This document shows, piece after piece, positions 1 through 64,000 of a stretch of 64,000 bases of DNA (positions are counted from its first letter, which is position 1; every line of letters begins with the position of its first letter). The position numbers were made by a program, and so were the translations under genes. Under the pieces are notes generated by a model that was not told the origin of the DNA, searched no databases, and worked only from the letters and a program-made list of their open reading frames with translations. The stretch covers positions 942,090 through 1,006,089 of the forward strand of contig NZ_SJPU01000001.1 of assembly GCF_007860105.1 (NCBI RefSeq), read 5' to 3'. Origin of the DNA: Allorhodopirellula heiligendammensis. Its GTDB lineage: Bacteria > Planctomycetota > Planctomycetia > Pirellulales > Pirellulaceae.

Positions 1-1
1 C

Positions 2-1249
2 CACAAAACGAATCGCTTGTTCGGCGATGTTGTTTGTCGGCTCCAGGCCGGGTGTCGTCAGGAACTTCAAGTAGCTCGCGCCATCATTGGCAAAACGCTT
101 CGAAAGGTTGCGTGCTTTCTTGTCATCGGGAACGCGGAATCTTGCTCGCGTCAGGACCTCCATCGCCGCGTCTTCCAATTCGCCATCGAAACGTCTCCCC
201 AATGCTTCGCGTCGATGAATCACACCGAACATTTCGCGAATCGCGTCGAGCAATCGACTCGACCAACCATGCGTCCGCCCAGTCGAGTGCTCTTGAAGGA
301 AACGCAATTCACGAATTAGGTGGGCAAAGCAAAACTGGATGCTGCAATCAGTCAGTCCGCGATACTTGTGATACGCACTGAAGTAATCGCAGCCGATGAT
401 TCCGTTAAACTCTTCACCGAGCACGTCGAGCAACACACCGCTGCCGCGCGAGGCATCGATTTTGAAAACGGTGAAGCCTGTGCCGCGAAAGCACCACGTC
501 CACATGCGTTTGCCACTGTCGCGATGTCCTGTCTCGTCGATGTTGAGGATCCGCTGAGCCCTCAAGCTTCCCAAGAGGTCTTCGTAGATCGGTGCGATCG
601 CTTGGCTGATCTTGTTGATAATCTTCGCCAACTGGCCGCGAGAGAGTTTCAGCTCGTAGACGTCGAGGAGGTATTTGCGGATCGTCGAAAGCGAGGCATG
701 GCAAGTCCCTTTGAGAAAGCCAATGATGCTGGAAAGCTCGACGCCGCACAGTCCAGCTTTGCGAACCTCCGGTGGGATGGTGCAAACAACGGTCTTGTCA
801 CAGGCGGCACAGTGGCTGGCAAGCGATTGATGCTCGGTTGTTTCGGTGCGGCTGACAATCTCAATCTGCTGGAGACGCGAGACAGGGTTGTCTGTGTCCG
901 TCGTAACGGGGCCACCGCAACATGGGCATTGCTCGTACGAATACTGCGTCAGCCATTGCAGTTCGTCTTCGGGGACCGTTGGCCGCACCGTCCTCTGATG
1001 GCCCTTCTGGCCGCCCTTTTTACGTTTGCCGCTAGGCTTTCGCGGTCGGATCGGCTTCACAATGTCCGAGGAAGGAGGCTTGGAACTATTGGATGAATTC
1101 TTGGTCGCCGCGGCTAGCTTAGCGCTCACCTCGTCGAGCTTTGCCGTCGTTTCGCTGAGTTGTTTGACGATAGCGTCGAACTTCCGCTCCAACTCATTGA
1201 AGCGTTGCTCCCAGCGTTCACATTCCGGACATCCGTTCCCAGTGCTCAT
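2..1249 (-). CDS. IS66-family transposase (TnpC type), C-terminus outside window
   Basis: Translation from the ATG at 1249 stays open to the window edge (416 codons). The N-terminus begins with a CxxC pair and a coiled-coil stretch, followed by a Ser/Asn/Lys-rich segment (NSSNSSKPPSSD) and a zinc-binding CPCCGG motif. Further on come NIDETGHR, with the first catalytic Asp, then CDYFSAYHKY and FCFAHLIREL, and the visible end contains EPTNNIAEQAIR. This order is characteristic of IS66 TnpC transposases, which make DDE-type transpositions. No tnpA or tnpB companion lies upstream of the start, so it may belong to a single-gene IS66 subgroup. The element end is probably within 1250-1320, but the partner terminal repeat lies outside the window. 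Confidence 0.9.
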   Translation of the reverse strand, partial: MSTGNGCPECERWEQRFNELERKFDAIVKQLSETTAKLDEVSAKLAAATKNSSNSSKPPSSDIVKPIRPRKPSGKRKKGGQKGHQRTVRPTVPEDELQWLTQYSYEQCPCCGGPVTTDTDNPVSRLQQIEIVSRTETTEHQSLASHCAACDKTVVCTIPPEVRKAGLCGVELSSIIGFLKGTCHASLSTIRKYLLDVYELKLSRGQLAKIINKISQAIAPIYEDLLGSLRAQRILNIDETGHRDSGKRMWTWCFRGTGFTVFKIDASRGSGVLLDVLGEEFNGIIGCDYFSAYHKYRGLTDCSIQFCFAHLIRELRFLQEHSTGRTHGWSSRLLDAIREMFGVIHRREALGRRFDGELEDAAMEVLTRARFRVPDDKKARNLSKRFANDGASYLKFLTTPGLEPTNNIAEQAIRFV

Positions 1250-1320
1250 GGCGTAGAATTCTAACCGACATCGCCGAATCCGCGAATATCAGTTTTAAAA
1301 CCGTGAACAGTTACGCCGAT
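1250..1320. mobile_element. Probable right end of the IS66-like element
   Basis: The spacer upstream of the transposase contains GTGAACAGTTACGCC, which resembles the terminal repeats I recall for planctomycete IS66-like elements. The other end is outside the window, so neither the inverted repeat nor the target duplication can be confirmed. Confidence 0.3.
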
Positions 1321-1374
1321 TTTACGATGAAACTCAGCGACTTGATTTAATTGTCTTTCCAAGGGTCTGTCTCT

Positions 1375-1755
1375 CTAGCAAACAAGCTTGCCGGTTTCTT
1401 GGCTGAGCATCCAGCGTTGGTCAGCGAAATCAAAATTGCCTTCGTTGCGGAACAGCATCACGTTCACGCCCGCAGGCACGTTCTTGAGCATTTCAGGTTG
1501 ATCGTCAACGTAAAGCGTGACGCCATGCTCGGCGATCACCTCCGCCTTCGCATCCATCCGATCAACCAGCACCACTTCGTCGTAGCGAATGTTGCGCTCA
1601 TTCAAGTCCGCAATCGCCTTCGCCCGATCGCGTCGATAAGTAATCACAATCACCTTCCCCGGCCATGAATGTGTCCAAGCCGAGAAGAACTCCGGTGCTT
1701 CAGTGATGCAACCGTCAAGGTCTAGACCGAGAGTGAATCTACTTCCTTCAACCAT
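1375..1755 (-). CDS. HAD-like small hydrolase
   Basis: This 126-residue protein has an early LGLDLDG motif, the DxD nucleophile signature of HAD-superfamily phosphohydrolases. VIVITYR (motif II-like Thr) and LYVDDQPEML (motif IV Asp pair) follow. Its size matches small capless HAD proteins of the nucleotidase type. The ATG at 1755 overlaps the end of the upstream DUF429-like gene by 8 nt, so the two are probably translationally coupled. The substrate cannot be told from sequence. Confidence 0.75.
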   Translation of the reverse strand: MVEGSRFTLGLDLDGCITEAPEFFSAWTHSWPGKVIVITYRRDRAKAIADLNERNIRYDEVVLVDRMDAKAEVIAEHGVTLYVDDQPEMLKNVPAGVNVMLFRNEGNFDFADQRWMLSQETGKLVC

Positions 1756-2734
1756 GCTTGTTTACCTCTAGCTCGTTGACGCATTTGTTGGCATTGTCCC
1801 AGGCTTCGCGTACAGTCGGACAGCAAAGGCTGTCCGTGATTCTGGGAATCAGAAAATATCCCATGTCTTCCGTGCCCCACCAATCACATTTGCCGCGAAT
1901 CAAATCAACAAGATTTGCGAGACCCACCAGCGCATCCAATTCATCATCCGAAGACACTGGTGAATCTAATGTCGCAATCTCTTTGCTCAGCAGATCCACG
2001 ACTCCGTTGCAAGCCGCTTGAAATCCAATTTTTGTTGCTGCGGAAGAATCGCCTTTGTACTTTTGGAGCGTGTCGATCGCACCGAGGCGTTTCTGAGCAA
2101 TCCAAACCGCCATTGTGACAGCTGGATGGCTCTCGAGAACGTAGATGCAACGCGAGACCGGATTGGTCGCCGCCTTAGGCGAATAGGACAGACAAATACC
2201 TTCGGAAGCGGCTCTCTCGGCAAGTCGACCTCGAAACAGCTGAACAACAGGACCATGCGGCGCGCCTTGATATCCCAACACGGAAAGGCCTGGGTGTATT
2301 TTCGTTAACGAACGGTTTGACTGGTTTCGGTGCTCCCCTTTCCATCCGCAGAGTCTGCCAATGATCTCAGCGAGTTTGGGGAATTTCAGTTTTGAATCGA
2401 GGACAGATGGTTTGCTGCCCAACGCCTTCTCACAAGGGCGTGTCGAAAAAGGGTTCAGGTCAAATGGCCAGTAAGATCCCTTCAACGAAGCACCCGGACG
2501 CGTAAAGGATTGCGGCATGCAGATCGGAGCATCAATCGCGAGTAGCACCGCGCTGTCTTTTGCGTCGCACGCAATTTTTGAAATGAATGCGTCAAGAGAC
2601 ACGATCGGTGTTTCGGTATACGTTGGTCTATCAAAAGTCGCGGACGATTTCTGGCAGGTAGTGCGATAGCTCGCCCACGATTTACTTGAACCGGGATCAA
2701 TTCCGTAGAGAATCGTGCGTTCAGAAATTTCCAC
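1748..2734 (-). CDS. DUF429-like protein (predicted RNase H fold)
   Basis: The 328-residue protein starts with YGIDPGSSKS, an RNase-H-fold phosphate loop. It later contains AIDAPI, VLESHPAV and DDELDALVGLANL. The GIDP / DAPI / ESHPA / DALDAL series is the layout of DUF429 proteins, whose biochemical role is not established. It is the first gene of a two-gene unit with the HAD-like hydrolase. An ATG start at 2734 is used. It is larger than most DUF429 members, with the extra length between the second and third motifs. Confidence 0.65.
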   Translation of the reverse strand: MEISERTILYGIDPGSSKSWASYRTTCQKSSATFDRPTYTETPIVSLDAFISKIACDAKDSAVLLAIDAPICMPQSFTRPGASLKGSYWPFDLNPFSTRPCEKALGSKPSVLDSKLKFPKLAEIIGRLCGWKGEHRNQSNRSLTKIHPGLSVLGYQGAPHGPVVQLFRGRLAERAASEGICLSYSPKAATNPVSRCIYVLESHPAVTMAVWIAQKRLGAIDTLQKYKGDSSAATKIGFQAACNGVVDLLSKEIATLDSPVSSDDELDALVGLANLVDLIRGKCDWWGTEDMGYFLIPRITDSLCCPTVREAWDNANKCVNELEVNKHG

Positions 2735-2772
2735 TGGATCTCCATAAACAAAAGGACGTAAATTTGTACACT

Positions 2773-3048
2773 CTAGTTCTCAAGGATCTGTTTGATCGTT
2801 GTTCTGGCGACACGCCAGGTTCGCATGCGGCTTCGGCTGGGCATACCGAGCCATATCATAAGCAATCCGAGGCCGGGCAGGGGGACCAAGCCGGCGGTCA
2901 AGAGGAACAGCCGCAAGTTGATGCCGAATTCCTTGCCGAGACTTCCGAAAGCGTTGGGATCGAGGTAGCAGTACAACGCCATGCCGAGACTTGCGAGCAG
3001 CATTTGGCAGCCGTAGAATAGCGAGATGAGTTTGGCGATCTTTCGCAA
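2773..3048 (-). CDS. Small two-helix membrane protein, unknown function
   Basis: This 91-residue protein has two hydrophobic segments, around residues 6-28 and 44-68, and a basic C-terminal tail (SRSRMRTWRVAR). Translation begins at TTG 3048, with GGAG about 8 nt upstream. No family is recognised. It sits in a same-strand run of small genes. Confidence 0.5.
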   Translation of the reverse strand: MRKIAKLISLFYGCQMLLASLGMALYCYLDPNAFGSLGKEFGINLRLFLLTAGLVPLPGLGLLMIWLGMPSRSRMRTWRVARTTIKQILEN

Positions 3049-3128
3049 ACGTGAGTCTCCAAGGGGAGTAGGGTTGGTCGGTCAGTCAACTTGCGGGACA
3101 GGAGCAGGCGAGATGCCTGCCGGAAGAT

Positions 3129-3413
3129 TCACAGGCCAATTTGCGATTTCGATTGCACCTTGTCATGCGAAAAGGTGATCGAAATGATCTTGTCCTCGCC
3201 TTGCCAGACCATGCTCTTCATATCGATGGAAATGCCACCGAAACTGGCATCGCTACTGGCCTGCTCGGTGCCAGTTCCGAGAATCGACTCGACTTCATTG
3301 ATTGTCATCCCGGTTTTGACTTCGGCGTAGTTGTCTTTGGTCACTCGATTGCCGCCGCAGCCAACGAAGAGAGAAAGGCAAGACAACAGCAGCAGACTTT
3401 TGATTTGGGACAT
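3129..3413 (-). CDS. Small lipoprotein, SmpA/OmlA-like
   Basis: The 94-residue product has a lipoprotein signal ending in the lipobox LFVGC, followed by KDNYAEVKTGMTINEVESIL. That K-x-G-M-(S/T)-x-x-E-V segment and the following short beta-rich part (MVWQGEDKIISITF) match the SmpA/OmlA-like fold often found in planctomycete lipoproteins. It is probably exported and lipid-anchored. Its specific partner is unknown. Confidence 0.7.
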   Translation of the reverse strand: MSQIKSLLLLSCLSLFVGCGGNRVTKDNYAEVKTGMTINEVESILGTGTEQASSDASFGGISIDMKSMVWQGEDKIISITFSHDKVQSKSQIGL

Positions 3414-3461
3414 GTGGTGAATCCGTTGGGGTGAAGGAGGGATATGGTGACGAGCGATGAG

Positions 3462-3614
3462 CTACCGGGTGATGTCGTACAGTTCGCCGTTTCGAAACTG
3501 GACGCCGAAATTCTTGTTGCAGTGTCGGCAGGTTTCTCGTTGAGTGCCGTTTCGGACTCGATCTCGGACAGTGTTAGGGCGTCCGCAATGGGGACAGAGA
3601 ACAGTGATGACCAA
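3462..3614 (-). CDS. 50-residue zinc-ribbon protein
   Basis: The product carries two CPHC/CRHC-type knuckles (VLCPHCGRPN and ETCRHCNKNF), a single zinc ribbon ending in a short strand (GVQFRNGELYDITR). A longer reading frame runs back to 3836, but that extension looks like non-coding translation. TTG at 3614 has a GGAG 9 nt upstream and starts just before the ribbon, so the short form is preferred. It may bind nucleic acid or another protein, but no function can be assigned. Confidence 0.5.
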   Translation of the reverse strand: MVITVLCPHCGRPNTVRDRVRNGTQRETCRHCNKNFGVQFRNGELYDITR

Positions 3615-3768
3615 ATGAGTGGACTCCGGTTGAAGTGAAGGTCGGAAACAAGAATTGAAACGATATCGGGAGACAGAAAAGACTTCCAGATTTGGAAGGT
3701 TCTTTGACAGGTTTGAAGCTGTGAGAGGGGCGGGGCGGCGACCAGGCGGCAGGCGCCGTGTCGATGCG

Positions 3769-4002
3769 TTAGAGTCGCAATGGTTGATACGCTGGTGCAT
3801 CGCTGCGACCATCGACGAATCGAGGCACGATGTCACGGTTGAAGAGATCTAATTGGCGACGCAGTTCATGGATCTGCCGAGCCAATTCGTTCGGCTGTTG
3901 GATCACCAACATCCAGCGGTCTGGCGTCACGCCGATACCCGCGACGGTCGCCGCCAAGCTTAATGCTTGGCGGCGGTTGATTGCGTTGTCTTGGGGATTC
4001 AT
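3769..4002 (-). CDS. Short protein with Tat-like N-terminus, unknown
   Basis: The 77-residue product begins MNPQDNAINRRQALSLAA, a twin-arginine followed by a short hydrophobic stretch. This resembles a Tat signal but is weak. The rest is predicted helical (QQPNELARQIHELRRQLDLF). Its ATG overlaps the stop codon of the upstream gene (TAATG), which suggests coupled translation. No family is recognised. Confidence 0.45.
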   Translation of the reverse strand: MNPQDNAINRRQALSLAATVAGIGVTPDRWMLVIQQPNELARQIHELRRQLDLFNRDIVPRFVDGRSDAPAYQPLRL

Positions 4003-4331
4003 TAACGCAGCCTCTTGGTTTGCAGAACGGTCACTTGGCCGCCGAACTGTGCGTCGATCAAACGACGAGCCTGAGCGGAATCGCGAGCGTTGACATTGAC
4101 GTAGGAAACACTGCCACCAAGGCGAATCTTCACTTCAAACGTGTACACTGGCGTCTCCGGTCTTGGCGGGATTGAAATTGACTCGGCTCTCGGTGGAAAG
4201 CTGATGCTCTGGATAGAAGTGCCGCTGAACAATCGTGGCGATGTTCTGACAAACCCGTTCGGTGTCAAAGCACAGGCCGATCGCGATCTACATTCGATAG
4301 CGTCCTGACCTGTGAACAAACTCCAGACCAT
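4002..4331 (-). CDS. Small protein of unknown function
   Basis: The C-terminal 50 residues (VYTFEVKIRLGGSVSYVNVNA...) read as a compact alpha/beta domain of the kind found in small plasmid or island proteins. The N-terminal 50 residues look less protein-like, so the true start may be internal. The stop overlaps the start of the 77-residue gene. Confidence 0.4.
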   Translation of the reverse strand: MVWSLFTGQDAIECRSRSACALTPNGFVRTSPRLFSGTSIQSISFPPRAESISIPPRPETPVYTFEVKIRLGGSVSYVNVNARDSAQARRLIDAQFGGQVTVLQTKRLR

Positions 4332-4578
4332 CGGTGAAGAGCAAATCGCTTAAGTAGTCGTGATAAACAGGGTCGGCGTTGATCGTCTCTTGATGGAATC
4401 GGCCAATGTTGATCTCGACCATTTCATCGACGAGTCGATTGAGATTCTGTGCTCGGCTGATCACGATCCCGCGGCCGAACGAACGCTTTGTGCAGTCAGC
4501 GATGATAAGCGGAAGTTCGACGGAGAAGTCGATCGCGTGAAGAGGACTGTTGCTGGTTTGAGTGAAGATTGCTTTCAA
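4288..4578 (-). CDS. Hypothetical protein, uncertain
   Basis: A 96-codon reading frame starts at TTG 4578 and encodes a mixed alpha/beta sequence (NLNRLVDEMVEINIGRF) with no recognisable motif. It overlaps the next gene by 44 nt. It is listed because its codon pattern resembles its neighbours, but it could be spurious. Confidence 0.3.
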   Translation of the reverse strand: MKAIFTQTSNSPLHAIDFSVELPLIIADCTKRSFGRGIVISRAQNLNRLVDEMVEINIGRFHQETINADPVYHDYLSDLLFTDGLEFVHRSGRYRM

Positions 4579-4700
4579 GCGAAGACTCTTGGTAGGAGAG
4601 GAAGAAGCGAAGGAGAGCGACGAGGACCCGATTCATTAAACCGGGACGCTTTCCGCTAGTCACGGTTTGGCAGGGTTTTTGACAAGTTCTGCCAACAGGT

Positions 4701-5378
4701 TTATGTCGTCGTCAGCATGTGACGGACACGTTCGACGTCGATCATCGGCTGACCGGCTAATCTGCAAAGCCGTGACAGGTACCAATCGTTGAACCATTGG
4801 TCGATGATTGAATCGACGCGGTGTGCGTACATCCAAGGAGCCAGAGCGAATCTTTCACGTTCTTGCTCGTAGTACGCCGCAAGTGAATCCTGATCGGCCA
4901 CCATCGCCGCCGCGATTTCGGTCTCGTCGCCGGCGGCCATCCATAAGATCGTGTAGGTTCGACCGAACAGACTTCGATCTCGCGGGCCGTCTTGGCCTGG
5001 GCCTGCGAGCGAACTTGGATGATCGTCAAACGACAACGCTCGCGGTTGATCGACAACGCCACCACAACTCAGTGCGATTGAGTGCGAAGGGAAATGTCGC
5101 TCCAGCACCGTTCGTTTGCCGGCATCCGATGGCCAACAGGGAGTTGGGATGATCGTTCGGGCGACGGGATACGATCGAGCCATGCCAACAACATTGCCTG
5201 TCGTGTGGTCGGCGTCCCAAACGAACGGCGTTTCGTGGGATGGACCGCGAAGGTTTTCGACGACTAGGTAGTGCGGGGACGAGAGTTGGCTGGGCAGCGG
5301 ATGAGTCGAAATCAAATGCGATCCTTGGGGGCGACGGAAGGGCACAAGCGAAACGGAAGCGATACTCTCTTGAGTCAT
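4701..5378 (-). CDS. Hypothetical protein, first gene of a minus-strand run
   Basis: The 225-residue product shows no family signature that I recognise. The N-terminal half is rich in Pro and Ser. The C-terminal half is helical and aromatic (AAYYEQERERFALAPWMYAH and IDQWFNDWYLSRL). It faces away from the plus-strand gene at 5542, and the short AT-rich spacer between them carries palindromic sites. Confidence 0.45.
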   Translation of the reverse strand: MTQESIASVSLVPFRRPQGSHLISTHPLPSQLSSPHYLVVENLRGPSHETPFVWDADHTTGNVVGMARSYPVARTIIPTPCWPSDAGKRTVLERHFPSHSIALSCGGVVDQPRALSFDDHPSSLAGPGQDGPRDRSLFGRTYTILWMAAGDETEIAAAMVADQDSLAAYYEQERERFALAPWMYAHRVDSIIDQWFNDWYLSRLCRLAGQPMIDVERVRHMLTTT

Positions 5379-5450
5379 GAATCACTCCGAGTGTTAAGTC
5401 TGCCGAAGGTCGTCGAATTGGGCCGTGAAAGACTTCTCCCAATACGCAGC

Positions 5451-5503
5451 TTTGTAAATTTTGTCTTCCCTCGCAAAGCGTTACGAATGGAGTAAATTTA
5501 CAA
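5451..5503. promoter_or_regulatory. Repeated GTAAATTT sites in a divergent promoter region
   Basis: The spacer between the divergent genes at 5378 and 5542 contains GTAAATTT at 5454-5461. It also contains the perfect 10-bp palindrome GTAAATTTAC at 5492-5501. The two occurrences are 38 bp apart in an otherwise GC-rich context, which fits an operator, although no matching regulator is identified. Confidence 0.35.
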
Positions 5504-5541
5504 TTCATGTATCAACCGCCATCCACTCGTGCTTTTCAGCT

Positions 5542-6309
5542 ATGCCGCGTCAAACCATCCAGCAGCAAATCGACGCGTTCACAAGTGAGCGTCGGCTGTC
5601 GATTGCCCATCCATTGCAGCGATACCTGGGCTCAGGCTGTTGCGCGAGTCTTCCCCGCCACGCCAAGCTTCATTGGCGAGGATTGCTTCAACCAAAGTCG
5701 GGTGCCGTCAACGGCCGGTGGATGGTTGACGAGCGATTGTTACCCACAGTGCCACCCAGCGGTCGCAAAAGCGAATTCGAGCCCCACGACGAAGCGATCC
5801 TGTGTCACTGCAAACCGCTCGACGACACTCATGAAAAGATCGGCAGTGAAAATCGCTATCCCGACATTCCTGATCGCTGGGACATCTATCTATTGATGCG
5901 ACACCAATACAACGCGATCGCTTTCACCGGCAAAAAGATTGCTGCAGTCATCCGACGAACCCCAGCCACGCACCGAACGATTTTGAACCTACGTGATTGG
6001 GAAACCGATCCCGCTGGCGGCCGCTACCGCCGCACCCGAGTCAAATCCCAACTCCGCCGCCGACTGGGGCGAATTCCTTATCCCCACGAAATCGAACGCG
6101 CCCACGCCAAGACCGCTTTGATTCACTTGGGTTTCAAGCTCCCTGGCAAACCCAAGGAACGCCACGGCTCCTGGCCCGGTTTACTCAAAAATCTTGGCTT
6201 TGAAGTCGAAATCACAAAGGGCATCGGCCCCACTCCTCACGTCGCGATGAGCACCAAAATGATCAGCGCCTACCGCGAACGATATCCCGACCGAGAAGGC
6301 TACGTTTGA
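5542..6309 (+). CDS. Hypothetical protein
   Basis: The product starting at ATG 5542 is about 255 residues long and basic. It contains WDIYLLMRHQYNAIAFTG and a C-terminal Lys/Arg-rich region. The frame is open from 5461, but the first 27 codons lie in the AT-rich promoter-like spacer, so the later ATG is preferred. No domain is recognised. The basic tail (RRTRVKSQLRRRLGR) could contact nucleic acid. Confidence 0.45.
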   Translation: MPRQTIQQQIDAFTSERRLSIAHPLQRYLGSGCCASLPRHAKLHWRGLLQPKSGAVNGRWMVDERLLPTVPPSGRKSEFEPHDEAILCHCKPLDDTHEKIGSENRYPDIPDRWDIYLLMRHQYNAIAFTGKKIAAVIRRTPATHRTILNLRDWETDPAGGRYRRTRVKSQLRRRLGRIPYPHEIERAHAKTALIHLGFKLPGKPKERHGSWPGLLKNLGFEVEITKGIGPTPHVAMSTKMISAYRERYPDREGYV

Positions 6310-7040
6310 GCCAACAAGTTCTGCTCAAAGCCACCTTGCCGTTCCGGCGTCAGTCGAACTCTAGGCGTCTCTCTCTTACCGCCGAATCCTGTTTACTGGG
6401 GCGGACATGTTAACGGAGAGAGTCCGAGAGATTCGGCGGTTAGATTCGGGAGATCGACCCGGAAAGCTGCTTTCTCGTCGTCTCACCCGACCGGACGAGA
6501 GCGAACGGGGGTTGCCGGCATCGGCCAGAAAGTGCCGCAAATGCCGGGTAGAAACGCAAAAAGGCCGATGCATTTGCATCGGCCTTTGGCGTTAAGTCAC
6601 GGACACTCGCTCTTCGCGAATATCCGAAAAGGCTCCCCGATACAGACACGAACCAGTGACAAGCCAGTTAACAACTGCGATCCGACTGACAACGCCATTA
6701 AGGAATCGTCGGCGCCCGCAGATGTCGGCGCTTACAAATCGTTGATTTCGTAATCTCGTGTTTTGCGGGGTGAAATCGCGAATTGGCCCGGGGCAGGTGC
6801 CTTTTTGACGGCGATTTTGCTAAATTGGAAGCAAAAGCTGGCCTGGGTGGTGATGCCCGATTGATAAAAATCGCCTCGTGGTTCATGGATGGAAATACAC
6901 CCGAATTTAGCGCTAAATCGTGTCATCATTACTTGAGGAACCTCTTAGCTCTCAGAGCTCGAACCAATCGCTTAGCACAATAGGCTCCGCCTGCGACTGT
7001 CGGTGCCACCTCCGCTCTGCAAAAAAACGAACAAGGGTCG
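6310..7040. other. 731-bp stretch without a convincing gene
   Basis: This stretch holds an imperfect inverted repeat with arms near 6378-6388 and 6430-6440 (CCGCCGAATC / GATTCGGCGG) and the strong hairpin at 6560-6587. Reading frames on both strands are short and lack motifs. It may be an old insertion site or a dispersed non-coding repeat. Confidence 0.4.
6558..6590 (-). terminator. Perfect 12-bp hairpin with T-run on the minus strand
   Basis: The arms AAAGGCCGATGC (6560-6571) and GCATCGGCCTTT (6576-6587) pair perfectly around a 4-nt loop. On the minus strand the stem is followed by a run of T, as in an intrinsic terminator. No gene on that strand lies just upstream, so it is an orphan or part of a dispersed repeat. 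Confidence 0.5.
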
Positions 7041-7796
7041 TTGAAGGGTTTGCGTGGCCATTGGTGTATCGATAAGTTCGTGTTGGCACGCTCGATCCAG
7101 AACTCGTGGAACATTCAAATGCGTATTGCAGACCAAGCCCCGAGAGACCTCCCATGGCATACGGATATTTCGAATGCGCTCATCCAACGTCTGCAACTGC
7201 GTGGTCGTTTGTTTTATCCATTGCCATCACCGCTGATTGAACTCGTGGACAACGAACTTGCGACAGCCATCGGCAAAGCGGCGGTCGCGGATGAACGAGA
7301 GATCGCCGAACTAGCCGACCAGCGAGGCGCAGCGGCGCTTCGAGGTGGTGAGGCGGTTCAATACCCGTATCTAATTGACCGTAGTCCCGCTCTCACAATT
7401 GAAGTTCTTCGAGCCGCGGGATCCAAAGAACCCGAGAAAGTCCTCGAAGAACTTGGCGACACATTGCCACACTATTTTCGATATTCTCAAGCGTACTGCG
7501 GGTGGCTCGTGAGCGAGACCGCGTTCTGGTCCGACTTGGATCAATTGGTCGCGCAAGAGGACATCGAATCGTACAAGCTACCTGCGCCCGTGCCAGCACT
7601 TCTTGGAGGGGAAGCACTACCTCATGCAACTGCTGAACAGGCTGCTATCATGCAGCGATACCAAGAGTTCTACAAAAAGTGGAAGCTGCCCGTCTCTCCC
7701 GGGCAAAACTGCTCTTCCGTTCTCTGCAAGTCGGGCTATCAATTGATAGCAAAACCCCACCGGCGACCGAGGCGAGGTGAAGAGGCGTTGTCGTAG
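7041..7796 (+). CDS. Hypothetical protein, possibly 5' half of a broken gene
   Basis: The middle of this 251-codon frame looks like genuine protein (EVLRAAGSKEPEKVLEELG, FYKKWKLP). The last 35 residues (after KKWKLPV) look like translation of non-coding DNA. The start is uncertain, and ATG 7119 is an alternative. A second frame from 7858 continues with similar style but has no usable start, so the two may be halves of one disrupted gene. Confidence 0.4.
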   Translation: MKGLRGHWCIDKFVLARSIQNSWNIQMRIADQAPRDLPWHTDISNALIQRLQLRGRLFYPLPSPLIELVDNELATAIGKAAVADEREIAELADQRGAAALRGGEAVQYPYLIDRSPALTIEVLRAAGSKEPEKVLEELGDTLPHYFRYSQAYCGWLVSETAFWSDLDQLVAQEDIESYKLPAPVPALLGGEALPHATAEQAAIMQRYQEFYKKWKLPVSPGQNCSSVLCKSGYQLIAKPHRRPRRGEEALS

Positions 7797-7857
7797 TTTT
7801 GTTCTTGAGTGAATGAAAAAGGTGACGCATCCTATTGGAACTATAACCCTTCAATAG

Positions 7858-9033
7858 CCCAAAATAGCCGCAAGTTCGCCAAATGGTGAATTCGCACACG
7901 CAGCCGATACCGGAAAAAGTAAGCTGAACATCCCCTACAAATTAATACTCGACCCCGCACATCTCGACAGTCTTCCAGTTAGGTACAAGTGGGAAGTCGT
8001 ACGACGTCACCCGCTCTACATTTGGCTGTGGGAAACGCTGCAAACTCTGAAAACGTCTGCTCCAAATTCTTTCGAGCAGGAGTTCTTATCGACGCCGCAA
8101 TTCTCCGAGATCGGCGAACTCCTGGGTGTTAATGGTATTCCAGTCAATCCCGCCCTCGAATTCGACTCCTTAGTAGATGCAGAAACAAATCCCTTGTGGC
8201 TCAAGCGAGCGGCACAACCAGTGAGTTTGCGATTAGTAGCAAGATTGCTGCTGGCGGCAAATCTTGCGCCGGAGACTCTCCGACTGCTTTCGGAGCATTT
8301 TTCTCGAGCGGCGAGTTCCGACGTCGATTCGGATGATCGATATGAAACGCTTTTCAGTCTGAGCTCTGCCGAATGTCCTGACCTCGATTTGCTCGCCAAT
8401 ATACCGCTATACCTACTCAATCCTGCCGCACCAGCCGAGGAATTTAATTCCGACCTGAAAAAACTTCGCGACCAATGGCGGGAACATCTCAAACTTCCCA
8501 ATAGTCGTGTAAGTGAAAAAAAATATGGGGACTATCTGCGAGCTTGGGACCTCCGAGAGGGTTGGTCGGAGGGAAAATACCATCGTGATGCCGTACGCAG
8601 CATGAAAGTTGTCGCTAAAGAACTTGGACAGTCAAAAACCTCCGCAAGGAACTGGTATCGGAGCGGATTCAAGCTCGTGACCGGACATGAGTTTTCTGTC
8701 GAGAATTGGGTGGAAGTGATGGGCGTTACCCAGCTTTCTGAATTGTTCGGCGAAACGGTCCCAGCGGCTTCCAAACGCCGTGCACTTCGCTCCAATGCTC
8801 GTCGACCGGTAGACGACACGACTGTCTCAGGCGGTCGAAACCAACAGGGAAATCCCGGAGTGGTTGAAGAGCTGTCGGCTCATCGAGCCGCAGAGGACGC
8901 TCAACAGATGCTGCTACGCATATCGAACTTAATGGCCGAGGGCTGCTCAGATAAAGAGATTCTCGAGGATCTCGGGCTCAAGGAGACAGCCCTGCCAGCG
9001 ATCAGAGAGTTCCGCGAAATCCTTGAAACCTAG
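7858..9033 (+). pseudogene. Hypothetical protein lacking a proper start
   Basis: The frame is open from just after a TAG at 7855 and encodes a coherent protein from about 7918 on (YKLILDPAHLDSLPVRYKWE, HPLYIWLWETLQTL). No ATG or GTG occurs in frame before this part. The first conventional alternative start is TTG 8194, well inside the coherent region. The C-terminal part has a possible helix-turn-helix (KELGQSKTSARNWYRSGFK) and a second helical pair near the end (SDKEILEDLGLKETALPAI), suggesting a DNA-binding protein. It is either 5'-truncated or frameshifted relative to the 7041 frame. Confidence 0.45.
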
Positions 9034-9136
9034 CGATCGAATCGCGCCAAAATAGCGTTCGGCGTATTTGGTTCTGTGAAGAAGTCGGAAGGATATTTTT
9101 GCTTCTGCCTTCGGCCACGGCATCAGTGGCCAACTA

Positions 9137-9150
9137 TCAGAACGTTCTGA
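9137..9150. promoter_or_regulatory. Perfect 14-bp palindrome just upstream of the excisionase-like gene
   Basis: TCAGAACGTTCTGA is a perfect palindrome ending 3 nt before the ATG at 9154. It covers the ribosome-binding region, which is the position expected of an autoregulatory operator for the HTH protein. Confidence 0.4.
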
Positions 9151-9153
9151 CTC

Positions 9154-9495
9154 ATGTCATTCGCAAGTCAATCAAACCGCCCAGAGGGCTGTTTGTCGCC
9201 GAAGGAATTTGCCAAACGCGCCCGGATCGGACTGGCGACGGTTCATCGCTATCTCAGTCGCGGTCAGCTTACAAAAATCCAGAAGGCTGGGAAGAACAGT
9301 CGGATTTGGATCCCCGAGAGCGAGCTCTTTTCGTCTAGCTCGCAGACTCCGAATGGCGAATGGCGCGACTCGCAACAGTCTCCAATCGGCACATCAGCCC
9401 GAGGCAATAGCCTCGCTGGCAAACGCCCGGCGTGGATGAATGACTTGCGTTCCCCAACACATGGAGGCAATCATGCCCAAAAAAAATCATCTTGA
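9154..9495 (+). CDS. Excisionase-like helix-turn-helix protein
   Basis: The 113-residue product contains LSPKEFAKRARIGLATVHRY followed by a basic wing (KIQKAGKNSRIWIPESEL). This is the MerR-type winged HTH layout of excisionases, which help an integrase to excise an element. It overlaps the start of the tyrosine recombinase gene by 23 nt, the usual position for xis next to int. The Ser/Gln-rich tail is low complexity. Confidence 0.65.
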   Translation: MSFASQSNRPEGCLSPKEFAKRARIGLATVHRYLSRGQLTKIQKAGKNSRIWIPESELFSSSSQTPNGEWRDSQQSPIGTSARGNSLAGKRPAWMNDLRSPTHGGNHAQKKSS

Positions 9496-10681
9496 ACAGT
9501 TTCAATGCCAGTTCTTTCGCTGGCCCATTTACCAACGAAAAAACGGAGTCTGGTATGCCGATGGTCGCTCGAACGGTGCTGGAATTCAGCGGACGTCGCT
9601 CGGCACGAAAGACAGGCAGGACGCACTTGCTAACCTTCATCGTCTTGATCGCGTCCAGGCCGAGAATCTTGGGCTAGTACCGCGATCCACCTCATCAACC
9701 GGACCTCGGCACCTGTCGATCAAAGCGGGGCGGAAGCTTTTTGACGATCACACCTCGCGGCCCAGGCTGGTTGGCGGAACCAAGGAGAACACCCAAAAAC
9801 GCTACAAGTCGATCTTCGACAAGTTCAACTCCTTTCTTGGAACCAAACGCATCGTGGATTGGAATCAGGTTACCGAGAAAACACTCAGCGACTACGCTGA
9901 GCATTTGACTGAACTTGAGTATGCCTACAAAACAGTATTCGGTGAACTCAACACGATAAAGACCGCTTTCAAATGGCTATGCACCGAAGGGCATTTGTCG
10001 CGTGAGCCGTTGAAGTTGAAACTTCGAAAGGCAGACTGCCAACGGGCATACTGCTACACCGACGCGGAAGTTGCGGCAATGATCCAACACTGCGGTGAGA
10101 ACGATGAAGTCACGTGGCTCCAGGGCGTGATCATCGCGTTGTCCTGTACCGGTCTTCGGATCAGCGAACTGGCTTCACTCAAATGGTCGGACGTTCGCTT
10201 TGATGACAGGGCCTTAACGATTGCCGACGAGAGCGGCTTCGCCGACAGCGGCAACGAGCGTCGGTCGACGAAGAGTAGCAGGACTCGGCACATTCCAATT
10301 CATCAAAGTTTCCTAGACGTGCTTCAATCGTTACCGCGTCAGAACAATCGGGTATTTCTTGGACCGCGCGGCGGCCAGCTCAAGCCAGATACCGTTCGGA
10401 ATATCCTGGTGCGTGAAGTCATCGAACCACTCACACCCAGGTTTCCAAAAGCGTACCCCGGTGAACGAAGTTTCGAAAATGGTCGGCTTCATAGCTTTCG
10501 TCACTACTTCTGTAGTACTTGCGCGAACAACGCGATTCCCGAGCGAATCGTGATGAATTGGCTTGGCCATGCCGACAGCGAGATGGTTCGGCATTACTAT
10601 CACCTCAGTGATGACGAATCACGTCGTAAGATGGACCAGTTGAAGTTGATTGGACGTAGCGTCGGGCGTTCCGGCGTTTAG
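9473..10681 (+). CDS. Tyrosine recombinase / integrase
   Basis: The 402-residue protein has an N-terminal SAM-like DNA-binding domain (about 100-190) and a C-terminal catalytic domain. Catalytic residues are visible: Arg in TGLRISELASL, His-x-x-Arg in LHSFRHYF, His in WLGHADSE and the nucleophile Tyr in MVRHYYHL. The ATG at 9473 is chosen over the upstream ATG because GGAGG lies 5-6 nt before it. Directly downstream is a relic of a tRNA-Ser 3' end, the typical attachment site for this family, so the gene probably mobilised a genomic island. Confidence 0.9.
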   Translation: MPKKNHLEQFQCQFFRWPIYQRKNGVWYADGRSNGAGIQRTSLGTKDRQDALANLHRLDRVQAENLGLVPRSTSSTGPRHLSIKAGRKLFDDHTSRPRLVGGTKENTQKRYKSIFDKFNSFLGTKRIVDWNQVTEKTLSDYAEHLTELEYAYKTVFGELNTIKTAFKWLCTEGHLSREPLKLKLRKADCQRAYCYTDAEVAAMIQHCGENDEVTWLQGVIIALSCTGLRISELASLKWSDVRFDDRALTIADESGFADSGNERRSTKSSRTRHIPIHQSFLDVLQSLPRQNNRVFLGPRGGQLKPDTVRNILVREVIEPLTPRFPKAYPGERSFENGRLHSFRHYFCSTCANNAIPERIVMNWLGHADSEMVRHYYHLSDDESRRKMDQLKLIGRSVGRSGV

Positions 10682-10787
10682 AAGTTTTGTAACCGATTCG
10701 GCATTCAATCGCAGCCCGTTGCCAGCGATCCTGTCGGGTAAGAACTCTCCTTTTGGCACACTCGTGGCACACACGGGTGTGCCAAAG

Positions 10788-10830
10788 AAAAAGACCCCGT
10801 AAAACACGACGTTTTACGAGGTCTTTTTGT
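10788..10830. terminator. Strong bidirectional terminator
   Basis: The arms 10788-10805 and 10811-10828 form an 18-bp stem with a single C-A mismatch and a 5-nt loop. The stem begins with AAAAA and ends with TTTTT, so it can act on both strands. It serves the tyrosine recombinase on the plus strand and the tRNA-Ser remnant on the minus strand. Confidence 0.8.
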
Positions 10831-10835
10831 GAAAG

Positions 10836-10855
10836 CGGAGGACACGGGACTCGCC
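10836..10855 (-). repeat. tRNA-Ser 3'-end relic, probable attachment site
   Basis: Read on the minus strand this gives CGAGTCCCGTGTCCTCCGC, which matches the end of a T-loop, the 3' T-stem strand CCCGT, the 3' acceptor strand GTCCTCC and discriminator G. Discriminator G is typical of tRNA-Ser. The 5' part of the tRNA is missing. A terminator follows in tRNA orientation, as it would behind a real tRNA gene. Its position next to int fits an att core. Confidence 0.55.
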
Positions 10856-11031
10856 AAAGCGTTTGCTGTAAGTTGCGACTGAGCGAGCACTTCCGGCGCC
10901 AAGCCCTTTTGCTGCAACGACTTACAGCTGTTCATTTGATGTCAGCTGTGGTCACGTGCTCTCACCTGTTGTCACGGTTTTTGTCCCACTGGGCCAAACG
11001 TTTTGGCATCACTTCCTAACGGAGTGATGCG

Positions 11032-12984
11032 ATGACTTTTGGAAGAATTGAAGTGCCGCCGCCAAAGAATGGGCGACGGTACCGTGGTATTGCGGTGTGC
11101 CGGATCAGCACCGACAAGCAGAATGAAATGAGTCTCGATGATCAGGCAGCGCTTTATCATGAGCGACTCCCATATTTTCTCGAAGATCCATATGATCTTG
11201 AGGTGATGGCGAGTCAGGGAAGTGGTGAGCTACTAGATCGAGTTGAGTTCATCGAGCTTTCGGAAAAGATTGAATCCGGGGAGTACGACTTTATCGTCGC
11301 GGAAGACCTCGGACGGATTGCGCGACGCGTCCAGGTGATAGGTCTGTGCGAAGCGGCGGAAGATACTGCGACTCGCATTATCGCCATCAATGATCACGTG
11401 GACACACTGGAGACGGAAAGTTGGCGACAACCCGCCTACTTCGCCGCGATGCGGCATGAAAGTTACAATCGAGATACGTCAAACCGAATCAAGCGTTCGC
11501 ACCGGAACCGGTTTGCCAATGGTGACATGGTTCGGCAATTGCCCGCCGGTTACGTAAAGCCGCATGCAGGCGCGAGCGAAGCGGATTGTCACAAGGCACC
11601 AGGGGCCCAAGAAGTCTACGACGAGTGCTTCGACCGACTCGAACGTGGCGAGTCATTCGCCGAAATTGCGACTTGGTTTAACGCGATTAAATTTCCAAGG
11701 GGGATGTCGGTGCGGAAAACCCAATGGGATGGAACCTTGGTCGGTCAGACAGTTAGAAACCCGATCCTCAAAGGCATCCGTGAGCATAATCGTCGGACCG
11801 CCGTTCGAGTGAATCGCACGGGACGACGCAAATCTGTCGCCGCGGCCCCGACCTTGCTAATGCAACGCGAATGTCCCCGTCTCGCATTCATTGAACCCGA
11901 ACGCTTTGACCGCGTTAATCGAATGCTCAATCGCCGAAACGAAAAGTTCGTCAAAGGAATTGCAAAGGCAAACGGCGGTCGTGGGCGACCGCAGGGAACC
12001 CGCAACGACGCTCGCTGGCCGAGCCAGCATGTTCGCTGCGGTATTTGTGGACGAAAGTTTGTTCTGGGTGGGCATGGTCGAAAGGAACGCATGATGTGCG
12101 ACGGCGTTCGAAGCTACGACTGCTGGAATGCCATGACGGTGGACCAGAGTGAACTGGCGCAGGCAGTTGCCGCGAGAGTCCTTCACGAAATCGAGTCCCT
12201 GCCAGACTTTGATACCGAGTTGAACGCACAGATTCACGCGGAAGCCGAGCAATGGCGGGTGCAACAGGACAGCGGCCTAAAGAAGCTTCACGAGGAATCT
12301 GCTCGATTAAAACTCGAGCTTGATAACTTTGCCAACGTGATTGCGGGTGGCCTAGCGAGCCCGACGATTCTGGCTCGGCTGACCGCGACCGAGCAAGAAT
12401 TGCAATCCATGTCGGATGCAATTGCCGACGCGAATAAAAACGCACCGAAGGCGATCGTGATTCCGAAGGCCGATGAAATTCGTAAATTCGCGAATGAAAC
12501 CTTTCTGGGGTTGGCAGTTGAAGATCTCGAATTTGGCCACATCATGCGTGAAATCGTGACGGATTTTTTCGTCTTGCCGTACCGACTCATCGACGGCGGG
12601 CTGATCTCTCCTCGTTGTGTCTTCACTTTAAACTTAGCTGCCCTTCGTGGAGTAAAGCTACCAGATGGTTTGGGGACAACAAGTATTCCAGCAATGGTCG
12701 ATCTGACGCGATCGCCGCAACGCGTGGTCTTTCGTGAACGGGTTTGTCAATTGCGGGCGATTGGAATGACCGAACGGGAAGTGGCAACGCGACTTTCGAT
12801 CACACACACAGCGGCGCAACGTGCGGCGGCGCTCGATCGCGAAATGACACGGCTCGGTATTGCTGATCCTTGGGTGCCCGTTCGGGACGACCAAGCAGCC
12901 GCAGATTGTTACACGCGGATTCGCAACCATAGGTATCGCTTCAATCCTTCACCAGGATTCGTGTGCAGATTCCCAAACACGTAG
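11032..12984 (+). CDS. Large serine recombinase
   Basis: The 650-residue protein opens with a resolvase domain in which CRISTDKQNEMSLDDQ carries the nucleophilic Ser; EDLGRIARR follows. A recombinase domain comes next (about 150-270), then a zinc ribbon (VRCGICGRKF ... CDGVRSYDC), a coiled coil (about 400-460) and a C-terminal HTH-like segment (REVATRLSITHTAAQRA). The length and order match large serine integrases. SD GGAG precedes ATG 11032. The gene follows a tyrosine recombinase of the same orientation, so two unrelated integration systems sit side by side. Confidence 0.85.
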   Translation: MTFGRIEVPPPKNGRRYRGIAVCRISTDKQNEMSLDDQAALYHERLPYFLEDPYDLEVMASQGSGELLDRVEFIELSEKIESGEYDFIVAEDLGRIARRVQVIGLCEAAEDTATRIIAINDHVDTLETESWRQPAYFAAMRHESYNRDTSNRIKRSHRNRFANGDMVRQLPAGYVKPHAGASEADCHKAPGAQEVYDECFDRLERGESFAEIATWFNAIKFPRGMSVRKTQWDGTLVGQTVRNPILKGIREHNRRTAVRVNRTGRRKSVAAAPTLLMQRECPRLAFIEPERFDRVNRMLNRRNEKFVKGIAKANGGRGRPQGTRNDARWPSQHVRCGICGRKFVLGGHGRKERMMCDGVRSYDCWNAMTVDQSELAQAVAARVLHEIESLPDFDTELNAQIHAEAEQWRVQQDSGLKKLHEESARLKLELDNFANVIAGGLASPTILARLTATEQELQSMSDAIADANKNAPKAIVIPKADEIRKFANETFLGLAVEDLEFGHIMREIVTDFFVLPYRLIDGGLISPRCVFTLNLAALRGVKLPDGLGTTSIPAMVDLTRSPQRVVFRERVCQLRAIGMTEREVATRLSITHTAAQRAAALDREMTRLGIADPWVPVRDDQAAADCYTRIRNHRYRFNPSPGFVCRFPNT

Positions 12985-13017
12985 ACGCACAAGTTCTACC
13001 AGTCTCATTTTCCCTAG

Positions 13018-13050
13018 CCTCCGGGTGCATTGGCAACTCGGAGGTTTTTT
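13018..13050 (+). terminator. Terminator after the serine recombinase
   Basis: CCTCCG at 13018-13023 pairs with CGGAGG at 13039-13044, and six T residues follow. It separates the recombinase from the downstream cargo genes. Confidence 0.65.
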
Positions 13051-13068
13051 CATGCCTAGAAGGAACCT

Positions 13069-13230
13069 ATGACAATCAATCCCAGCAAACCGTCCGTCAT
13101 GGAAAGACTGATTCGGATCCTCGCGAAACGGATCGTATTGGCACTTTCCGAAGAACCTGCTCTCGACGAACCGTCACCGACAATTGTTAAAAACGGTCGC
13201 CCACGCGATGCAAGCAGAAATACGTCCTGA
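13069..13230 (+). CDS. Small 53-residue protein
   Basis: ATG 13069 is preceded by AAGGAA. The product has one amphipathic or hydrophobic helix (LIRILAKRIVLALSEE) and a basic C-terminal tail. No family is recognised. It is the first reading frame after the recombinase terminator. Confidence 0.4.
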   Translation: MTINPSKPSVMERLIRILAKRIVLALSEEPALDEPSPTIVKNGRPRDASRNTS

Positions 13231-13340
13231 CGCTCGGAACAAATCTAAATCCGAGCAAAAAACGGGGCACGTTACATCAAGGGTTGTCTTAGCCCTCCAG
13301 GCCCACTCAATCCACCCACTCAACTGAAAGGAGGTGCCCG
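13231..13340. promoter_or_regulatory. Leader of the cargo operon
   Basis: This leader contains a GCTCGGA / TCCGAGC hairpin near 13231-13256 and ends with the strong Shine-Dalgarno AAAGGAGG at 13327-13334. No clear sigma-70 promoter could be assigned by eye. Confidence 0.3.
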
Positions 13341-13547
13341 CTGACACACATAATTCTCACGCTCATGTCCGTTGCCGTACTACTGCTTGCCGTCGCGTTC
13401 GCCAAAGAGCGTCGACTGCGAATGGCACTGCAACAGATCCTCAAACGACTCGTTCAACGATGGAGGCCGGATGAACCTGAACCAGATTATGCTCCCATTC
13501 ACGATGATGATCGTGACGCTTTCGATAGCCGGGTGCCAAGAAAGTGA
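13341..13547 (+). CDS. Small membrane protein, probable CTG start
   Basis: The product has an N-terminal membrane helix (ILTLMSVAVLLLAVAFA) followed by a basic and then acidic tail, 68 residues in all. The only in-frame ATG is at 13365. A very strong GGAGG lies 6 nt before CTG 13341, so initiation at CTG is proposed. The end overlaps the next gene by 77 nt in another frame. Confidence 0.45.
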   Translation: MTHIILTLMSVAVLLLAVAFAKERRLRMALQQILKRLVQRWRPDEPEPDYAPIHDDDRDAFDSRVPRK

Positions 13548-13980
13548 TGACACTCGTCTCGTTGAGATGTCTGAACGACACGAGCTCCGGCAAGCCGAGC
13601 AAACCCAACAGGCCAACCAGCTTCACCGAGAGTTCACTGCCATGCAGCGTGAGGTACAAGCTGAACGCACCGCCATCGGACAGCAGCGAGACCTTCTCGA
13701 AGTGGATCGCCGCTCAGTCGCATCGGAGCGCCGCTTCGATTCGCTCACTGCGGCAGCCGTCATCAATATTGGACTTTGGCTCGCCTGCCTGTTACCTCTC
13801 GTGATTGCGTGGCTCGTGCTTCGCCAACCGCAGTCTTCCGCCGACGACCAGGCGATCATTGATGTGATGTTGGAAGATTTGGTCGCGGACAAGCCGCGAT
13901 TGCTTTCCCAAAGGCCGAAAGCATCATCAAACTCGCCACGCATCCGCGTTGCATCGTCACCAGATGACGAACCTACCTGA
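13471..13980 (+). CDS. Lipoprotein with coiled coil and C-terminal membrane helix
   Basis: The product starting at ATG 13471 (GGAGG upstream) has a signal peptide ending in the lipobox LSIAGC. A Glu/Gln/Arg-rich coiled coil follows (RHELRQAEQTQQANQLHREF to about residue 85), then one membrane helix (INIGLWLACLLPLVIAWLVL) and a cytoplasmic tail. It resembles small accessory proteins that tether a complex to the membrane. It lies immediately upstream of the DUF1257 gene. Confidence 0.6.
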   Translation: MNLNQIMLPFTMMIVTLSIAGCQESDDTRLVEMSERHELRQAEQTQQANQLHREFTAMQREVQAERTAIGQQRDLLEVDRRSVASERRFDSLTAAAVINIGLWLACLLPLVIAWLVLRQPQSSADDQAIIDVMLEDLVADKPRLLSQRPKASSNSPRIRVASSPDDEPT

Positions 13981-14010
13981 TCCACTTAGCACTACCAACA
14001 GGAGACCACA

Positions 14011-14379
14011 TTGTCACACATCGTCACGATCACGACCGAGATTCGTGATCCAAACGCACTGCGAACTTCGTGTCGCAAGCTTGGTCTTGATGATCCCATT
14101 CATCAGACCATCAAACTATTTTCCGCGGAAGCGACCGGACACTGCGTCCAGCTTCCACGCTGGCGATACCCCATCGTCTGTGATACCGACAGCGGCACTG
14201 TTCACTACGACAACTACGGAGGTCATTGGGGTGAACAGGCTCAACTGGACAAGTTGATCCAGCGGTATGCGGTTGAAAAATCGGTTTTGGAAGCTCGCAA
14301 GCAGGGGCACTCCGTGACTGAACAATCACTGGCTGACGGATCGATCAAGCTCACCGTCGTAGTTGGAGGTGCCAGTTGA
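14011..14379 (+). CDS. DUF1257 protein (Ycf35-like)
   Basis: The 122-residue product begins at TTG 14011 with CAGGAG upstream. SHIVTITTEIRDPNALRTSC, then a central QLPRWRYPIVCD and YDNYGGHWGEQAQLDKLIQRYAVEK, match DUF1257, the family of the chloroplast/cyanobacterial Ycf35 protein. Its function is unknown, but it travels with DUF2997 and a Ycf46-type AAA protein, as here. The stop codon overlaps the next start (TTGA). Confidence 0.8.
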   Translation: MSHIVTITTEIRDPNALRTSCRKLGLDDPIHQTIKLFSAEATGHCVQLPRWRYPIVCDTDSGTVHYDNYGGHWGEQAQLDKLIQRYAVEKSVLEARKQGHSVTEQSLADGSIKLTVVVGGAS

Positions 14380-14570
14380 AAACGTTCAACATTGTCATCT
14401 CTCCGACCGGTGCGACCAAGATCGAAACGATTGGCTTTACTGGCGGTGAATGCCGCGAAGCCACTCAGTTCCTCGAAACCGCTCTGGGCAAACGACAGTC
14501 CGAAAGACTCACAACCGAATTCTATTCGGCTCAATCCGGCGCCAACACAGAAACACAAAAGGAGAGATAA
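14376..14570 (+). CDS. DUF2997 protein
   Basis: This 64-residue protein starts at TTG 14376, overlapping the DUF1257 stop by 4 nt with GGAGG upstream. FNIVISPTGATKIETIGFTGGEC matches the small beta-rich DUF2997 family, a usual neighbour of DUF1257. The C-terminal ten residues are low complexity. Function is unknown; the strict coupling suggests complex formation with DUF1257. Confidence 0.75.
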   Translation: MKTFNIVISPTGATKIETIGFTGGECREATQFLETALGKRQSERLTTEFYSAQSGANTETQKER

Positions 14571-15220
14571 TCGACATATCTAGCAAAAGCTTAAACGATG
14601 CAAGAATCCAAACAGCAGATCGCGTTGGTCTGCTGTTCGTCGTCGAGGGCATGAATGACATCGAGTTTTTGCGTCGCATCAGCTTGATGCTTCATGCCAC
14701 CGATGATCAGCTACCGAATTTGGCGGAGATGGAGCGGCGGGGTGAACTCATTTTCGTTCCATTCGGGGGCGGTCATGTTCGAGCGTGGGTCAATCGCTTT
14801 GCTCCGCTCGGTCGTCCCGAATTCCATCTTTACGATCACGAGCTGTCTCCCGAGACCGATCTCCGCAGGCAAGCTGCGGACTCGGTCAACAATCGTGAAG
14901 GATGCCGGGCGGTCATCACCCGGAAACGGTGTCTTGAAAACTACCTGCATCCAAGAGCGATATTTGCGGCGGGACAGATCACCGTGCAATTTGACGACTT
15001 CGATTGTGTCGCGGAACTGACTGCCCGCGAACTCTACCGCCAGCGTCCTGGCGAGACCGCATGGCTACTGCAGGCCAAACGTTCGCAAAGCCGAATGGCG
15101 AAACGTTGGCTCAACACAGTTGCCGTTGAACACATGACGCCCAGCTTGCTGGCCGAACGTGACCCAGACGGAGAAATCACGTCTTGGATGTTGGCGATCA
15201 ATGACCTGCTGGCACCCTGA
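14570..15220 (+). CDS. TOPRIM-like protein with non-standard start
   Basis: The coherent product (about 216 residues) contains LLFVVEGMNDIEFLRRI near its N-terminus and FHLYDHELSPETD later. This is the Glu followed by Asp-x-(Asp/Glu) arrangement of TOPRIM domains as in OLD-type nucleases. No ATPase domain is attached. No ATG, GTG or TTG starts the coherent part. GGAGAG at 14561-14566 points to ATC 14570 or ATA 14576 as initiator. It is embedded between DUF2997 and the AAA ATPase with minimal spacing. Confidence 0.55.
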   Translation: MDISSKSLNDARIQTADRVGLLFVVEGMNDIEFLRRISLMLHATDDQLPNLAEMERRGELIFVPFGGGHVRAWVNRFAPLGRPEFHLYDHELSPETDLRRQAADSVNNREGCRAVITRKRCLENYLHPRAIFAAGQITVQFDDFDCVAELTARELYRQRPGETAWLLQAKRSQSRMAKRWLNTVAVEHMTPSLLAERDPDGEITSWMLAINDLLAP

Positions 15221-15246
15221 ATTTCACTCTAAAACATGGAGAATGT

Positions 15247-16740
15247 ATGAAACTATCCGATCGATTGGAGGAATTGGTGAAAGCCTGTTTCACCGGCATT
15301 TGGATCGAAAGTCACGAGCACGACGATGCATTGCTCGAAATCAGCCAGCTTTGTCGTGAGCACGAGTGGCGGCTAGTGAGCTGGGACATCGACCAGGGTT
15401 TGCGAGTGAGCGGAACTCCGCTCGGTGATGATGATGGGGCAAATGACCCTTTGTCCGCAATTCGCTCCATGCGTTCGTTCGCTAGCGATGACACCCCGTC
15501 GATCGTCGTTTTGACGAATTTTCACCGCTTCCTCAGTTCCGCTGAAATCATGCAAGCGTTGACGCGTCAGATCGTTGACGGCAAGTCAACTCGAACGATC
15601 TTCGTGATTCTATCGCCGGTGGTCCAGATCCCGACTGAACTTGAAAAGCTGTTCATCGTCATCGACCATCCGTTGCCGACCCGGGAACAACTCAAGGAAA
15701 TTGCCGAAGGCATCGCCACCGAAGAGGGGGAACTCCCCGGAGCCGATCGACTCGAAACCGTGCTCGATGCGGCCATGGGATTGACTCGATTGGAGGCCGA
15801 GAATGCATTCGGATTGAGTCTGGTTCGTGATTCAGTGATCTTGCCGGAATCGGTTTGGGAACTGAAGGCGAGCATGCTCAAAAAGTCTGGCCTGCTGCAA
15901 CTCTACAAGAGCAGCGACGACTTCTCATCGCTCGGCGGGCTGGACAGTTTGAAGGCGTTCTGCAAACGATCGCTGCTTCAGCATGGGCGCGACAACCCAT
16001 TGAAGCGGCCTCGCGGCGTGCTTCTGCTGGGGGTTCCCGGCACAGGCAAGTCAGCATTCGCCAAAGCACTTGGCAATGAGACCGGACGCCCCACGTTGAT
16101 CCTCGACGTCGGGGCATTGATGGGCAGTCTCGTGGGGCAGACAGAGCAGAACGTTCGGCGTGCGCTGCAAATCGCGGACGCCATGGCTCCCTGCATTCTG
16201 TTCATCGACGAGATCGAGAAAGCTCTGAGTGGGGCGGCAGGATCAGGGCAAAACGATTCCGGGGTGTCGTCTCGCATGCTGGGCACGTTGCTCAGTTGGA
16301 TGAATGATCACACTTCGAACGTCTACCTGATCGCGACCTGCAACGATATCACGCGGATGCCTCCCGAACTCTCGCGTGCTGAGCGGTTCGACGGAATCGT
16401 GTTCCTCGATTTGCCGCAGCGTGACCAGAAAGACCGCATCTGGAACCAATATACCGCCATGTTTGGACTTGAACCGGAGCAAAAGCGTCCGGCGGATGAA
16501 AAATGGACCGGGGCGGAAATTCGTGCTTGTTGCCGATTATCAGCGTTGCTTGATATTCCACTCTCGCAAGCCGGGCTGAACGTTGTTCCTGTCGCAGTCA
16601 CGGCCACCGAATCGGTGGACCGTTTGCGTCAATGGGCGAGCGGTCGTTGCTTGGATGCGGAGAAATCTGGGATCTACCAGCACGAGGCCAAGCCTCAATC
16701 ACGACGGCGGGTGTCACGTTCCAGTCCGTCTCAGAATTGA
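15247..16740 (+). CDS. AAA+ ATPase, Ycf46-like
   Basis: The 497-residue protein has an N-terminal alpha/beta domain (about 1-200) like that of Ycf46, then a AAA+ module. Walker A is GVPGTGKSAFAKALG, Walker B is CILFIDEIEKA, sensor 1 is IATCND and the arginine-finger region is LSRAERFDGIVF. Small helical lid residues follow. Such proteins are usually hexameric remodelling ATPases. Context with DUF1257 and DUF2997 repeats the Ycf35/Ycf46 association of cyanobacteria. Here it precedes a ubiquitin-like cassette, suggesting it could unfold or extract modified targets (inference). Confidence 0.85.
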   Translation: MKLSDRLEELVKACFTGIWIESHEHDDALLEISQLCREHEWRLVSWDIDQGLRVSGTPLGDDDGANDPLSAIRSMRSFASDDTPSIVVLTNFHRFLSSAEIMQALTRQIVDGKSTRTIFVILSPVVQIPTELEKLFIVIDHPLPTREQLKEIAEGIATEEGELPGADRLETVLDAAMGLTRLEAENAFGLSLVRDSVILPESVWELKASMLKKSGLLQLYKSSDDFSSLGGLDSLKAFCKRSLLQHGRDNPLKRPRGVLLLGVPGTGKSAFAKALGNETGRPTLILDVGALMGSLVGQTEQNVRRALQIADAMAPCILFIDEIEKALSGAAGSGQNDSGVSSRMLGTLLSWMNDHTSNVYLIATCNDITRMPPELSRAERFDGIVFLDLPQRDQKDRIWNQYTAMFGLEPEQKRPADEKWTGAEIRACCRLSALLDIPLSQAGLNVVPVAVTATESVDRLRQWASGRCLDAEKSGIYQHEAKPQSRRRVSRSSPSQN

Positions 16741-16789
16741 AGCGATTACACGTGCTCACTAAAAAACCAACTTTTACCAAGGAGAATCC

Positions 16790-17734
16790 ATGAGCACCAT
16801 GCTCGAAGATCCTGTGACCCAGAATCACTCATCGCACGGAACTCGGCTGCAAGCCGAAACGACCGCAGTTCGCTTGCACATCCGCTGGCCGGGGACTCGC
16901 AAGAGTCTCAGTCGCGACCAGAAACAACAAGCTGCCGGCGCATTCGACGCCGATAGCCGCACACTCTCAGCAGCGAAGCGTCTCTTCGACACATCGCACC
17001 CGTCGTTCCGCGCCGTCTCGGCGATCAAAACGAAGGCGGGTGCGTTGTGGAAAGGCATGACGCTGCCATACATCGAGCCGGGAGTCCGGCTGTTGCGCCG
17101 GGGTGACGTTTCAGAGTTCGATGATCGCATGATCATCATCCAAGCGGATCTGAGCGAAGCCGTTGACGAACTCGACCGCTGTTTCGCGGAACTCGTCGAT
17201 CAAGCCCGCACGCAACTTGGGAACTTGTTTGATTCGGCTGACTATCCCGCTTCCGTTTCGGATCTGTTCGCGATTGCTTGGGATTTCCCATCCGTCACAC
17301 CGCCGGCGTATCTGCGAACGGTGAATCCTGAGCTGTACGAGCAGGAGTGTCAGCGTGTGCAGGCGAAGTTCGCTGAAGCGGTTGAACTGGCCGAGCAAAC
17401 TTTTGCGGAGGAACTATCACAGTTGGTCGGCCATCTAGCCGAGCGATTGTCGGGTTCGGTGGACGGCAAACCGAAAGTCTTTCGCGATTCCGCGATTTCT
17501 AATTTGAACGAGTTTTTCGAGCGTTTCCAGCATCTCAGCATTGGCAGCAACGACGACCTCGATCAATTGGTTGAAAATGCACGACAAGTCGTCAGCGGTG
17601 TCGACCCACGAGACTTGCGTGATCGCGCGTCGTTGCGTGATCGAATGGCACGATCGCTGACGGATGTCGAAACGAGTCTCGATGAACTCATGACGGATCG
17701 CCCACGCCGAAACATCATTCGGGGCCCGCGGTGA
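16790..17734 (+). CDS. Conserved-looking protein of unknown function
   Basis: The 314-residue product is mostly helical. Notable parts are RLHIRWPGTRKSLS near the N-terminus, KRLFDTSHPSFRAVSAIKTK and a long central helix (AKFAEAVELAEQTFAEELSQ). The early part faintly resembles DUF3150 proteins of phages and mobile elements, but I am not confident. AAGGAG precedes ATG 16790. It overlaps the next gene by 4 nt, so the two should be co-translated. Confidence 0.6.
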   Translation: MSTMLEDPVTQNHSSHGTRLQAETTAVRLHIRWPGTRKSLSRDQKQQAAGAFDADSRTLSAAKRLFDTSHPSFRAVSAIKTKAGALWKGMTLPYIEPGVRLLRRGDVSEFDDRMIIIQADLSEAVDELDRCFAELVDQARTQLGNLFDSADYPASVSDLFAIAWDFPSVTPPAYLRTVNPELYEQECQRVQAKFAEAVELAEQTFAEELSQLVGHLAERLSGSVDGKPKVFRDSAISNLNEFFERFQHLSIGSNDDLDQLVENARQVVSGVDPRDLRDRASLRDRMARSLTDVETSLDELMTDRPRRNIIRGPR

Positions 17735-17988
17735 GTGCCATCGAACTGGTCGTGACCTCCAACGGCGTTACTCGAATGGTCTTCGACGACCGCGTTGACC
17801 TTCGCTCGGTAGGTTGCATCTCCATCCAGCGTGGCTCACATGTTGAGCCAACGTCGGTGGGTCAATGGACCTCCGACCTCTCTCCCGTCGCTGGTCCAAC
17901 TCTCGGACCGTTTGACAAACGCAGCGAAGCCCTGGCGGCAGAAGTCGCTTGGCTTCATCGGAATTGGTTAGTCCGCTCACCGGAATAG
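17731..17988 (+). CDS. Small protein of unknown function
   Basis: The 85-residue product starts at GTG 17731 in GTGA overlap with the previous gene. It is beta-rich at first (ELVVTSNGVTRMVFDDRVDL) and ends in a helix (RSEALAAEVAWLHRNWL). No family is recognised. A strong terminator follows, closing this transcription unit. Confidence 0.5.
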   Translation: MSAIELVVTSNGVTRMVFDDRVDLRSVGCISIQRGSHVEPTSVGQWTSDLSPVAGPTLGPFDKRSEALAAEVAWLHRNWLVRSPE

Positions 17989-18013
17989 CCGTTCTTTCAA
18001 ATCTCCCTCTACC

Positions 18014-18058
18014 AAAGCCCCGTTCGTCTGACGCAAGTCAAGTGAGCGGGGCTTTTTT
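18014..18058 (+). terminator. Intrinsic terminator inside the cargo region
   Basis: AAAGCCCCG (18014-18022) pairs with CGGGGCTTT (18047-18055) and is followed by a T-run to 18058. It divides the DUF1257-to-17988 unit from the next genes. Confidence 0.8.
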
Positions 18059-18089
18059 CGTTTCCCCCCTTCGGTAAGGAACTTTTCCG

Positions 18090-18308
18090 ATGAACCAGAA
18101 CGACCTGAATCGTGCCGTGGCCCATGCCACTGGCGAAACCATCTCCGCAGTCAAACGACTCGGCTTCATGATCGCTAACCCCAGTGACCTGATTGACGAC
18201 CCGACCGATCCCGTGCACGGCGGTCGCGTCATCGACTGGGACGATTTCGAGTTCCTTCAAGATGAGCCCGATGAAAATAGCTTCACTTTGGAAGCCGCAA
18301 TCGGCTGA
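18090..18308 (+). CDS. Small acidic protein of unknown function
   Basis: The 72-residue product has an N-terminal helical part (NDLNRAVAHATGETISAVKRLG) that could form an HTH, and an acidic C-terminal half (DWDDFEFLQDEPDEN). AAGGAAC lies upstream of ATG 18090. Hairpins on both sides make it a separate mini-unit. Confidence 0.5.
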   Translation: MNQNDLNRAVAHATGETISAVKRLGFMIANPSDLIDDPTDPVHGGRVIDWDDFEFLQDEPDENSFTLEAAIG

Positions 18309-18348
18309 TGCGATGAAGCCCACTCGCCATCAGCCCTCTCTCTTCGTA

Positions 18349-18394
18349 GCGAAACGCCGCCGCTGTCCCGTTCGTGGACAGCGGCGGCTTCGCT
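18349..18394 (+). terminator. Long GC-rich hairpin
   Basis: GCCGCCGCTGTCC (18356-18368) pairs perfectly with GGACAGCGGCGGC (18376-18388), with flanking AGCGAA / TTCGCT extending the stem. It has only a weak T-tract, so it may be a terminator, an attenuator or an RNA-stability element ahead of the Ubl gene. Confidence 0.55.
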
Positions 18395-18445
18395 TTCCCA
18401 AACGTAAAACGTTTACCCGACACCCACAACTAAAGAGCACCAAGC

Positions 18446-18667
18446 ATGAAAGTTCTTCTCATTTCCAATGACGCCGGTGGATACGCCCATCACGTCGAAG
18501 CTCCCGACAACACGACGGTTCAGCAAATGTTCGAGCGGCATGTCGGCGCATTTCACGCCGACAGTTATCTCATCCGTGTCAATCGCCAACCCGCGGCGGC
18601 CGATCAAGTGCTGCGAGACGGCGACCGGGTCTCGTTCACACCACAGAAAATCGAAGGCGCTGCCTGA
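18446..18667 (+). CDS. Ubiquitin-like beta-grasp protein (Ubl)
   Basis: This 73-residue protein has a ThiS/MoaD/ubiquitin-type pattern: two initial strands (MKVLLISND and [10 protein letters not shown]), a helix ([12 protein letters not shown]), then [25 protein letters not shown] and a short tail KIEGAA. The [11 protein letters not shown] segment corresponds to the hallmark xxDGDxVxxxP turn of beta-grasp sulfur carriers and Ubls. Its C-terminus is Gly-Ala-Ala rather than Gly-Gly. It is directly followed by E2-like, JAB and E1-like genes, so it is probably the modifier that is activated, conjugated and removed by them. Confidence 0.75.
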
Positions 18668-18714
18668 TTTCTGCTTTCATTCGCCCCAACTGAGTGTTTC
18701 CACCGAGGAATGCA

Positions 18715-19734
18715 ATGAAAAACGAAATCAAACAAGACTATCGAGCTGCCGTTGAAATGATGCAGTCCCTGCAGCACATGCGTGACGCAACTTCGATGTC
18801 GCATTTCGATGACTCGATTGTGCAATGCAAACGTTGGCAGCGACGACTCGAAATGGCGACCCAGCATAACTGGCCCACCGCCGCAAGAGACGCTCGTGAT
18901 CGACTTCATGGCGCGCTCGACATCCTTCGAATGCGGACGACTCACTCCATCGACAACCTGAAGCGGCAATCTCGATCTCATATCGAACCCACCGCAACGC
19001 TGATCTTTCAAGAGATCCAAGCGCTGCGTGGCGAGTTTGATTCGGTCACGATTGACGGCTCGAACCAGCGACTGACCGTGACGACGACGAGCATTGTCCT
19101 CGACGGAGTCCTGCTGGGAAGCTTCGAAATTCGCTTGAATTGGAAGTATATCAAAGAATCGTCTCCGTTCGATGTGATCGCGCTCGAGCCTAACGAGCCG
19201 GCCAGCGGCGAGGGTGTGACGCATCCCCACGTCCAAAGCGATTCGCTTTGCGAGGGTGAGGGATCTGACGCGATTCGTCGCGCCCTGGATGAAGGTCGTT
19301 TGTATGACTTCTTCTGCATCGTCGATCAGATTCTGCGGACTTACAACTCGGGTTCTGCCTACGTTCAACTGGATGATTGGAATGGAGTCAACTGCCGATC
19401 CTGCGGCGACACCGTCGATTCCGACCAAGCACTCGCTTGTTCCAACTGCGAAACCGAACTGTGCATGGAATGCAGCACGTGCTGCGATTCATGCTGCGAA
19501 CGGTACTGCGAAGAATGCGCCTCGTCCTGCGAAAGCTGCGGCGACGATGCGTGCAAAATGTGCCTGAAGTCGTGCGACGACTGCGGCGAAAGTTTCTGTC
19601 CCTCCTGCCTCTCTGAAGGAACCTGTGATGATTGCCTCAACAACGAAAATGCAGAAAATGCAAAAGACGAACCGGAGCAACCGTGTCCTGCGGTTCAGCC
19701 CGTTTGCGTTGGCAAAGCTAGTGTACCTGCGTGA
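18715..19734 (+). CDS. E2-like conjugating enzyme with cysteine-rich RING-like tail
   Basis: The start ATG 18715 has GAGGA upstream; the product is 339 residues. Residues 1-95 are helical. Residues about 95-222 fit an E2 fold: strands, then FEIRLNWKY, then THPHV at about 169-173 and SDSLCEGEG with candidate catalytic Cys179, and a C-terminal helical part ([20 protein letters not shown]). Residues 227-310 contain about ten CxxC-type pairs (CRSCGD, CSNC, CMEC, CDSCC, CESC, CKMC, CDDC, CPSC), a multi-zinc treble-clef or RING-like array. An E2 with a built-in E3-like module is inferred. Its end overlaps the JAB gene by about 107 nt. Confidence 0.7.
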
Positions 19735-20296
19735 CATCGGGCCCACCGAAATCGGCGGTTTTGGAATTTCCAATGCCGATGACCTGTTGCTGATCGAAGA
19801 CATTCAGTTGGTCCGACAAACCTGCTCGGTCACCTCCGTCGAGTTCGACGACGCCAGCGTTGCCGACTTCTTTGACAGCCAAGTCGATGCCGGGCGCCAA
19901 CCAGAGCAATTCGCGCGAGTCTGGGTCCACACGCACCCCGGCGCCTCACCCTCACCGAGTCAAACCGATGAGGAAACGTTCAGTCGCTGCTTCGGCGGCG
20001 TCGATTGGGCCGTGATGCACATCCTGGCGGAAGAGGGAAACACGTACACCCGAGCCCGCTTCAATGTGGGCCCTGGAACGGATCGGCGACTGCGCTGCCG
20101 AACGATTCTCGATTGCGAGTTCCCGGGAACCGACCACGATCAATGGTTCGAAGAATACCGTGACAACGTCACGATCGACGACCCATTCGCATCGCGACGT
20201 TCGCTCACCGATCGCTACGACGATACCGACTGGTGGCAGCAGCCTCCCACGGCCGCCGATTTGTGGAGCGACCGGTTGTTCGAGGTTGGCCGATGA
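19628..20296 (+). CDS. JAB/JAMM metallopeptidase (deubiquitinase-like)
   Basis: The 222-residue product contains [14 protein letters not shown], an exact HxH-x7-S-x2-D JAMM zinc motif at about residues 99-112. The upstream acidic residue lies in EIGGFGIS. These metalloproteases cleave isopeptide bonds or process Ubl C-termini. ATG 19628 is preferred because AAGGA lies about 7 nt upstream; GTG 19625 is equivalent. It is translated from within the cysteine-rich end of the E2-like gene and overlaps the E1 gene by 4 nt (ATGA). Confidence 0.85.
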
Positions 20297-20961
20297 CCAC
20301 CGAAACATTCAACCGGTTCGCCCGTCAGAGCGACTTGGTCCCAACGGACCGCCTCACCCAAGTCACCGCAACGGTGATCGGCGTGGGCGCAATCGGTCGC
20401 CAAGTCGCACTGCAACTAGCCGCCATCGGCGCGCCCCGCATCCAACTGATCGACTTCGATCATGTCGACTTGTCGAACACAACAACGCAGGGCTATCGAA
20501 AGCACGAGATCGGCTGGAGTAAACCGTTTGCATGCGGTGAAGCGATCAGTGAACTCGATTCAACGATCGAGGTCACACGAATCGAGGATCGCTTCCGTCC
20601 CAGACAAACCATCGGCAACGCAGTTTTCTGTTGTGTCGATTCGATCACGGCGCGGTCGGCGATTTGGAAGTCTGTCGAGGGCCGCGTCGCGTTCTGGGCG
20701 GATGGCCGTATGCTGGGCGAGGTGATCCGCGTGCTGGCTGCCGATGACACACCGTCATCACAGCACTATGCGACAACCCTGTTCGCTGCTTCTGAAGCCC
20801 AGCAAGGAACCTGCACTTCACGCAGCACGATCTACGCCGCCAGCATCGCTGCGGGAATGATGGTGCACCAGTTCACTCGCTGGCTCCGAAACATACCGAC
20901 GGACGCCGACACCTCCGTCAATCTGCTTTCCGGCGAATGGACCGTCCGCGAAGCTTCCTAA
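20293..20961 (+). CDS. ThiF/E1-like adenylyltransferase
   Basis: The 222-residue product contains [19 protein letters not shown] (nucleotide-binding loop) and [17 protein letters not shown], the E1/ThiF signature for ATP and Mg. [16 protein letters not shown] follows. [17 protein letters not shown] near residue 177 supplies a candidate catalytic Cys. The short length and single domain match bacterial E1-like enzymes in Ubl operons rather than eukaryotic E1. It would adenylate the Ubl C-terminus and pass it to the E2-like protein. The ATGA overlap with the JAB gene shows tight coupling. Confidence 0.85.
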
Positions 20962-21028
20962 CGAAACGATCAGGGCACGAGCTTTCACCAAGACTTCCAG
21001 CCCTAACACGTTCTCGAAAGGAGGAAAC

Positions 21029-21163
21029 ATGGAAGGTCTAGCGGGATGGATCATCGTCGGCTTCGTCGCATGGTGGTCCTATAAGTCGAGCAAACGCACT
21101 GGCAGCCGCAAAGGTTACAACGTCGGCCGCAGCCGAAGTAAACGCAATCGCCGCCGCGACTAA
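21029..21163 (+). CDS. 44-residue basic membrane peptide
   Basis: ATG 21029 has an excellent AAAGGAGG 5 nt upstream. The peptide has one short membrane helix (LAGWIIVGFVAWWSY) followed by a strongly basic tail (KSSKRTGSRKG ... SKRNRRRD). It closes the Ubl operon. It may be a membrane anchor, small regulator or toxin-like peptide, but nothing proves a function. Confidence 0.55.
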   Translation: MEGLAGWIIVGFVAWWSYKSSKRTGSRKGYNVGRSRSKRNRRRD

Positions 21164-21174
21164 CCACTGGATGC

Positions 21175-21215
21175 CGTGGCCGCCCTTCGGGGCGGTCACG
21201 ACGTCTCTTTTTTTT
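21175..21215 (+). terminator. Operon terminator after the Ubl cassette
   Basis: CGTGGCCGCCC and GGGCGGTCACG form an 11-bp stem with one G-U pair and a TTCG tetraloop, followed by a long T-run (21208-21215). Confidence 0.9.
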
Positions 21216-21227
21216 AGCTATCAGTGA

Positions 21228-21359
21228 ATGCCCGGCGACGGCGTTCGCTTGAGCATCGCACTGAAGCAACCGATCGCGATCAGCCACGGCGACCACTTCG
21301 CCATCCGAGAAGCCGGCAAAACCGTCGGCTCGGGCGTCGTCACGCGAGTCGTCGCATAA
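21228..21359 (+). pseudogene. 3' fragment of tuf (EF-Tu C-terminus)
   Basis: Forty-three codons from ATG 21228 encode MPGDGVRL..., ...[16 protein letters not shown] and [13 protein letters not shown], ending at TAA. These match the last strands of EF-Tu domain III (MPGDN ... HPIA ... FAIREGGRTVGAGVV). A TGA lies directly before the ATG, and a terminator hairpin follows the stop. The rest of tuf is absent. It is most simply a remnant brought in by recombination at the end of the island. Confidence 0.75.
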
Positions 21360-21371
21360 AGCATCGAATGC

Positions 21372-21412
21372 GAAACGCCTGCGATAGTGAGAGATGTCGC
21401 AGGCGTTTCTTT
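21372..21412 (+). terminator. Terminator behind the tuf fragment
   Basis: GAAACGCCTGCGA (21372-21384) pairs perfectly with TCGCAGGCGTTTC (21397-21409), followed by TTT. It probably came with the tuf 3' end. Confidence 0.75.
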
Positions 21413-21472
21413 GATCATCGAGACGAAATTATGAAGGAGGTTGAGGCAACAACTCCTTCTTGACGCATCAAC

Positions 21473-22483
21473 TCACCAAAACTTCCACCAGGGCTTTGGA
21501 ACGATTTCCGGCAGTTTAAGTTTCTCGACCCATTGCCTGACTTCGGCGACTGTTAACTCAGCGGTTACAGTCACAGCGGGCGGCGATGCTTGCAAGAACG
21601 GACCGAAGAAACCCGCTCCCCACTGACGCGAATTGATGATCATCGGCCACAGAAGGATTACTTGCTGCCCATCGATTTCTGGGATAGAGTCCGGATTGGC
21701 CTCGCCCCAAATCGATCCGCCCAAGTCCGCAATTGGACACGTCCCCACACCATAGTGCCACCACGCTTCATCGTGGCAATCTTCACTTGATTCACCTCTA
21801 GCCACCGCCAACAGACGAGAAGACACGCGTTTCGCACCGGATATTTTTGCATCCGACAACGCGGACTGGAGAAGGGTAAAGAGATGGAAGCAATTTGACA
21901 AATTCTGGTAGGAAACACGGAGCCCACGACGTTGCTCGACATGAATGACCAAGAGGGTTCCGTTTCGTTTGCGCAGAAGTTCAAGAACCCACATCGGGCC
22001 AGCCGATGCGTATTCGACTCGTTCCAATTCGGCGACCACATCGGAATCGCTTGCCATTCGCTGCAACAGTGTTGGTGAACGGGCGAGGTGAGCAACGAGT
22101 CCCTGCCCGAGCATCTCCAGCCCAACGACAATCTCCGAATCGACTTCCGGTTCATCATCGTCGGTATCTTCATCGGGGAGCGTCGCAACGGAGCCTGACC
22201 AATGTAAAAGAGCCCCAAGAATCGCGTCCCCCGTCAAATTCGGATCGGCCCCTCCTTCCGCTCCTGCGCCCAACCAGACTGCCAGGAAACCGGCCCCGGT
22301 TGGGCTGGTCACCTCGCCAAGCCGCTTCGCGACTAGCAATCTCGCCTCCTCACCAGACGCATGCTCACCGATCGCGTTGAGGGCCTCGCGAAGTTCGTCT
22401 GGACAGTCGGAACCATATTGCGAACTCGCAGCACTGATCACATGGTTCGATATCTCTTCAAGCGAAGGATCTGTTGCGGCCAA
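21473..22483 (-). CDS. Hypothetical protein
   Basis: The 336-residue product is helical and acidic in its first half, with an Asp/Glu-rich linker (DEDTDDDEPEVDSEI). It ends in an aromatic cluster (KPWWKFW). WGAGFFGPFLQAS and AELTVAEVRQWVEKL are notable in the last third. No domain is recognised and no signal peptide is seen. It stands alone on the minus strand, convergent with the tuf fragment. Confidence 0.6.
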   Translation of the reverse strand: MAATDPSLEEISNHVISAASSQYGSDCPDELREALNAIGEHASGEEARLLVAKRLGEVTSPTGAGFLAVWLGAGAEGGADPNLTGDAILGALLHWSGSVATLPDEDTDDDEPEVDSEIVVGLEMLGQGLVAHLARSPTLLQRMASDSDVVAELERVEYASAGPMWVLELLRKRNGTLLVIHVEQRRGLRVSYQNLSNCFHLFTLLQSALSDAKISGAKRVSSRLLAVARGESSEDCHDEAWWHYGVGTCPIADLGGSIWGEANPDSIPEIDGQQVILLWPMIINSRQWGAGFFGPFLQASPPAVTVTAELTVAEVRQWVEKLKLPEIVPKPWWKFW

Positions 22484-23198
22484 TTTAGTTTCCTGAGTTA
22501 CTCTGCCAGCAATTGGGAACTAATAGTTTAACCCATTTGTTGAATTGATCGTGGGGGTGTCTCGATTGCTGCGAACTCATTCGCTTGCGAAGTGTCATCA
22601 TCAGTGCGATCGACTGGTGGGGTTCCAGCGGCGCGGTGTTCGCCTGCTTGACCGTGGTTGTGAACTCCGTGTGCCGTGCAATGGGTTCTAAACGAACATC
22701 AGTCGAAGTAGCTCAGTGGATAGAGCATCAGATTGAAACTCTGACGGTCACGGGTTCGACTCCCGTCACGCAACTGCCAACGTGTTTGGAAACAGACCGA
22801 TGGCTCCAGGGCACGAGAGTGTCCACCATGAAGCTGGCGGGCAGTCGGTTGCCTCGCCGAATCCGGTACGCAATATCGTTGCACCTCCAGCGATGGTTGC
22901 TTGCCAACATACGACGACGCCTTGCAGGTTCTCAGACAAATCGCCAAGCAAGGCCGGACGAATCTTGCCACGACTGTATGAAACGTTTGACTTCTTAGGA
23001 AGACGAACGCAAACGCAGCCCGATCAAGCGGACGCCGGCCACGCTCGCCGATTTGAAGCAAACTTCCGCGAAAGTTGCGTGTGATTCAGCGAACAATTGG
23101 CTGCCCAAAAGCCTCCTTCAATCAATTATCATCTTCAGATCAGTCGCCGGACGTCCGGCATCACAACTCGCAATGCGAGAAAGCTCTTGGAAGTCAAC
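22484..23198. other. 715-bp spacer containing only the tRNA-like element
   Basis: Apart from the tRNA-like sequence, no convincing gene is seen. Reading frames across it are explained by the tRNA-like body. GTTGCGTG at 23074-23081 is complementary to CACGCAAC at the 3' end of the tRNA-like sequence, about 300 nt away. Confidence 0.4.
22702..22774 (+). tRNA. tRNA-Phe(GAA)-like RNA lacking a paired acceptor stem
   Basis: The D-arm (GCTC ... GAGC), anticodon arm (TCAGA, loop TTGAAAC, TCTGA), variable loop and T-arm (ACGGG, TTCGACT, CCCGT) are all intact. The anticodon GAA is at 22735-22737. The expected 5' acceptor strand GTCGAAG does not pair with the 3' strand CACGCAA (two of seven positions), and no CCA is encoded. 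It is therefore a tRNA mimic or pseudo-tRNA rather than a normal tRNA. Its position in front of slipin and RNA 2'-phosphotransferase genes suggests a role as tRNA-like RNA in an RNA-repair locus. Confidence 0.6.
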
Positions 23199-24299
23199 AT
23201 GTTCCGCAAGATTCATATCCGCAGCTACGAAGTCGGCTTGAAATTCCGAGACGGTGAATTGGTTGGACTGCTCAGTCCTGGTAAGCACTACGTCTGGACC
23301 GGACTAGGCAAGGTCCACGTGCGAGTGGTCAGCAAGCGAGATCCGTGGATCGTCGACGACCAGCTTGACGTGATCGTGAAGTCGGGGAAATTCGCCGGCA
23401 AAGCTGACGTGATCGACTTGAAGGACCACCAGCGTGCGTTGGTGTGGATCGACGGTCGATTCAACCGCGTGCTTGGCCCAGGCCTGTACGCTTATTGGAT
23501 CGGCGTGCGTGATGTTCGCCTTGAAGTCGTCGCAATTGAGAACGCCCGTTTCGAGCACAAGGAGCTTGCAGCGATCGTTCGTGGTGGTGACGCGACTCGT
23601 TGGCTGGACGTTTGCAAGGTCGATCGCGACCACGTGGGGGTCTTGTTCCTGGACGGTCGCTATGCCGACGAACTCTCGCCAGGTCTGTACGCGTTCTGGA
23701 GGGAAGCAGCGGACGCACGAGTGGTAGAGCTCGATATGCGTGAGTCACAAGTCGACGTGAGTGGTCAGGAGATTTTCACAGCCGACAAGGTGACGCTGCG
23801 AATGAACGCGATCATCACTTACGGGGTAAAGGATGCTCGTCGCGCTGTAAGTGCCTCGACGGACGTTCGACAGTCGCTGTACCGAGAGGCGCAGTTGGCT
23901 TTGCGATCCGCTGTCGGTGCACGAGAACTTGACGGGTTCCTCGCCGCGAAGGACGATCTGATCGAAGAACTCGAAGCAAGCGTCCGCGACCGCGCCGCAG
24001 TGCTCGGCTTGGAAGTCGTCTCGGTTGGTATTCGCGACGTGATCCTTCCCGGCGACATGAAGGACTTGATGAACAAGGTGACCGAGGCCAAGAAGGCGGC
24101 CGAGGCCAACTTGATCTCGCGTCGTGAGGAAACGGCCGCGATGCGCAGCCAAGCCAACACGGCAAAGCTGCTGGCCGACAACCCAACGCTGATGCGATTG
24201 CGAGAACTGGAAGTACTCGAAAAGGTCGCTTCAGCGGGCAACATGAGCATCGTGCTCGGCGAGAGGGGACTCGCCGATCGAGTCGTCAACTTGCTGTAA
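23199..24299 (+). CDS. Slipin-type SPFH/Band 7 protein
   Basis: The 366-residue product from ATG 23199 starts FRKIHIRSYEVGLKFRDGEL. It contains two divergent repeats of VLGPGLYAYW / ELSPGLYAFW, then the SPFH core (VTLRMNAIITYGVKD, ...REAQLALRSAVGARELDGFL, LGLEVVSVGIRDVILPGDM) and a helical tail (KAAEANLISRREE). This is the slipin/stomatin arrangement, though no strong N-terminal membrane helix is seen. Such slipins often accompany RNA-repair genes (RtcB, KptA) in bacteria. A terminator follows. Confidence 0.85.
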   Translation: MFRKIHIRSYEVGLKFRDGELVGLLSPGKHYVWTGLGKVHVRVVSKRDPWIVDDQLDVIVKSGKFAGKADVIDLKDHQRALVWIDGRFNRVLGPGLYAYWIGVRDVRLEVVAIENARFEHKELAAIVRGGDATRWLDVCKVDRDHVGVLFLDGRYADELSPGLYAFWREAADARVVELDMRESQVDVSGQEIFTADKVTLRMNAIITYGVKDARRAVSASTDVRQSLYREAQLALRSAVGARELDGFLAAKDDLIEELEASVRDRAAVLGLEVVSVGIRDVILPGDMKDLMNKVTEAKKAAEANLISRREETAAMRSQANTAKLLADNPTLMRLRELEVLEKVASAGNMSIVLGERGLADRVVNLL

Positions 24300-24303
24300 A
24301 ACC

Positions 24304-24343
24304 GAAACGCCCGCGGCGGAGCAATCCACTGTGGGCGTTTTTC
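24304..24343 (+). terminator. Terminator between slipin and kptA
   Basis: AAACGCCC (24305-24312) and GGGCGTTT (24333-24340) form the stem, with T residues after it. Some read-through into kptA is possible because only 27 nt separate them. Confidence 0.7.
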
Positions 24344-24366
24344 GTTGTCGGATAGAATCTGTTACC

Positions 24367-24921
24367 ATGAAAACTGACAAATCACTCGTTTCCACCAGCA
24401 AGTTTCTCAGCTTGATTCTGCGCCATCAACCCGAAGTCGTTGGCCTGAAGCTGGATGACGAAGGCTGGCTCGACATCGCTCAAGTGGTCGACGCGGCGAA
24501 CCAGCACGGCAAGCAATTGTCGCTCGAACTACTTCACGAAGTCGTCGCGACCAATGACAAAAAGCGGTTTGCGTTGAGCGAGGATGGTCTACGAATTCGT
24601 GCCAGCCAAGGGCATTCCGTCGCCGGCGTCGACTTAAAGCTCGCCGAAACCACGCCACCAGCAACGCTTTATCACGGAACTGTTGCTGCGTTCATCGAAT
24701 GTATCCGGTCCACTGGCCTTGAAAAGCGGTCTCGCAACCACGTCCATCTCTCGACCGACGAAGAGACGGCGACCAAAGTCGGCTCGCGGCGTGGCAAGCC
24801 GATCATTCTTCGCGTCGACGCCGCAGCGATGCATCGTGACGGACACCTATTCTACTTGTCGGCCAACGGAGTGTGGCTGGTCGATGCGGTTCCAGTGGAG
24901 TTCTTGACCTTTCCGGAGTGA
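24367..24921 (+). CDS. kptA: RNA 2'-phosphotransferase (Tpt1/KptA family)
   Basis: The 184-residue product carries family signatures: SKFLSLILRHQPEVVGLKLD, GWLDIAQVVDAAN, the H-G-T of TLYHGTVAAFIECI, NHVHLSTDEETATKVG, and a final LFYLSANGVWLVDAVPVEFL. Tpt1/KptA removes a 2'-phosphate from RNA splice or ligation junctions using NAD+, producing ADP-ribose 1'',2''-cyclic phosphate. The ATG at 24367 gives the standard length. It follows the slipin and the tRNA-like RNA. Confidence 0.92.
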   Translation: MKTDKSLVSTSKFLSLILRHQPEVVGLKLDDEGWLDIAQVVDAANQHGKQLSLELLHEVVATNDKKRFALSEDGLRIRASQGHSVAGVDLKLAETTPPATLYHGTVAAFIECIRSTGLEKRSRNHVHLSTDEETATKVGSRRGKPIILRVDAAAMHRDGHLFYLSANGVWLVDAVPVEFLTFPE

Positions 24922-25025
24922 ACGACGCGAACCATGACCCGAGTTGAATTCGTCGTCAGTGACTTCCTCGATCAAAATGTTGAGGTCAACCCACAGTGCG
25001 ACGTAGTTTGTGCTATGCGACGAGG

Positions 25026-28000
25026 TTATCCCGTTACTTGGACCGAAATCGGACCTGGGTTTCCGATTCGATCTTCGTCGTACATGTTTCGCAAGCAAAC
25101 CAGAAAACGTTGGCTTGTCGGCGGAAGACTTGGGTGTGATGACGGCGCGGTTGCTGCTAACCGAATAACCGTTTCCGATTCTCCTTCCATGTCGACCGCG
25201 AATTGTTTGACTTGGCCGCCACCCTGGATTCGAGATAGACATGGCGGTAGGGCGACCCAGATGAGGTCTCCCGCTTCGTATCCTTGCTTGATCCGCACGC
25301 GAAGTTCAATCGCATCACCTTCCTGGAATTGCGTCGCAGCGTGACCACCCACCATCAATGCCACGGTAATCGGAGTGTTGGAGACAAACTGCATCCAGTC
25401 CTGCTTGGCATAGGAAAGATATTCCACGGCGAGGGTTCCACGACTGATTTGCAATGAGTTGATGGGGTCAGGGCTGTCGAGGGCATCCGCAATCGTTCGT
25501 GTTTGGTCATTGACCGTTATCGTCGAATCCGACTGCATCCATTCCGATCGAGAGAGCTCAAGCAACAGAACAACGAGCGCGACTGAGTCAATGGTCGAAT
25601 ACAAACGTCCCTCAGGCCCAAGCTCATAAAACAATCGGTTCGCCAATCGCATGGCTTCGGCGGTATCGGATGCTCGTGAGCCATTCTGCTCGCTTCCTCC
25701 TCGAAGTAGTGCAGCAGCAGCCATCGCTTGGTCGGCACGCCAAAACGACCGGACGCCGGCAATTGGTTTGCGGGCTTGCAATCGAGCGTACTCGAGGGCC
25801 TGGCCCTGGTCCCTGTGACACTGGTTCCCGTTGGCAAAGCGCAATTGTGCGTAGGCGTCTTCGCTTGAACCAATCGACTCCGGTGGCCAAGCGATCCGGT
25901 AGTGCTTGGCCGACTCGCGGGCAAGTTGTCGAACTTCACCGAGTAGCCCACGTGCAACGCTGCTGGACTCAATCATCTCACTGACAAAGTCCATCTTCAA
26001 CAGATGCATGGTCGCCATGCGTCCCCAGGTCACATCGGGTGAATTGCCTGGGTAGATCGCAAATCCTTTTCCCGGCAACCACATGTCTTGCTGTCGTTTC
26101 AGGCCAACACGGATCGCCGTGCAGGATCTTTCGATTGGTTCGCCGCTGCCGATCTGGTTCGCCAAACAAATGACGGCGGAGAAGAGCTTGGCGGCAGTTT
26201 GTTCACAACACAGGTGGTCATAATTCGCCGTCGCTTCCGCCACCATCTGCTTCATCGGTTGCACACTGGGAAGCAAACGAATCCGACGAATCTGATCGTT
26301 GAGTTCGATCCGCTGCCCGTCGCTGATCATCCGCATGGTTCGCCGCGGCTCGACGAGCTTCCCGAGCGGATTGACTTGATGATTGTCTTCACGCGTTTTG
26401 CCACTGACCCGATCACAGACCTTCGCAGTGTACCGCCCCAGTCCGGCAACAAAGGTGAACTCGGATTCCGTGGTCGTCAGATGGTCCGTCGTGACCGGAT
26501 CGTAGGGAGCGACTGGATTGCGAAGTTCGACCGGAACGCCATCGCACTGGACGGCCAACGCGAAACTTCCCGATTGACACCGTGCGATCACCCGTCCGCT
26601 GGCTTGGTCGCCATCCAAAAGAACCGCCGGGACCTGAAGTTTGACATAGGGATCGCAGTGCACATCGAACTCGTTCTCTACATGCGACCACTGACGTCCA
26701 GAAACGATAAACGCGTCGATGGTGTAACGTCCCGTTCGGTCAGGCAAATCCACCACCACTTGGCCTCGCCCCGCGGTACATTCGATCAGTTTGCAGAAAA
26801 TGACGTGAGCATCCTCTTCATCACTCAGTGTCAGCGAAGGCTCCTCGATTTCGTCGTTAGGTCGCTCAGGAGGACTTGGCCACACTCTTCCGAGTTCCGA
26901 CTCTACGGTTTCGGTGAAATCGATGGCTGTATCGGTGAACTCCTGCAACATGCTGTCGGCGTACTCTCCCTCGACCTGTCCGTAGAAATGGTTGATCGCT
27001 TCGACAATGGCATCCGGCGTTCCAATGACGATCTCGATGCGACGGTTCAAGATGAAGCGAAGCTTTTCAATCGTTTCCAAGTCGACTGGATTCGACATTG
27101 CGAAGACGAGATTGCCGCCATGTTCTTCGCGGATGGGAATGACCGTGTTCTCGCGTGCAACCGACTCCGGACACAACTCGATCACAAATTCGTTGATCGA
27201 CAAACTGTCCAAGTCAACGAATTGGTATCCATAGATTTCCGCAAGCGCGAGTGAGATGTCTTCGGAGTCGGCATAGCCAAATTCCTCTAGCAACGTGAAG
27301 TATGGCTTGCCGCATTCGGACGCCGATTCCATGACATGGTCGGCCTGTGATTCACTGATCAGGTCGCGATCAATGAATTTGGCGAGCGTTTCGTTGTCGA
27401 TTGCCGGCGTCTTCGCCGAAACATGCGCCCAGTACGGATAGCTCTCATACTGCTGGCCCACGCCGTAGACCGTCTGCGTTTCAACAGCGCCGGGCTGCGC
27501 TTCCTCCGCAGCCAACTTGATGTTCGCCGCCAATCGCTGCTTCGGACGCGAACTCGGTTGCAGCCGTGCGTCCCGAATCACGACCGCCGCGTACCCGGAC
27601 GCTTCAATTCCCAAGTCAATGGTCATCGAGACTTTGCTTTCTGGTTCAAACAAAGCTCCCCTGTCGAATTCGTCCCCGAGTTCCGTTTTATTGATCGAGT
27701 CGTCCATCGGGGCAATCTGGACAGAGGGCCTCCAGTCGCAGCGATGCAGCGTGACGGCGTGTGCCTCATACGGTTTCTCGTCGACGAAGCAGCCGACTGA
27801 GATCAATCCTGCCAATTCGCTCGACGGTACTTCGATCACTTCCCCAGCGGACAGGTTTCCGAGCCGCTGAAAACGGGTGTTTGGCGAGGGTGAATTGGAA
27901 GCTTCGCCCAAAGAGAGCCCTGGAGAGAGAAAGGGGCAAGTGCAAACCACACAGTCCTCGATAGCCTGCATCGCTCCGATGCGGACAACGCCACGTAGCG

Positions 28001-28976
28001 TATCGGTGATTTGGACCGGCGAATTGTCTTGTTCGGTTTGACGGACGTGCAAACCAAGGGCTTCCGTGGTGCCCTGTCCGGGCATCAGCGATGCGGTTGT
28101 CCAGAGCCCACTCCTCGTCAAGACGGTTTCCCCACGTTGCTGCCGCTCACTTCCCGGCAGTGGGATCGTCGCGGTGGCGGATGAATCTTTCACCATTGTA
28201 ATTTCCAAATGGTGCGGTCCGTCGCCATCGATCTCCAATCCGATGATGGCCAATCCCTGTTTCACGCTGGCCCGACGGGAGTCGATTCGAGACTTATTGT
28301 CGTATAAGTCAACGCGAATTGCACCGGTCAATGGTTTTGAGAAATGAGAGATTTGTAGCGTGCAAGACAACGCATTCACGCGAACTTGCATTTTGCCTAT
28401 CGTTGCGACCAGCGGTGCCAATTCGAAACCTGCAACCGAAAATTCGCATCCATCGATCGCGTAAGGAGAATCAGATCGAACGATTTGGTAGGTTCCAACT
28501 GGCAGGTCATCAAACCGAACAATCCCCAATCCGCTCTCATTGAGTTGAACGTGTCGTTGATCGAACTGAGTTGGACTTGCGATCGAAGTCCCCAATAAAA
28601 GGTCAACACATACCTCCCGCTCCGGTGAATCAAGATCGACGACCAAGATATTCACTTGATCGCTGCCAAATCGATAAAGATCGCGATCGCACGTCAGGCT
28701 TGCCAGCTTCAACGAGGGAGGCGAACTTGCCTTGACATTGACGCCCGGTAAGGAGAGCTTTTCCCCGTGAGGAATGGGAATCGTCAATCGAGTTTGCCCT
28801 TTGTCGACGCTCGCACCAACGCCAGAGAACGCAGGATGAAGGTCGCTTGCAAACTCGACCTTATCTTGATCGATTGCATTCAAGTCAACGAACGCAAATT
28901 GGCAACCGACGTGAACGCCGCGGTCGAGTTGCTTGGCGAGACTTCGATTCACCGTGAAGATGCGTGGGGATCTCAT
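25026..28976 (-). CDS. Alpha-2-macroglobulin-like protein with inserted GspE/MshE N-terminal domain
   Basis: The start ATG 28976 has AGGAG 7 nt upstream; the product is 1316 residues. Much of the length is beta-rich MG-type repeats (CDRDLYRFGSDQVNILVVD and similar). A thioester-type CCEQT motif stands at about residue 923, within a helical toroid-like region (LFSAVICLANQIG, DVTWGRMATMHLLKMDF). Between roughly 530 and 665 sits a T2SS-E/MshEN-like domain (LISESQADHVMES, LAEIYGYQFVDLDSL, VFAMSNPVDLETIEKLRFIL). No signal peptide or lipobox is present, which is odd for this family. The gene is divergent from the one at 29038. Confidence 0.75.
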   Translation of the reverse strand: MRSPRIFTVNRSLAKQLDRGVHVGCQFAFVDLNAIDQDKVEFASDLHPAFSGVGASVDKGQTRLTIPIPHGEKLSLPGVNVKASSPPSLKLASLTCDRDLYRFGSDQVNILVVDLDSPEREVCVDLLLGTSIASPTQFDQRHVQLNESGLGIVRFDDLPVGTYQIVRSDSPYAIDGCEFSVAGFELAPLVATIGKMQVRVNALSCTLQISHFSKPLTGAIRVDLYDNKSRIDSRRASVKQGLAIIGLEIDGDGPHHLEITMVKDSSATATIPLPGSERQQRGETVLTRSGLWTTASLMPGQGTTEALGLHVRQTEQDNSPVQITDTLRGVVRIGAMQAIEDCVVCTCPFLSPGLSLGEASNSPSPNTRFQRLGNLSAGEVIEVPSSELAGLISVGCFVDEKPYEAHAVTLHRCDWRPSVQIAPMDDSINKTELGDEFDRGALFEPESKVSMTIDLGIEASGYAAVVIRDARLQPSSRPKQRLAANIKLAAEEAQPGAVETQTVYGVGQQYESYPYWAHVSAKTPAIDNETLAKFIDRDLISESQADHVMESASECGKPYFTLLEEFGYADSEDISLALAEIYGYQFVDLDSLSINEFVIELCPESVARENTVIPIREEHGGNLVFAMSNPVDLETIEKLRFILNRRIEIVIGTPDAIVEAINHFYGQVEGEYADSMLQEFTDTAIDFTETVESELGRVWPSPPERPNDEIEEPSLTLSDEEDAHVIFCKLIECTAGRGQVVVDLPDRTGRYTIDAFIVSGRQWSHVENEFDVHCDPYVKLQVPAVLLDGDQASGRVIARCQSGSFALAVQCDGVPVELRNPVAPYDPVTTDHLTTTESEFTFVAGLGRYTAKVCDRVSGKTREDNHQVNPLGKLVEPRRTMRMISDGQRIELNDQIRRIRLLPSVQPMKQMVAEATANYDHLCCEQTAAKLFSAVICLANQIGSGEPIERSCTAIRVGLKRQQDMWLPGKGFAIYPGNSPDVTWGRMATMHLLKMDFVSEMIESSSVARGLLGEVRQLARESAKHYRIAWPPESIGSSEDAYAQLRFANGNQCHRDQGQALEYARLQARKPIAGVRSFWRADQAMAAAALLRGGSEQNGSRASDTAEAMRLANRLFYELGPEGRLYSTIDSVALVVLLLELSRSEWMQSDSTITVNDQTRTIADALDSPDPINSLQISRGTLAVEYLSYAKQDWMQFVSNTPITVALMVGGHAATQFQEGDAIELRVRIKQGYEAGDLIWVALPPCLSRIQGGGQVKQFAVDMEGESETVIRLAATAPSSHPSLPPTSQRFLVCLRNMYDEDRIGNPGPISVQVTG

Positions 28977-29037
28977 ACTGCTCTCCTGCCCGAAAAGAAA
29001 AGATGAACGCCAACGGCGCGATCCCATTCAGCGTATC

Positions 29038-30207
29038 ATGATTGCAGAATGCTTTGGCGATAACGCCTCCCATGAAAGAAAATTGATCCCACCCGTGCAC
29101 TCGAATATTTACCAAACTCTGAAGCATCGTTTGAACCTCGTTCTGAAGGGCGGCGGGCGAGAGGATCTACATCTACAGACGTTGATTGAGTCACCGATTG
29201 GGTTGTCGCCTTGGGAAGGCTGGCTCGTACTGTGCTTGATTCGACATCGCGGACGTCAGCAGTTCCTTCTTGAGAACATGCGAGCGCGACTCGATGGCGA
29301 GCCGGAGGTAATCGCTAGGGCGGGCTACTTGGGGCATCCAGACAGGCCACGCGTCGGTCTCGTACCAGGCGACACTGACTGGGAGTATCGATTTCATGGG
29401 CGAGGTTGTTCCATGACGCATCGCGTTACGGGAGAGGACATCGACGTCGATCTTCATGATGAGACGGCGGACTGGATCGGTCGCTACTTCTTTGAGAAGT
29501 ATCTCGAGTCGTTGCAACGTCCAACATTCGTCGAGAAACGGATTTGCGAACTCTATCCGTCCGCTCGCTCGGTGAACGTCGGTATCGATGAGTTGCTTGA
29601 GCGAGGAATCTTGGAAGCTGGAGAGTATGGAGCGTCATTTCGACTAGCGATCCCTTGGGAAGAATTGTGTGATCTGCTTGACCAGGTTGAGTGCCAATGG
29701 CACCAGGTTGGAACTCAAAATTTGACTGCAGCTGCGATATCCGATTGGCAGCGCCTGTCTGAGGTTAGAGCAGATTGGGAATATCAGGCTGAAGCATGCT
29801 TTCGGGAGAAATGCGACGATCTTCAGCGGCGTTTCCTCGGCGACCAATGTTCATCCGATGCTTTGACACTGCTTGCTGATTTGAATGCCCCCAATCTTGA
29901 GTTTTGCGTTGGTCATGCGTTAAGACTGTCAGCGTCGGGAGTCCTATTGTCCGCAATCAGAATCATTGAAGAAAAGTCGCTCTCGGATCGATGGAACAGA
30001 CACCTGAAAGATGTCGTCGATCGAGTGGATCCGAACGGCGAACTCCCATCACCGCGAATCTGGACCACTGCACTGAAGTTGCTGGTCCGGCTAAACCCAA
30101 AAGGCGACTGGGGAAATGAGTTTGTGCGGCTTAATCGAAACGAGCTGAGTGAAGCGGCGATTTTTTCAATGGAAATGAAGCTACCGTGCTCGATGAATTT
30201 GATTTGA
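29038..30207 (+). CDS. Hypothetical protein with possible DUF6896-like segment
   Basis: The product from ATG 29038 is 389 residues. The first half includes DWEYRFHGRGCSMTHRVTG and EDIDVDLHDETADWIGRYFF, a pattern that recalls DUF6896 (HG-x-GC followed by an acidic DxD segment). The second half is helical and Trp-rich. Coding begins 62 nt from the divergent A2M-like gene, so a shared promoter is likely. Confidence 0.5.
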   Translation: MIAECFGDNASHERKLIPPVHSNIYQTLKHRLNLVLKGGGREDLHLQTLIESPIGLSPWEGWLVLCLIRHRGRQQFLLENMRARLDGEPEVIARAGYLGHPDRPRVGLVPGDTDWEYRFHGRGCSMTHRVTGEDIDVDLHDETADWIGRYFFEKYLESLQRPTFVEKRICELYPSARSVNVGIDELLERGILEAGEYGASFRLAIPWEELCDLLDQVECQWHQVGTQNLTAAAISDWQRLSEVRADWEYQAEACFREKCDDLQRRFLGDQCSSDALTLLADLNAPNLEFCVGHALRLSASGVLLSAIRIIEEKSLSDRWNRHLKDVVDRVDPNGELPSPRIWTTALKLLVRLNPKGDWGNEFVRLNRNELSEAAIFSMEMKLPCSMNLI

Positions 30208-30246
30208 CGCTCTCTTCGTTCTGACATTCCGAACAACCGGATCGGA

Positions 30247-30564
30247 ATGGCTGCCGTGATGGCAATCATTGATCTTCCGTGGTGTCACGACGAATTGGTT
30301 TCTGTTTTGGCTGAAACGTCAGACCAAGAAATGACAACAGAGTGTCGTACCGCTCTACTTGAATCTCGGAATGTCGACGTTCATTCGATCGTACACGATT
30401 GGGTAACGCGTCATCCGTATGAGAAGCCGGACATCGAGTACCTGACGATTGGAGAACTCGCCAAGCAACGACGCGACGCAATCGTTCAGTTTGAGATGCA
30501 AACACTGCACGATCGGACCATCATTCTGCGTGATCATTTCAAACCAGGAGTCGAGGACGCGTGA
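30247..30564 (+). CDS. Small hypothetical protein
   Basis: The 105-residue product is helical and acidic, with no recognised motif (DLPWCHDELVSVLAE, ELAKQRRDAIVQFEM). It ends in a 4-nt overlap with the phosphatase gene (GTGA), which supports it being real and co-translated. Confidence 0.5.
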   Translation: MAAVMAIIDLPWCHDELVSVLAETSDQEMTTECRTALLESRNVDVHSIVHDWVTRHPYEKPDIEYLTIGELAKQRRDAIVQFEMQTLHDRTIILRDHFKPGVEDA

Positions 30565-31217
30565 AATACGGGTTCCTTTTCTCGTTGTTGACGATCGCGA
30601 TTGGTGTGGCAACGCTTCGTGGTGGGCCGTGGGCCTGGCTGCTCTTTTATCCCGCGTTTTCGTTTGGGGTGGTTGCTGCCGCGTATCTGTTCTCGGGACC
30701 GGGCGTCTTTGGCAAGCGTTTTGATGGGCGTCGTTCTCGGCTTGGGACGTTGTTAGTGCTGCCCTATGTTCTGTACGTTATGGTGGTGTGGCATGTCGTC
30801 CGGTTGCTGTCGCGTGAACCGAGGGCCAACGCTTTGAACGACGAGCTAGTGTTGTCGCCCCGTTTGCTTGGGCATGAATTGCCGGAGGGCATTGCATCGG
30901 TCGTTGACTTGACATGCGAGTTCACGGAACCCAAGGAACGATGGAGCCTTCAGTCCTACCTTTGCCATCCGATGCTTGACGGAACGGGATCGACATCGAA
31001 TGAGATCCGTGAATTGGCAGACGAAATCATCAAAATGCCGAAGCCGGTCCTGATTCACTGCGCCCAAGGACACGGAAGAACGGGCCTGGTTGCTGCGACC
31101 GTGTTGATCGTGTCCGGTGAGGCCCAAACGGCGGCGGACGCAATCGCGATGATTCAGGCGGTCCGGCCCGGTGTCGAATTGAACAAAGCACAACGAATGA
31201 TCTTGGAGCAAACTTAA
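30561..31217 (+). CDS. Membrane-anchored dual-specificity phosphatase
   Basis: The 218-residue product starts at GTG 30561. It has two to three membrane helices in the first 80 residues (YGFLFSLLTIAIGVATL, WLLFYPAFSFGVVAAAYLF, LLVLPYVLYVMVVWHVVRLL). A cytoplasmic cysteine phosphatase domain follows, with VLIHCAQGHGRTGLVAA, the HCx5R active-site loop. SVVDLTCEF matches the first strand of DSP folds. The product could dephosphorylate proteins or lipids at the membrane. It touches the downstream ADP-ribosylglycohydrolase gene. Confidence 0.85.
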   Translation: MKYGFLFSLLTIAIGVATLRGGPWAWLLFYPAFSFGVVAAAYLFSGPGVFGKRFDGRRSRLGTLLVLPYVLYVMVVWHVVRLLSREPRANALNDELVLSPRLLGHELPEGIASVVDLTCEFTEPKERWSLQSYLCHPMLDGTGSTSNEIRELADEIIKMPKPVLIHCAQGHGRTGLVAATVLIVSGEAQTAADAIAMIQAVRPGVELNKAQRMILEQT

Positions 31218-32254
31218 TGAACCGCGACGCGATCATCGGGTGCATCTTGGGAACCGCCGTGGGCGATGCTCTGGGATTGCCGTACGAAGGTGTCTCCGCC
31301 GAAAGAGCTCCGCGGTTGCTCGGGCCACCGGATCGCTATCGGTTCTTTTTCGGTCGAGGCATGATCTCGGACGATACCGAACACACCTGCATGGTGGCTC
31401 AGTCGCTGATCGAAGCCAACGGCGATGTCGATCTTTTCACACGTCGTTTCGCGAGTCGACTGCGATGGTGGATTTTGGCTTTGCCGGCGGGCGTCGGGAA
31501 AGCGACCGCTCGGGCTGGTATCAAACTCTGGTTGGGTGCGAAGCCCGCCAACGCCGGCGTGTTCTCCGCAGGCAACGGGCCGGCGATGCGAGCGGCGATC
31601 TTCGGCGCGGCGATCGATGACGCACCACACATGCTCGAATTCGTGCGTGAATCGTCGCGGTTAACGCACAGCGATCCCAAAGCGGAATACGGAGCGATCG
31701 CGGTGGCATACGCTTCCCGGCATTCTCGCAGGTTTGAATCGGTCGACGCGAACCTGTGGCTGGCCGATGTTGTCGATGCAGTGGGCGAAGAGGGTTCGGA
31801 GCTGACCGATTTGTTGCGTCGATCCGTCGACAGCGTTTCGGCTGGTGAGTCGACCAAGTCGTTCGGTGATTCACTCGGGCTATCCAAGGGCGTCACCGGA
31901 TACACGTACCACACTATCCCCGTCGCCATCCATGCATGGTTGTCCCACCCGAAGGACTATCGGTAAGCGGTCACCACGATCATCGAGTGCGGCGGCGACG
32001 CCGACACGACTGCGGCAATCGTGGGCGGGATCGTTGGTGCCGGTGTCGGGGAAGCCGGCATCCCGTCCGGTTGGGTCGACGGCATTTGGGAATACCCACG
32101 CAGCGTCGGTTGGATGCGATCACTCGGCGAGTGTTTAGCTTCGTCCACTAAGAAAGCACCGTCCATCAATCCGATCGCCGTGTTGTCACGCAATGTGCTC
32201 TTCCTGTTCATTGTTCTCTTCCACGGTTTCCGCCGTCTCGCACCGCCTTACTGA
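31217..32254 (+). pseudogene. ADP-ribosylglycohydrolase (DraG-like) with in-frame stop
   Basis: The N-terminal part (31217-31966, 249 residues) has IIGCILGTAVGDALGLPYEG and GMISDDTEHTCM, the first metal-binding loop. After TAA 31964-31966 the same frame continues with AVTTIIECGGDADTTAAIVGGIVGA, the second metal-binding loop (DxDT), then WVDGIWEYPRSVGWM and on to a TGA at 32254. Together they make one normal-length enzyme that removes ADP-ribose from targets. The premature product lacks the DxDT ligands and should be inactive unless the stop is read through or is a sequencing error. Confidence 0.8.
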
Positions 32255-32272
32255 AACGAGGAATCCGGGCCG

Positions 32273-32485
32273 ATGAATCCCGACCGCGATCAAATCGAAG
32301 CGAACCTTCGCCTGCACGTCGATCGACTTGCCGGATTGATCGGCGGAGAGATTGCAAAATGCAAAGTAAACATTGCAAATCGTAAAATGCTAAAATTGTC
32401 GAATAAACGGGAGTACTCGAATGAAACCGGACGATCTGTCGGAAAGATTGCTGGACCTTGCCGCTCGCGTTGGCAAGGTAGTTGA
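32273..32485 (+). pseudogene. 5' stub of a gene, possibly M28 peptidase
   Basis: ATG 32273 begins MNPDRDQIEANLRLHVDRLA followed by GLIG, which resembles the N-terminus of M28-type aminopeptidases in planctomycetes. After about 25 codons the sequence changes to AT-rich DNA (GCAAAATGCAAAG...), so only the start of the gene survives. The family call is tentative. Confidence 0.35.
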
Positions 32486-32813
32486 TGCTTTGCCGGAAAC
32501 TCGACTTGGCAAACATATTGCAGGGCAACTGGTGCGGAGTGGGACATCGCCCGCACCGAACTACGAAGAAGCATGCGCGGCGGAAAGTCGGCGTGACTTT
32601 ATTCATAAGGTTCGAGTGTCGCTGAAGGAACTCCGGGAGACAAGATGCTGGATCAAGCTGATTATGCGATCTGAGTTGTTGCCTGAAGCGAAGATGGTTG
32701 AGATCGAACGCGAAACCAACGAGCGATGCAAAATCCTGGGTCAATCACTCGTCACAGCACGCCGCAACGAAGATCTCGACAAGGCAAAACGCTGCAAACC
32801 AGTACCCAAATGA
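32421..32813 (+). CDS. Four-helix-bundle protein (S23/IVS type)
   Basis: The 130-residue product contains RLGKHIAGQLVRSGTSPAPN, YEEACAAESRRDFIHKVRV and SLKELRETRCWIKLIMRSEL. This is the pattern of the S23 ribosomal-intervening-sequence family of four-helix-bundle proteins, found both in rRNA insertions and as stand-alone, mobile-looking genes. It is flanked by AT-rich sequences that are roughly inverted (GATTGCAAAATGC on the left, CAATTTGCA on the right). Its biochemical role is unknown. Confidence 0.85.
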   Translation: MKPDDLSERLLDLAARVGKVVDALPETRLGKHIAGQLVRSGTSPAPNYEEACAAESRRDFIHKVRVSLKELRETRCWIKLIMRSELLPEAKMVEIERETNERCKILGQSLVTARRNEDLDKAKRCKPVPK

Positions 32814-32834
32814 ATCCACAATTGCCAATTTGCA

Positions 32835-33087
32835 GGCTCATCCGACTAAAGCGTACTTTTTCTGATGGAGCGAATAAAGCAGTAGTTCGAAGTATTCGCG
32901 ATCACGAATGCCGTAGGATTGTCGTTGGAGCGTCTTGATTTTGTTATTGGTGCCCTCCATGATGGAGGGCACCAATAACAAAATCAAGACGCTCCAACGA
33001 CAATCCTACGGCATTCGTGATCGCGAATACTTCGAACTACTGCTTTATTCGCTCCATCAGAAAAAGTACGCTTTAGTCGGATGAGCC
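32835..33087. mobile_element. 253-bp perfect palindrome: two head-to-head ISL3-type ends
   Basis: The left arm 32835-32960 and right arm 32962-33087 are perfect reverse complements (126 bp each) around a single base at 32961. Each arm encodes 40 residues from MEGTNNKIKTLQRQSYG to the stop, reading outward from the centre. These match the C-terminal end of ISL3-family (IS204/IS1001/IS1165-type) transposases. Each arm ends in GGCTCATCCGACTAAAGCG, which resembles an ISL3 terminal repeat. The flanks show no 8-bp target duplication. It is two copies of the same IS end fused, a rearrangement scar. Confidence 0.85.
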
Positions 33088-35964
33088 CTTAAAATAGGAC
33101 GCTGGCGGGTTGGCGTGATTGGATCCCGATGCGGTAAGAATTTGGCGAACGACCTCGTCGTAGGGACGATTCTCGGCGACTGCTTGGCGAATCCATTCGC
33201 GGTAAGTTCGGCTACCCTCAACGCCGAGAAACTTACGATTGACCTGTAACAAGTCTGCCCATTTGTTGGTCCAGAAAACGACAAAGTCGTCATTTCCGAT
33301 CAGTTGATCGATAATCTTATTTCGTTTTTCTTGAGTCGGTGTCGGGTCAGCAAGAAATTCGCGGACGATTGCACTCGCAGGGGGCAACCCGGTGAGGTCC
33401 AGGTGAATCCGTCGCAAGAACGTGGCATCATCGGCGATATCGCTGGGAACAATTTGCATGCGCTCCCACTTTTGAGCTACCAATCCATCGATGCGATTCC
33501 ACTCCGGCACCTGAGGCGTGTGGTAGCCCTCCCGGTCCCCCATCACGGTCAAGGTGGTTGCGGCGTACGCCCCTTCGTAACGTGCGAGTACGGGCGCTTC
33601 ACCGCGCCGGATCGCGCGCAGAACACCGCCCGATTGAGCCGTCGCGACTTCGGTATTGCCACTCTCGATGACCGCCTCACGGGTGACGTCGCGTGAGGTT
33701 CCGTCAGCGTAATACGCGACCACGCGGACCTGTTGGTGCGCCGATGTCGATTGGACGACCGGATTGCTAGGAAAAAGTTCGAGCGAAGTGACCCGGGGCG
33801 TGTCGAGGTTCAAGTGAGAACCCGCAGCGATCCATTGTCGCAGGATCGCGTGGTAAGGATCTCCCGGAGAAACCAATGTCCCACCTTCATGCGGGGTCAG
33901 GCCAAGAGGTTTGCGGAGCATCAGTGAACTCTCCGGTGCAGCGGGATTGATCCGCCGCGCCGCCAAGTCATCAGTCAGCGCTCTGATATCAAATATCGGA
34001 TCATAGCCACGTAGTGATAAACGAAAGCCATTCTTTCCCTTCTGAGCACCATGACAGGTGCCTTGATTACAACCGAGTCGGCTGAGCACTGGATTGACGT
34101 CTCGAATGAAGTCGACGCCGACGTTCCCATGCCCAGTAAATTCAAATGGAATCGCCTGTTGCTGCGTTCCAATTCGGACGATCAGTTCGCCCGCGGCGTC
34201 GGACAAGGGCCGGATCAGGCCACCCGATTGCACTGCGACTGCAGCATGCGGCTGAACCACTACCTGGTTGGTAACATCGATCAATTGACCATCCTCCAAC
34301 GTTGCTACGGCAACGAGTTGGACGTACTCATAGGGCGTGTGTAGTCGTAACTTGGCCGGTGAGATTGTGAGGGTCGTAATCGTATCGGTGTCGACGGTGG
34401 CTGATTCGGTACCAGATGGCGGGTTAGTCGCAGCGTTGTTGAGGGAATTTACAATCTGTTCATTCTGACGACGCGTCCACTGCTCGGCGTCAAATGCAGC
34501 GGCATCAAGTGTCGTTTCGGCTGCTGCGTCGGCGACATGAAATTCGCCGAGTAGTGCGCCCGCAGGATCGAGGTGACGGACCGTGCCGTCACACGCGCCG
34601 ATCCAGACCGCACCATCATTCGTCAGATCAAGGGTGTAGGCGGCAACGCCCGGTAATTGATAGTGCAGTGTCTGGGCGGCAGTCTGCTCACTTACCGGTT
34701 TGGCTGTGTCGACGTAGTACCGCCATACGCGCACTTCGCTGTTATTGTCAATCGTCGCAATCGCTGCCAGGAAGTTGCCACTCCTGCTGACAGCGATTGT
34801 ATTGATGCGGCCAGCCAACGCAGGTAGGCGTTGGAGGAGGTTAGCGTCATCACCGATCTTCCGCGCGGTATTACGAAAGACCCGGTAAATTTTTACAATC
34901 CCGTCCGCGCCTCCGACAACGATTTCATCGCGTTGCGGGTGAATTGCGATGCTGGACAGGCCTCCTGACAAAGCACCGGGCGTGATCGAAGTCACATTGT
35001 CAACGAATCGCTGTGTCGATACTTCGGTTAGCTTGCAGGTCATGTCTCGCGCGACCGACACGACGTGCTTGCCGTCATTCGTAAAAACAGTGTCCCGGAT
35101 CCAATCTTCGTGAGCACCTTGATAAAGAATCTGTTCCCCCGTCGCCGCGTCAATTGCGCGGACCGTATTGTCGTTGGCGCCCAGTGCGACATGCGAATCA
35201 TCGGGGGACCACGACACTCCAGTAAGCGTGTCGTAGGTGATGGTTTTCGATAGTTGTAATTGACCCGTTTCGACGTTCCAGACTTGCAGCTCACCGACCT
35301 CCCCTGGGGTTCCCCCCACTGCCGCGAGACTCGCTCCGTCGTGCGAGAAAGCAACTGAGTTAATACGCGGACTCATTCCGACAAGTCGAGAAAGCTGCTT
35401 TCCCGATGCGCTATCGAGCAAAATGACTTCGTAGTTCCCTGCAATCGCGAGCGTCTTCTCGTCGGGTGACAGATCGATCGAGGGTATGGTGGGGGGACCG
35501 AGGTACTGAGGTGGGTTGGCTGAAGTGTATCGTGGCCCGGTCGCAACCAGGTCGTTATTGGCACCTTCATTGATCCATCGACGGATCAGCTCGATTTCCG
35601 CGGGGGCAAGAGGTTGCTGAGGTGATTTCGGCATTTCGGCGATGCCGCCAACCGGGACGATTTGGGTGATTAAGTAACTCGCCTCCGCATCACCGGGAAC
35701 AATCGCAGTCTCGCCCGATTCTCCGCCGCGAAGCAGCCCAGCAAACTCGGTCATCTGATACTCACCGAGTTGCTTGGCCCCCTGATGGCAGCCAAAACAC
35801 TTTGTCCGCAGCAATGGTAAAACGTCCGCTTGGAAACTGACCGGTTGCTCAACGAGAGGAACATCGGAGGCAGATCCTGCTGGCGACAAGATGAGGCTGA
35901 TCAGCAGCCCCACTGTGACACCGAGCTGTCGAGCGTTGTACGCTCGATTGCGATGAGCAGACAT
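33073..35964 (-). CDS. PSD1-type cytochrome/WD-repeat/DUF1549 protein, truncated
   Basis: ATG 35964 starts a 963-residue product with a signal peptide (LGVTVGLLISLILSPAGSA). A cytochrome-type RTKCFGCHQ motif lies near residue 57, then WD/propeller repeats (about 140-480) and a Big-like domain. A second haem-type CNQGTCHGA motif precedes a DUF1549 domain (DATFLRRIHLDLTGLPP). Homologues continue with DUF1553, but here the frame leaves the gene at 33088 (ASYFKG) and ends in the ISL3 palindrome. The C-terminal half and the usual downstream DUF1501 gene are missing, so the product is probably non-functional. Confidence 0.85.
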   Translation of the reverse strand: MSAHRNRAYNARQLGVTVGLLISLILSPAGSASDVPLVEQPVSFQADVLPLLRTKCFGCHQGAKQLGEYQMTEFAGLLRGGESGETAIVPGDAEASYLITQIVPVGGIAEMPKSPQQPLAPAEIELIRRWINEGANNDLVATGPRYTSANPPQYLGPPTIPSIDLSPDEKTLAIAGNYEVILLDSASGKQLSRLVGMSPRINSVAFSHDGASLAAVGGTPGEVGELQVWNVETGQLQLSKTITYDTLTGVSWSPDDSHVALGANDNTVRAIDAATGEQILYQGAHEDWIRDTVFTNDGKHVVSVARDMTCKLTEVSTQRFVDNVTSITPGALSGGLSSIAIHPQRDEIVVGGADGIVKIYRVFRNTARKIGDDANLLQRLPALAGRINTIAVSRSGNFLAAIATIDNNSEVRVWRYYVDTAKPVSEQTAAQTLHYQLPGVAAYTLDLTNDGAVWIGACDGTVRHLDPAGALLGEFHVADAAAETTLDAAAFDAEQWTRRQNEQIVNSLNNAATNPPSGTESATVDTDTITTLTISPAKLRLHTPYEYVQLVAVATLEDGQLIDVTNQVVVQPHAAVAVQSGGLIRPLSDAAGELIVRIGTQQQAIPFEFTGHGNVGVDFIRDVNPVLSRLGCNQGTCHGAQKGKNGFRLSLRGYDPIFDIRALTDDLAARRINPAAPESSLMLRKPLGLTPHEGGTLVSPGDPYHAILRQWIAAGSHLNLDTPRVTSLELFPSNPVVQSTSAHQQVRVVAYYADGTSRDVTREAVIESGNTEVATAQSGGVLRAIRRGEAPVLARYEGAYAATTLTVMGDREGYHTPQVPEWNRIDGLVAQKWERMQIVPSDIADDATFLRRIHLDLTGLPPASAIVREFLADPTPTQEKRNKIIDQLIGNDDFVVFWTNKWADLLQVNRKFLGVEGSRTYREWIRQAVAENRPYDEVVRQILTASGSNHANPPASYFKGSSD

Positions 35965-36246
35965 AATGGTCTTAATAATCACGACGATATTCCTCACAAA
36001 GTTGGAACGATCATCGCCGATCCTATTCAGACGTTCTCGAATAGGTAGCCAAGGGGTGAGCGGCAGGCGGGGCGAGAGCGACCAACAACGTGGCCACATC
36101 ACTCGTAAGGCCAATTTAGTGGCGTTGCCCGCATCGGTCAAGGAAGACCGGTTTGAAATGCTGGATGGGACTCCTGCGCGTAGGCATTGGGAAAGAGAGT
36201 CACGTCACAAGACCTGCGGGATGTCGTTCTCGCCGGAATCGTGGTC

Positions 36247-36669
36247 CTATCCGTTCTCGTGGTTCTCGGGCCAGCCATTTTTTAGAATTCTCTTCATTGC
36301 TGCCAGCGTTTGTTTGCTGACATGGTGCTCGATACCTTCGCTATCAATGGCGGCGGTCTGCTCGCTCACACCCAACTTTCGCAAAAATGATTTCACAATC
36401 TCGTGACGCTGCCGCGATTTCACCGCCAAACGTCGTCCCGCTGCGGTCAATTGAATCGGCTGATAAGGTTCCGTGTGAACGAGCCCGTCACGCTGCAGGC
36501 GCGAGATGGTATTGTTGACAGTAGCGTGGGTCACCTCGAAATGGCTCACCAAATCCACCGCGCGGCAAACACCTGATCGATCGATCGCGTCCGCAATGGC
36601 TTCCACGTAATCCTCTGCCACTTCGCTGGCGTGGTCGAGCCGGGTTCGATGATGGCTGGGAATGGACAT
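36247..36669 (-). CDS. DtxR/MntR-family metal-dependent repressor
   Basis: The 140-residue product begins at ATG 36669. An N-terminal winged helix (CRAVDLVSHFEVTHATVNNT, ISRLQRDGLVHTEPYQPIQL) is followed by the dimerisation/metal domain (RQRHEIVKSFLRKLGVSEQ, AIDSEGIEHHVSKQTL). The E-G-I-E-H-H-V signature matches manganese-sensing MntR proteins. It lacks the SH3-like third domain of DtxR. It closes a minus-strand run that starts behind a Fur-like palindrome. Confidence 0.85.
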   Translation of the reverse strand: MSIPSHHRTRLDHASEVAEDYVEAIADAIDRSGVCRAVDLVSHFEVTHATVNNTISRLQRDGLVHTEPYQPIQLTAAGRRLAVKSRQRHEIVKSFLRKLGVSEQTAAIDSEGIEHHVSKQTLAAMKRILKNGWPENHENG

Positions 36670-36737
36670 GGTGACAGGCAGTAAGTTCCAAAGTAGCGAA
36701 CGGGGCGGAATAGAATATCCGATCCCACGGCATCGCG

Positions 36738-36797
36738 GAAGTTTGCCTGAGCACGAAGTTTGCCTGAGCACCACGCCCAGATAACCACGCCCAGATA
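36738..36797. repeat. Two adjacent tandem duplications
   Basis: The 17-bp unit GAAGTTTGCCTGAGCAC occurs at 36738-36754 and 36755-36771. The 14-bp unit ACCACGCCCAGATA follows at 36770-36783 and 36784-36797. All copies are perfect. They lie in the spacer upstream of the MntR-like gene. Confidence 0.95.
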
Positions 36798-36813
36798 TTC
36801 GAGGCGGCATCCC

Positions 36814-37563
36814 TCAAGCACTCAATGAACGCAGGCGTCTGTAGCAAACCGCCATTCGGTCGTGATCATCAAAGCAGTCGAAAATACAGATCAATCTCCA
36901 TAAGCAGCATTCACAATCCAGCTCGATGGACTCTGGGGACACGACCTGGCGGACCATTTCATAGGCCTCCAATGATTGATCCATTTGAATCAACAAGGTA
37001 GCCGCGGTAACTCGAAATTCGGCAATTTGAGGCGCTAACAAAATCGCTCGTTCGGCGGATTTCAAACATTCCAAGGGCGGCTCACCGAGTCGCGACTGAA
37101 TCGCTGAGAGCTCGTGCCACAACAATGGTTCATTGCGATCACGATCCAACGCAGTGCGGATCACCCCAGCAGACAATTCCGGATGGCCGAGCGTCAGCAG
37201 GTCATGCGAGATGAGCCTTGACATTGCGGTCGCCAATGGCAAGGACACGCCGATCGTATAAAGCAAACCCACGGCAGTCTTGTCGCGTCCAATCTCTAAA
37301 TACTGCAAGGCCATGATCCGCGACGACCACACCTCTAAAGAACCCAACTCCCGTGCCTGCTCGAAGTAGCGAACAGCGAGATTAGGTCGTCCGGCCTGCG
37401 CCTGCAGAAGTCCACGCAGTTCCCAGGCACCACCGTGGTGAGGGTGAACCCGGCAAATGATATCAAGCTGTTCGAGTGCGGCAGTTGTGTCACGTGAGGA
37501 CAGCGCGGTTGATAGGTCGTCGTAAAGCTGCTGCGTGGTGGGCTGGTTCATTGAAGTTGCCAT
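36814..37563 (-). CDS. TPR-like protein
   Basis: The 249-residue product contains several TPR-like helical repeats (AWELRGLLQAQAGRPNLAVR, LWHELSAIQSRLGEPPLECL, AEFRVTAATLLIQMDQSLEA). A Cys-containing segment (CECCLWRLICIFDCF) comes near the C-terminus. No signal peptide is seen. It is probably co-expressed with the upstream membrane gene, which it overlaps by 16 nt. Confidence 0.65.
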   Translation of the reverse strand: MATSMNQPTTQQLYDDLSTALSSRDTTAALEQLDIICRVHPHHGGAWELRGLLQAQAGRPNLAVRYFEQARELGSLEVWSSRIMALQYLEIGRDKTAVGLLYTIGVSLPLATAMSRLISHDLLTLGHPELSAGVIRTALDRDRNEPLLWHELSAIQSRLGEPPLECLKSAERAILLAPQIAEFRVTAATLLIQMDQSLEAYEMVRQVVSPESIELDCECCLWRLICIFDCFDDHDRMAVCYRRLRSLSA

Positions 37564-37898
37564 CGGCTGGATCTCCAGTGATCGAGTGGAAGCCGAGTAC
37601 GCCCCGGCAGGTCGGGAATGATGTTCATCGCGGACGGCACGGGATCGGCTGGGTCTGCGTTGCGTGCATGGCGCTCGGTTGTACGGCGCTCGGTTGTACG
37701 GCGCTCGGTTGTACGGCGCTCGGTTGTACGGCGCTCAGTTGCACGGCGCTCAGTTGCACGTGGTCGCGGTGGCATCGACCGTCGAGCAGCGTGATTGCAG
37801 TTCCTCAAGAAGAATACGAGCGTCGCCACGAGGGTCGTCACGGCGAAACCGGAACCGATAATGGCGGCGTGCAACAGAATCAATGGAGCTAAATTCAT
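37548..37898 (-). CDS. Small membrane protein with tandem-repeat region
   Basis: The 116-residue product has an N-terminal membrane helix (LILLHAAIIGSGFAVTTLV) with GGAG 7 nt before its ATG. A run of pentapeptides (ATERR/TTERR) follows, encoded by six 15-bp repeats. The repeats keep the frame, so copy number may change the length of a charged linker without disrupting the gene. Function is unknown. Confidence 0.5.
   Translation of the reverse strand: MNLAPLILLHAAIIGSGFAVTTLVATLVFFLRNCNHAARRSMPPRPRATERRATERRTTERRTTERRTTERRTTERHARNADPADPVPSAMNIIPDLPGRTRLPLDHWRSSRWQLQ
37671..37760. repeat. Six tandem 15-bp repeats inside a coding region
   Basis: Four copies of GCGCTCGGTTGTACG (37671-37730) are followed by two copies of GCGCTCAGTTGCACG (37731-37760). 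The 15-bp period preserves the reading frame of the minus-strand membrane protein. Confidence 0.95.
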
Positions 37899-38719
37899 CG
37901 CAAATCTCCGCGTGCGGGGATCGCCGGAGCGGGCGACTGCTCCTCTCGGATGCGTGTGGCCTTGTCATCGCACTCGTCGGCCAGGCCGAAGAACCCGCGG
38001 CGTTCGAGCAGGGCACTGATGCGTGACAAGCAGCTCGCACAGGTCACTCGCTCGACATCGTCTTCAGTGAACGTTCCGAGGGCGAAGATGGCCTCGTCAT
38101 CACGGTTGAGCTGGATCAGCAGCGATACTAAACCGATGCGGTAATGTAAATTTCCAGGGTCGAGCTGGACGGCGCGCTGTGTCAAGGCTTCGGTCAAGTA
38201 CAGTGGTTGCCCCGCACGAGCTGAGTAGAATCCCATGTCGTAGAACGCTTGGGCGTGCGAGTCATCTTTCTCGGTGACCCATTCGCAGACTTGCATCGCG
38301 AGTTGGGGGGAATCGATCGCTTCGAGCCCCGCCGCGATTTGCAGCATCAACTCAGCGGGCAGCGCCCGGCGGATTGCCAACTGCAAATACAGGTCACGAG
38401 CAAGATCGATTCGCATCAACTCGGCATAGCAGGAGGCCAAGACAATTCGAGTTTCGTCCGAGATCGGCGAAACCAGACTCGCCTTCTCGATGGCGTCGGC
38501 TGCGTCGAGCGGCTGACCGAAATCGTGCAGCGCCAGACCGAGGAGTTCCCACCAAGGTCCCTGGTGGTTTTCTGGCAAACCATCGGCGGCGGGTCGCTCC
38601 ACCACCTTGCTCGCCATCGCGATAACCTCGGCAAGTCGTCCCGCTTGGTAGCGGGCTCGAGCGACTCGCAGGCCCTCGTCAGTGCTCAGTTGATCGAGTT
38701 GAGATTCCATCTCCGTCAT
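37895..38719 (-). CDS. TPR-like protein
   Basis: The product starting at ATG 38719 is 274 residues and is mostly TPR-type helix pairs (WWELLGLALHDFGQPLDAAD, AQAFYDMGFYSARAGQPLYL, LHYRIGLVSLLIQLNRDDEA). CASC and a C-terminal DECDDKATRIRE follow. It resembles the TPR protein at 36814 and both end in similar Cys-containing segments (VTCASCLSR / DCECCLWR), suggesting an old duplication. It is the first gene behind the Fur-like site. Confidence 0.65.
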   Translation of the reverse strand: MTEMESQLDQLSTDEGLRVARARYQAGRLAEVIAMASKVVERPAADGLPENHQGPWWELLGLALHDFGQPLDAADAIEKASLVSPISDETRIVLASCYAELMRIDLARDLYLQLAIRRALPAELMLQIAAGLEAIDSPQLAMQVCEWVTEKDDSHAQAFYDMGFYSARAGQPLYLTEALTQRAVQLDPGNLHYRIGLVSLLIQLNRDDEAIFALGTFTEDDVERVTCASCLSRISALLERRGFFGLADECDDKATRIREEQSPAPAIPARGDLR

Positions 38720-39087
38720 TGCAAACCACCTTTGTAGGAAAGGCAGTCCGGACCACATCTGGCCAGGACCGCGCGTCAAGAAGCCCAGCACATCACCTTG
38801 ATGAGCGGGGGCAACCTGGGCGTGGCTGGCTGGCCGACCGCGGCCGCCCGGTGAGGCGGCTCACGATCACGCTAGCTTGCTGCGTCGCCAGCAATTGCTA
38901 ATGAGAACTACTCTCAACAGTATCGTTCCGCTCATCCGGTGTCAACCGTTTAGGGAAAGAATTTTGCACCGCGTTGCGGCGGATCCTGTGAGATGAGAAA
39001 ATGCCCCACCGCGACGGCGTTGTCAGTCAGGTTGGTCGGACCGTTGGTTGACAACACCGCACGCGGTGGGACGAAGACTGGTGGGGC
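38720..39087. other. 368-bp spacer with Fur-like palindrome
   Basis: Apart from the Fur-like site near 38895-38924, the spacer is GC-rich with no gene. It probably holds the promoter for the minus-strand operon starting at 38719. Confidence 0.4.
38895..38924. promoter_or_regulatory. Fur/MntR-like operator
   Basis: The sequence TTGCTAATGAGAACTACTCTCAACAG contains the imperfect palindrome TGAGAACTACTCTCA (38902-38916). It resembles Fur boxes of the type TTGAGAATnATTCTCA. It stands upstream of an operon that ends with an MntR-like repressor, so metal-dependent control is likely. Confidence 0.5.
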
Positions 39088-40428
39088 CTATTCGCCGATC
39101 GCTTCTAGGCGAGCGGGGGTGCCCCCGACCGAGAATGTCGCAACCACACTGAAGTCGACCGTTGATATCAACGTGATCGTGCCGTCGCCTGGATTGCTGA
39201 CCAGGAGATGTCGCTTCGTCGGCAATAGAGCGGCTTCGTGATGTCCGGAATGTCCCTCAATCTGACTACGCCCAACGGCAACTTCACTGTGAATCTTGGA
39301 ATCGCTCCAATCTCCATCCTTATTGGCATCGACGTCGACGACCAGCAGCATGTCATCTTCGGGTTGCTCGGCATGTTCGCGAAACATCATGACCCAGGAC
39401 TTGCCACCACGCGTCTTGATAGCGAAGGGTGTTGTCAATGACTCTCCGGCAGATAGCTCAATCGCCATGGACTCCACGCTGGGGGATTGGCTCGATGCGT
39501 CAATCCAACACAACTTGGCGTGCTCACCTTTACCAGCGGTGAACAGCACGCGATTGTCGAGGTTGGCGAACGCTCCTGTTCGAAGGGGCTGGTCGTGCTC
39601 GTCGGTGCCCAGGGATAGGTAATGCACGTCCACCGATTCCGGGTCATCGTCGCACTCGAGATCAGCGTCGACCCAGCAAACACCATCCGCTGGCGCGAAA
39701 TACACGCGGCCTGAATTCGCGGTCGCACCGTGCAGCACGCCGGTGGGGCAATGGATGGCATAGGACGTCTCATTTGGGGTTCCAAGCTTAACGACGTCGA
39801 CTCGACCGCTATCCTCACCCTCACGAGCGATCCAAGTGGCATAGGCGACCTGGTCATCGACGACGGCGAGCGTGATATGACTATTCCCGCCAGCATAAAA
39901 TCTTGCAGCGTCCTCGGCTGTCTTCGCAGCACGAAGCTGCGCAGTAGTCGTGGTCGTGAAGCCATTCTTGCTGTCATTCGCCAGGACGAAAGTTTCGCCG
40001 TACATATAAACGTGTGCGGGGTTGCCCTGGTCGGTGCCAATGAGGGACTTCAATACGCTAGGCGATTTATTCAGTCTCCAGTGGGAGTGATCTCCGTGCG
40101 ACTCCTCTTCGGCGCCCGAGTCGATCGCGATCCAACCACTGCCAAAATCACCTGCGGCTTGGTCACGAACTCCCAGCAAAATGACGCCGGCGTCCGAGTG
40201 CATTTGCACGAGCGACTGCTCCGTCACGTCAAGGGCGGGGAAACCTGGTATCGACTCTGGCTCGATGGACCAACCATCAGAGAGTCGCTTTAAGTCGCCA
40301 TAGCGCACGGCGGCCGTGGAGTCGTCTTGCCAGAATACTCGAGTGACCGTGCGGCCTTGAGCGAAGCCCACCGTCGCCTGCAGCAAAACCATGCCGCAGG
40401 CTGCAGCGAGTGTAAAAAACATTTTCAT
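39088..40428 (-). CDS. Secreted beta-propeller-like protein, AztD-like
   Basis: The 446-residue product has a signal peptide (FFTLAAACGMVLLQATVGFA). Repeated beta-strand units suggest a propeller (SGRVYFAPADGVCWVDADLE, NLDNRVLFTAGKGEHAKLCW, HLLVSNPGDGTITLISTVDF). Histidine-rich patches (EEESHGDHSHWRL, GHSGHHEAAL) could bind metal. The layout recalls the zinc metallochaperone AztD, but this is a resemblance only. Confidence 0.55.
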   Translation of the reverse strand: MKMFFTLAAACGMVLLQATVGFAQGRTVTRVFWQDDSTAAVRYGDLKRLSDGWSIEPESIPGFPALDVTEQSLVQMHSDAGVILLGVRDQAAGDFGSGWIAIDSGAEEESHGDHSHWRLNKSPSVLKSLIGTDQGNPAHVYMYGETFVLANDSKNGFTTTTTAQLRAAKTAEDAARFYAGGNSHITLAVVDDQVAYATWIAREGEDSGRVDVVKLGTPNETSYAIHCPTGVLHGATANSGRVYFAPADGVCWVDADLECDDDPESVDVHYLSLGTDEHDQPLRTGAFANLDNRVLFTAGKGEHAKLCWIDASSQSPSVESMAIELSAGESLTTPFAIKTRGGKSWVMMFREHAEQPEDDMLLVVDVDANKDGDWSDSKIHSEVAVGRSQIEGHSGHHEAALLPTKRHLLVSNPGDGTITLISTVDFSVVATFSVGGTPARLEAIGE

Positions 40429-40536
40429 GGAGGATTCTCTTAACTAGAAATTTCAGTGTTATTGTTAGAGGGAGTCTGGACGGGCAATTCACCGCCAGAG
40501 GGGAGTCAGTGCACTTAGTCGTGCCACCGTCGACGA

Positions 40537-40584
40537 TCGGCGTACTGCTAAAAACTCAATTCGGCGTACTGCTAAAAACTCAAT
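40537..40584. repeat. Perfect 24-bp tandem duplication
   Basis: The unit TCGGCGTACTGCTAAAAACTCAAT (written here as positions 40537-40560) is repeated exactly at 40561-40584. It lies between the lipoprotein and propeller genes. Confidence 0.95.
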
Positions 40585-40597
40585 GTTGAGGAATGCG

Positions 40598-41008
40598 CTA
40601 CCTTCGTCTGCTAGGCGTGAGCGCGCTGACTGCGCCGCGCGGAAGTTCAATCGTCTGTAGTTCGCTATCGGTGAGTGGTTGAAGGCGGAGCCGACTCTTG
40701 GCAGCCTGAGCGTACTTGGGATCAAGAATCCACCCGCCGTCGCCGAGCGATTGCAACGAAACGAGGTACTCGCTGGGTTCAGGCAGCGGCATGTTTTGAA
40801 AATACGCCCGACCATCGGACGCTGACACAGCTTGCGCCAAAGCGGGGCCTGTTTCCGTCGCGTGCAATGTCACTTGCACGTCCGCGAGTGGTTGGGATTC
40901 GTACGTCACCATTACGCTCGGGCCGCTCACGACCGACGTGGGTGATTCACCACAACCTGCGAAAACGACATTCAAGAGCATGCACAGATAGACAGAATGC
41001 TTCATCAT
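40598..41008 (-). CDS. Lipoprotein with carboxypeptidase-regulatory-like domain
   Basis: The 136-residue product has a lipoprotein signal ending in VVFAGC. A transthyretin-like beta domain follows (VMVTYESQPLADVQVTLHA, SDGRAYFQNMPLPEPSEYLV). Such small lipoproteins typically sit beside DUF1559 genes in planctomycetes, as here. ATG 41008 overlaps the stop of the DUF1559 gene by 4 nt. Confidence 0.7.
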   Translation of the reverse strand: MMKHSVYLCMLLNVVFAGCGESPTSVVSGPSVMVTYESQPLADVQVTLHATETGPALAQAVSASDGRAYFQNMPLPEPSEYLVSLQSLGDGGWILDPKYAQAAKSRLRLQPLTDSELQTIELPRGAVSALTPSRRR

Positions 41009-42054
41009 GGCACCTCCACGACTTCGCGACCGTCCCGAGAGAATAAGGCGTGGTAAACATCGCGATCGACGGAATCGGTGAGAAAGTGAACGCTGCCATC
41101 GAGCATCGCGTGCATGCTGCCACCCGTGTGATAAGACCGGGATGAATAGAAACCTCGGCCGTGAATACCGATATCAGGAATGCGATTATTCGGCGTCATG
41201 TATCCGTTGATCACGGTTGCGTAGGGGACGCCTCGAATCCAAGAACTGCCGCGCGTACCACTGTATGACGAGATTTCCGCAGGGAAGACGCTGGCCAAGT
41301 CAGGGTTTTCGATGAGCGATCCGCCCACAGCAAAGCCAGGCTGAGACGAGCCGACCGAACTGGTTCCGCTCCAATTGGCGATGCGACGATGCGGTCCATT
41401 GGGGGTTGGCTGCGTCATGCCACTGGTTTGGTCGCCGAGCACGGTTTCGGCGAGCAGTACTGTCGAGGAGGTGCCGTCGAGGCAATCTCGAAATCCCGCC
41501 CACGAGTCCGTCCACACCATGCCGTCGGTGCGATAGCGATCATCGTAGTGGGTTCCCGTGCCGCTACCGTAGCTAAACATGTAGCTCAATCCGGCTGTCA
41601 CGCCAGCAGTACCATCGGCGAAGTCGGTCGCGAACCGGGGATCTCCGACGTCACTGGGGCAAAGATAGGTCGGCACGACGGTCTCAATCGACGTGCGCAA
41701 GACCGGATTGAAACTCGCCATCCAGGCAGGTCCAGTGAGCAGCGGTTGCTCAAAATCAATCAGGTCGCTGAGGGCAGCCTGCTCGATGTAAGGAAGCACT
41801 CGCGCCTGCACTGAAAAGCTGCTGGAGCCGGTCATCGCGGGGATGACCTTGAACGAGCTCTCGTAATTGTGAACGGCGAGCGCAACCTGTTTCAGATTGT
41901 TGCTGCAGGACATTCGCCTGGCGGCTTCACGAGCTGATTGCACCGCAGGCAGAAGCAGGCCTACGAGAACGCCAATAATCGCGATCACGACCAGCAGTTC
42001 GACGAGCGTGAAGCCTGGTCGTCGCCTGGCGCGGGTACGCATTTGATGATTCAT
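41005..42054 (-). CDS. DUF1559 prepilin-like protein
   Basis: The 349-residue product from ATG 42054 starts with a type IV pilin-like leader (RRPGFTLVELLVVIAIIGV) and LLLPAVQSAREAARRMSCSN. It ends with the family tail HAMLDGSVHFLTDSVDRDVY. DUF1559 proteins are abundant in planctomycetes and are thought to be processed and assembled like pseudopilins; their roles are unknown. It is coupled to the lipoprotein gene downstream. Confidence 0.95.
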   Translation of the reverse strand: MNHQMRTRARRRPGFTLVELLVVIAIIGVLVGLLLPAVQSAREAARRMSCSNNLKQVALAVHNYESSFKVIPAMTGSSSFSVQARVLPYIEQAALSDLIDFEQPLLTGPAWMASFNPVLRTSIETVVPTYLCPSDVGDPRFATDFADGTAGVTAGLSYMFSYGSGTGTHYDDRYRTDGMVWTDSWAGFRDCLDGTSSTVLLAETVLGDQTSGMTQPTPNGPHRRIANWSGTSSVGSSQPGFAVGGSLIENPDLASVFPAEISSYSGTRGSSWIRGVPYATVINGYMTPNNRIPDIGIHGRGFYSSRSYHTGGSMHAMLDGSVHFLTDSVDRDVYHALFSRDGREVVEVP

Positions 42055-42539
42055 TTTGATGTCTTCTGTGATAGTTTGAAATGTTTTGAAGTTTATGTGT
42101 TGGCAATTGGGCACGCCGCCAGCCAAAACCCTGGTATGGGGATGCTGCAATGGCGTGTGGAACCATGGTGCACTTAGCGATCAACCGCAGTCCAACGAGG
42201 CGTGCACGTGACGTGCACTGCTGACAATGCATCCCGTGTTGTTGCGCACCACCGCACGTGCCTTACTGACCGAGGGCGTGCGATATCGAGGCGTGCGATA
42301 GAACAGGCGGAGAACCGCGAGCGTGGAGGCCTGGAAGCGACAAGAACCTGCGCGGACAGAACTCATGACGAGTACCACTGCGACGATTCTCTGCCACTGC
42401 ATCCCTTGACAGGCTGTTGATATCGTGTGCCGCGAGGCATCCTCGCTCTGGCTGCCACCGCATTCCGATGCCACATGGCACTCGGCTCACCGACGCTACA
42501 CCGAAGTCGAGTAGATCAACTGCCCGTGAATGAGATCCG
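42055..42539. other. 485-bp spacer without a gene
   Basis: No convincing reading frame is present. The stretch has a short direct repeat (GGCGTGCGATA, at about 42275 and 42290) and the near-palindrome GTGCACGTGACGTGCAC around 42206. Confidence 0.4.
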
Positions 42540-42983
42540 CTACACGCGCGGCGCGGAGGTAGGCGGCCCGCGAGGGGCGGCCACTAGCTCAAACGCTGTG
42601 AAATGGAGCGACTGCGGCGATTGATCCGCTCGCTCCTGACACGCGGTACACACTACCGCGACATGAAAATCCCAAGTCGCTCCGCAGGGACTGCTTAGCG
42701 ACAAGCATATCGAACAGGAGCTTTCATCATGTCCGCTATGGGGGTGCTCATGGTGAGTGGCATCATCATGAGAATGCGCCGGCTTACTGGTGGCTGGCGA
42801 ATGATGATGGTGGCAACCGTGGCTACAAGCTGACGCCGACGTTACCTCTGCTAACGACGCTAACGAGCTTTCACTGCAATGCTCGCCATCACATGTCGCT
42901 ACGTGTAACCACGCAGGAATGTGCCCCACAGCGATAAAGCTGCAAACGAGGGCGACGTAGAAAGGTCGGATCAGCGAGCGCAC
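42540..42983 (-). CDS. Secreted histidine/cysteine-rich protein
   Basis: The 147-residue product starts at GTG 42983 with a signal-type helix (PFYVALVCSFIAVGHIPAWL). It contains SHGCHHHHSP, HSHDDATHHEHPHSGHDE and a CSICLSL motif, so it probably binds zinc, copper or nickel. The pattern recalls DUF2946-like proteins. No transporter gene is adjacent. Confidence 0.55.
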   Translation of the reverse strand: MRSLIRPFYVALVCSFIAVGHIPAWLHVATCDGEHCSESSLASLAEVTSASACSHGCHHHHSPATSKPAHSHDDATHHEHPHSGHDESSCSICLSLSSPCGATWDFHVAVVCTACQERADQSPQSLHFTAFELVAAPRGPPTSAPRV

Positions 42984-43120
42984 AGGGGCATTCGTTTAGA
43001 GAGATTAAGGAGTTTGAAGTGGTCCGACCAAGGACTTCTTACCGCATGTACGATAGCGCCATCGCAAGAGTTCGTCAAGTTGTGTGTGACACCCAATCTC
43101 AAAAAAAGCAGGGCGGCTAA

Positions 43121-43153
43121 TTCCAGCGCGACCCTCGTTTCCAGCGCGACCCT
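43121..43153. repeat. 18-bp period tandem duplication at the end of the DUF1573 gene
   Basis: TTCCAGCGCGACCCT occurs at 43121-43135 and again at 43139-43153. The second copy overlaps the stop codon of the minus-strand DUF1573 gene. Confidence 0.85.
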
Positions 43154-44186
43154 AATTCGCCGTCGCGACGTGTTCGCCCTGCACATCCGCTGTCAGAATC
43201 GCCTTCGCCGTCATCGCTTCGTCGCCATTAGTGGTAATCACCAGCGATGCTCGCTGAGGTCCCTGGGCGGTGTTGGGTTTCAGTTTCAAATTGACAATAT
43301 GTACCTTCTTTTCATCGCTCGTGTTTTCGAACTGCACGTCCCAGCCGGCGCATTCAATTGACTTAATCGCGAACGGTTCCCGCCCCTTGAGCACCAGCCT
43401 TTGCGAAACCTCTTGTCCCGAGCGGAGGCTGCCTAAAGCGATTGATTGCGGTGAGACCGTCAACGCTGTCACCACATTGCCGGATACTTGCAGCGGAATG
43501 CGGGGCATGCTGCGATCGTTAGTCTGCACGATCACTTCATCCTGGAAGAACCCTTCGGGAGCATCCTCACGCACCTGCACGGTCAGTTCATAAGTGGCTT
43601 TACCGGCACCACGCTCGAGCTGTTGGAAGGTTGGAATCAACCAAGGTTGATTGGCTCGGACATCAACAACCTGCCAATCGCTGCGGCCAGCGTAAAACAC
43701 TTTCGTGCTACCGGATTCCGCTTCTCCCTGTTGCACTGTGCCGAACTCGACACTTCCAGGGTGGAAAACCATGTCACTCCGAATGTAGCCGTTAACTTTC
43801 AGCAACACTTCCGTGTAGACCGGTTTGTCGATCACCACGGTAAGTGTGGCACCCTTCTTACCACGAAATGTTGGCGTATTGAATCTCGCGAGCAACGAGC
43901 CTTGGCCGCCGGCGGGAATGTAGTTCGACGACAGCGTCGGCGTCGTGCATCCACAACTCGTCCGGACCTCACGGATGTGCATCTCGCTGCCGGTGGTGTT
44001 GACGATGGGAAAGGAAAACTCGGTTTTAGACGCGACCGCAACCGTACCGAAATCGTGAGTCTTGACCGGAAACGCTTTGTCCGTCCAGTCGGCGCGGGCT
44101 GGTATCGACGAGAACGCGAACACTGTCGCGACAGCCGTACTAGCAATCGGTCCTGCGCCAAACAACGACTTCGAAATACGAGACAT
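43152..44186 (-). CDS. DUF1573 secreted protein
   Basis: The 344-residue product from ATG 44186 has a signal peptide (IASTAVATVFAFSSIPARA). THDFGTVAVASKTEFSFPIV and MHIREVRTSCGCTTP follow, the DUF1573 hallmark. Additional Ig-like strands repeat (YTEVLLKVNGYI, VEFGTVQQGEAES, RIPLQVSGNV). These proteins are periplasmic or cell-surface Ig-like domains of unknown function. Confidence 0.85.
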   Translation of the reverse strand: MSRISKSLFGAGPIASTAVATVFAFSSIPARADWTDKAFPVKTHDFGTVAVASKTEFSFPIVNTTGSEMHIREVRTSCGCTTPTLSSNYIPAGGQGSLLARFNTPTFRGKKGATLTVVIDKPVYTEVLLKVNGYIRSDMVFHPGSVEFGTVQQGEAESGSTKVFYAGRSDWQVVDVRANQPWLIPTFQQLERGAGKATYELTVQVREDAPEGFFQDEVIVQTNDRSMPRIPLQVSGNVVTALTVSPQSIALGSLRSGQEVSQRLVLKGREPFAIKSIECAGWDVQFENTSDEKKVHIVNLKLKPNTAQGPQRASLVITTNGDEAMTAKAILTADVQGEHVATAN

Positions 44187-44596
44187 CACAGGTCTCCTCC
44201 GGGAGACTGGGTAGAACGGGTAGCGGGGGATGACGCTGGTCTTTCTTGCCCCAGCGTGCAAATCAATCGTACCGCCGCTTTTGGAGGAGGCAAGTCAGAC
44301 CGCCACGAATTATGCAAATCTCGTAGGTTCTGTTGCTTTCCCAACCGGCTAAGTCTGACAAGCGCGATTTTATGGGCGTGCCATACTCCAGTCGCCTTCT
44401 CTACCCGCCCCCCCAGGCTGGATTGATCTTGCAAGTCCAGCTCTTGATTGGCTAGTCGTTTCTCTCACGTGGACCGCTGTTTCCGTTGATATTGCAGGGG
44501 CTGGTCTGATTCTGGATGGATCAACTCACGCCGCATTGCCAAGCTCATCGATTGGACGATGGGCACCGGCGGCCACCTACCGGCAAGGATGCCAAT
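44187..44596. other. 410-bp divergent spacer
   Basis: This is the spacer between the DUF1573 gene and the nuclease-fold gene. No strong hairpins or motifs were seen, and an upstream start for the nuclease-fold gene (44516) is possible. Confidence 0.35.
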
Positions 44597-45763
44597 GTGG
44601 TTAAGTGGATCTGGTCGACCCTCATGGGCAAGAAGAGCTCAGGCGGGCGTAAGTCTTCAGGAGTACCGCTCGTACGGTGGTTCACGCCCAGTCTGACGAT
44701 TTCGGGCGTGGTCATGGCGATAGCCGGCGCGCTGACTGGCCAGGTAAATCTGTCCTCGCTAGAAAAGTTTCGCGGTAGTGAAGAGCCAGTTTACGACGAC
44801 CCTATTTCCGCATCGGCGAGTGCCTCCGACGCCCCGCTGCAAACAGCAGGTTTCGCTGCTCCCCGCCGCCCCGTCGCGAGTGCACCAGCGAGCTATCTCC
44901 CGCAGCAGAGCATGGTTCCTGCGGCGCCTCGTGACTCGCAGGGAAAATCTCAAACCGCCGTCCGATTGGCGAGTTTCAATATCCAGGTGTTTGGCGAGAG
45001 CAAGTCGAGCAAGCCCGATGTGATGCATCAACTAGCCGTCATTCTGATGCAGTTCGATGTGATCGCCGTGCAAGAGGTTCGGGGGGATCCCGCAGTGCCG
45101 ATTGAAGGTCTGTTGCGTGAGATCTCCCGTTTGGGTGGCCGATATCGAGCCATCCATGGTCCGCCAGTGGGCCGAACTTCCCAGAAAGAGTGCTACAGCT
45201 ATTTTTGGGATCAAGATCGTATCGACATGATCGAGCACTCCGAGTTTCTGGTTGACGATCGCGATGATCGCATGCACCGAGAGCCATTCGTTTGTAGCTT
45301 CCAAACACGGGTCGCACCGGTCGACTCACGGTTACCATTTCGGTTCACCATGATCAATGTGCATACCGATCCGGACGAGGTGCGTGGCGACACCCCCGAC
45401 AATGAGCTGAACGTGCTCGACGACGTCTTCCAAAGTGTGCGTAATTATGAATACCAGACCCACGGCGAAGACGATTTTATCTTGCTCGGTGACCTCAATG
45501 TCGACGTCGACGGCCTACGCGAGCTCGGCCAGATTCCTGGGATGGTTTCGCTGATTGGTAACGTCCCGACCAACACTCGCCAGAACAAATGTTACGATCA
45601 CATGCTGATTGACGCTCGGGTGACGACGGAATTCCTGCGCCGCAGCGGCGTCCTCAACTTGGAACGATTCTTTGGGATCGATCAAGCATCGGCATTGAAA
45701 ATCAGCGATCACTATCCTGTGTGGGCGGAGTTCAGTGTTTACGAGGCACCGCGAAACTGGTGA
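44597..45763 (+). CDS. Endonuclease/exonuclease/phosphatase-family protein
   Basis: GTG 44597 has AAGGA upstream; ATG 44516 and ATG 44624 are alternatives. After a membrane or signal helix (PSLTISGVVMAIAGALTGQV) and a low-complexity linker, a DNase I-like fold begins. It shows ASFNIQVFGESK, QFDVIAVQEVRGD, MINVHTDPDEVRGD, DFILLGDLNVDVDG, and final KISDHYPVWAEF with the catalytic Asp-His pair. The product is probably an exported or membrane-anchored nuclease or phosphodiesterase. The target is unknown. Confidence 0.85.
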   Translation: MVKWIWSTLMGKKSSGGRKSSGVPLVRWFTPSLTISGVVMAIAGALTGQVNLSSLEKFRGSEEPVYDDPISASASASDAPLQTAGFAAPRRPVASAPASYLPQQSMVPAAPRDSQGKSQTAVRLASFNIQVFGESKSSKPDVMHQLAVILMQFDVIAVQEVRGDPAVPIEGLLREISRLGGRYRAIHGPPVGRTSQKECYSYFWDQDRIDMIEHSEFLVDDRDDRMHREPFVCSFQTRVAPVDSRLPFRFTMINVHTDPDEVRGDTPDNELNVLDDVFQSVRNYEYQTHGEDDFILLGDLNVDVDGLRELGQIPGMVSLIGNVPTNTRQNKCYDHMLIDARVTTEFLRRSGVLNLERFFGIDQASALKISDHYPVWAEFSVYEAPRNW

Positions 45764-46207
45764 GGAACTGCCCAGCGCGCGCGAAGAGCAGTCTCTTCGT
45801 CTAGCTCGCAGAGACGCAGGATCGCCCCTCAGATGCCAGTGCCCTCGCCAAGCCGCAGCGTCCTCGCCAAGCCGCAGTCTCCTCGCCGCCAGCCGACAGG
45901 CCGAAGTGTATGCATGGTCCACGCAGGACTTCAGCCCTGCCGCGTACGCGCCTTGGCTAGCACAGCCCACACTGTTTGAGCTTGTGCTGCTTTGTCCCAG
46001 GCAGCTGGCAATATCTGTCGCTGCCGCGATCCTAAAACCATCCGCGCACATTTCCATCCGATGAGTTTCGTTTCATCACTCGTGCGGTGCGTGAGTCGAA
46101 TGCGTGCTTCGTCACTGCGATCTTGACGCTCGATCTTTAGCGTGACTCCCGATGCAGTTCGAACTGCAATCAGGTTAGCGCGATTTACTCCCTCGGCAGC
46201 TGTCAAA
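45764..46207. other. 444-bp spacer with a 19-bp tandem duplication
   Basis: CTCGCCAAGCCGCAG occurs at 45844-45858 and 45863-45877, with a further partial copy. A 91-codon frame on the minus strand (45931-46206) starts right after the next gene's stop codon but shows no protein features, so it is not called. Confidence 0.5.
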
Positions 46208-49138
46208 TTACGGATCGATTGGTCGCAGGGCTGCTGCCGGATTGGCGACAGATTCCCAGGTGCGCACTTGGATTTCGTCGATCACAGCTTCGCCGCCGCC
46301 AATCACTTCCATCATCACGTGCAGGGCGGTGTTCGGACCGACTTGGCGGAATAGAGTCACGGGCGTCCATTGGGGCTGGTCATTGACCAGAATCCCCAGC
46401 TCTTGGCTGCCCACCGAGTCGTATATGAGCAGTCCCTGATGGGGCCCTGAGAAGCCGAGGGTGCGAACCATCACGTCGATACGTACGACGGCTGATTCTT
46501 GCATGCGAACGGCGGGGCTCTGGATCATCAGACAGGTGCCTTCGTACCCTCCCGGCAACGGGTCGCTGCCACGGGGTGTGACCCGCATTCGCAGCGCGCC
46601 TTTTCCGGCGAAGGCACCGCGTTCGATCTGGGTCGCTTCCACGTCCGCCCAACGAACATGTCTGCGACCGAGCGACCATCCTTCACGCTCCAGCACATCG
46701 TCACCTGAGAGCATGGGCCCGCGTTCAAAGTTTCCGCCCGCGAGACGATTGACTCCCCAGCGGGACTGCGTGCCTGTCTGATTGACAAACGAGGGGGCGA
46801 CCGTCGCCAAAGCGTTCACGGATGTCTTTAACAGCGGAGTCCACGCGACCTGAGTTTCAATATCTCCTGCGATCAGTGGCGGGCTGCTGACGTGGCGTCC
46901 GAACCCTGTTTCCAGGTCCCCCATCGTGGAATCTGTCGGCGTCTCTCCGAGATGGATTCCCGCCAGCAATGCGTTGGTGAGCATCCAATTGCTTTTCGCG
47001 CCCCACGCGTCGGCGCGGCGTGACATTCGCAGCGATGACTCGGGTTGGCCGCTACGGACCAATCTCTCCGCGTTTTCCAGCGAGGTCCTCGCGACTTGTA
47101 ATAAATCGGTAGGTGAGGGTCGCGAGACGACCCGCGCCGCGACGGCACCGTTCCAATTGAATTCCGTTTGGCGAAGTGCCTCGGAAGCCAATTGCCAGCG
47201 GTCGAGAGCAGCCTGCCTCGCAAACCGTTTTGCCGAACTCGCGATCCGTCCGGCTTCGGCAATTTCGTCGCTGATTGCGATCACCTCGACGACATCGGGG
47301 GAAACAATGCTTAACTTCGTCCCTGCTGTACTCGTGTCGGGCGACAGTCGCTCTGCAGAAAAATCGGTCAACCGCCAAATTAATTTGCCTTCATCGGCGG
47401 GAGGTAAACGAATTTCAATTGTTTTGCCGTCTCCCGCCATGGCAGCGTCTCCGCGGCCCATCGCGGAGGTCATGACGAGCAATGTCGTCGGTCCGGCATG
47501 CAAGCGATGAGCGACGTATAGCGGTAGGCCGGTTTTCGCGTCATGAATCAGCTCGCAGGTACGCGAGGCTTCCGCGCCACTGACCCATGGCTCGAAGGCG
47601 GCGATAAATCGGTTAACGAACGAGAGCGACATGGCGCGACTCTGCTGCAGCGGTGTGCCCGAGGAGAGCGGAACCTGAGATCGAATCAGGATCGCGTCGG
47701 GGCGGTCACCGAGGGCATCGGCAACTTGACGCCACATCCCATGCCACTGGAAGTAACTCGCATCTGGGGTTCCGATCCTGGCGGCAATCGCGTTGCCCTG
47801 CAGTGATGCAGCATGGTTGGCTGCCCCTGAGATGCCAATCGCCATCGGCTTGTTCGAGCAGCGCGTGATTTTGTCCTGCCGCAGCGACTTTGCCGACACG
47901 CTGGAAACATTGCGAACCCGGGGAGGCGCGTCGAGCACCACACCGTCGAGCATTGCTGAGTAAGTGCGAAACATCTCGACAGGGCTGCCAATCAGCGGAC
48001 GCTGCCATCGTGCAGGCAGACTGCGAAGTCGTGTGGTGGTGTCGGTGTGAGCATCGACATGATCTGAGTCCATCGCTTCGTAGCCGCCCACAATCCATCC
48101 TGAGACCGGTTCGAGCAGCGGCGCCAAGCTCTCATCAGGCGACGAAGGCGGGGGGGCATAGATCTTCATGCGCGCCGCAATCGCTTCTGACAAGATGGAC
48201 GAGGTGGGCGGTTTGGATAGCCACACCGCATCAAATCCAAGAGAGTGCACCCAGGCGAGCGGTTCACCATTGTGCTGAAGTATTCGTGTGACGCGATTGC
48301 TCGGGAATGGGGAGCCTACGCTCGGGCGGTCGGCGAATTGCGATTCCAGCGTTTGGCGGCGCGCATCGTGGCCTCGGGACTCCAGGATTGAGTTTCCGTC
48401 AGCAGACCGTCCCGCACCGATACCCGGTAACACGGCATTCTCATCGACGAGCGGCACCATGGCGTCGATGCGCAGCGAATCGAGCCGCAGGGTGTGATTG
48501 CCCGGGCCACCATAGGCATTCAGCACCACCGCATCGACATAGGGCGACGAGACGTCAGCTGCGGCACCAAATTCGTTTCGCAACGAGACGCGTTTTAGTT
48601 TCAGGCTCCGCTCAATGTCGCTCACGCCCAGTGACTGAAATTCGCCGATCCGCTCATAGGACGAGCCATAGACATACAATGCCGCAGGGCGTTTTGTCTC
48701 TGGATCGAGTAGGTAGGGGAAACGAATTCGGAATCCAATGCGGATGCCGCGAGCGAGTCCCTTCACCGAAATCGTCGCGGCGAGGGCATCGATGGGGCGT
48801 AGCGGTTCGATCGGATAGACCAACACCGCTTTGGTGCCATGCCCAGTTAGCAGCGTGATTGTTTCGCAGCGTCCACCGTCGGCACCCGAATCGCTCGCGT
48901 GTCCCTGCTCGCTGACACGTGCGTCGCAATCGTTCTCGTCTAGAGACCAGCGAGGAGGGTAGGCATCGAGTGGATCAGTTAACTGTCCCAGCGCGGGGCT
49001 CAAAAAAATAAAAACCGAGGCAGCAGCGACGAGCAGGCCAAGCGGCTGACTGCAGCGGCGCCCCTGTCTCGACTGAACAGTTTTCCTACCCGGTACAGCC
49101 ATGTCGGCAAAGTCCGCCAAATGCTTAGACAGAGTCAT
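46208..49138 (-). CDS. Large secreted protein of unknown function
   Basis: ATG 49138 starts a 976-residue product with a basic N-terminus and a signal helix (PLGLLVAAASVFIFLSPALG). The rest alternates beta-rich parts (VYGSSYERIGEFQSLGV, YVDAVVLNAYGGPGNHTLRL) and helical parts. A C-terminal domain could be carbohydrate-binding (ALRMRVTPRG, PQWTPVTLFRQVGPNTALHV). No catalytic motif was recognised. Confidence 0.65.
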   Translation of the reverse strand: MTLSKHLADFADMAVPGRKTVQSRQGRRCSQPLGLLVAAASVFIFLSPALGQLTDPLDAYPPRWSLDENDCDARVSEQGHASDSGADGGRCETITLLTGHGTKAVLVYPIEPLRPIDALAATISVKGLARGIRIGFRIRFPYLLDPETKRPAALYVYGSSYERIGEFQSLGVSDIERSLKLKRVSLRNEFGAAADVSSPYVDAVVLNAYGGPGNHTLRLDSLRIDAMVPLVDENAVLPGIGAGRSADGNSILESRGHDARRQTLESQFADRPSVGSPFPSNRVTRILQHNGEPLAWVHSLGFDAVWLSKPPTSSILSEAIAARMKIYAPPPSSPDESLAPLLEPVSGWIVGGYEAMDSDHVDAHTDTTTRLRSLPARWQRPLIGSPVEMFRTYSAMLDGVVLDAPPRVRNVSSVSAKSLRQDKITRCSNKPMAIGISGAANHAASLQGNAIAARIGTPDASYFQWHGMWRQVADALGDRPDAILIRSQVPLSSGTPLQQSRAMSLSFVNRFIAAFEPWVSGAEASRTCELIHDAKTGLPLYVAHRLHAGPTTLLVMTSAMGRGDAAMAGDGKTIEIRLPPADEGKLIWRLTDFSAERLSPDTSTAGTKLSIVSPDVVEVIAISDEIAEAGRIASSAKRFARQAALDRWQLASEALRQTEFNWNGAVAARVVSRPSPTDLLQVARTSLENAERLVRSGQPESSLRMSRRADAWGAKSNWMLTNALLAGIHLGETPTDSTMGDLETGFGRHVSSPPLIAGDIETQVAWTPLLKTSVNALATVAPSFVNQTGTQSRWGVNRLAGGNFERGPMLSGDDVLEREGWSLGRRHVRWADVEATQIERGAFAGKGALRMRVTPRGSDPLPGGYEGTCLMIQSPAVRMQESAVVRIDVMVRTLGFSGPHQGLLIYDSVGSQELGILVNDQPQWTPVTLFRQVGPNTALHVMMEVIGGGEAVIDEIQVRTWESVANPAAALRPIDP

Positions 49139-49488
49139 TGAACGTTGACCGCGGCCCACGCGGGCGAAACAATCCACTCGCACCAGGATCAACCGAGCGA
49201 TTGTTTTCGCACCGACGATCAATTTCCAATTAAAATAATACGCAAGTCGATCTGGTACCAAGTTTCATGGGTCTCCGTCCATAGGGATTCGCTGTTGTCG
49301 TGAGACCGCAGCGATTCAACGGTCCCGCGGGGCTGGCGTCTAACGCGTTAGACGACAACAACTTAAGACAGAGATGAGATGTGCAGCATTGAAGCGGCAC
49401 TCGAAAATGCGATGGAAAGCTAGCGTCCGGATCAACATGACTACCGCCGAGAAATCGGCGTTTACTTTCCAACAGAAAGAACTGACCA
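49139..49488. promoter_or_regulatory. 350-bp divergent spacer with an 18-bp perfect palindrome
   Basis: CGTCTAACGCGTTAGACG at 49337-49354 is a perfect palindrome in the spacer between the divergent genes at 49138 and 49489. It could be an operator; no T-run follows, so it is less likely to be a terminator. Confidence 0.45.
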
Positions 49489-49779
49489 ATGACCAAGATT
49501 GCTGCCACTCAGAGGAAGCTCAGTGATGAAACGCCACTGGAGTTACAGGAAATGGCTGCCGCGATTGCGTCTCTCCCCCCTCAATATCGTGACGCTGTCG
49601 CTCCGGCGCTGGCCCGCGTGGTCGAATGCAGCACCCGTCGTCGGCGGATTTTGAACCTGGTCCAAGAGGCACTTTCGCAACTGCGACTTGATATGAAGTA
49701 TTTAATTTTCGATCTCGAGGCGACCAGGCGTGAACGCGATCACTACAAAGAATCGCTCGAACGAGATGACAGGCGCTAG
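49489..49779 (+). CDS. Small conserved-looking planctomycete protein
   Basis: The 96-residue product is helical and charged (ATRRERDHYKESLERDDRR), with a coiled-coil-like centre (NLVQEALSQLRLDMKYLIFD). No domain is recognised. The style resembles small planctomycete proteins, but this cannot be checked here. Confidence 0.6.
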   Translation: MTKIAATQRKLSDETPLELQEMAAAIASLPPQYRDAVAPALARVVECSTRRRRILNLVQEALSQLRLDMKYLIFDLEATRRERDHYKESLERDDRR

Positions 49780-50254
49780 GCCTCGATCACACCTTCGTAG
49801 CGCGGGATGACATGCTTGGGAGCCGAGCTTTCAAGGTCTGCGGACAGGCTCGGTCCCACTTAGCTCATGCGGCCCATGGTCAGGGACTCTCCATTCGCGG
49901 TTCGCTGTTTCGCAACGGCATCAGAGCATCAGGGGCCGAGCTGCATTGAGGTTCTACCCTGAACGAGCCGAAGCCAGAATGATGTCGACCGCGTTGCCAG
50001 CCGGCGATTCTATCGACATCAGAAGTGTCATGACGACTGGCGGCGAGGGGGCGGTTTGCACCGTCGAGCACGCTTCCAATTTTGGGATAGTCGCTATGTG
50101 ACCCTAATAGATGATACGTGACTCTAGTAGATGACTGGGCTCGGGCCCAGGATAAGAGACGGGAATCGACTGATAACCTCCGACGAGTGCTCAGGCCACG
50201 ATTCTCTGATAGCCATCCCGCTGGGGACTCCAGCAGGCCTCGCGAAAGATATTT
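49780..50254. other. 475-bp spacer
   Basis: No gene is seen. A degenerate 20-bp tandem repeat (GTGACCCTAATAGATGATAC and a variant) lies at 50098-50137, just before the peptidase gene. Confidence 0.45.
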
Positions 50255-51643
50255 GTGACACTTTACACTTTTCTGCTCGTCTTCATCTCGCTCATGAGCG
50301 GAGCCGTGAACTCACAGGCGGTTCCGTCCTCACGTGCCGTACTGGCGAGTTGCCTGTTGGTAGGTGGTTGGGTGCTGCTGGCTCATGCGGTCGCATTTTG
50401 GCTGGCACGACGAGTTTTGATCCGATCCAAGTCGGCATCACAGGGTTCCGAGCAGCTACGAGTGGTCATGGAGACGGTGCGTTGGCTCGCCATCCCGATT
50501 ACCTTGCTCTGTCACTTCGCCTTTTCCCTGCCAACCTGGCTGTCCGCCCAACCATTCTTCGAGCACAGCATGACGCTTCAGGCCGCTGGATTGCTCGCCC
50601 CTGGAATGATCGTTTTGCTAGCCACTTGGTCGGCCGAGTACTGGTACACGGCGTTTGTGAACCATCGTCCCCGGATGCTTGCCAGCTACGCAAGCGTATT
50701 GATGCACAATCTACGGGGCGGACCGGCGTGGTTGATCGTGCCCACACTTGTGTTTCTCGCTCTTAGCGATGTGGCGGAATTGGTCAAAGACGAGCTGTTG
50801 GTGTCGTCGGAATGGCCTGCGTCGTATGCCATGGCGTTAACCTGGGGGCTCATCGCGGGAGGCGGCCTGGTGCTCGCCATTGCCTTTCCATGGCTGGTGC
50901 GATGGATTGCGAAGACCGAGCCCCTCAACCTCGAATTCCGATTAGAAATCGAGACCTGGCTCCAACGCTGTGGTATTTCGACGCATCCATTGCTGGGGAT
51001 GCAGATTGCACGGTGGGATACAAGTCACCGGATGCTCAACGCGATGGTTGCCGGTATTGTTCGTCCTGGACGGCTCCTACTGCTATCGGATCGGTTGCTC
51101 GACGAGCTTCCGCGGGGAGGCCGACTCATGGTCGTGATGCATGAACTCGCACACGTGCGGCGTCATCACCTGCTGATTCGGATGGTCGCAATCCTGCCTG
51201 CGTGGCTGATCTCGAGCTGGTCGAGTTCGCTGCTAGTTGAAATTGGCCTTCTGAGCCACGCGTGGGCGTTAGGAGTCGGTGGCGCGCTGGGATTGATCAC
51301 GACGGTGCTCACGCTGGGCGCGGTCAGTCATCTGTCGGAGCTGGATGCTGATGCGACCGCGTGTCGACTTGCGGTAGAGGCGTGCCAGAGCGAAATTGCG
51401 ACCGATTCGCTGGAAGTGGAGCAGGTCGTCGGGCTGTCTCAGTATCCTGCAGGCGAGCCGATGACGGTAGCGATGGCAGCGGACATGTTGGCGGACGCGT
51501 TAATACGCGTGACGGCCGATCATCCGGCTGCTCGCAAATTCAGTTGGTTGCACCCCAGTCTCGAGACCCGCGTGGAGCGATTACGAAGAATTGCCCGCCC
51601 GCTTCCCGAGTTCGCCTCGGACAGCCATACTCTGGCTGTCTGA
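50255..51643 (+). CDS. M48-like membrane metallopeptidase
   Basis: The 462-residue product starts at GTG 50255. It has five to six membrane helices in its first 230 residues, then VVMHELAHVRRHH (HExxH) around residue 295. More membrane helices follow, and SELDADATACRL supplies the third zinc ligand. Spacing and topology match integral-membrane M48 peptidases. It opens the plus-strand housekeeping-type cluster. Confidence 0.8.
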   Translation: MTLYTFLLVFISLMSGAVNSQAVPSSRAVLASCLLVGGWVLLAHAVAFWLARRVLIRSKSASQGSEQLRVVMETVRWLAIPITLLCHFAFSLPTWLSAQPFFEHSMTLQAAGLLAPGMIVLLATWSAEYWYTAFVNHRPRMLASYASVLMHNLRGGPAWLIVPTLVFLALSDVAELVKDELLVSSEWPASYAMALTWGLIAGGGLVLAIAFPWLVRWIAKTEPLNLEFRLEIETWLQRCGISTHPLLGMQIARWDTSHRMLNAMVAGIVRPGRLLLLSDRLLDELPRGGRLMVVMHELAHVRRHHLLIRMVAILPAWLISSWSSSLLVEIGLLSHAWALGVGGALGLITTVLTLGAVSHLSELDADATACRLAVEACQSEIATDSLEVEQVVGLSQYPAGEPMTVAMAADMLADALIRVTADHPAARKFSWLHPSLETRVERLRRIARPLPEFASDSHTLAV

Positions 51644-51697
51644 GCGAACGGATCGCTCATCCACGATTTTGATACCTTCCAACGAGAGTGAATTCTG

Positions 51698-52216
51698 ATG
51701 AGTCAGAGCGGCGTGATCACATTCAAAGGCAACCCGATGACCCTGGCCGGTAGCGATCTGTCGATCGGTCAAGCGGCACCGGATTTCAAACTTACCTACG
51801 CCCATGAAGGCTTGCAGACGCTCACATTGGCAGACCTCAAGGGAAAACCGTCGATCCTGTCAATCGTACCGAGTCTGGACACGCCCACCTGTGCGACGCA
51901 GACCAAAACGTTCAACGAGCAGCTCGGCAAACTCGGCGACAAGATCAACGCCGTCACCGTCAGTCGCGATCTGCCCTTCGCTCAGGCGAGATTCTGTGGT
52001 GCGGAGAACGTCTCCATGCGAACTGCCAGCGATTACCAAACTCACGAGTTTGGCGAAGCCTACGGTGTTGAAATCGAAGAACTGAAACTGCTCAGTCGCG
52101 TCGTGATTCTTCTCGATAGCGACGGCAAAGTGGTTTACAAGCAAATCGTCCCGGAAGTCACACAAGAACCGGATTACGACAAAGCGCTGCAGGCCCTGAC
52201 TGACCTTGTCGGCTAA
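51698..52216 (+). CDS. tpx: Thiol peroxidase
   Basis: The 172-residue product has SIVPSLDTPTCATQTKTFNE with the peroxidatic Cys and AQARFCGAENV with the resolving Cys. Both match Tpx, which reduces lipid and hydrogen peroxides using thioredoxin. Length is normal. The last codon overlaps the cdsA start by one base. Confidence 0.95.
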   Translation: MSQSGVITFKGNPMTLAGSDLSIGQAAPDFKLTYAHEGLQTLTLADLKGKPSILSIVPSLDTPTCATQTKTFNEQLGKLGDKINAVTVSRDLPFAQARFCGAENVSMRTASDYQTHEFGEAYGVEIEELKLLSRVVILLDSDGKVVYKQIVPEVTQEPDYDKALQALTDLVG

Positions 52217-53181
52217 TGCTAATCGATCGTCTTCGCACAAGTTCGTGCATGATCGCCATCATCGCCGCGATTTTGTACGTCGATGCTCGCTACTCCGTCC
52301 CAGGTGCAACGGGATTGTACCTCGTGCCGCTGCTGCTCATCTTTGCCCTCGGTACGGCCTGGGACATTTGTGGTCTGTTACTCCGCGCGGGTTTTCCCAT
52401 GCATCGCGGTGTCACTCTGCTCGGGACCGCCATGATCAGCGCAGCACCTGCGGTGGTTATGATTTGGAACTTCGCCGCTGCAGTGATGCCGGAGTGGGTA
52501 ACGCCTTACCCCGAGGACTGCCCGATCGGTTTGATGGGCTGGACCACGATCGCGGGTGTCGTCGCGATGAACTTATGCTTCCTCGACGAGATCAAAGACT
52601 ATAGCGTTGCCTCGGATCCGTTGGGTGTGCTTCGCCGACTCTGTGCGAGCCTGTTCATTGCGGTCTACGTAGGCCTGCCGATGAGTCTGCTGCTCGTCCT
52701 CCGGACGCTGGGTGATGATATCGTGGTGAATTCGAACGCCCCGGACGCGTTCGGCAATTGGGGATTGGCTGCGGTTTTGACGATGATCGCTACCACGAAG
52801 AGCACTGATATTGGTGCTTACTTTACGGGCAAAGCGATGGGGCGCCGAAAACTGATTCCGCGGCTCAGCCCTGGAAAAACTGTCGAGGGGTCCGTGGGCG
52901 GGTTGGTGCTCGCGACCGTGGTGGCAGGAGCCTGCCTCGCCTATTTATTTCCCGCGCTCAGCCCCCACAATGCCCCGCCGTTGGCATTGGCGTTGCTTCT
53001 CGGCCCCCTGTTGGGGATTTGCGGCATGGTGGGTGATCTCGCTCAGTCGTTGGTCAAACGAGCTTGCGGTGCGAAAGACTCTGGAAGTTTACTGCCGGGG
53101 ATGGGGGGCGTTTGGGATGTAACAGATAGCCTGATTTTCGCGTCTTTGCCGGCTTTCCTATGTTTCGCGGCGGTGGCATGA
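52216..53181 (+). CDS. cdsA: Phosphatidate cytidylyltransferase
   Basis: The 321-residue product has about eight membrane helices. Near its end SLVKRACGAKDSGSLLPGM is followed by GGVWDVTDSL. This is the CdsA signature region, with K-R-x4-K-D-S-G conserved, but the usual PGHGG-x-x-DR-x-D is changed to PGMGG-V-W-DVTD. It makes CDP-diacylglycerol from phosphatidate and CTP. Confidence 0.9.
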   Translation: MLIDRLRTSSCMIAIIAAILYVDARYSVPGATGLYLVPLLLIFALGTAWDICGLLLRAGFPMHRGVTLLGTAMISAAPAVVMIWNFAAAVMPEWVTPYPEDCPIGLMGWTTIAGVVAMNLCFLDEIKDYSVASDPLGVLRRLCASLFIAVYVGLPMSLLLVLRTLGDDIVVNSNAPDAFGNWGLAAVLTMIATTKSTDIGAYFTGKAMGRRKLIPRLSPGKTVEGSVGGLVLATVVAGACLAYLFPALSPHNAPPLALALLLGPLLGICGMVGDLAQSLVKRACGAKDSGSLLPGMGGVWDVTDSLIFASLPAFLCFAAVA

Positions 53182-53330
53182 CGTTTACCCCAGCATTGGG
53201 TTAAAATGCTGTCATTCCCCTAAGAAGATTCGACGAGATGGCTGGCAAGTGGCTAGAATCTCGGCTGCATTCGTATACGCCTCTGTGAGTTTGTTGCGAT
53301 CAACGATTCCTGTCTCCCACTCTTTGTTTT

Positions 53331-54350
53331 GTGAAGCCCGTCATGCACGAAGCCACTCTTTCAACGGCGGGCCCCGATGAAGTCTTGATGTTGTTCGGTC
53401 CGCGTGACCAGCACGTTCGGAAGCTGCGTCGACTTTTTGGAGTTGATATCACTCATCGCGATGGTCGTGTCCGTGTCGCTGGCGAAGAACCCAAGGTCGC
53501 CGCCGCAGTCCGCGCTCTCGAGCGACTTCGCGTGATTGCGCGAAAGAAAAACGGATTGTCCGTGGGCGACATCGAGACGGCCGCGACGGAGGAAGGCGCG
53601 ACGATTGAAAATGGTGAACCGGCGCGCCCGAGTAGCGAGGCGATCAACATCCAACATGCCGGCCGGAAAATTGTCCCGCGGACGCCTGGTCAAGCAAAAT
53701 ATGTCGACACAATTCGATCGCACGACCTGACTTTTGCGACTGGTCCGGCTGGTTGTGGGAAAACCTATCTCGCCGTAGCCACCGCAGTCGAAGCATACAA
53801 AGCGGGCCAGGTTCGGAAAATTGTGTTGGTCCGGCCCGCCGTTGAGGCTGGCGAAAGCCTCGGATTTCTACCTGGGGATCTGCGAGCCAAACTGAACCCA
53901 TACCTACGCCCGTTGATGGACGCCTTGGGCGAAATGGTGGATTACGATCAAGCTCGTGGGTTGATGGAACAGGATCTCATTGAAATCATTCCATTGGCTT
54001 ACATGCGCGGCCGCACGCTCAATGATGCCTTCATTATTCTCGATGAGGCGCAGAATACGACGGTGGCGCAAATGAAAATGTTCCTCACCCGATTGGGTGA
54101 GCGTAGCAAGATGGTAGTTAGTGGTGATACGACCCAATTGGACTTACCACGTGGGGTACGGAGCGGTCTGCGCGACGCTCTGTACCGGCTCAACAAGATC
54201 AACGGGATTGGCGTGATCCGATTGGGGGCACGGGATATCGTACGCCACCGGTTGGTGCAATCAATTGTCGAGGCCTACGAAGCGTCGGAACGCCGCGAAG
54301 AACTGGGGGAGGTTCTCACCTTCGACGGCGCTGCTGAGCACCAGCCTTGA
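53331..54350 (+). CDS. PhoH-like ATPase
   Basis: The 339-residue product has an N-terminal KH-like segment (LMLFGPRDQHVRKLRRLFGV) and a PhoH domain. It shows FATGPAGCGKTYLAVATAV (Walker A), NDAFIILDEAQNTTVAQMKM (Walker B) and MVVSGDTTQLDLP. PhoH proteins are RNA-associated ATPases and usually neighbour ybeY, as in this cluster. GTG 53331 or ATG 53343 may be used. Confidence 0.95.
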   Translation: MKPVMHEATLSTAGPDEVLMLFGPRDQHVRKLRRLFGVDITHRDGRVRVAGEEPKVAAAVRALERLRVIARKKNGLSVGDIETAATEEGATIENGEPARPSSEAINIQHAGRKIVPRTPGQAKYVDTIRSHDLTFATGPAGCGKTYLAVATAVEAYKAGQVRKIVLVRPAVEAGESLGFLPGDLRAKLNPYLRPLMDALGEMVDYDQARGLMEQDLIEIIPLAYMRGRTLNDAFIILDEAQNTTVAQMKMFLTRLGERSKMVVSGDTTQLDLPRGVRSGLRDALYRLNKINGIGVIRLGARDIVRHRLVQSIVEAYEASERREELGEVLTFDGAAEHQP

Positions 54351-54369
54351 GCGGATTGGAACGACCATC

Positions 54370-56796
54370 ATGAGCACAGCTAAAACCCAGCGCGCTGGTA
54401 AAGAACGCATCGAGTCACTCGGAATTCCGAAACCGAAGTGGGCGACGTGGTGGAATAAGAGCGACAAAAGCAATCTCGCAATTCGCTATGCCCTAGCGAT
54501 TGCGGCGGCCGCTGCGCTGCTCTTACTGTGTCGAACTTGGCAGCCTGCTTTCGCATACCGTCTGGGTGCCATTCCAGCCCGCGATATGCTGACGCGGGTT
54601 ACCTTCCAGATCCCCGATCGCGTGGCCACAGACGATCAGCGAGAACGCAAACGACGCGAGGTGCTGACGCTCTATCGAAACGATCCCAATCGACTCGATC
54701 AACTCCGCGAAGCACTGCGCAACCAGTTGTTCTCCATTCTGGGCGCGTCCTCGTATGAACAGCTGGGGGACAAGGAGCAAGGGGCACTCAAAGAGTTTCG
54801 TGAAGCCAGTGAGGTGTTACCCGCTGGGGCCGCAACTGCCCCTAAGGCCGCGACCGCTCAGCAGCCCCCTGCCATTGCGACACCTGCAGAGCGGTTTGCG
54901 TTGCTCAAGCGTGTCTTTAGCAAGGATCCGGAGTTGAAGGAGCTCGATGCAGCTCTCGATATTTCCACCAAGGATTTGTACACCAACGGTGTCTTGCAAG
55001 CCCCTCAGCACTCGCCCGAGCAGGGGTCCCAACGCATGATCCGCGTCTTTGAGGGGACGAAGACCGACAACGCCGTGCCTGTGGAACTGAGTAAGGTGCG
55101 GATCGCGGAATCCGCTCGAGAACTCAACACGCAGTTGAAAGACCAGTTCCGTACTCGTTTTCCCAGCAAAGAGGGACAAGCCGACGAGGGCCAACTCGCC
55201 GCTGCCATGATTGGCAATTGGTTGCGAGACAAGCTGCCAGACTATGAAACGCTCTCCTACGATGACGAGCTCAGTCAGGTCGCTCGCGAGAAGGCTGCCG
55301 ACGCCGTCGAGACGGTGCAGATGACGTTTTATTCGGGCCAGTCCAAACTTGCTGACGCTGGAAAACCATTGTCCGGCCGTGAACTTGCTCACTTGCGTAG
55401 CGAATGGGCAACCCTCGTTGAGAACATGCCACCGTTTGATCAAATCGCACGTGTTCTCGCATACGCGGGGATGATCATCGCCCTGTACTTGCTGTGTGGT
55501 TCTTACATTTGGTTTGTTGACGATCGAACCATCCTGACCGATCTCCGCAAGTTGTCTCGGCTACTCGCTTTGGCCGTCGTCACGATCGTGTTGAGCTATT
55601 ACGCGTCGCGTGACGATTGGCGTGCCGAATTGGTTCCCCTGGTGCTGGCCTCGATCACCGCTGCAGTCGTGTACGGACGCGATTTCGCCTTGCTGCTGAT
55701 GGCCGCCGCGAGTCTGAGCGTGACATTGCTACTCGGAGCGGACCTTTCAAATTTCGTAGTCATGATGGCAGCGTGCACTTCCTGCACGTTGTTGACCGGC
55801 CGAATTCACAGTCGCACGCACTTAATTACCGTCGCAATTCTGTCCGCCGTTATCACCATGCTGACGACCATCGGTGTTGGCATCGTGGCGGGGCAAACGC
55901 TATCGTCGGGTGGCCCTGGTGACACGATCGAACCAATTTTCTTTGGTGGTCCACTGCAACTTGTGTTGACTGGCTTGATCAGTGAAGCGGGGTGGGCGGG
56001 GCTGTGCATTGTCGTATCGGCCCTGGCCATGACCGGATTGCTTCCGCTGGTTGAAAAAACATTCGGTGTGCAAACCGACTTGTCCTTGCTCGAGCTCAGC
56101 GATGCCAGTCACCCGCTCCTTCGTCGATTAGCGCAGCGCGCACCGGGCACTTACAATCACTCGATCAATGTTGCCTCGATTGCCGAATCCGCTGCCGATG
56201 CGATTGGTGCCAATGGCCTGTTGGTACGCGTGGGAGCGTATTTCCACGACATCGGAAAAATGTTCAAACCCGAGTATTTCATCGAAAACCAGAGTGCAGG
56301 GATCAACCAACATGATTCGTTGCAACCTGCAATGAGCACGCTCGTCATCATTGCACACGTGAAAGATGGTGCCGATCTCGCCCGCAATCACCACCTTCCT
56401 GAGCCGATCATCGATTTCATTCTGCAGCACCATGGGACGACGCTCGTCGAGTACTTCTATCGCGAAGCGGCGCGGCGCAGTGAAGAGGATCCCAACCGAG
56501 AATCCGTCAGTGATAAGGACTTTCGATACCCCGGTCCTAAACCGCAGACTCTCGAAGCGGCGGTGTTGATGTTGGCCGATACGGTCGAGAGCGCCTCGCG
56601 CACTCTCGTCGATCCCACCCCGGCCCGCATCTCGAATCTCGTTGACGCCATCGCCCAAAAGAAAGTTGCTGACGGCCAATTTGATGAGTGCGGTTTGACG
56701 TTCTCGCAACTCCATCGGGTACGACAGAGCTTAGTCAAATCGTTAACGGCGATTTATCATGCTCGCGTCAAATACCCTGGCCAACAATCTGCATGA
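54370..56796 (+). CDS. 7TM-HD domain protein (PgpH-like)
   Basis: ATG 54370 starts an 808-residue product with an N-terminal membrane helix, a long extracellular region and a block of about seven membrane helices. A C-terminal HD domain follows (GTYNHSINVASIAESAADAI, VGAYFHDIGKMFKPEYF, FILQHHGTTLVEYFYREAAR). This matches PgpH-type proteins, which hydrolyse cyclic di-AMP in other bacteria. It sits between phoH and ybeY, the usual place. Confidence 0.9.
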   Translation: MSTAKTQRAGKERIESLGIPKPKWATWWNKSDKSNLAIRYALAIAAAAALLLLCRTWQPAFAYRLGAIPARDMLTRVTFQIPDRVATDDQRERKRREVLTLYRNDPNRLDQLREALRNQLFSILGASSYEQLGDKEQGALKEFREASEVLPAGAATAPKAATAQQPPAIATPAERFALLKRVFSKDPELKELDAALDISTKDLYTNGVLQAPQHSPEQGSQRMIRVFEGTKTDNAVPVELSKVRIAESARELNTQLKDQFRTRFPSKEGQADEGQLAAAMIGNWLRDKLPDYETLSYDDELSQVAREKAADAVETVQMTFYSGQSKLADAGKPLSGRELAHLRSEWATLVENMPPFDQIARVLAYAGMIIALYLLCGSYIWFVDDRTILTDLRKLSRLLALAVVTIVLSYYASRDDWRAELVPLVLASITAAVVYGRDFALLLMAAASLSVTLLLGADLSNFVVMMAACTSCTLLTGRIHSRTHLITVAILSAVITMLTTIGVGIVAGQTLSSGGPGDTIEPIFFGGPLQLVLTGLISEAGWAGLCIVVSALAMTGLLPLVEKTFGVQTDLSLLELSDASHPLLRRLAQRAPGTYNHSINVASIAESAADAIGANGLLVRVGAYFHDIGKMFKPEYFIENQSAGINQHDSLQPAMSTLVIIAHVKDGADLARNHHLPEPIIDFILQHHGTTLVEYFYREAARRSEEDPNRESVSDKDFRYPGPKPQTLEAAVLMLADTVESASRTLVDPTPARISNLVDAIAQKKVADGQFDECGLTFSQLHRVRQSLVKSLTAIYHARVKYPGQQSA

Positions 56797-56827
56797 GTAC
56801 GATGACGTTGTCTGAGTTTTCCCCGAA

Positions 56828-57304
56828 ATGAGTGAAATCGAAGTCATTATTGATCCCGATGTTCGCGAACGTGTGCGCGAGTGTTCGATTGCGAGTCACC
56901 CAATCAATGGGCGATCGATCGAGTCTGCAGTGCGGGCAGCGGCGTCGGTGGGCGGATGTGATGATTGCCGTGTGGGTGTGCGAGTCACAAACGACAAGGT
57001 GATTCATCAAATTAACCGCGACTTTCTTGATCATGATTTCCCGACCGATGTAATTAGCTTCCCGTACGAGCTGACTCCTCCAATGGTAGAAGGGGAATTG
57101 GTGGTTAGCATTGACACGGCGATCGCGCAGGCTCCCGACGCTGGTTGGTCGATCGCCGAAGAACTCCTCCTGTACGTGATTCACGGCACACTGCATTTGG
57201 TCGGCTTCGATGACATCGCTGATGCGGATCGCGCCGCCATGCGGAATGCCGAATCCAAAGCACTTTCTCTTCTTTTCCCTCGCTCCGATTCCTTGACCGC
57301 ATGA
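56828..57304 (+). CDS. ybeY: Endoribonuclease YbeY
   Basis: The 158-residue product has TDVISFPYELTPP and VIHGTLHLVGFDDIADADRA. The canonical zinc motif HGxLHLxGYDH is changed at the last ligand to Asp (FDD). YbeY takes part in rRNA maturation and ribosome quality control. The gene overlaps the downstream one by 4 nt (ATGA). Confidence 0.9.
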   Translation: MSEIEVIIDPDVRERVRECSIASHPINGRSIESAVRAAASVGGCDDCRVGVRVTNDKVIHQINRDFLDHDFPTDVISFPYELTPPMVEGELVVSIDTAIAQAPDAGWSIAEELLLYVIHGTLHLVGFDDIADADRAAMRNAESKALSLLFPRSDSLTA

Positions 57305-58578
57305 CTCATCTTCCTCTCTGGGTCGCAGTGGCCTGGACGATCTTCGGGTTCCTTTTGGGAAGCATCGGTGGCCTTGGCGTTGAGTTGATTGACGGGTTCG
57401 CAGGTCGATCGTTCGAAGTCTATTGCCGGGTAAAGAAGAACCGTGACCGCTTCGGCTCGGTGCTGGATCATCAAGATGCTGCGATCAGTGGCAGTGACTA
57501 TCTCCGCATGATCGGAACGGTCCTGTTCTTGATGTTTGGCACCATCGCTGTGATCGACTATTTCGGTGAGGGGACGCAAACACTCGTCGCTTGGGGAATG
57601 GTTGCTGGCGTACTGATGATGTTAACTCATCTGTGGTTGCCTGCCGCCGTCACCCGCTTCACATCAGCACCACTTCTGTACTACACGTGGCCATTCTGGT
57701 TAACGTTGTCGATCGCCATGCGGCCGTTGCACGCCCCTGGCGAGGTACTCGAAATCATGACCCGCCGGCTCACTGGAAAGATCGAGACAGACGATGAGGA
57801 TGAAGAGCAACTCGAAGATGAGATAAGGACAATCGTGGCTGCGGGTACTCGTGAGGGCTATTTCGGGCCGGGAGTGCGTGAAATGATTCAGGGCGTGATG
57901 GAACTGCACGAGGACACGGTCGGCCATATCATGACCCCACGTGGGAATGTTGAGGCAATCGATGCAACCTGCTCTTGGCAGGATGCGTTTGCAAAAATCA
58001 TCGCCAGTGCACGTACACGGTATCCTGTTTATCAGGACACCATCGACAACGTCGTGGGGATTTTGTTCGTCAAGGACCTGTTGCCGTTTCTCGTCTCTGA
58101 CTCCATGCCCGAGCAGCCTATCCAGGAACTGTGCCGCAAACCATGGTCAGTTCCAAAGGACCGCAGTGTGGAATCGCTGCTCCGTGAGTTTCTCCATAAC
58201 CGTTCGCATATGGCGATTGTCGTTGATGAGTTTGGTCAAACGGCGGGCGTCGTTACCATCGAAGATGCCCTGGAGGAGATCGTCGGCGAGATCGTGGACG
58301 AATCGGACGAGGAAGAGGAGTACGAGATTCGCATCATCGATGACAACGTCATTGAGGTCGATGGCAGGGTAATGATCGATGATTTGAACGAACTTATTCA
58401 CTGGGATATTCCCGAGAGCGAGGACTACGAAACCATCGCGGGCTGGGTGCTCTACAACACTGGGGCGATCCCGGACGCCGGAAGCATGCTCATGCTCGGT
58501 GATTTAGAAATCGAGATTCTGCGAGCCAGTAATCGCAAGATCGAATCGATGCAGCTCCGGCGAGGTGGTGCCGCCTAA
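57301..58578 (+). CDS. CNNM/CorC-family membrane protein
   Basis: The 425-residue product has N-terminal DUF21-type membrane helices and two CBS domains (GHIMTPRGNVEAIDATCSWQ, ARTRYPVYQDTIDNVVGI, PKDRSVESLLREFLHNRSHM). A C-terminal CorC/HlyC domain follows (DVIEVDGRVMIDDLNELIHW-like region and AGWVLYNTGAIPDAG). These proteins are linked to Mg or Co efflux. The gene ends the phoH-pgpH-ybeY cluster. Confidence 0.9.
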   Translation: MTHLPLWVAVAWTIFGFLLGSIGGLGVELIDGFAGRSFEVYCRVKKNRDRFGSVLDHQDAAISGSDYLRMIGTVLFLMFGTIAVIDYFGEGTQTLVAWGMVAGVLMMLTHLWLPAAVTRFTSAPLLYYTWPFWLTLSIAMRPLHAPGEVLEIMTRRLTGKIETDDEDEEQLEDEIRTIVAAGTREGYFGPGVREMIQGVMELHEDTVGHIMTPRGNVEAIDATCSWQDAFAKIIASARTRYPVYQDTIDNVVGILFVKDLLPFLVSDSMPEQPIQELCRKPWSVPKDRSVESLLREFLHNRSHMAIVVDEFGQTAGVVTIEDALEEIVGEIVDESDEEEEYEIRIIDDNVIEVDGRVMIDDLNELIHWDIPESEDYETIAGWVLYNTGAIPDAGSMLMLGDLEIEILRASNRKIESMQLRRGGAA

Positions 58579-58643
58579 CTCGAGCAGACGCGCATTACAC
58601 AGCCTGAACCCGTGTGACAGTTCTGCACGAGCCTGCTCCATTC

Positions 58644-58683
58644 GGTCATCGCTGGTCATCGCTGGTCATCGCTGGTCATCGCG
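58644..58683. repeat. Four 10-bp tandem repeats
   Basis: GGTCATCGCT is repeated about four times without spacing between the CNNM and SDR genes. Confidence 0.9.
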
Positions 58684-58718
58684 ACGACGCGAGCGAGGCT
58701 TGCTCTCAGGTGAGATTA

Positions 58719-60362
58719 TCAGCGCATCTCGCTCATGCCCGGCACCGAGAGCTGCGCGCCGTTATGATCGGGAGTGATGTTCAATAGGTAAGGAACCGCG
58801 ACTTTCGCCCACTCCTCAGGACTTGGATAGCGGGCGGCCGCCTCACCAAATGCGACGTCGAGCGTGTCGGTCTGAACGATACCCGGGTGCAGCGACACCA
58901 CACACATATGCGGTGGAACCTCCATCGACATCGCTTTGGTAAGCCCTTCGATCGCCCACTTTGATGCGCAATAGGGCGCGACGCGAGGAGCCGCGTCCCG
59001 TCCCCACCCTGAACTGAAATTAACAATCACACTCCCTTTCTGCTTCATCATTGCAGGACCGAAATGGCGAATGATATTCGCTGTCCCGCGGACATTGACG
59101 TTCAGAATTTCGTTGAGTTCCCGGTCCGTACACCGCCACGTCTGCTGGGTTGGGCCCAGGATGGCAGCATTGTTGAGTAGCAGATTTGGTGCACCGAGGT
59201 GTGTAAGAGTCTGTGAAGCCCATTGCTGTACCTTGTCGTCATCGACCACATCGAGGACGGCGAAGGAATGAGCATCACCGAACTCGGCCTGCAAATTTGC
59301 CACTGCCGCTGGGTCTCTCGCACAACCGACCACGATGTGTCCGCGGCGTGCGAACTCTTGGCACATGGCCCGCCCCAGCCCGCGACTGACGCCGGTGATC
59401 AGCACGACCTTTGGCACTTCTCGAGAGGCTGGTCGCGAATCATCGGCGGCAACTGCCGGAAACTGTTGCGGCGAGGTCATCCCGGGTTCCTCGACACGCG
59501 CTCCGTCATCAAAGTGCCTCACGCCTGCGAGCCTGGCACGTTCGACGATGGCATTGCCGAACGGGTTCTGACCACTGTAAAGGTTCAGCCCCATCGCGCC
59601 AGCGCCGCCGTCAACCACGAGCGTTGTTCCGCTAATGAAACGCGAGTCGTCACTCGCAAAGAATGCGAATGCAGGCGCTAAATGCTTCGACTCACCCGCG
59701 ATAGGAAGGGGCAGGGTCCCTGCCGCAAGGTTCTTCAGGCCTTCAGGATCAACGTTGCGGTGCGTCAGCGGGCTGACCAAGATGCCAGGAACGATCGTGT
59801 TGACACGAATATTATGCGCGCCCAATTGCACCGCCGCCGTCTGCGTCAGGGAAACTACGCCAGCCTTCGACGCTGAGTAAGCTGCACCGCCCGCGCCCCC
59901 CGACATGGCGGCAATCGATGCAACGTTGATAATCGATCCCCCCTCCCCCTGCCTCATCATGATCCTTGCCGCATGTTTGGTACCTAGGAACACACTGCGC
60001 AGATTGACTGCCTGGGTTCGATCCCAATCAGCGACCGAGGTTTCAATGAGCGGTTCGAATGCGCCGCCGGTGCCAGCATTATTGATCATGCAGTCGAGGT
60101 GACCAAACTTCTCAATCGTATGCCGAAGCAGGCGGATGATGTCGGATTCCTGCGAGACGTCGCAGAGCACCACGGCCAGACGACCCGCACAGGAGCCTCC
60201 CTGGATATGCGCTTCGAGACGCCTCAATGCTGCGAGGTTGATATCGCCGACAACGACCTGGGCACCTTCCTCCAGAAGGCGTTGCACCGCTGCTTCGCCG
60301 ATACCACTGGCACCGCCAGTGACAACGACGGTACGGCCGCTGAGTCGTTTACAATCTGTCAT
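58719..60362 (-). CDS. Tandem SDR fusion (two short-chain dehydrogenase domains)
   Basis: The 547-residue product contains two complete SDR modules. The first (about 8-257) has VVVTGGASGIGEAAVQRL, NNAGTGGAFEP and the active-site AAYSASKAGVV. The second (about 319-540) has VLITGVSRGLGRAMCQEF, NNAAILG and APYCASKWAIEGL. Both nucleotide loops and both YxxxK motifs are intact, so both domains may be active. The 60-residue linker contains NPFGNAIVERARLAGVRHF. Substrates are unknown. Confidence 0.9.
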   Translation of the reverse strand: MTDCKRLSGRTVVVTGGASGIGEAAVQRLLEEGAQVVVGDINLAALRRLEAHIQGGSCAGRLAVVLCDVSQESDIIRLLRHTIEKFGHLDCMINNAGTGGAFEPLIETSVADWDRTQAVNLRSVFLGTKHAARIMMRQGEGGSIINVASIAAMSGGAGGAAYSASKAGVVSLTQTAAVQLGAHNIRVNTIVPGILVSPLTHRNVDPEGLKNLAAGTLPLPIAGESKHLAPAFAFFASDDSRFISGTTLVVDGGAGAMGLNLYSGQNPFGNAIVERARLAGVRHFDDGARVEEPGMTSPQQFPAVAADDSRPASREVPKVVLITGVSRGLGRAMCQEFARRGHIVVGCARDPAAVANLQAEFGDAHSFAVLDVVDDDKVQQWASQTLTHLGAPNLLLNNAAILGPTQQTWRCTDRELNEILNVNVRGTANIIRHFGPAMMKQKGSVIVNFSSGWGRDAAPRVAPYCASKWAIEGLTKAMSMEVPPHMCVVSLHPGIVQTDTLDVAFGEAAARYPSPEEWAKVAVPYLLNITPDHNGAQLSVPGMSEMR

Positions 60363-60711
60363 TGAGGGAGTTTTACGCGTGAAAGTTGACGAGCCGCAAG
60401 ACGGCGGCGTTCAGAGGCGAGGTCCGCCGCCGAACCCGAGACCTCGACTATTACCTGAGGGCCAGAATAGTCCTCTGACGCTCTATGGGAAGACGCAGGC
60501 TCGCGAAAGATCTCCAAACCTTTAACAGCATTTCCCGAAAAAAACGTTGGAGATGCTTTCTAAAAGTTTTGGTCCTACTATTCTGCTAGGCAGTCCCTTT
60601 GTCAGCAATCTGTCCATTTTCATCTTAAGAAATCGTCCTGTTTTTCGGATGTCCTGCATAGCAGCACGCAGTGCGTCTGCAAATTTCTCACTGCGACTGG
60701 AGAGTTTACTA
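60363..60711. other. 349-bp spacer
   Basis: This is the divergent spacer between the SDR fusion gene and the methyltransferase gene. No strong motif was found. An upstream extension of the methyltransferase frame (from 60547) looks non-coding. Confidence 0.4.
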
Positions 60712-61761
60712 ATGAATTGGCTACGCCGCTGGTTGCAGCGAAAACCCGAAACACTCGCCCAACCCACTTTCCCGCACCTGCACTGGTTGTTGAACAGTAC
60801 GTGGTTGGCGCAAGCCGTTTACGTCGCTGCGCGGTTGGACATCGCCGAAGAATTGCGAGCGGGGCCGAAATCAGCAGACGTGTTGGCATCGAAGTGCGGC
60901 GTCCAGCCCGACGAACTAATGCGAGTTCTGCGGGCGCTAGCGGGGTTTGGAATTTTTTCACGAGACAGCCAAGGACGGTTCTCGCTAACCGAATCTGCTC
61001 TACCTCTATTGCACGATAATCCGCACTCAATTCAAGCGTACTCGGAGGTTTGGGGTGTGCAGCTGTATGCTGGAGCGGGACGATTATTGGAACAACTTCG
61101 TACAGGTGAGCCCGGTTTCAAACTGCAGCACGGACTGCCTATGTGGCAGCACTACGAAGCCGACGCAGAAGCTGGTGCACTTTTCGATCGCTTTATGAGT
61201 GTGACCACAGATGCGCATTGCCGGTTCATTCCGAAGTGGTTCGACTTCTCGAAGTTTCAGCATGTCGTCGATGTAGGTGCTGGTGGCGGCAGCCTGCTAT
61301 CGACCGTACTGCACTCCAACCCCAAACAGCGTGGCACCTGGTATGACCGGGCCGAGGTGCTCCCACTGGCGCAAGAGCGAATCGAAAAAGAAGGACTCGG
61401 GTCGCGCTGCGAACTGATCGCTGGCGACTTTTTGCAGAGTGTGCCTGCGGGCGGAGATCTGTATCTGATCAAACACGTTCTCCATGACTGGGAAGACAGC
61501 ATGGCGACGAGAATTGTTGCGAACATCGCCGAGGCGATGTCGAAAGACTCGAAGCTTCTTATCATCGGTGGATTGCTCGACGAAACGAACAACCGAGATG
61601 GTTTATGCAAACTTCGCGATCTCGAGCAGATGTTTTGGACCGGCGGACGCGTCCGCACCCGCAGTGATTTTGAACGCTTGCTCCACCCCGCGGGGATGCA
61701 CATTACCGCGACGACGCAGACCCCCATCGTGGATGTCTGCATCATCGAAGTTTCTAAATAG
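60712..61761 (+). CDS. O-methyltransferase-like protein (caffeate/acetylserotonin type)
   Basis: ATG 60712 has GGAG upstream; the product is 349 residues. A winged-helix dimerisation domain (about 20-100, including QAVYVAARLDIAEELRAGPK) precedes a Rossmann methyltransferase domain. It shows VVDVGAGGGSLLSTVL (SAM loop), LIKHVLHDWEDSMATRI with the catalytic His, and DLEQMFWTGGRVRTRSDF. This is the plant-type O-methyltransferase architecture used on small phenolic or polyketide-like substrates. The substrate is unknown. Confidence 0.9.
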   Translation: MNWLRRWLQRKPETLAQPTFPHLHWLLNSTWLAQAVYVAARLDIAEELRAGPKSADVLASKCGVQPDELMRVLRALAGFGIFSRDSQGRFSLTESALPLLHDNPHSIQAYSEVWGVQLYAGAGRLLEQLRTGEPGFKLQHGLPMWQHYEADAEAGALFDRFMSVTTDAHCRFIPKWFDFSKFQHVVDVGAGGGSLLSTVLHSNPKQRGTWYDRAEVLPLAQERIEKEGLGSRCELIAGDFLQSVPAGGDLYLIKHVLHDWEDSMATRIVANIAEAMSKDSKLLIIGGLLDETNNRDGLCKLRDLEQMFWTGGRVRTRSDFERLLHPAGMHITATTQTPIVDVCIIEVSK

Positions 61762-61806
61762 CTCCTCCGGCCTGTTATCTCCCGCCGCTTCGTGATTATG
61801 CCACGT

Positions 61807-61846
61807 CGTGACCACGCCGCTTGGCGTGACCACGCCGCTTGGCGTG
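61807..61846. repeat. 18-bp tandem duplication
   Basis: CGTGACCACGCCGCTTGG occurs at 61807-61824 and 61825-61842, with a further partial copy (CGTGAC) after it. It lies between the methyltransferase and the dockerin protein genes. Confidence 0.9.
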
Positions 61847-61892
61847 ACGACGACACGGGGCGCAGTGGGTGGAAAGAAATTGCATGACGGGC

Positions 61893-63998
61893 TCAGACCG
61901 AAAGCGTCTCACCAATCCGTTCGTCCCGCCAATCCAAGGTTTCATCGTCCTGCTGAGAATGGACGGAGTCAACGGTCATCGGCCATGCCGCCTCCTCCTC
62001 TGCCTCATGTTGCGATTGATTATTCAGATCGTTGATCACACGCAGCGCGTCAATGGCGGTAACATCACCATCGCCGCTCGTATCGAGCGTGACATCTTGA
62101 GTGAGGATCGAATCGAGAATCGCCTGAGCCTTCTCCATCTCAGGAACACTGTTGAGGAAATTGATGATTTGCAAAGCATCGAGCGCGGTGACGACACCAT
62201 CTCCGTTCACATCCGTTGCACTACGGTTGACGTCAAGTGCGCCGAGGGATTCGATTGCTTGCGGGTCTCCAAAAATGGATAGGCTGACCAACGAACTCTG
62301 CGGCTGCCAGTCCGATGGCTCCACTGTGAAATTCCTTGGTTCCGCCGAAGCAACATTTCCGGGCGAGATCAAGAAGGTTTGTTTCGAAGCCAACACACCG
62401 TCATTGGCCGTGAGTGTGACCCGCACGGGTTGAGCGAAGGCCGACGAAGCGGTTATCAAGAGGTTAGTACCACTGAGCTGAGTCGTGAGCGCTGGCGCCG
62501 GCAGAGTCGCCTCGTGCAACAACGCGGGGTTGTCGTAGAATGGAACCCCGAGACTCGCGACAAATTCACCCGTCAGTGACGAGGGTGTCGACGCAGCCAC
62601 GTTACCGGTAAAGCGGTACAGGTCTCCGCTCGTCGTGAGATAGTACCAGCGTGAAGGATCGACGCCCGTGGGATCAAACAGATACTTCTCGTCACTACCA
62701 CGGAAATTTCGGTAGTAGGCAGGAAAACTCCCGGTAGCGGGCTGCGTAAGGTTGAGGGCGGCATTGAGTTCACCCGCCAAGGATGTCGCGGTAGCTGTTA
62801 TCGTAACTTGATCGAGGGGGGTGTCCGGATCGGTAATGTCCAGCGGGACCGTCGTCGATGCTCCAGGAGCCAGAGCCTGGTTGCCGATAGCCGCGATCAC
62901 TGGTGATTTCGGCGTCGTGAACACGACTTGAAACGATTCGGAGTCGGATGTCTGACCGTCACTGACGACGACACTTATTTGGGCATTGCCAACAAAGCCA
63001 GACGCCGCCCTTACTTTGAGAACAGGACTGCTCCCAGCGGTGATCGATGCACTCACCGGCTGCACAGTCGTACCGGGCAACAGGAGCGAGGGGTCCTGAT
63101 ACGCTGCGGGGGTGAAATTACCGATCAATACCCCCGTCAGAGACGACGGCGAGTGGGAGGCGACATCCCCTGTGAAGCGATAGAAATCGCCATTGGGAAG
63201 AATGTAGTACCATCGGTTGGGATGGACGCCGCTGGGGTTGAGCAAATAACGCTCTTGGGAGCCACGGAAATTTTCGTAGTATTTCGCTGCTGCGCCGGTA
63301 TTGGGAACTGTGAGCGGGATGTTGGGCTTCGGAACTGTCCCTTCGACGTTCACCGACACACTGTACGACAGCGAGTCTGCACCGGTATCAGGGTCCGTGA
63401 CAATGAGTGGAACATTCAGCTCAACGCCAGCGGCAATGGATTGATTGTCAATCGGGCTCAGCTCAGGCGTTTCACCGGGCGGCGTGGCCAGTACTGTCAC
63501 TTCAAAAGTTAAGCTGACGTCGTAGTCCGCGTCGCTAACGGTCACCGTAACTGGGTGTACACCGACATAGGACTCGGACGCTGTGATCGACAATTGATTG
63601 ACGGGGATCCCTAGGAACTGGAATTCGAAAGGGACTGCTGTGGCAATTGGATCAGTCAATAACGCTGGGTTCGCATAGGCTTCCACACCGACGTTGGCAA
63701 GGAACTCACCCGTCAAGGATGCCGGCGATGAGGACAAGACATTTCCTGTGAAGCGGTACAAATCACCGTTGGGCAATATGTAGAACCACTGATTCGCCAA
63801 CGGCGCTGCCGGGTTGGTTACATACTTCTCAGCGGAACCGCGGAAATTCAGGTAGTAGTTCGCGGGCACAGGTTTCGAAAAACCCCAGCGTTCATCGAGC
63901 TTTGCCAATAATGATTCTGCGTTAGCTTCAAACTGCAGTTCCTCGGCAGGGGTGTCTGAATCGCTAAAGCTGAGATCGATGGTCGTGCTTTGACCCGC
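61893..63998 (-). CDS. Dockerin-bearing repeat protein, N-terminus outside window
   Basis: The frame is open to the right edge of the window, so the start is outside. The visible 701 residues contain three copies of a roughly 70-residue module (NFRGS ... RWYYILPNGDLYRFTGNV ... PSSLTGEF ... NPALL). The copies are separated by Ig/cadherin-like beta domains (VTVTVSDADYDVSLTFEVTV, AIGNQALAPGASTTVPLDIT). Near the C-terminus two dockerin-like repeats appear (DVNGDGVVTALDALQIINFL and TSGDGDVTAIDALRVINDLN). The protein is probably exported to the cell surface. Function is unknown. Confidence 0.85.
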   Translation of the reverse strand, partial: AGQSTTIDLSFSDSDTPAEELQFEANAESLLAKLDERWGFSKPVPANYYLNFRGSAEKYVTNPAAPLANQWFYILPNGDLYRFTGNVLSSSPASLTGEFLANVGVEAYANPALLTDPIATAVPFEFQFLGIPVNQLSITASESYVGVHPVTVTVSDADYDVSLTFEVTVLATPPGETPELSPIDNQSIAAGVELNVPLIVTDPDTGADSLSYSVSVNVEGTVPKPNIPLTVPNTGAAAKYYENFRGSQERYLLNPSGVHPNRWYYILPNGDFYRFTGDVASHSPSSLTGVLIGNFTPAAYQDPSLLLPGTTVQPVSASITAGSSPVLKVRAASGFVGNAQISVVVSDGQTSDSESFQVVFTTPKSPVIAAIGNQALAPGASTTVPLDITDPDTPLDQVTITATATSLAGELNAALNLTQPATGSFPAYYRNFRGSDEKYLFDPTGVDPSRWYYLTTSGDLYRFTGNVAASTPSSLTGEFVASLGVPFYDNPALLHEATLPAPALTTQLSGTNLLITASSAFAQPVRVTLTANDGVLASKQTFLISPGNVASAEPRNFTVEPSDWQPQSSLVSLSIFGDPQAIESLGALDVNRSATDVNGDGVVTALDALQIINFLNSVPEMEKAQAILDSILTQDVTLDTSGDGDVTAIDALRVINDLNNQSQHEAEEEAAWPMTVDSVHSQQDDETLDWRDERIGETLSV

Positions 63999-64000
63999 AA

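Follow-up and report, generated by a model that had tools for sequence, protein, structure and literature searches.

Bacterial operons that bring together a ubiquitin-like protein (Ubl) with E1, E2 and JAB-type genes have been described in more than one form. Operon type 6d of Iyer, Burroughs and Aravind (2006) comprises a Ubl, a JAB protein, an E1, an E2 and a helical protein, the E2 being presented in that account as devoid of the classical His (PMC1779556). The Bil (bacterial ISG15-like) operon BilABCD, as outlined in PMC11354881, encodes a Ubl, an E2, a JAB-type DUB, which opens the Ubl C-terminus, and an E1; BilA has two Ubl domains, BilB a CEHH motif, and BilD a Cys domain in addition to its pair of adenylation domains. 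DUF1257 and DUF2997 genes are known from a cyanobacterial cluster, in which ycf35 (DUF1257), DUF2997 and a ferredoxin gene are reported together (PMC4284462).

Here we analyse a locus of Allorhodopirellula heiligendammensis (NZ_SJPU01000001.1, assembly GCF_007860105.1) within a window of 64,000 nt, by which we mean the whole stretch of DNA analysed (942,090-1,006,089, forward strand). Window positions 14011-20961 constitute a single co-directional gene run in the order DUF1257, DUF2997, TOPRIM-like, AAA, X314, Y85, Z72, Ubl, E2, JAB and E1. We designate DUF1257, DUF2997, AAA, X314 and Y85, with Z72, as module A, and Ubl, E2, JAB and E1 as module B. With a probability of roughly 0.5, the locus is a mobile planctomycete operon, both halves of which are shared with phage-like contigs, combining Ubl conjugation with AAA/DUF3150-like remodelling, probably for conflict. 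Its features, in window coordinates, are the following:

9440..10681, + strand: tyrosine recombinase (PF00589, 2.3e-23), a mobility neighbour outside the core
11032..12984, + strand: large serine recombinase (PF07508, 8.4e-10; PF00239, 2.2e-7), a mobility neighbour outside the core
13372..13980, + strand: 'h', function uncharacterised, membrane-like segment by eye, start uncertain
14011..14379, + strand: DUF1257, Ycf35-type (PF06868, 1.5e-5)
14376..14570, + strand: DUF2997 (PF11211, 1.7e-14)
14450..15220, + strand: TOPRIM-like by motifs, an optional part, true start uncertain
15247..16740, + strand: AAA ATPase (PF00004, 4e-32, residues 258-388) with an N-terminal region of ~230 residues
16790..17734, + strand: X314, adjoining AAA, DUF3150-like via a distant homologue matching PF11348
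17731..17988, + strand: Y85, small conserved protein, by recurrence across loci
18090..18308, + strand: Z72, small conserved protein occurring with module A or module B
18356..18388, + strand: 13-bp GC-rich hairpin between modules A and B (hairpin search)
18446..18667, + strand: Ubl, predicted beta-grasp, ending ..KIEG-AA (ThiS profile, predicted fold)
18715..19734, + strand: E2-like protein with HPH170-172, Cys179 and a CxxC-rich C-terminal tail (motifs, predicted fold)
19628..20296, + strand: JAB/JAMM isopeptidase (PF14464, Prok-JAB, 1.7e-6; HTHP..S..D)
20293..20961, + strand: E1-like protein, single ThiF-type domain, Cys174 (PF00899, 1.8e-20)
21175..21216, + strand: terminator-like hairpin and T run, operon end (position, edge of DNA similarity)

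Every gene that an earlier note on this DNA had named and placed was found where the note puts it, in one orientation. Its description of genes overlapping or nearly touching is likewise borne out by overlaps of 4 nt at DUF1257/DUF2997, X314/Y85 and JAB/E1, by an E2/JAB overlap of about 107 to 110 nt depending on the start codon (JAB starts at 19625 or 19628, or further in), and by a core spacing of at most 137 nt, the widest distance being that from Z72 to Ubl. The arrangement recurs across planctomycetes and is therefore not due to chance. The 'h' protein, for which nothing scored above cut-off in Pfam, was found upstream again in many loci.

What looks, from its encoded proteins, like a complete Ubl protein-tagging pathway is present in planctomycetes and on some phage-like contigs. 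As judged from its predicted structure (pLDDT 87.9), which resembles ubiquitin-like and sulfur-carrier structures (4 matches with E<=0.001), the window Ubl (73 aa, one Ubl domain) is a beta-grasp modifier, as the earlier note had claimed. Taken alone it matches Pfam ThiS below the cut-off (0.0069), and 18/18 aligned Ubl members match ThiS at a loose limit of E<=10 (best 8.7e-7). The Gly is trailed by at least one residue in all 98 sequences matching the end motif, from 103 examined. For the window E2-like protein, Pfam and NCBIfam gave no match, and its predicted structure (pLDDT 82.4, pTM 0.55) resembles the proposed E2 fold weakly: E2 enzymes or their complexes make up 47 of the 50 PDB matches listed, but these are weak, the best having an E of 0.037 and none reaching E<=0.001. 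Against a viral fold library, a single match to the model passed E<=0.001; this giant-virus protein is uncharacterised, its TM-scores do not exceed 0.15, and the match is uninformative. An HPH motif lies ahead of the Cys in 94 of 96 E2s, with a spacer of six residues in 93, and the Cys-rich tail, also claimed earlier, is general, at least four CxxC being found in 95/96 and 10 CxxC in 71/96; as to a possible zinc-binding treble clef of RING/B-box E3 type in the tail, a profile matched Midline-1 at 0.002, the remaining matches being weaker. The JAMM motif HxHP..S..D occurs in 88/90 JABs. The E1 (222 aa in the window) is, on its motifs, an adenylating domain with a conserved Cys: GxGxxGRQ is present in 74/82, Cys174 is invariant in 9/9 aligned sequences and the strict pattern is found in 72/82, and the top PDB relatives are PaaA, ThiF, MccB and UBA5.

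Within module A, DUF1257 was found in 32 of the 33 fully linked loci. The AAA protein, which the earlier note called Ycf46-like, matches the phage family phrog_8638 over nearly its full length (residues 4-487, 9.9e-83), and its top NCBIfam match is the CDC48 family, at 4.3e-24 and far under the model cut-off. Pfam confirmed the upstream DUF1257, DUF2997 and AAA genes that had been noticed before, but the core DUF3150-like gene X314 had been missed, and Y85 and Z72 had likewise been left out. PF11348 (DUF3150) is not among the matches of the window X314, nor among those listed for 14 members from planctomycetes, and X314 has no useful match in the PDB; a distant homologue on L162 (8.8e-52 to profile A3) matches PF11348 at 6.1e-11. 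The protein at 14450..15220 we take to be TOPRIM-like by motif: EG..D..FL and D-x-E are invariant in 7 sequences, while Pfam returned nothing, the PDB nothing useful and GajA a weak match (0.006). This putative TOPRIM protein, part of the combination proposed in the earlier note, is optional, its gene being present in 14/33 fully linked loci.

A mobile character, also proposed there, is supported by the neighbourhoods and by repetition within the genome. Among 55 loci having at least 9 kb upstream, 25 have a recombinase relative upstream, and 19 a serine recombinase relative on the same strand. Genomes carry several copies; modules A and B recur in this genome as one discrete unit, three further copies sharing mutual DNA identity of 91-95% across ~7.9 kb and stopping just beyond the same hairpin and T run. 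The window copy does not belong to this near-identical set, its DNA aligning with that of L021 in no more than three stretches, of 60-235 bp, and its DNA similarity to two related genomes stops at ~21,229. A comparison of the window intervals 7.0-11.0 kb and 21.0-26.0 kb turned up no exact direct repeats of at least 13 bp. The region holds 8 terminator-like hairpins, no more than the shuffle mean of 8.5, and the terminator call therefore relies on where the hairpin lies and on the point at which DNA similarity ends. In the Z72-Ubl gap, hairpins of 10-14 bp are also present in the three further copies of this genome and at some additional loci; a conserved hairpin there was considered and rejected, since it is missing in many loci.

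The joining of the Ubl cassette to a DUF1257-DUF2997-AAA module was the central claim of the earlier note, and the two are indeed conserved together: AAA and X314 lie upstream on the same strand in 33 of the 52 Ubl loci with enough flank. On a tree of Ubl, JAB and E1, linkage needs 12 changes vs 19.6 in shuffles, with 0/500 as low. Distances of AAA+X314 and of JAB+E1 are correlated (r 0.76 for 41 loci, 0.41 for 25 non-redundant loci; 0/2000 permutations each), the correlation being much weaker without near-copies, where 0.41 compares with a top permuted value of 0.387, and it could also arise because of shared host history.

Each module also occurs alone, module A without Ubl in planctomycetes and module B without module A, including on 6 viral contigs, so that neither requires the other. 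The modules are therefore separable, and the joint working of all genes is something that we infer. It is possible, if on balance unlikely, that they are two independent cargo modules sharing the same mobile elements and a promoter with no common mechanism, the Ubl pathway modifying its own targets and the AAA module doing its own DNA-related job; this would account for the 12 A-only loci examined (L150-L161), the 16/52 Ubl loci missing X314 upstream, the recombinases found upstream of 10/21 unlinked loci too, and the hairpin separating A from B in the window and in other copies of its own genome. Such independence sits poorly with the tight gene spacing, with Z72 being common to both modules, with the repetition of A and B as a single unit, and with the main clade of the tree, where linkage is kept in 48 of 65 rows (11 unlinked, 6 unscored).

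A second, improbable explanation is that of an originally viral replication or repair module, in which the Ubl would tag a replisome protein such as the sliding clamp and the AAA complex would remodel it, the planctomycete copies having been captured or domesticated. X314 occurs on 25 viral contigs and Ubl on 6, 'viral' being the label of the collection, but a putative terminase on L193 has no PDB match, and the stretches examined of the 25 contigs with X314 contain no Ubl cassette. A DnaN-like clamp (PDB relative Pol III beta, 1.6e-6) lies 3' of module A in 8/12 A-only loci and 3' of E1 in L077, L102 and L125; a PD-(D/E)XK exonuclease is found in 4/12 A-only loci, and L189 carries a gene resembling that for DNA polymerase I. 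Few A+B loci with at least 7 kb downstream, however, have the clamp (2/67) or the exonuclease (3/67). In crAss-like phages, an E1-like gene detected by operon-derived models (3e-30 to 4e-26) lies next to a gene annotated with a metalloprotease domain, and UDG and exonuclease genes are close by, but only the E1 was found in this way; neighbouring genes in a similar order by eye could not be confirmed as E2, JAB and Ubl homologues, hhalign E-values of 0.24, 0.051 and 0.085 being unsupportive.

The reading that we prefer, a mobile operon for Ubl conjugation and remodelling in conflict, also draws on the surroundings of module A, which, where it lacks Ubl, has restriction, DISARM-like or BREX-like genes as neighbours in several cases. 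PADLOC gave strong matches for 6/7 tested large ORFs neighbouring A-only loci and for 0/5 control ORFs, the limit being 1e-5 for the test and 1e-10 for the control and the test ORFs having been chosen as large and adjacent; the neighbours are DrmD, DrmD-like, HmaA, PglW, a type I methyltransferase and a restriction enzyme. Four ORFs flanking A+B loci gave weaker matches only (56-123 bits), and GajA adjoins one A+B locus. Seven defence proteins used as queries were recovered in 2/57 A+B loci, one being the query's own, and in 0/27 B-only loci or 20 control stretches; six A-only loci were recovered as self-matches only, and beyond self, A-only L153 yielded a type I methyltransferase and A+B L031 a DrmD relative. 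Among the operon enzymes, AAA, E1 and JAB have matches of a general kind only in the 2023 PADLOC models.

The presence of a Ubl pathway and a phage-type ATPase motor in one mobile operon suggests a prokaryotic tag-and-remodel machine for conflict between genomes. In such a machine, JAB would trim the Ubl behind its conserved Gly, and E1 would adenylate that Gly and pass the Ubl to Cys179 of the E2, whose zinc-finger-like tail, presumably binding zinc, may select the target and replace a separate E3. The AAA motor and its partners would then recognise the tagged complex and pull it apart, and JAB would act in recycling. The target would likely be a protein bound to nucleic acid or belonging to an invading element, and the role one in conflict among host, phage and mobile elements. 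If both halves act together, the operon would be a compact bacterial tag-plus-motor system, with E1, E2, DUB, modifier and AAA partner side by side, and would offer a simple context in which to test how Ubl signalling is coupled to AAA unfolding. The operon is also a further candidate for a conflict system; its Ubl, E2 and X314 are matched by none of the 2023 PADLOC models, and it has relatives on phage-like contigs. A more specific analogy, speculative and quite improbable, would see a phage-born bacterial counterpart of Rad6-RING/Cdc48 logic, in which the E2, its ligase function built in as a zinc-finger tail, tags a DNA-bound protein, for example the DnaN-like clamp encoded next to certain copies, and the dedicated AAA/DUF3150-like motor removes it, the whole acting as a switch when phage and host, or element and host, are in conflict. 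A ThiS/ThiF-like sulfur-carrier or cofactor pathway lacking protein conjugation, which the ThiS matches of the Ubl and the single ThiF-type domain of the E1 might suggest, is very improbable in view of the conserved E2-like Cys/HPH and the JAB encoded alongside, the Ubl end, where a single G is followed by one residue or more, and the several copies per genome in a mobile setting.

Among titles and abstract beginnings in the literature, we found no description of this operon; Burroughs 2011, on prokaryotic RING fingers, may cover planctomycete E2/RING genes, and priority is therefore not claimed. Of the related systems, the phage AAA/DUF3150 genes share the AAA family phrog_8638 and, through the X314 homologue, PF11348, without a Ubl cassette on the X314 viral contigs examined. 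The cyanobacterial cluster shares adjacent DUF1257 and DUF2997 genes and has a ferredoxin gene, its description in PMC4284462 containing no mention of a Ubl cassette where the cluster is treated. PRTRC and CBASS Cap2/Cap3 also have ThiF and JAB proteins, encoded at mobile or defence loci, but both were ruled out: PRTRC_ThiF scored 26.5 of the 144.75 bits of the NCBIfam cut-off and 16 E2s gave no PRTRC match, while Cap3 scored 13.7 of 200 bits, PADLOC E1-E2 models reached 45.6 bits at best, and no CD-NTase was present among the genes scanned. Type 6d likewise unites stand-alone Ubl, E2, JAB and E1 genes in a single bacterial operon, but was excluded, HPH being kept here (94/96) and the classical His missing in its E2; the main text of PMC1779556 contains 'planctomycete' and 'pirellula' 0 times, and its account of type 6d names no AAA, DUF3150 or DUF1257. 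Bil agrees in gene content, with one gene each for Ubl, E2, JAB-type DUB and E1 (PMC11354881), and was set aside on account of the single-domain Ubl (73 aa), the short ThiF E1 (222 aa), the HPH-6-C arrangement and the CxxC tail found here. Bub (bacterial ubiquitination-like) operons are, as described in PMC13373217, bacterial, of Ubl type and likely to have an immune context; the solved chain that bears the name BubCD is 458 residues long, with a ThiF-like part at 183-296, and is therefore apparently fused, whereas in the planctomycete operon, compared with Bub by description, E1 and E2 are separate genes.

The best-supported interpretation of the operon is a mobile, phage-shared system for conflict, in which Ubl conjugation and AAA remodelling are the predicted activities. 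Between positions 13372 and 20961 of the window the genes all run in one direction, overlapping or closely spaced, and Pfam names DUF1257, DUF2997, AAA, Prok-JAB and ThiF among their products. The earlier note was right that the genes it named are co-directional, but its inventory overlooked three conserved ones, encoding the DUF3150-like protein X314 (16790) and the small proteins Y85 (17731) and Z72 (18090). The widest gap (137 nt) separates Z72 from Ubl and lies between module A (DUF1257, DUF2997, AAA, X314, Y85 and Z72, with an optional TOPRIM-like gene) and module B (Ubl, E2, JAB, E1). Two elements lie outside the genes:

18356-18388, strong 13-bp hairpin in the Z72-Ubl gap
21175-21216, terminator-like hairpin followed by a T run

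The first of these is a possible attenuator between the modules; hairpins of 10-14 bp also occur in the Z72-Ubl gap of the three other operon copies of this genome (L021, L022 and L023). Over positions 5,001-30,000, the window resembles the related genomes of Neorhodopirellula pilleata (L070) and Rhodopirellula maiorica (L071) at DNA level only across about 14,106-21,229, and the conserved unit is therefore taken to extend from DUF1257 to the terminator. In the latter record, the 3' end of E1 and the DNA downstream of it recur as a partial, inverted copy upstream of the operon (L071:2240-2569). Elsewhere in the window, an SPFH/Band 7 gene is followed by a KptA/Tpt1 RNA 2'-phosphotransferase (23097-24921), and a 1333-residue ORF on the minus strand (25026-29027) contains, by eye, an apparent type II secretion ATPase N-terminal-like segment.

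The joining of the AAA module to the Ubl cassette, noted at this single locus, recurs in relatives. We compiled 97 cellular Ubl loci (the window, L021-L038 and L070-L149, minus two duplicates) and scored linkage, i.e. AAA and X314 both upstream of Ubl on the same strand, in the 52 having at least 7 kb upstream and at least 3.5 kb downstream of Ubl. X314 was found in 36 of these, AAA in 34 and both in 33. The 33 linked loci also carry DUF1257 (32), DUF2997 (32), Z72 (33), E2 (33), JAB (33) and E1 (32), with TOPRIM in 14; E2 follows Ubl in 84 of the 87 loci having at least 1.5 kb downstream. The commonest order is DUF1257, DUF2997, (TOPRIM), AAA, X314, Y85, Z72, Ubl, E2, JAB, E1, with exceptions such as TOPRIM matches behind JAB (L088, L110) and Z72 behind E1 (L087, L102). 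One locus, L138, was scored unlinked despite upstream AAA and Y85 matches, and its X314 may be too distant to be detected. Between those two matches this Phycisphaerae-labelled record has a 324-residue ORF (L138:7258-8232), perhaps a distant X314.

The strongest rival explanation is that modules A and B are two separate cargoes in a common vehicle. On a tree of Ubl, JAB and E1 (82 rows, quick method), linkage required 12 changes, six of them forced by starred branches, versus 19.6 in shuffles, none of 500 being as low. The main clade comprises 65 rows (48 linked, 11 unlinked, 6 unscored). Five of the six viral rows fall outside this clade and have no module A, as do several rows whose records are labelled Phycisphaerae. 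The sixth viral row, L192, falls inside on a long and unsure branch, and the linked row L125 is placed outside. Distances for AAA+X314 and for JAB+E1 were correlated at 0.76 in 41 loci (0/2000 permutations as high) and at 0.41 in 25 non-redundant loci (0/2000; top permuted value 0.387). Because common descent in the same hosts also produces correlation, this supports long co-inheritance of the modules rather than contact.

The mobility suggested by the earlier note was likewise upheld, by near-alike units with differing flanks within the genome and by recombinase relatives. Of the 55 loci with 9 kb or more of upstream sequence, 25 have such a relative upstream (of the serine type on the operon's strand, or of the tyrosine type on either strand), including 15 of the 34 linked and 10 of the 21 unlinked loci. 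L021, L022 and L023 share 91-95% mutual DNA identity across about 7.9 kb, from just 5' of h (in the window, 13372-13980 with an uncertain start, encoding by eye a membrane-like segment), and ending at a hairpin and T run that all three have past E1 and the small gene W158; their flanks are unalignable except for one 69-bp piece. The window copy aligns with L021 in three stretches of 60-235 bp only. A TniQ-like gene lies upstream of the A+B operon at L101:2834-4852 (61.7 bits), and ORFs of similar appearance, judged by eye, occupy the corresponding side of the operon at L084:2888-4864 and L114:3034-4950, which suggests Tn7-like carriers.

Module A also occurs alone. The series DUF1257-DUF2997-AAA-X314-Y85-Z72 was complete in 10 of 12 such loci (L150-L161), the exceptions being L159, truncated at a contig end, and L161, which lacks Z72. 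Behind it stand a clamp-like gene (8 loci; its profile matches Pol III beta, 1.6e-6), an exonuclease (4) and W158 (3). W158 recurs near exonuclease, clamp or Ubl genes, and lies behind E1 in L021, L022 and L023 and between Z72 and Ubl in L115, L116 and L119. Seven large ORFs neighbouring these loci (L150 and L153-L158) were compared with PADLOC defence-system models. All six upstream ORFs matched strongly: DrmD (1082 bits, L154; 360, L156), HmaA (618, L157), PglW (1539, L155), a type I methyltransferase (846, L158) and a type I restriction enzyme (480, L150); downstream, the only ORF (L153) matched weakly (43 bits). Beside A+B loci we found GajA (780 bits, L028) and four further matches (GajB-like 123, PNP-type effector 61, HEC-05 56 and TniQ 62 bits); with five ORFs drawn from random stretches as controls, PADLOC yielded no match at 1e-10. 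As the tested ORFs were picked by size and position, the defence setting is suggestive only.

The beta-grasp fold proposed earlier for Ubl was supported by structure prediction: the model, from an 18-sequence alignment (pLDDT 87.9), gave four PDB matches at E<=0.001, all Ub-like, sulfur-carrier or RNF-complex proteins, and all 18 members matched Pfam ThiS at a loose E<=10 (best 8.7e-7). The terminal motif was matched in 98 of 103 Ubl sequences, and since all 98 have at least one residue beyond the conserved Gly, it is plausible that JAB would trim Ubl behind it. In L028, L029, L031 and L032 the Ubl frame continues at least 28 residues past this Gly; these are possibly longer precursors. E2 was unnamed by the family libraries scanned (Pfam, NCBIfam); with its model (pLDDT 82.4), 47 of the 50 PDB rows listed were E2s or E2 complexes, but no row reached E<=0.001 and TM-scores were modest. 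Among loci with an E2 match, HPH precedes the Cys in 94 of 96, separated from it by six residues in 93 (viral L190 has HPN; L124 is truncated at a contig end), and the tail carries ten CxxC motifs in 71 and at least four in 95. Of 90 JAB loci, 88 carry the whole JAB motif (exceptions: L086, no full frame seen; L129, partly masked). Of 82 E1 loci, 74 show the glycine motif and 72 the strict Cys pattern, the Cys being unchanged across 9/9 aligned sequences.

Within the phylum, Ubl occurs in 9 of 294 genomes (19 places), E2 in 10 (one a weak match to the tail alone) and X314 in 14, including seven of the nine Ubl genomes; E2 reaches four copies in the window's genome and six in another (G238). 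Among 84,980 genomes, one per species, Ubl relatives numbered 132; the titles of the best 80 are mainly planctomycete, with a few bins labelled, as given in the records, Chloroflexota, Emcibacter or 'bacterium'.

Both modules have relatives on contigs that their sequence collection labels viral, where neighbours were called by models at E<=0.01; the nine stretches with ORFs listed look phage-like by eye. X314 relatives occur on 25 such contigs, with DUF2997 on 22, DUF1257 on 21 and Y85 on 20. AAA adjoins X314 in 24, scoring 532-680 in 15 and 88-120 in nine, which may represent a different AAA family; the Ubl cassette was absent from the stretches examined of all 25. Six viral contigs carry a Ubl relative, accompanied on all six by JAB and E1 and on five by E2; L189 carries a DNA polymerase I-like gene, and a candidate terminase on L193 had no PDB match. 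Among phage records, the window AAA matched 147, all below 60% identity and 31 of them spanning 80% or more of the AAA sequence, and X314 matched one. In one phage, an RNA 2'-phosphotransferase is likewise encoded near the X314 relative. With the L189 E1 as query, E1-like genes were found in 45 phage records, many of the 20 rows listed being named crAss-like; in the records opened, this gene adjoins a metalloprotease-domain gene, with UDG, primase and exonuclease nearby. Three crAss-like or related records (L218, L219, L220; at about 2.3-6.7 kb in each) share, by eye, the gene order of the window operon. Their E1-like gene adjoins a metalloprotease-domain gene, annotated as such in L219 and L220, and is accompanied by genes that by eye may be E2-like and Ubl-like, with primase and UDG alongside and a PD-(D/E)XK exonuclease in L219 and L220. 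Profile comparison did not support homology of the crAss-like E2-, JAB- and Ubl-like genes to the operon's counterparts.

No published description of the operon was found in the literature searched, some key papers lying outside that search. Bacterial Ubl operons as a kind are already known (Iyer 2006, PMC1779556; Bil, PMC11354881; Bub, PMC13373217). We regard the present operon as a variant of these, unusual in its CxxC-tailed E2, its AAA/DUF3150-like half and its viral distribution.
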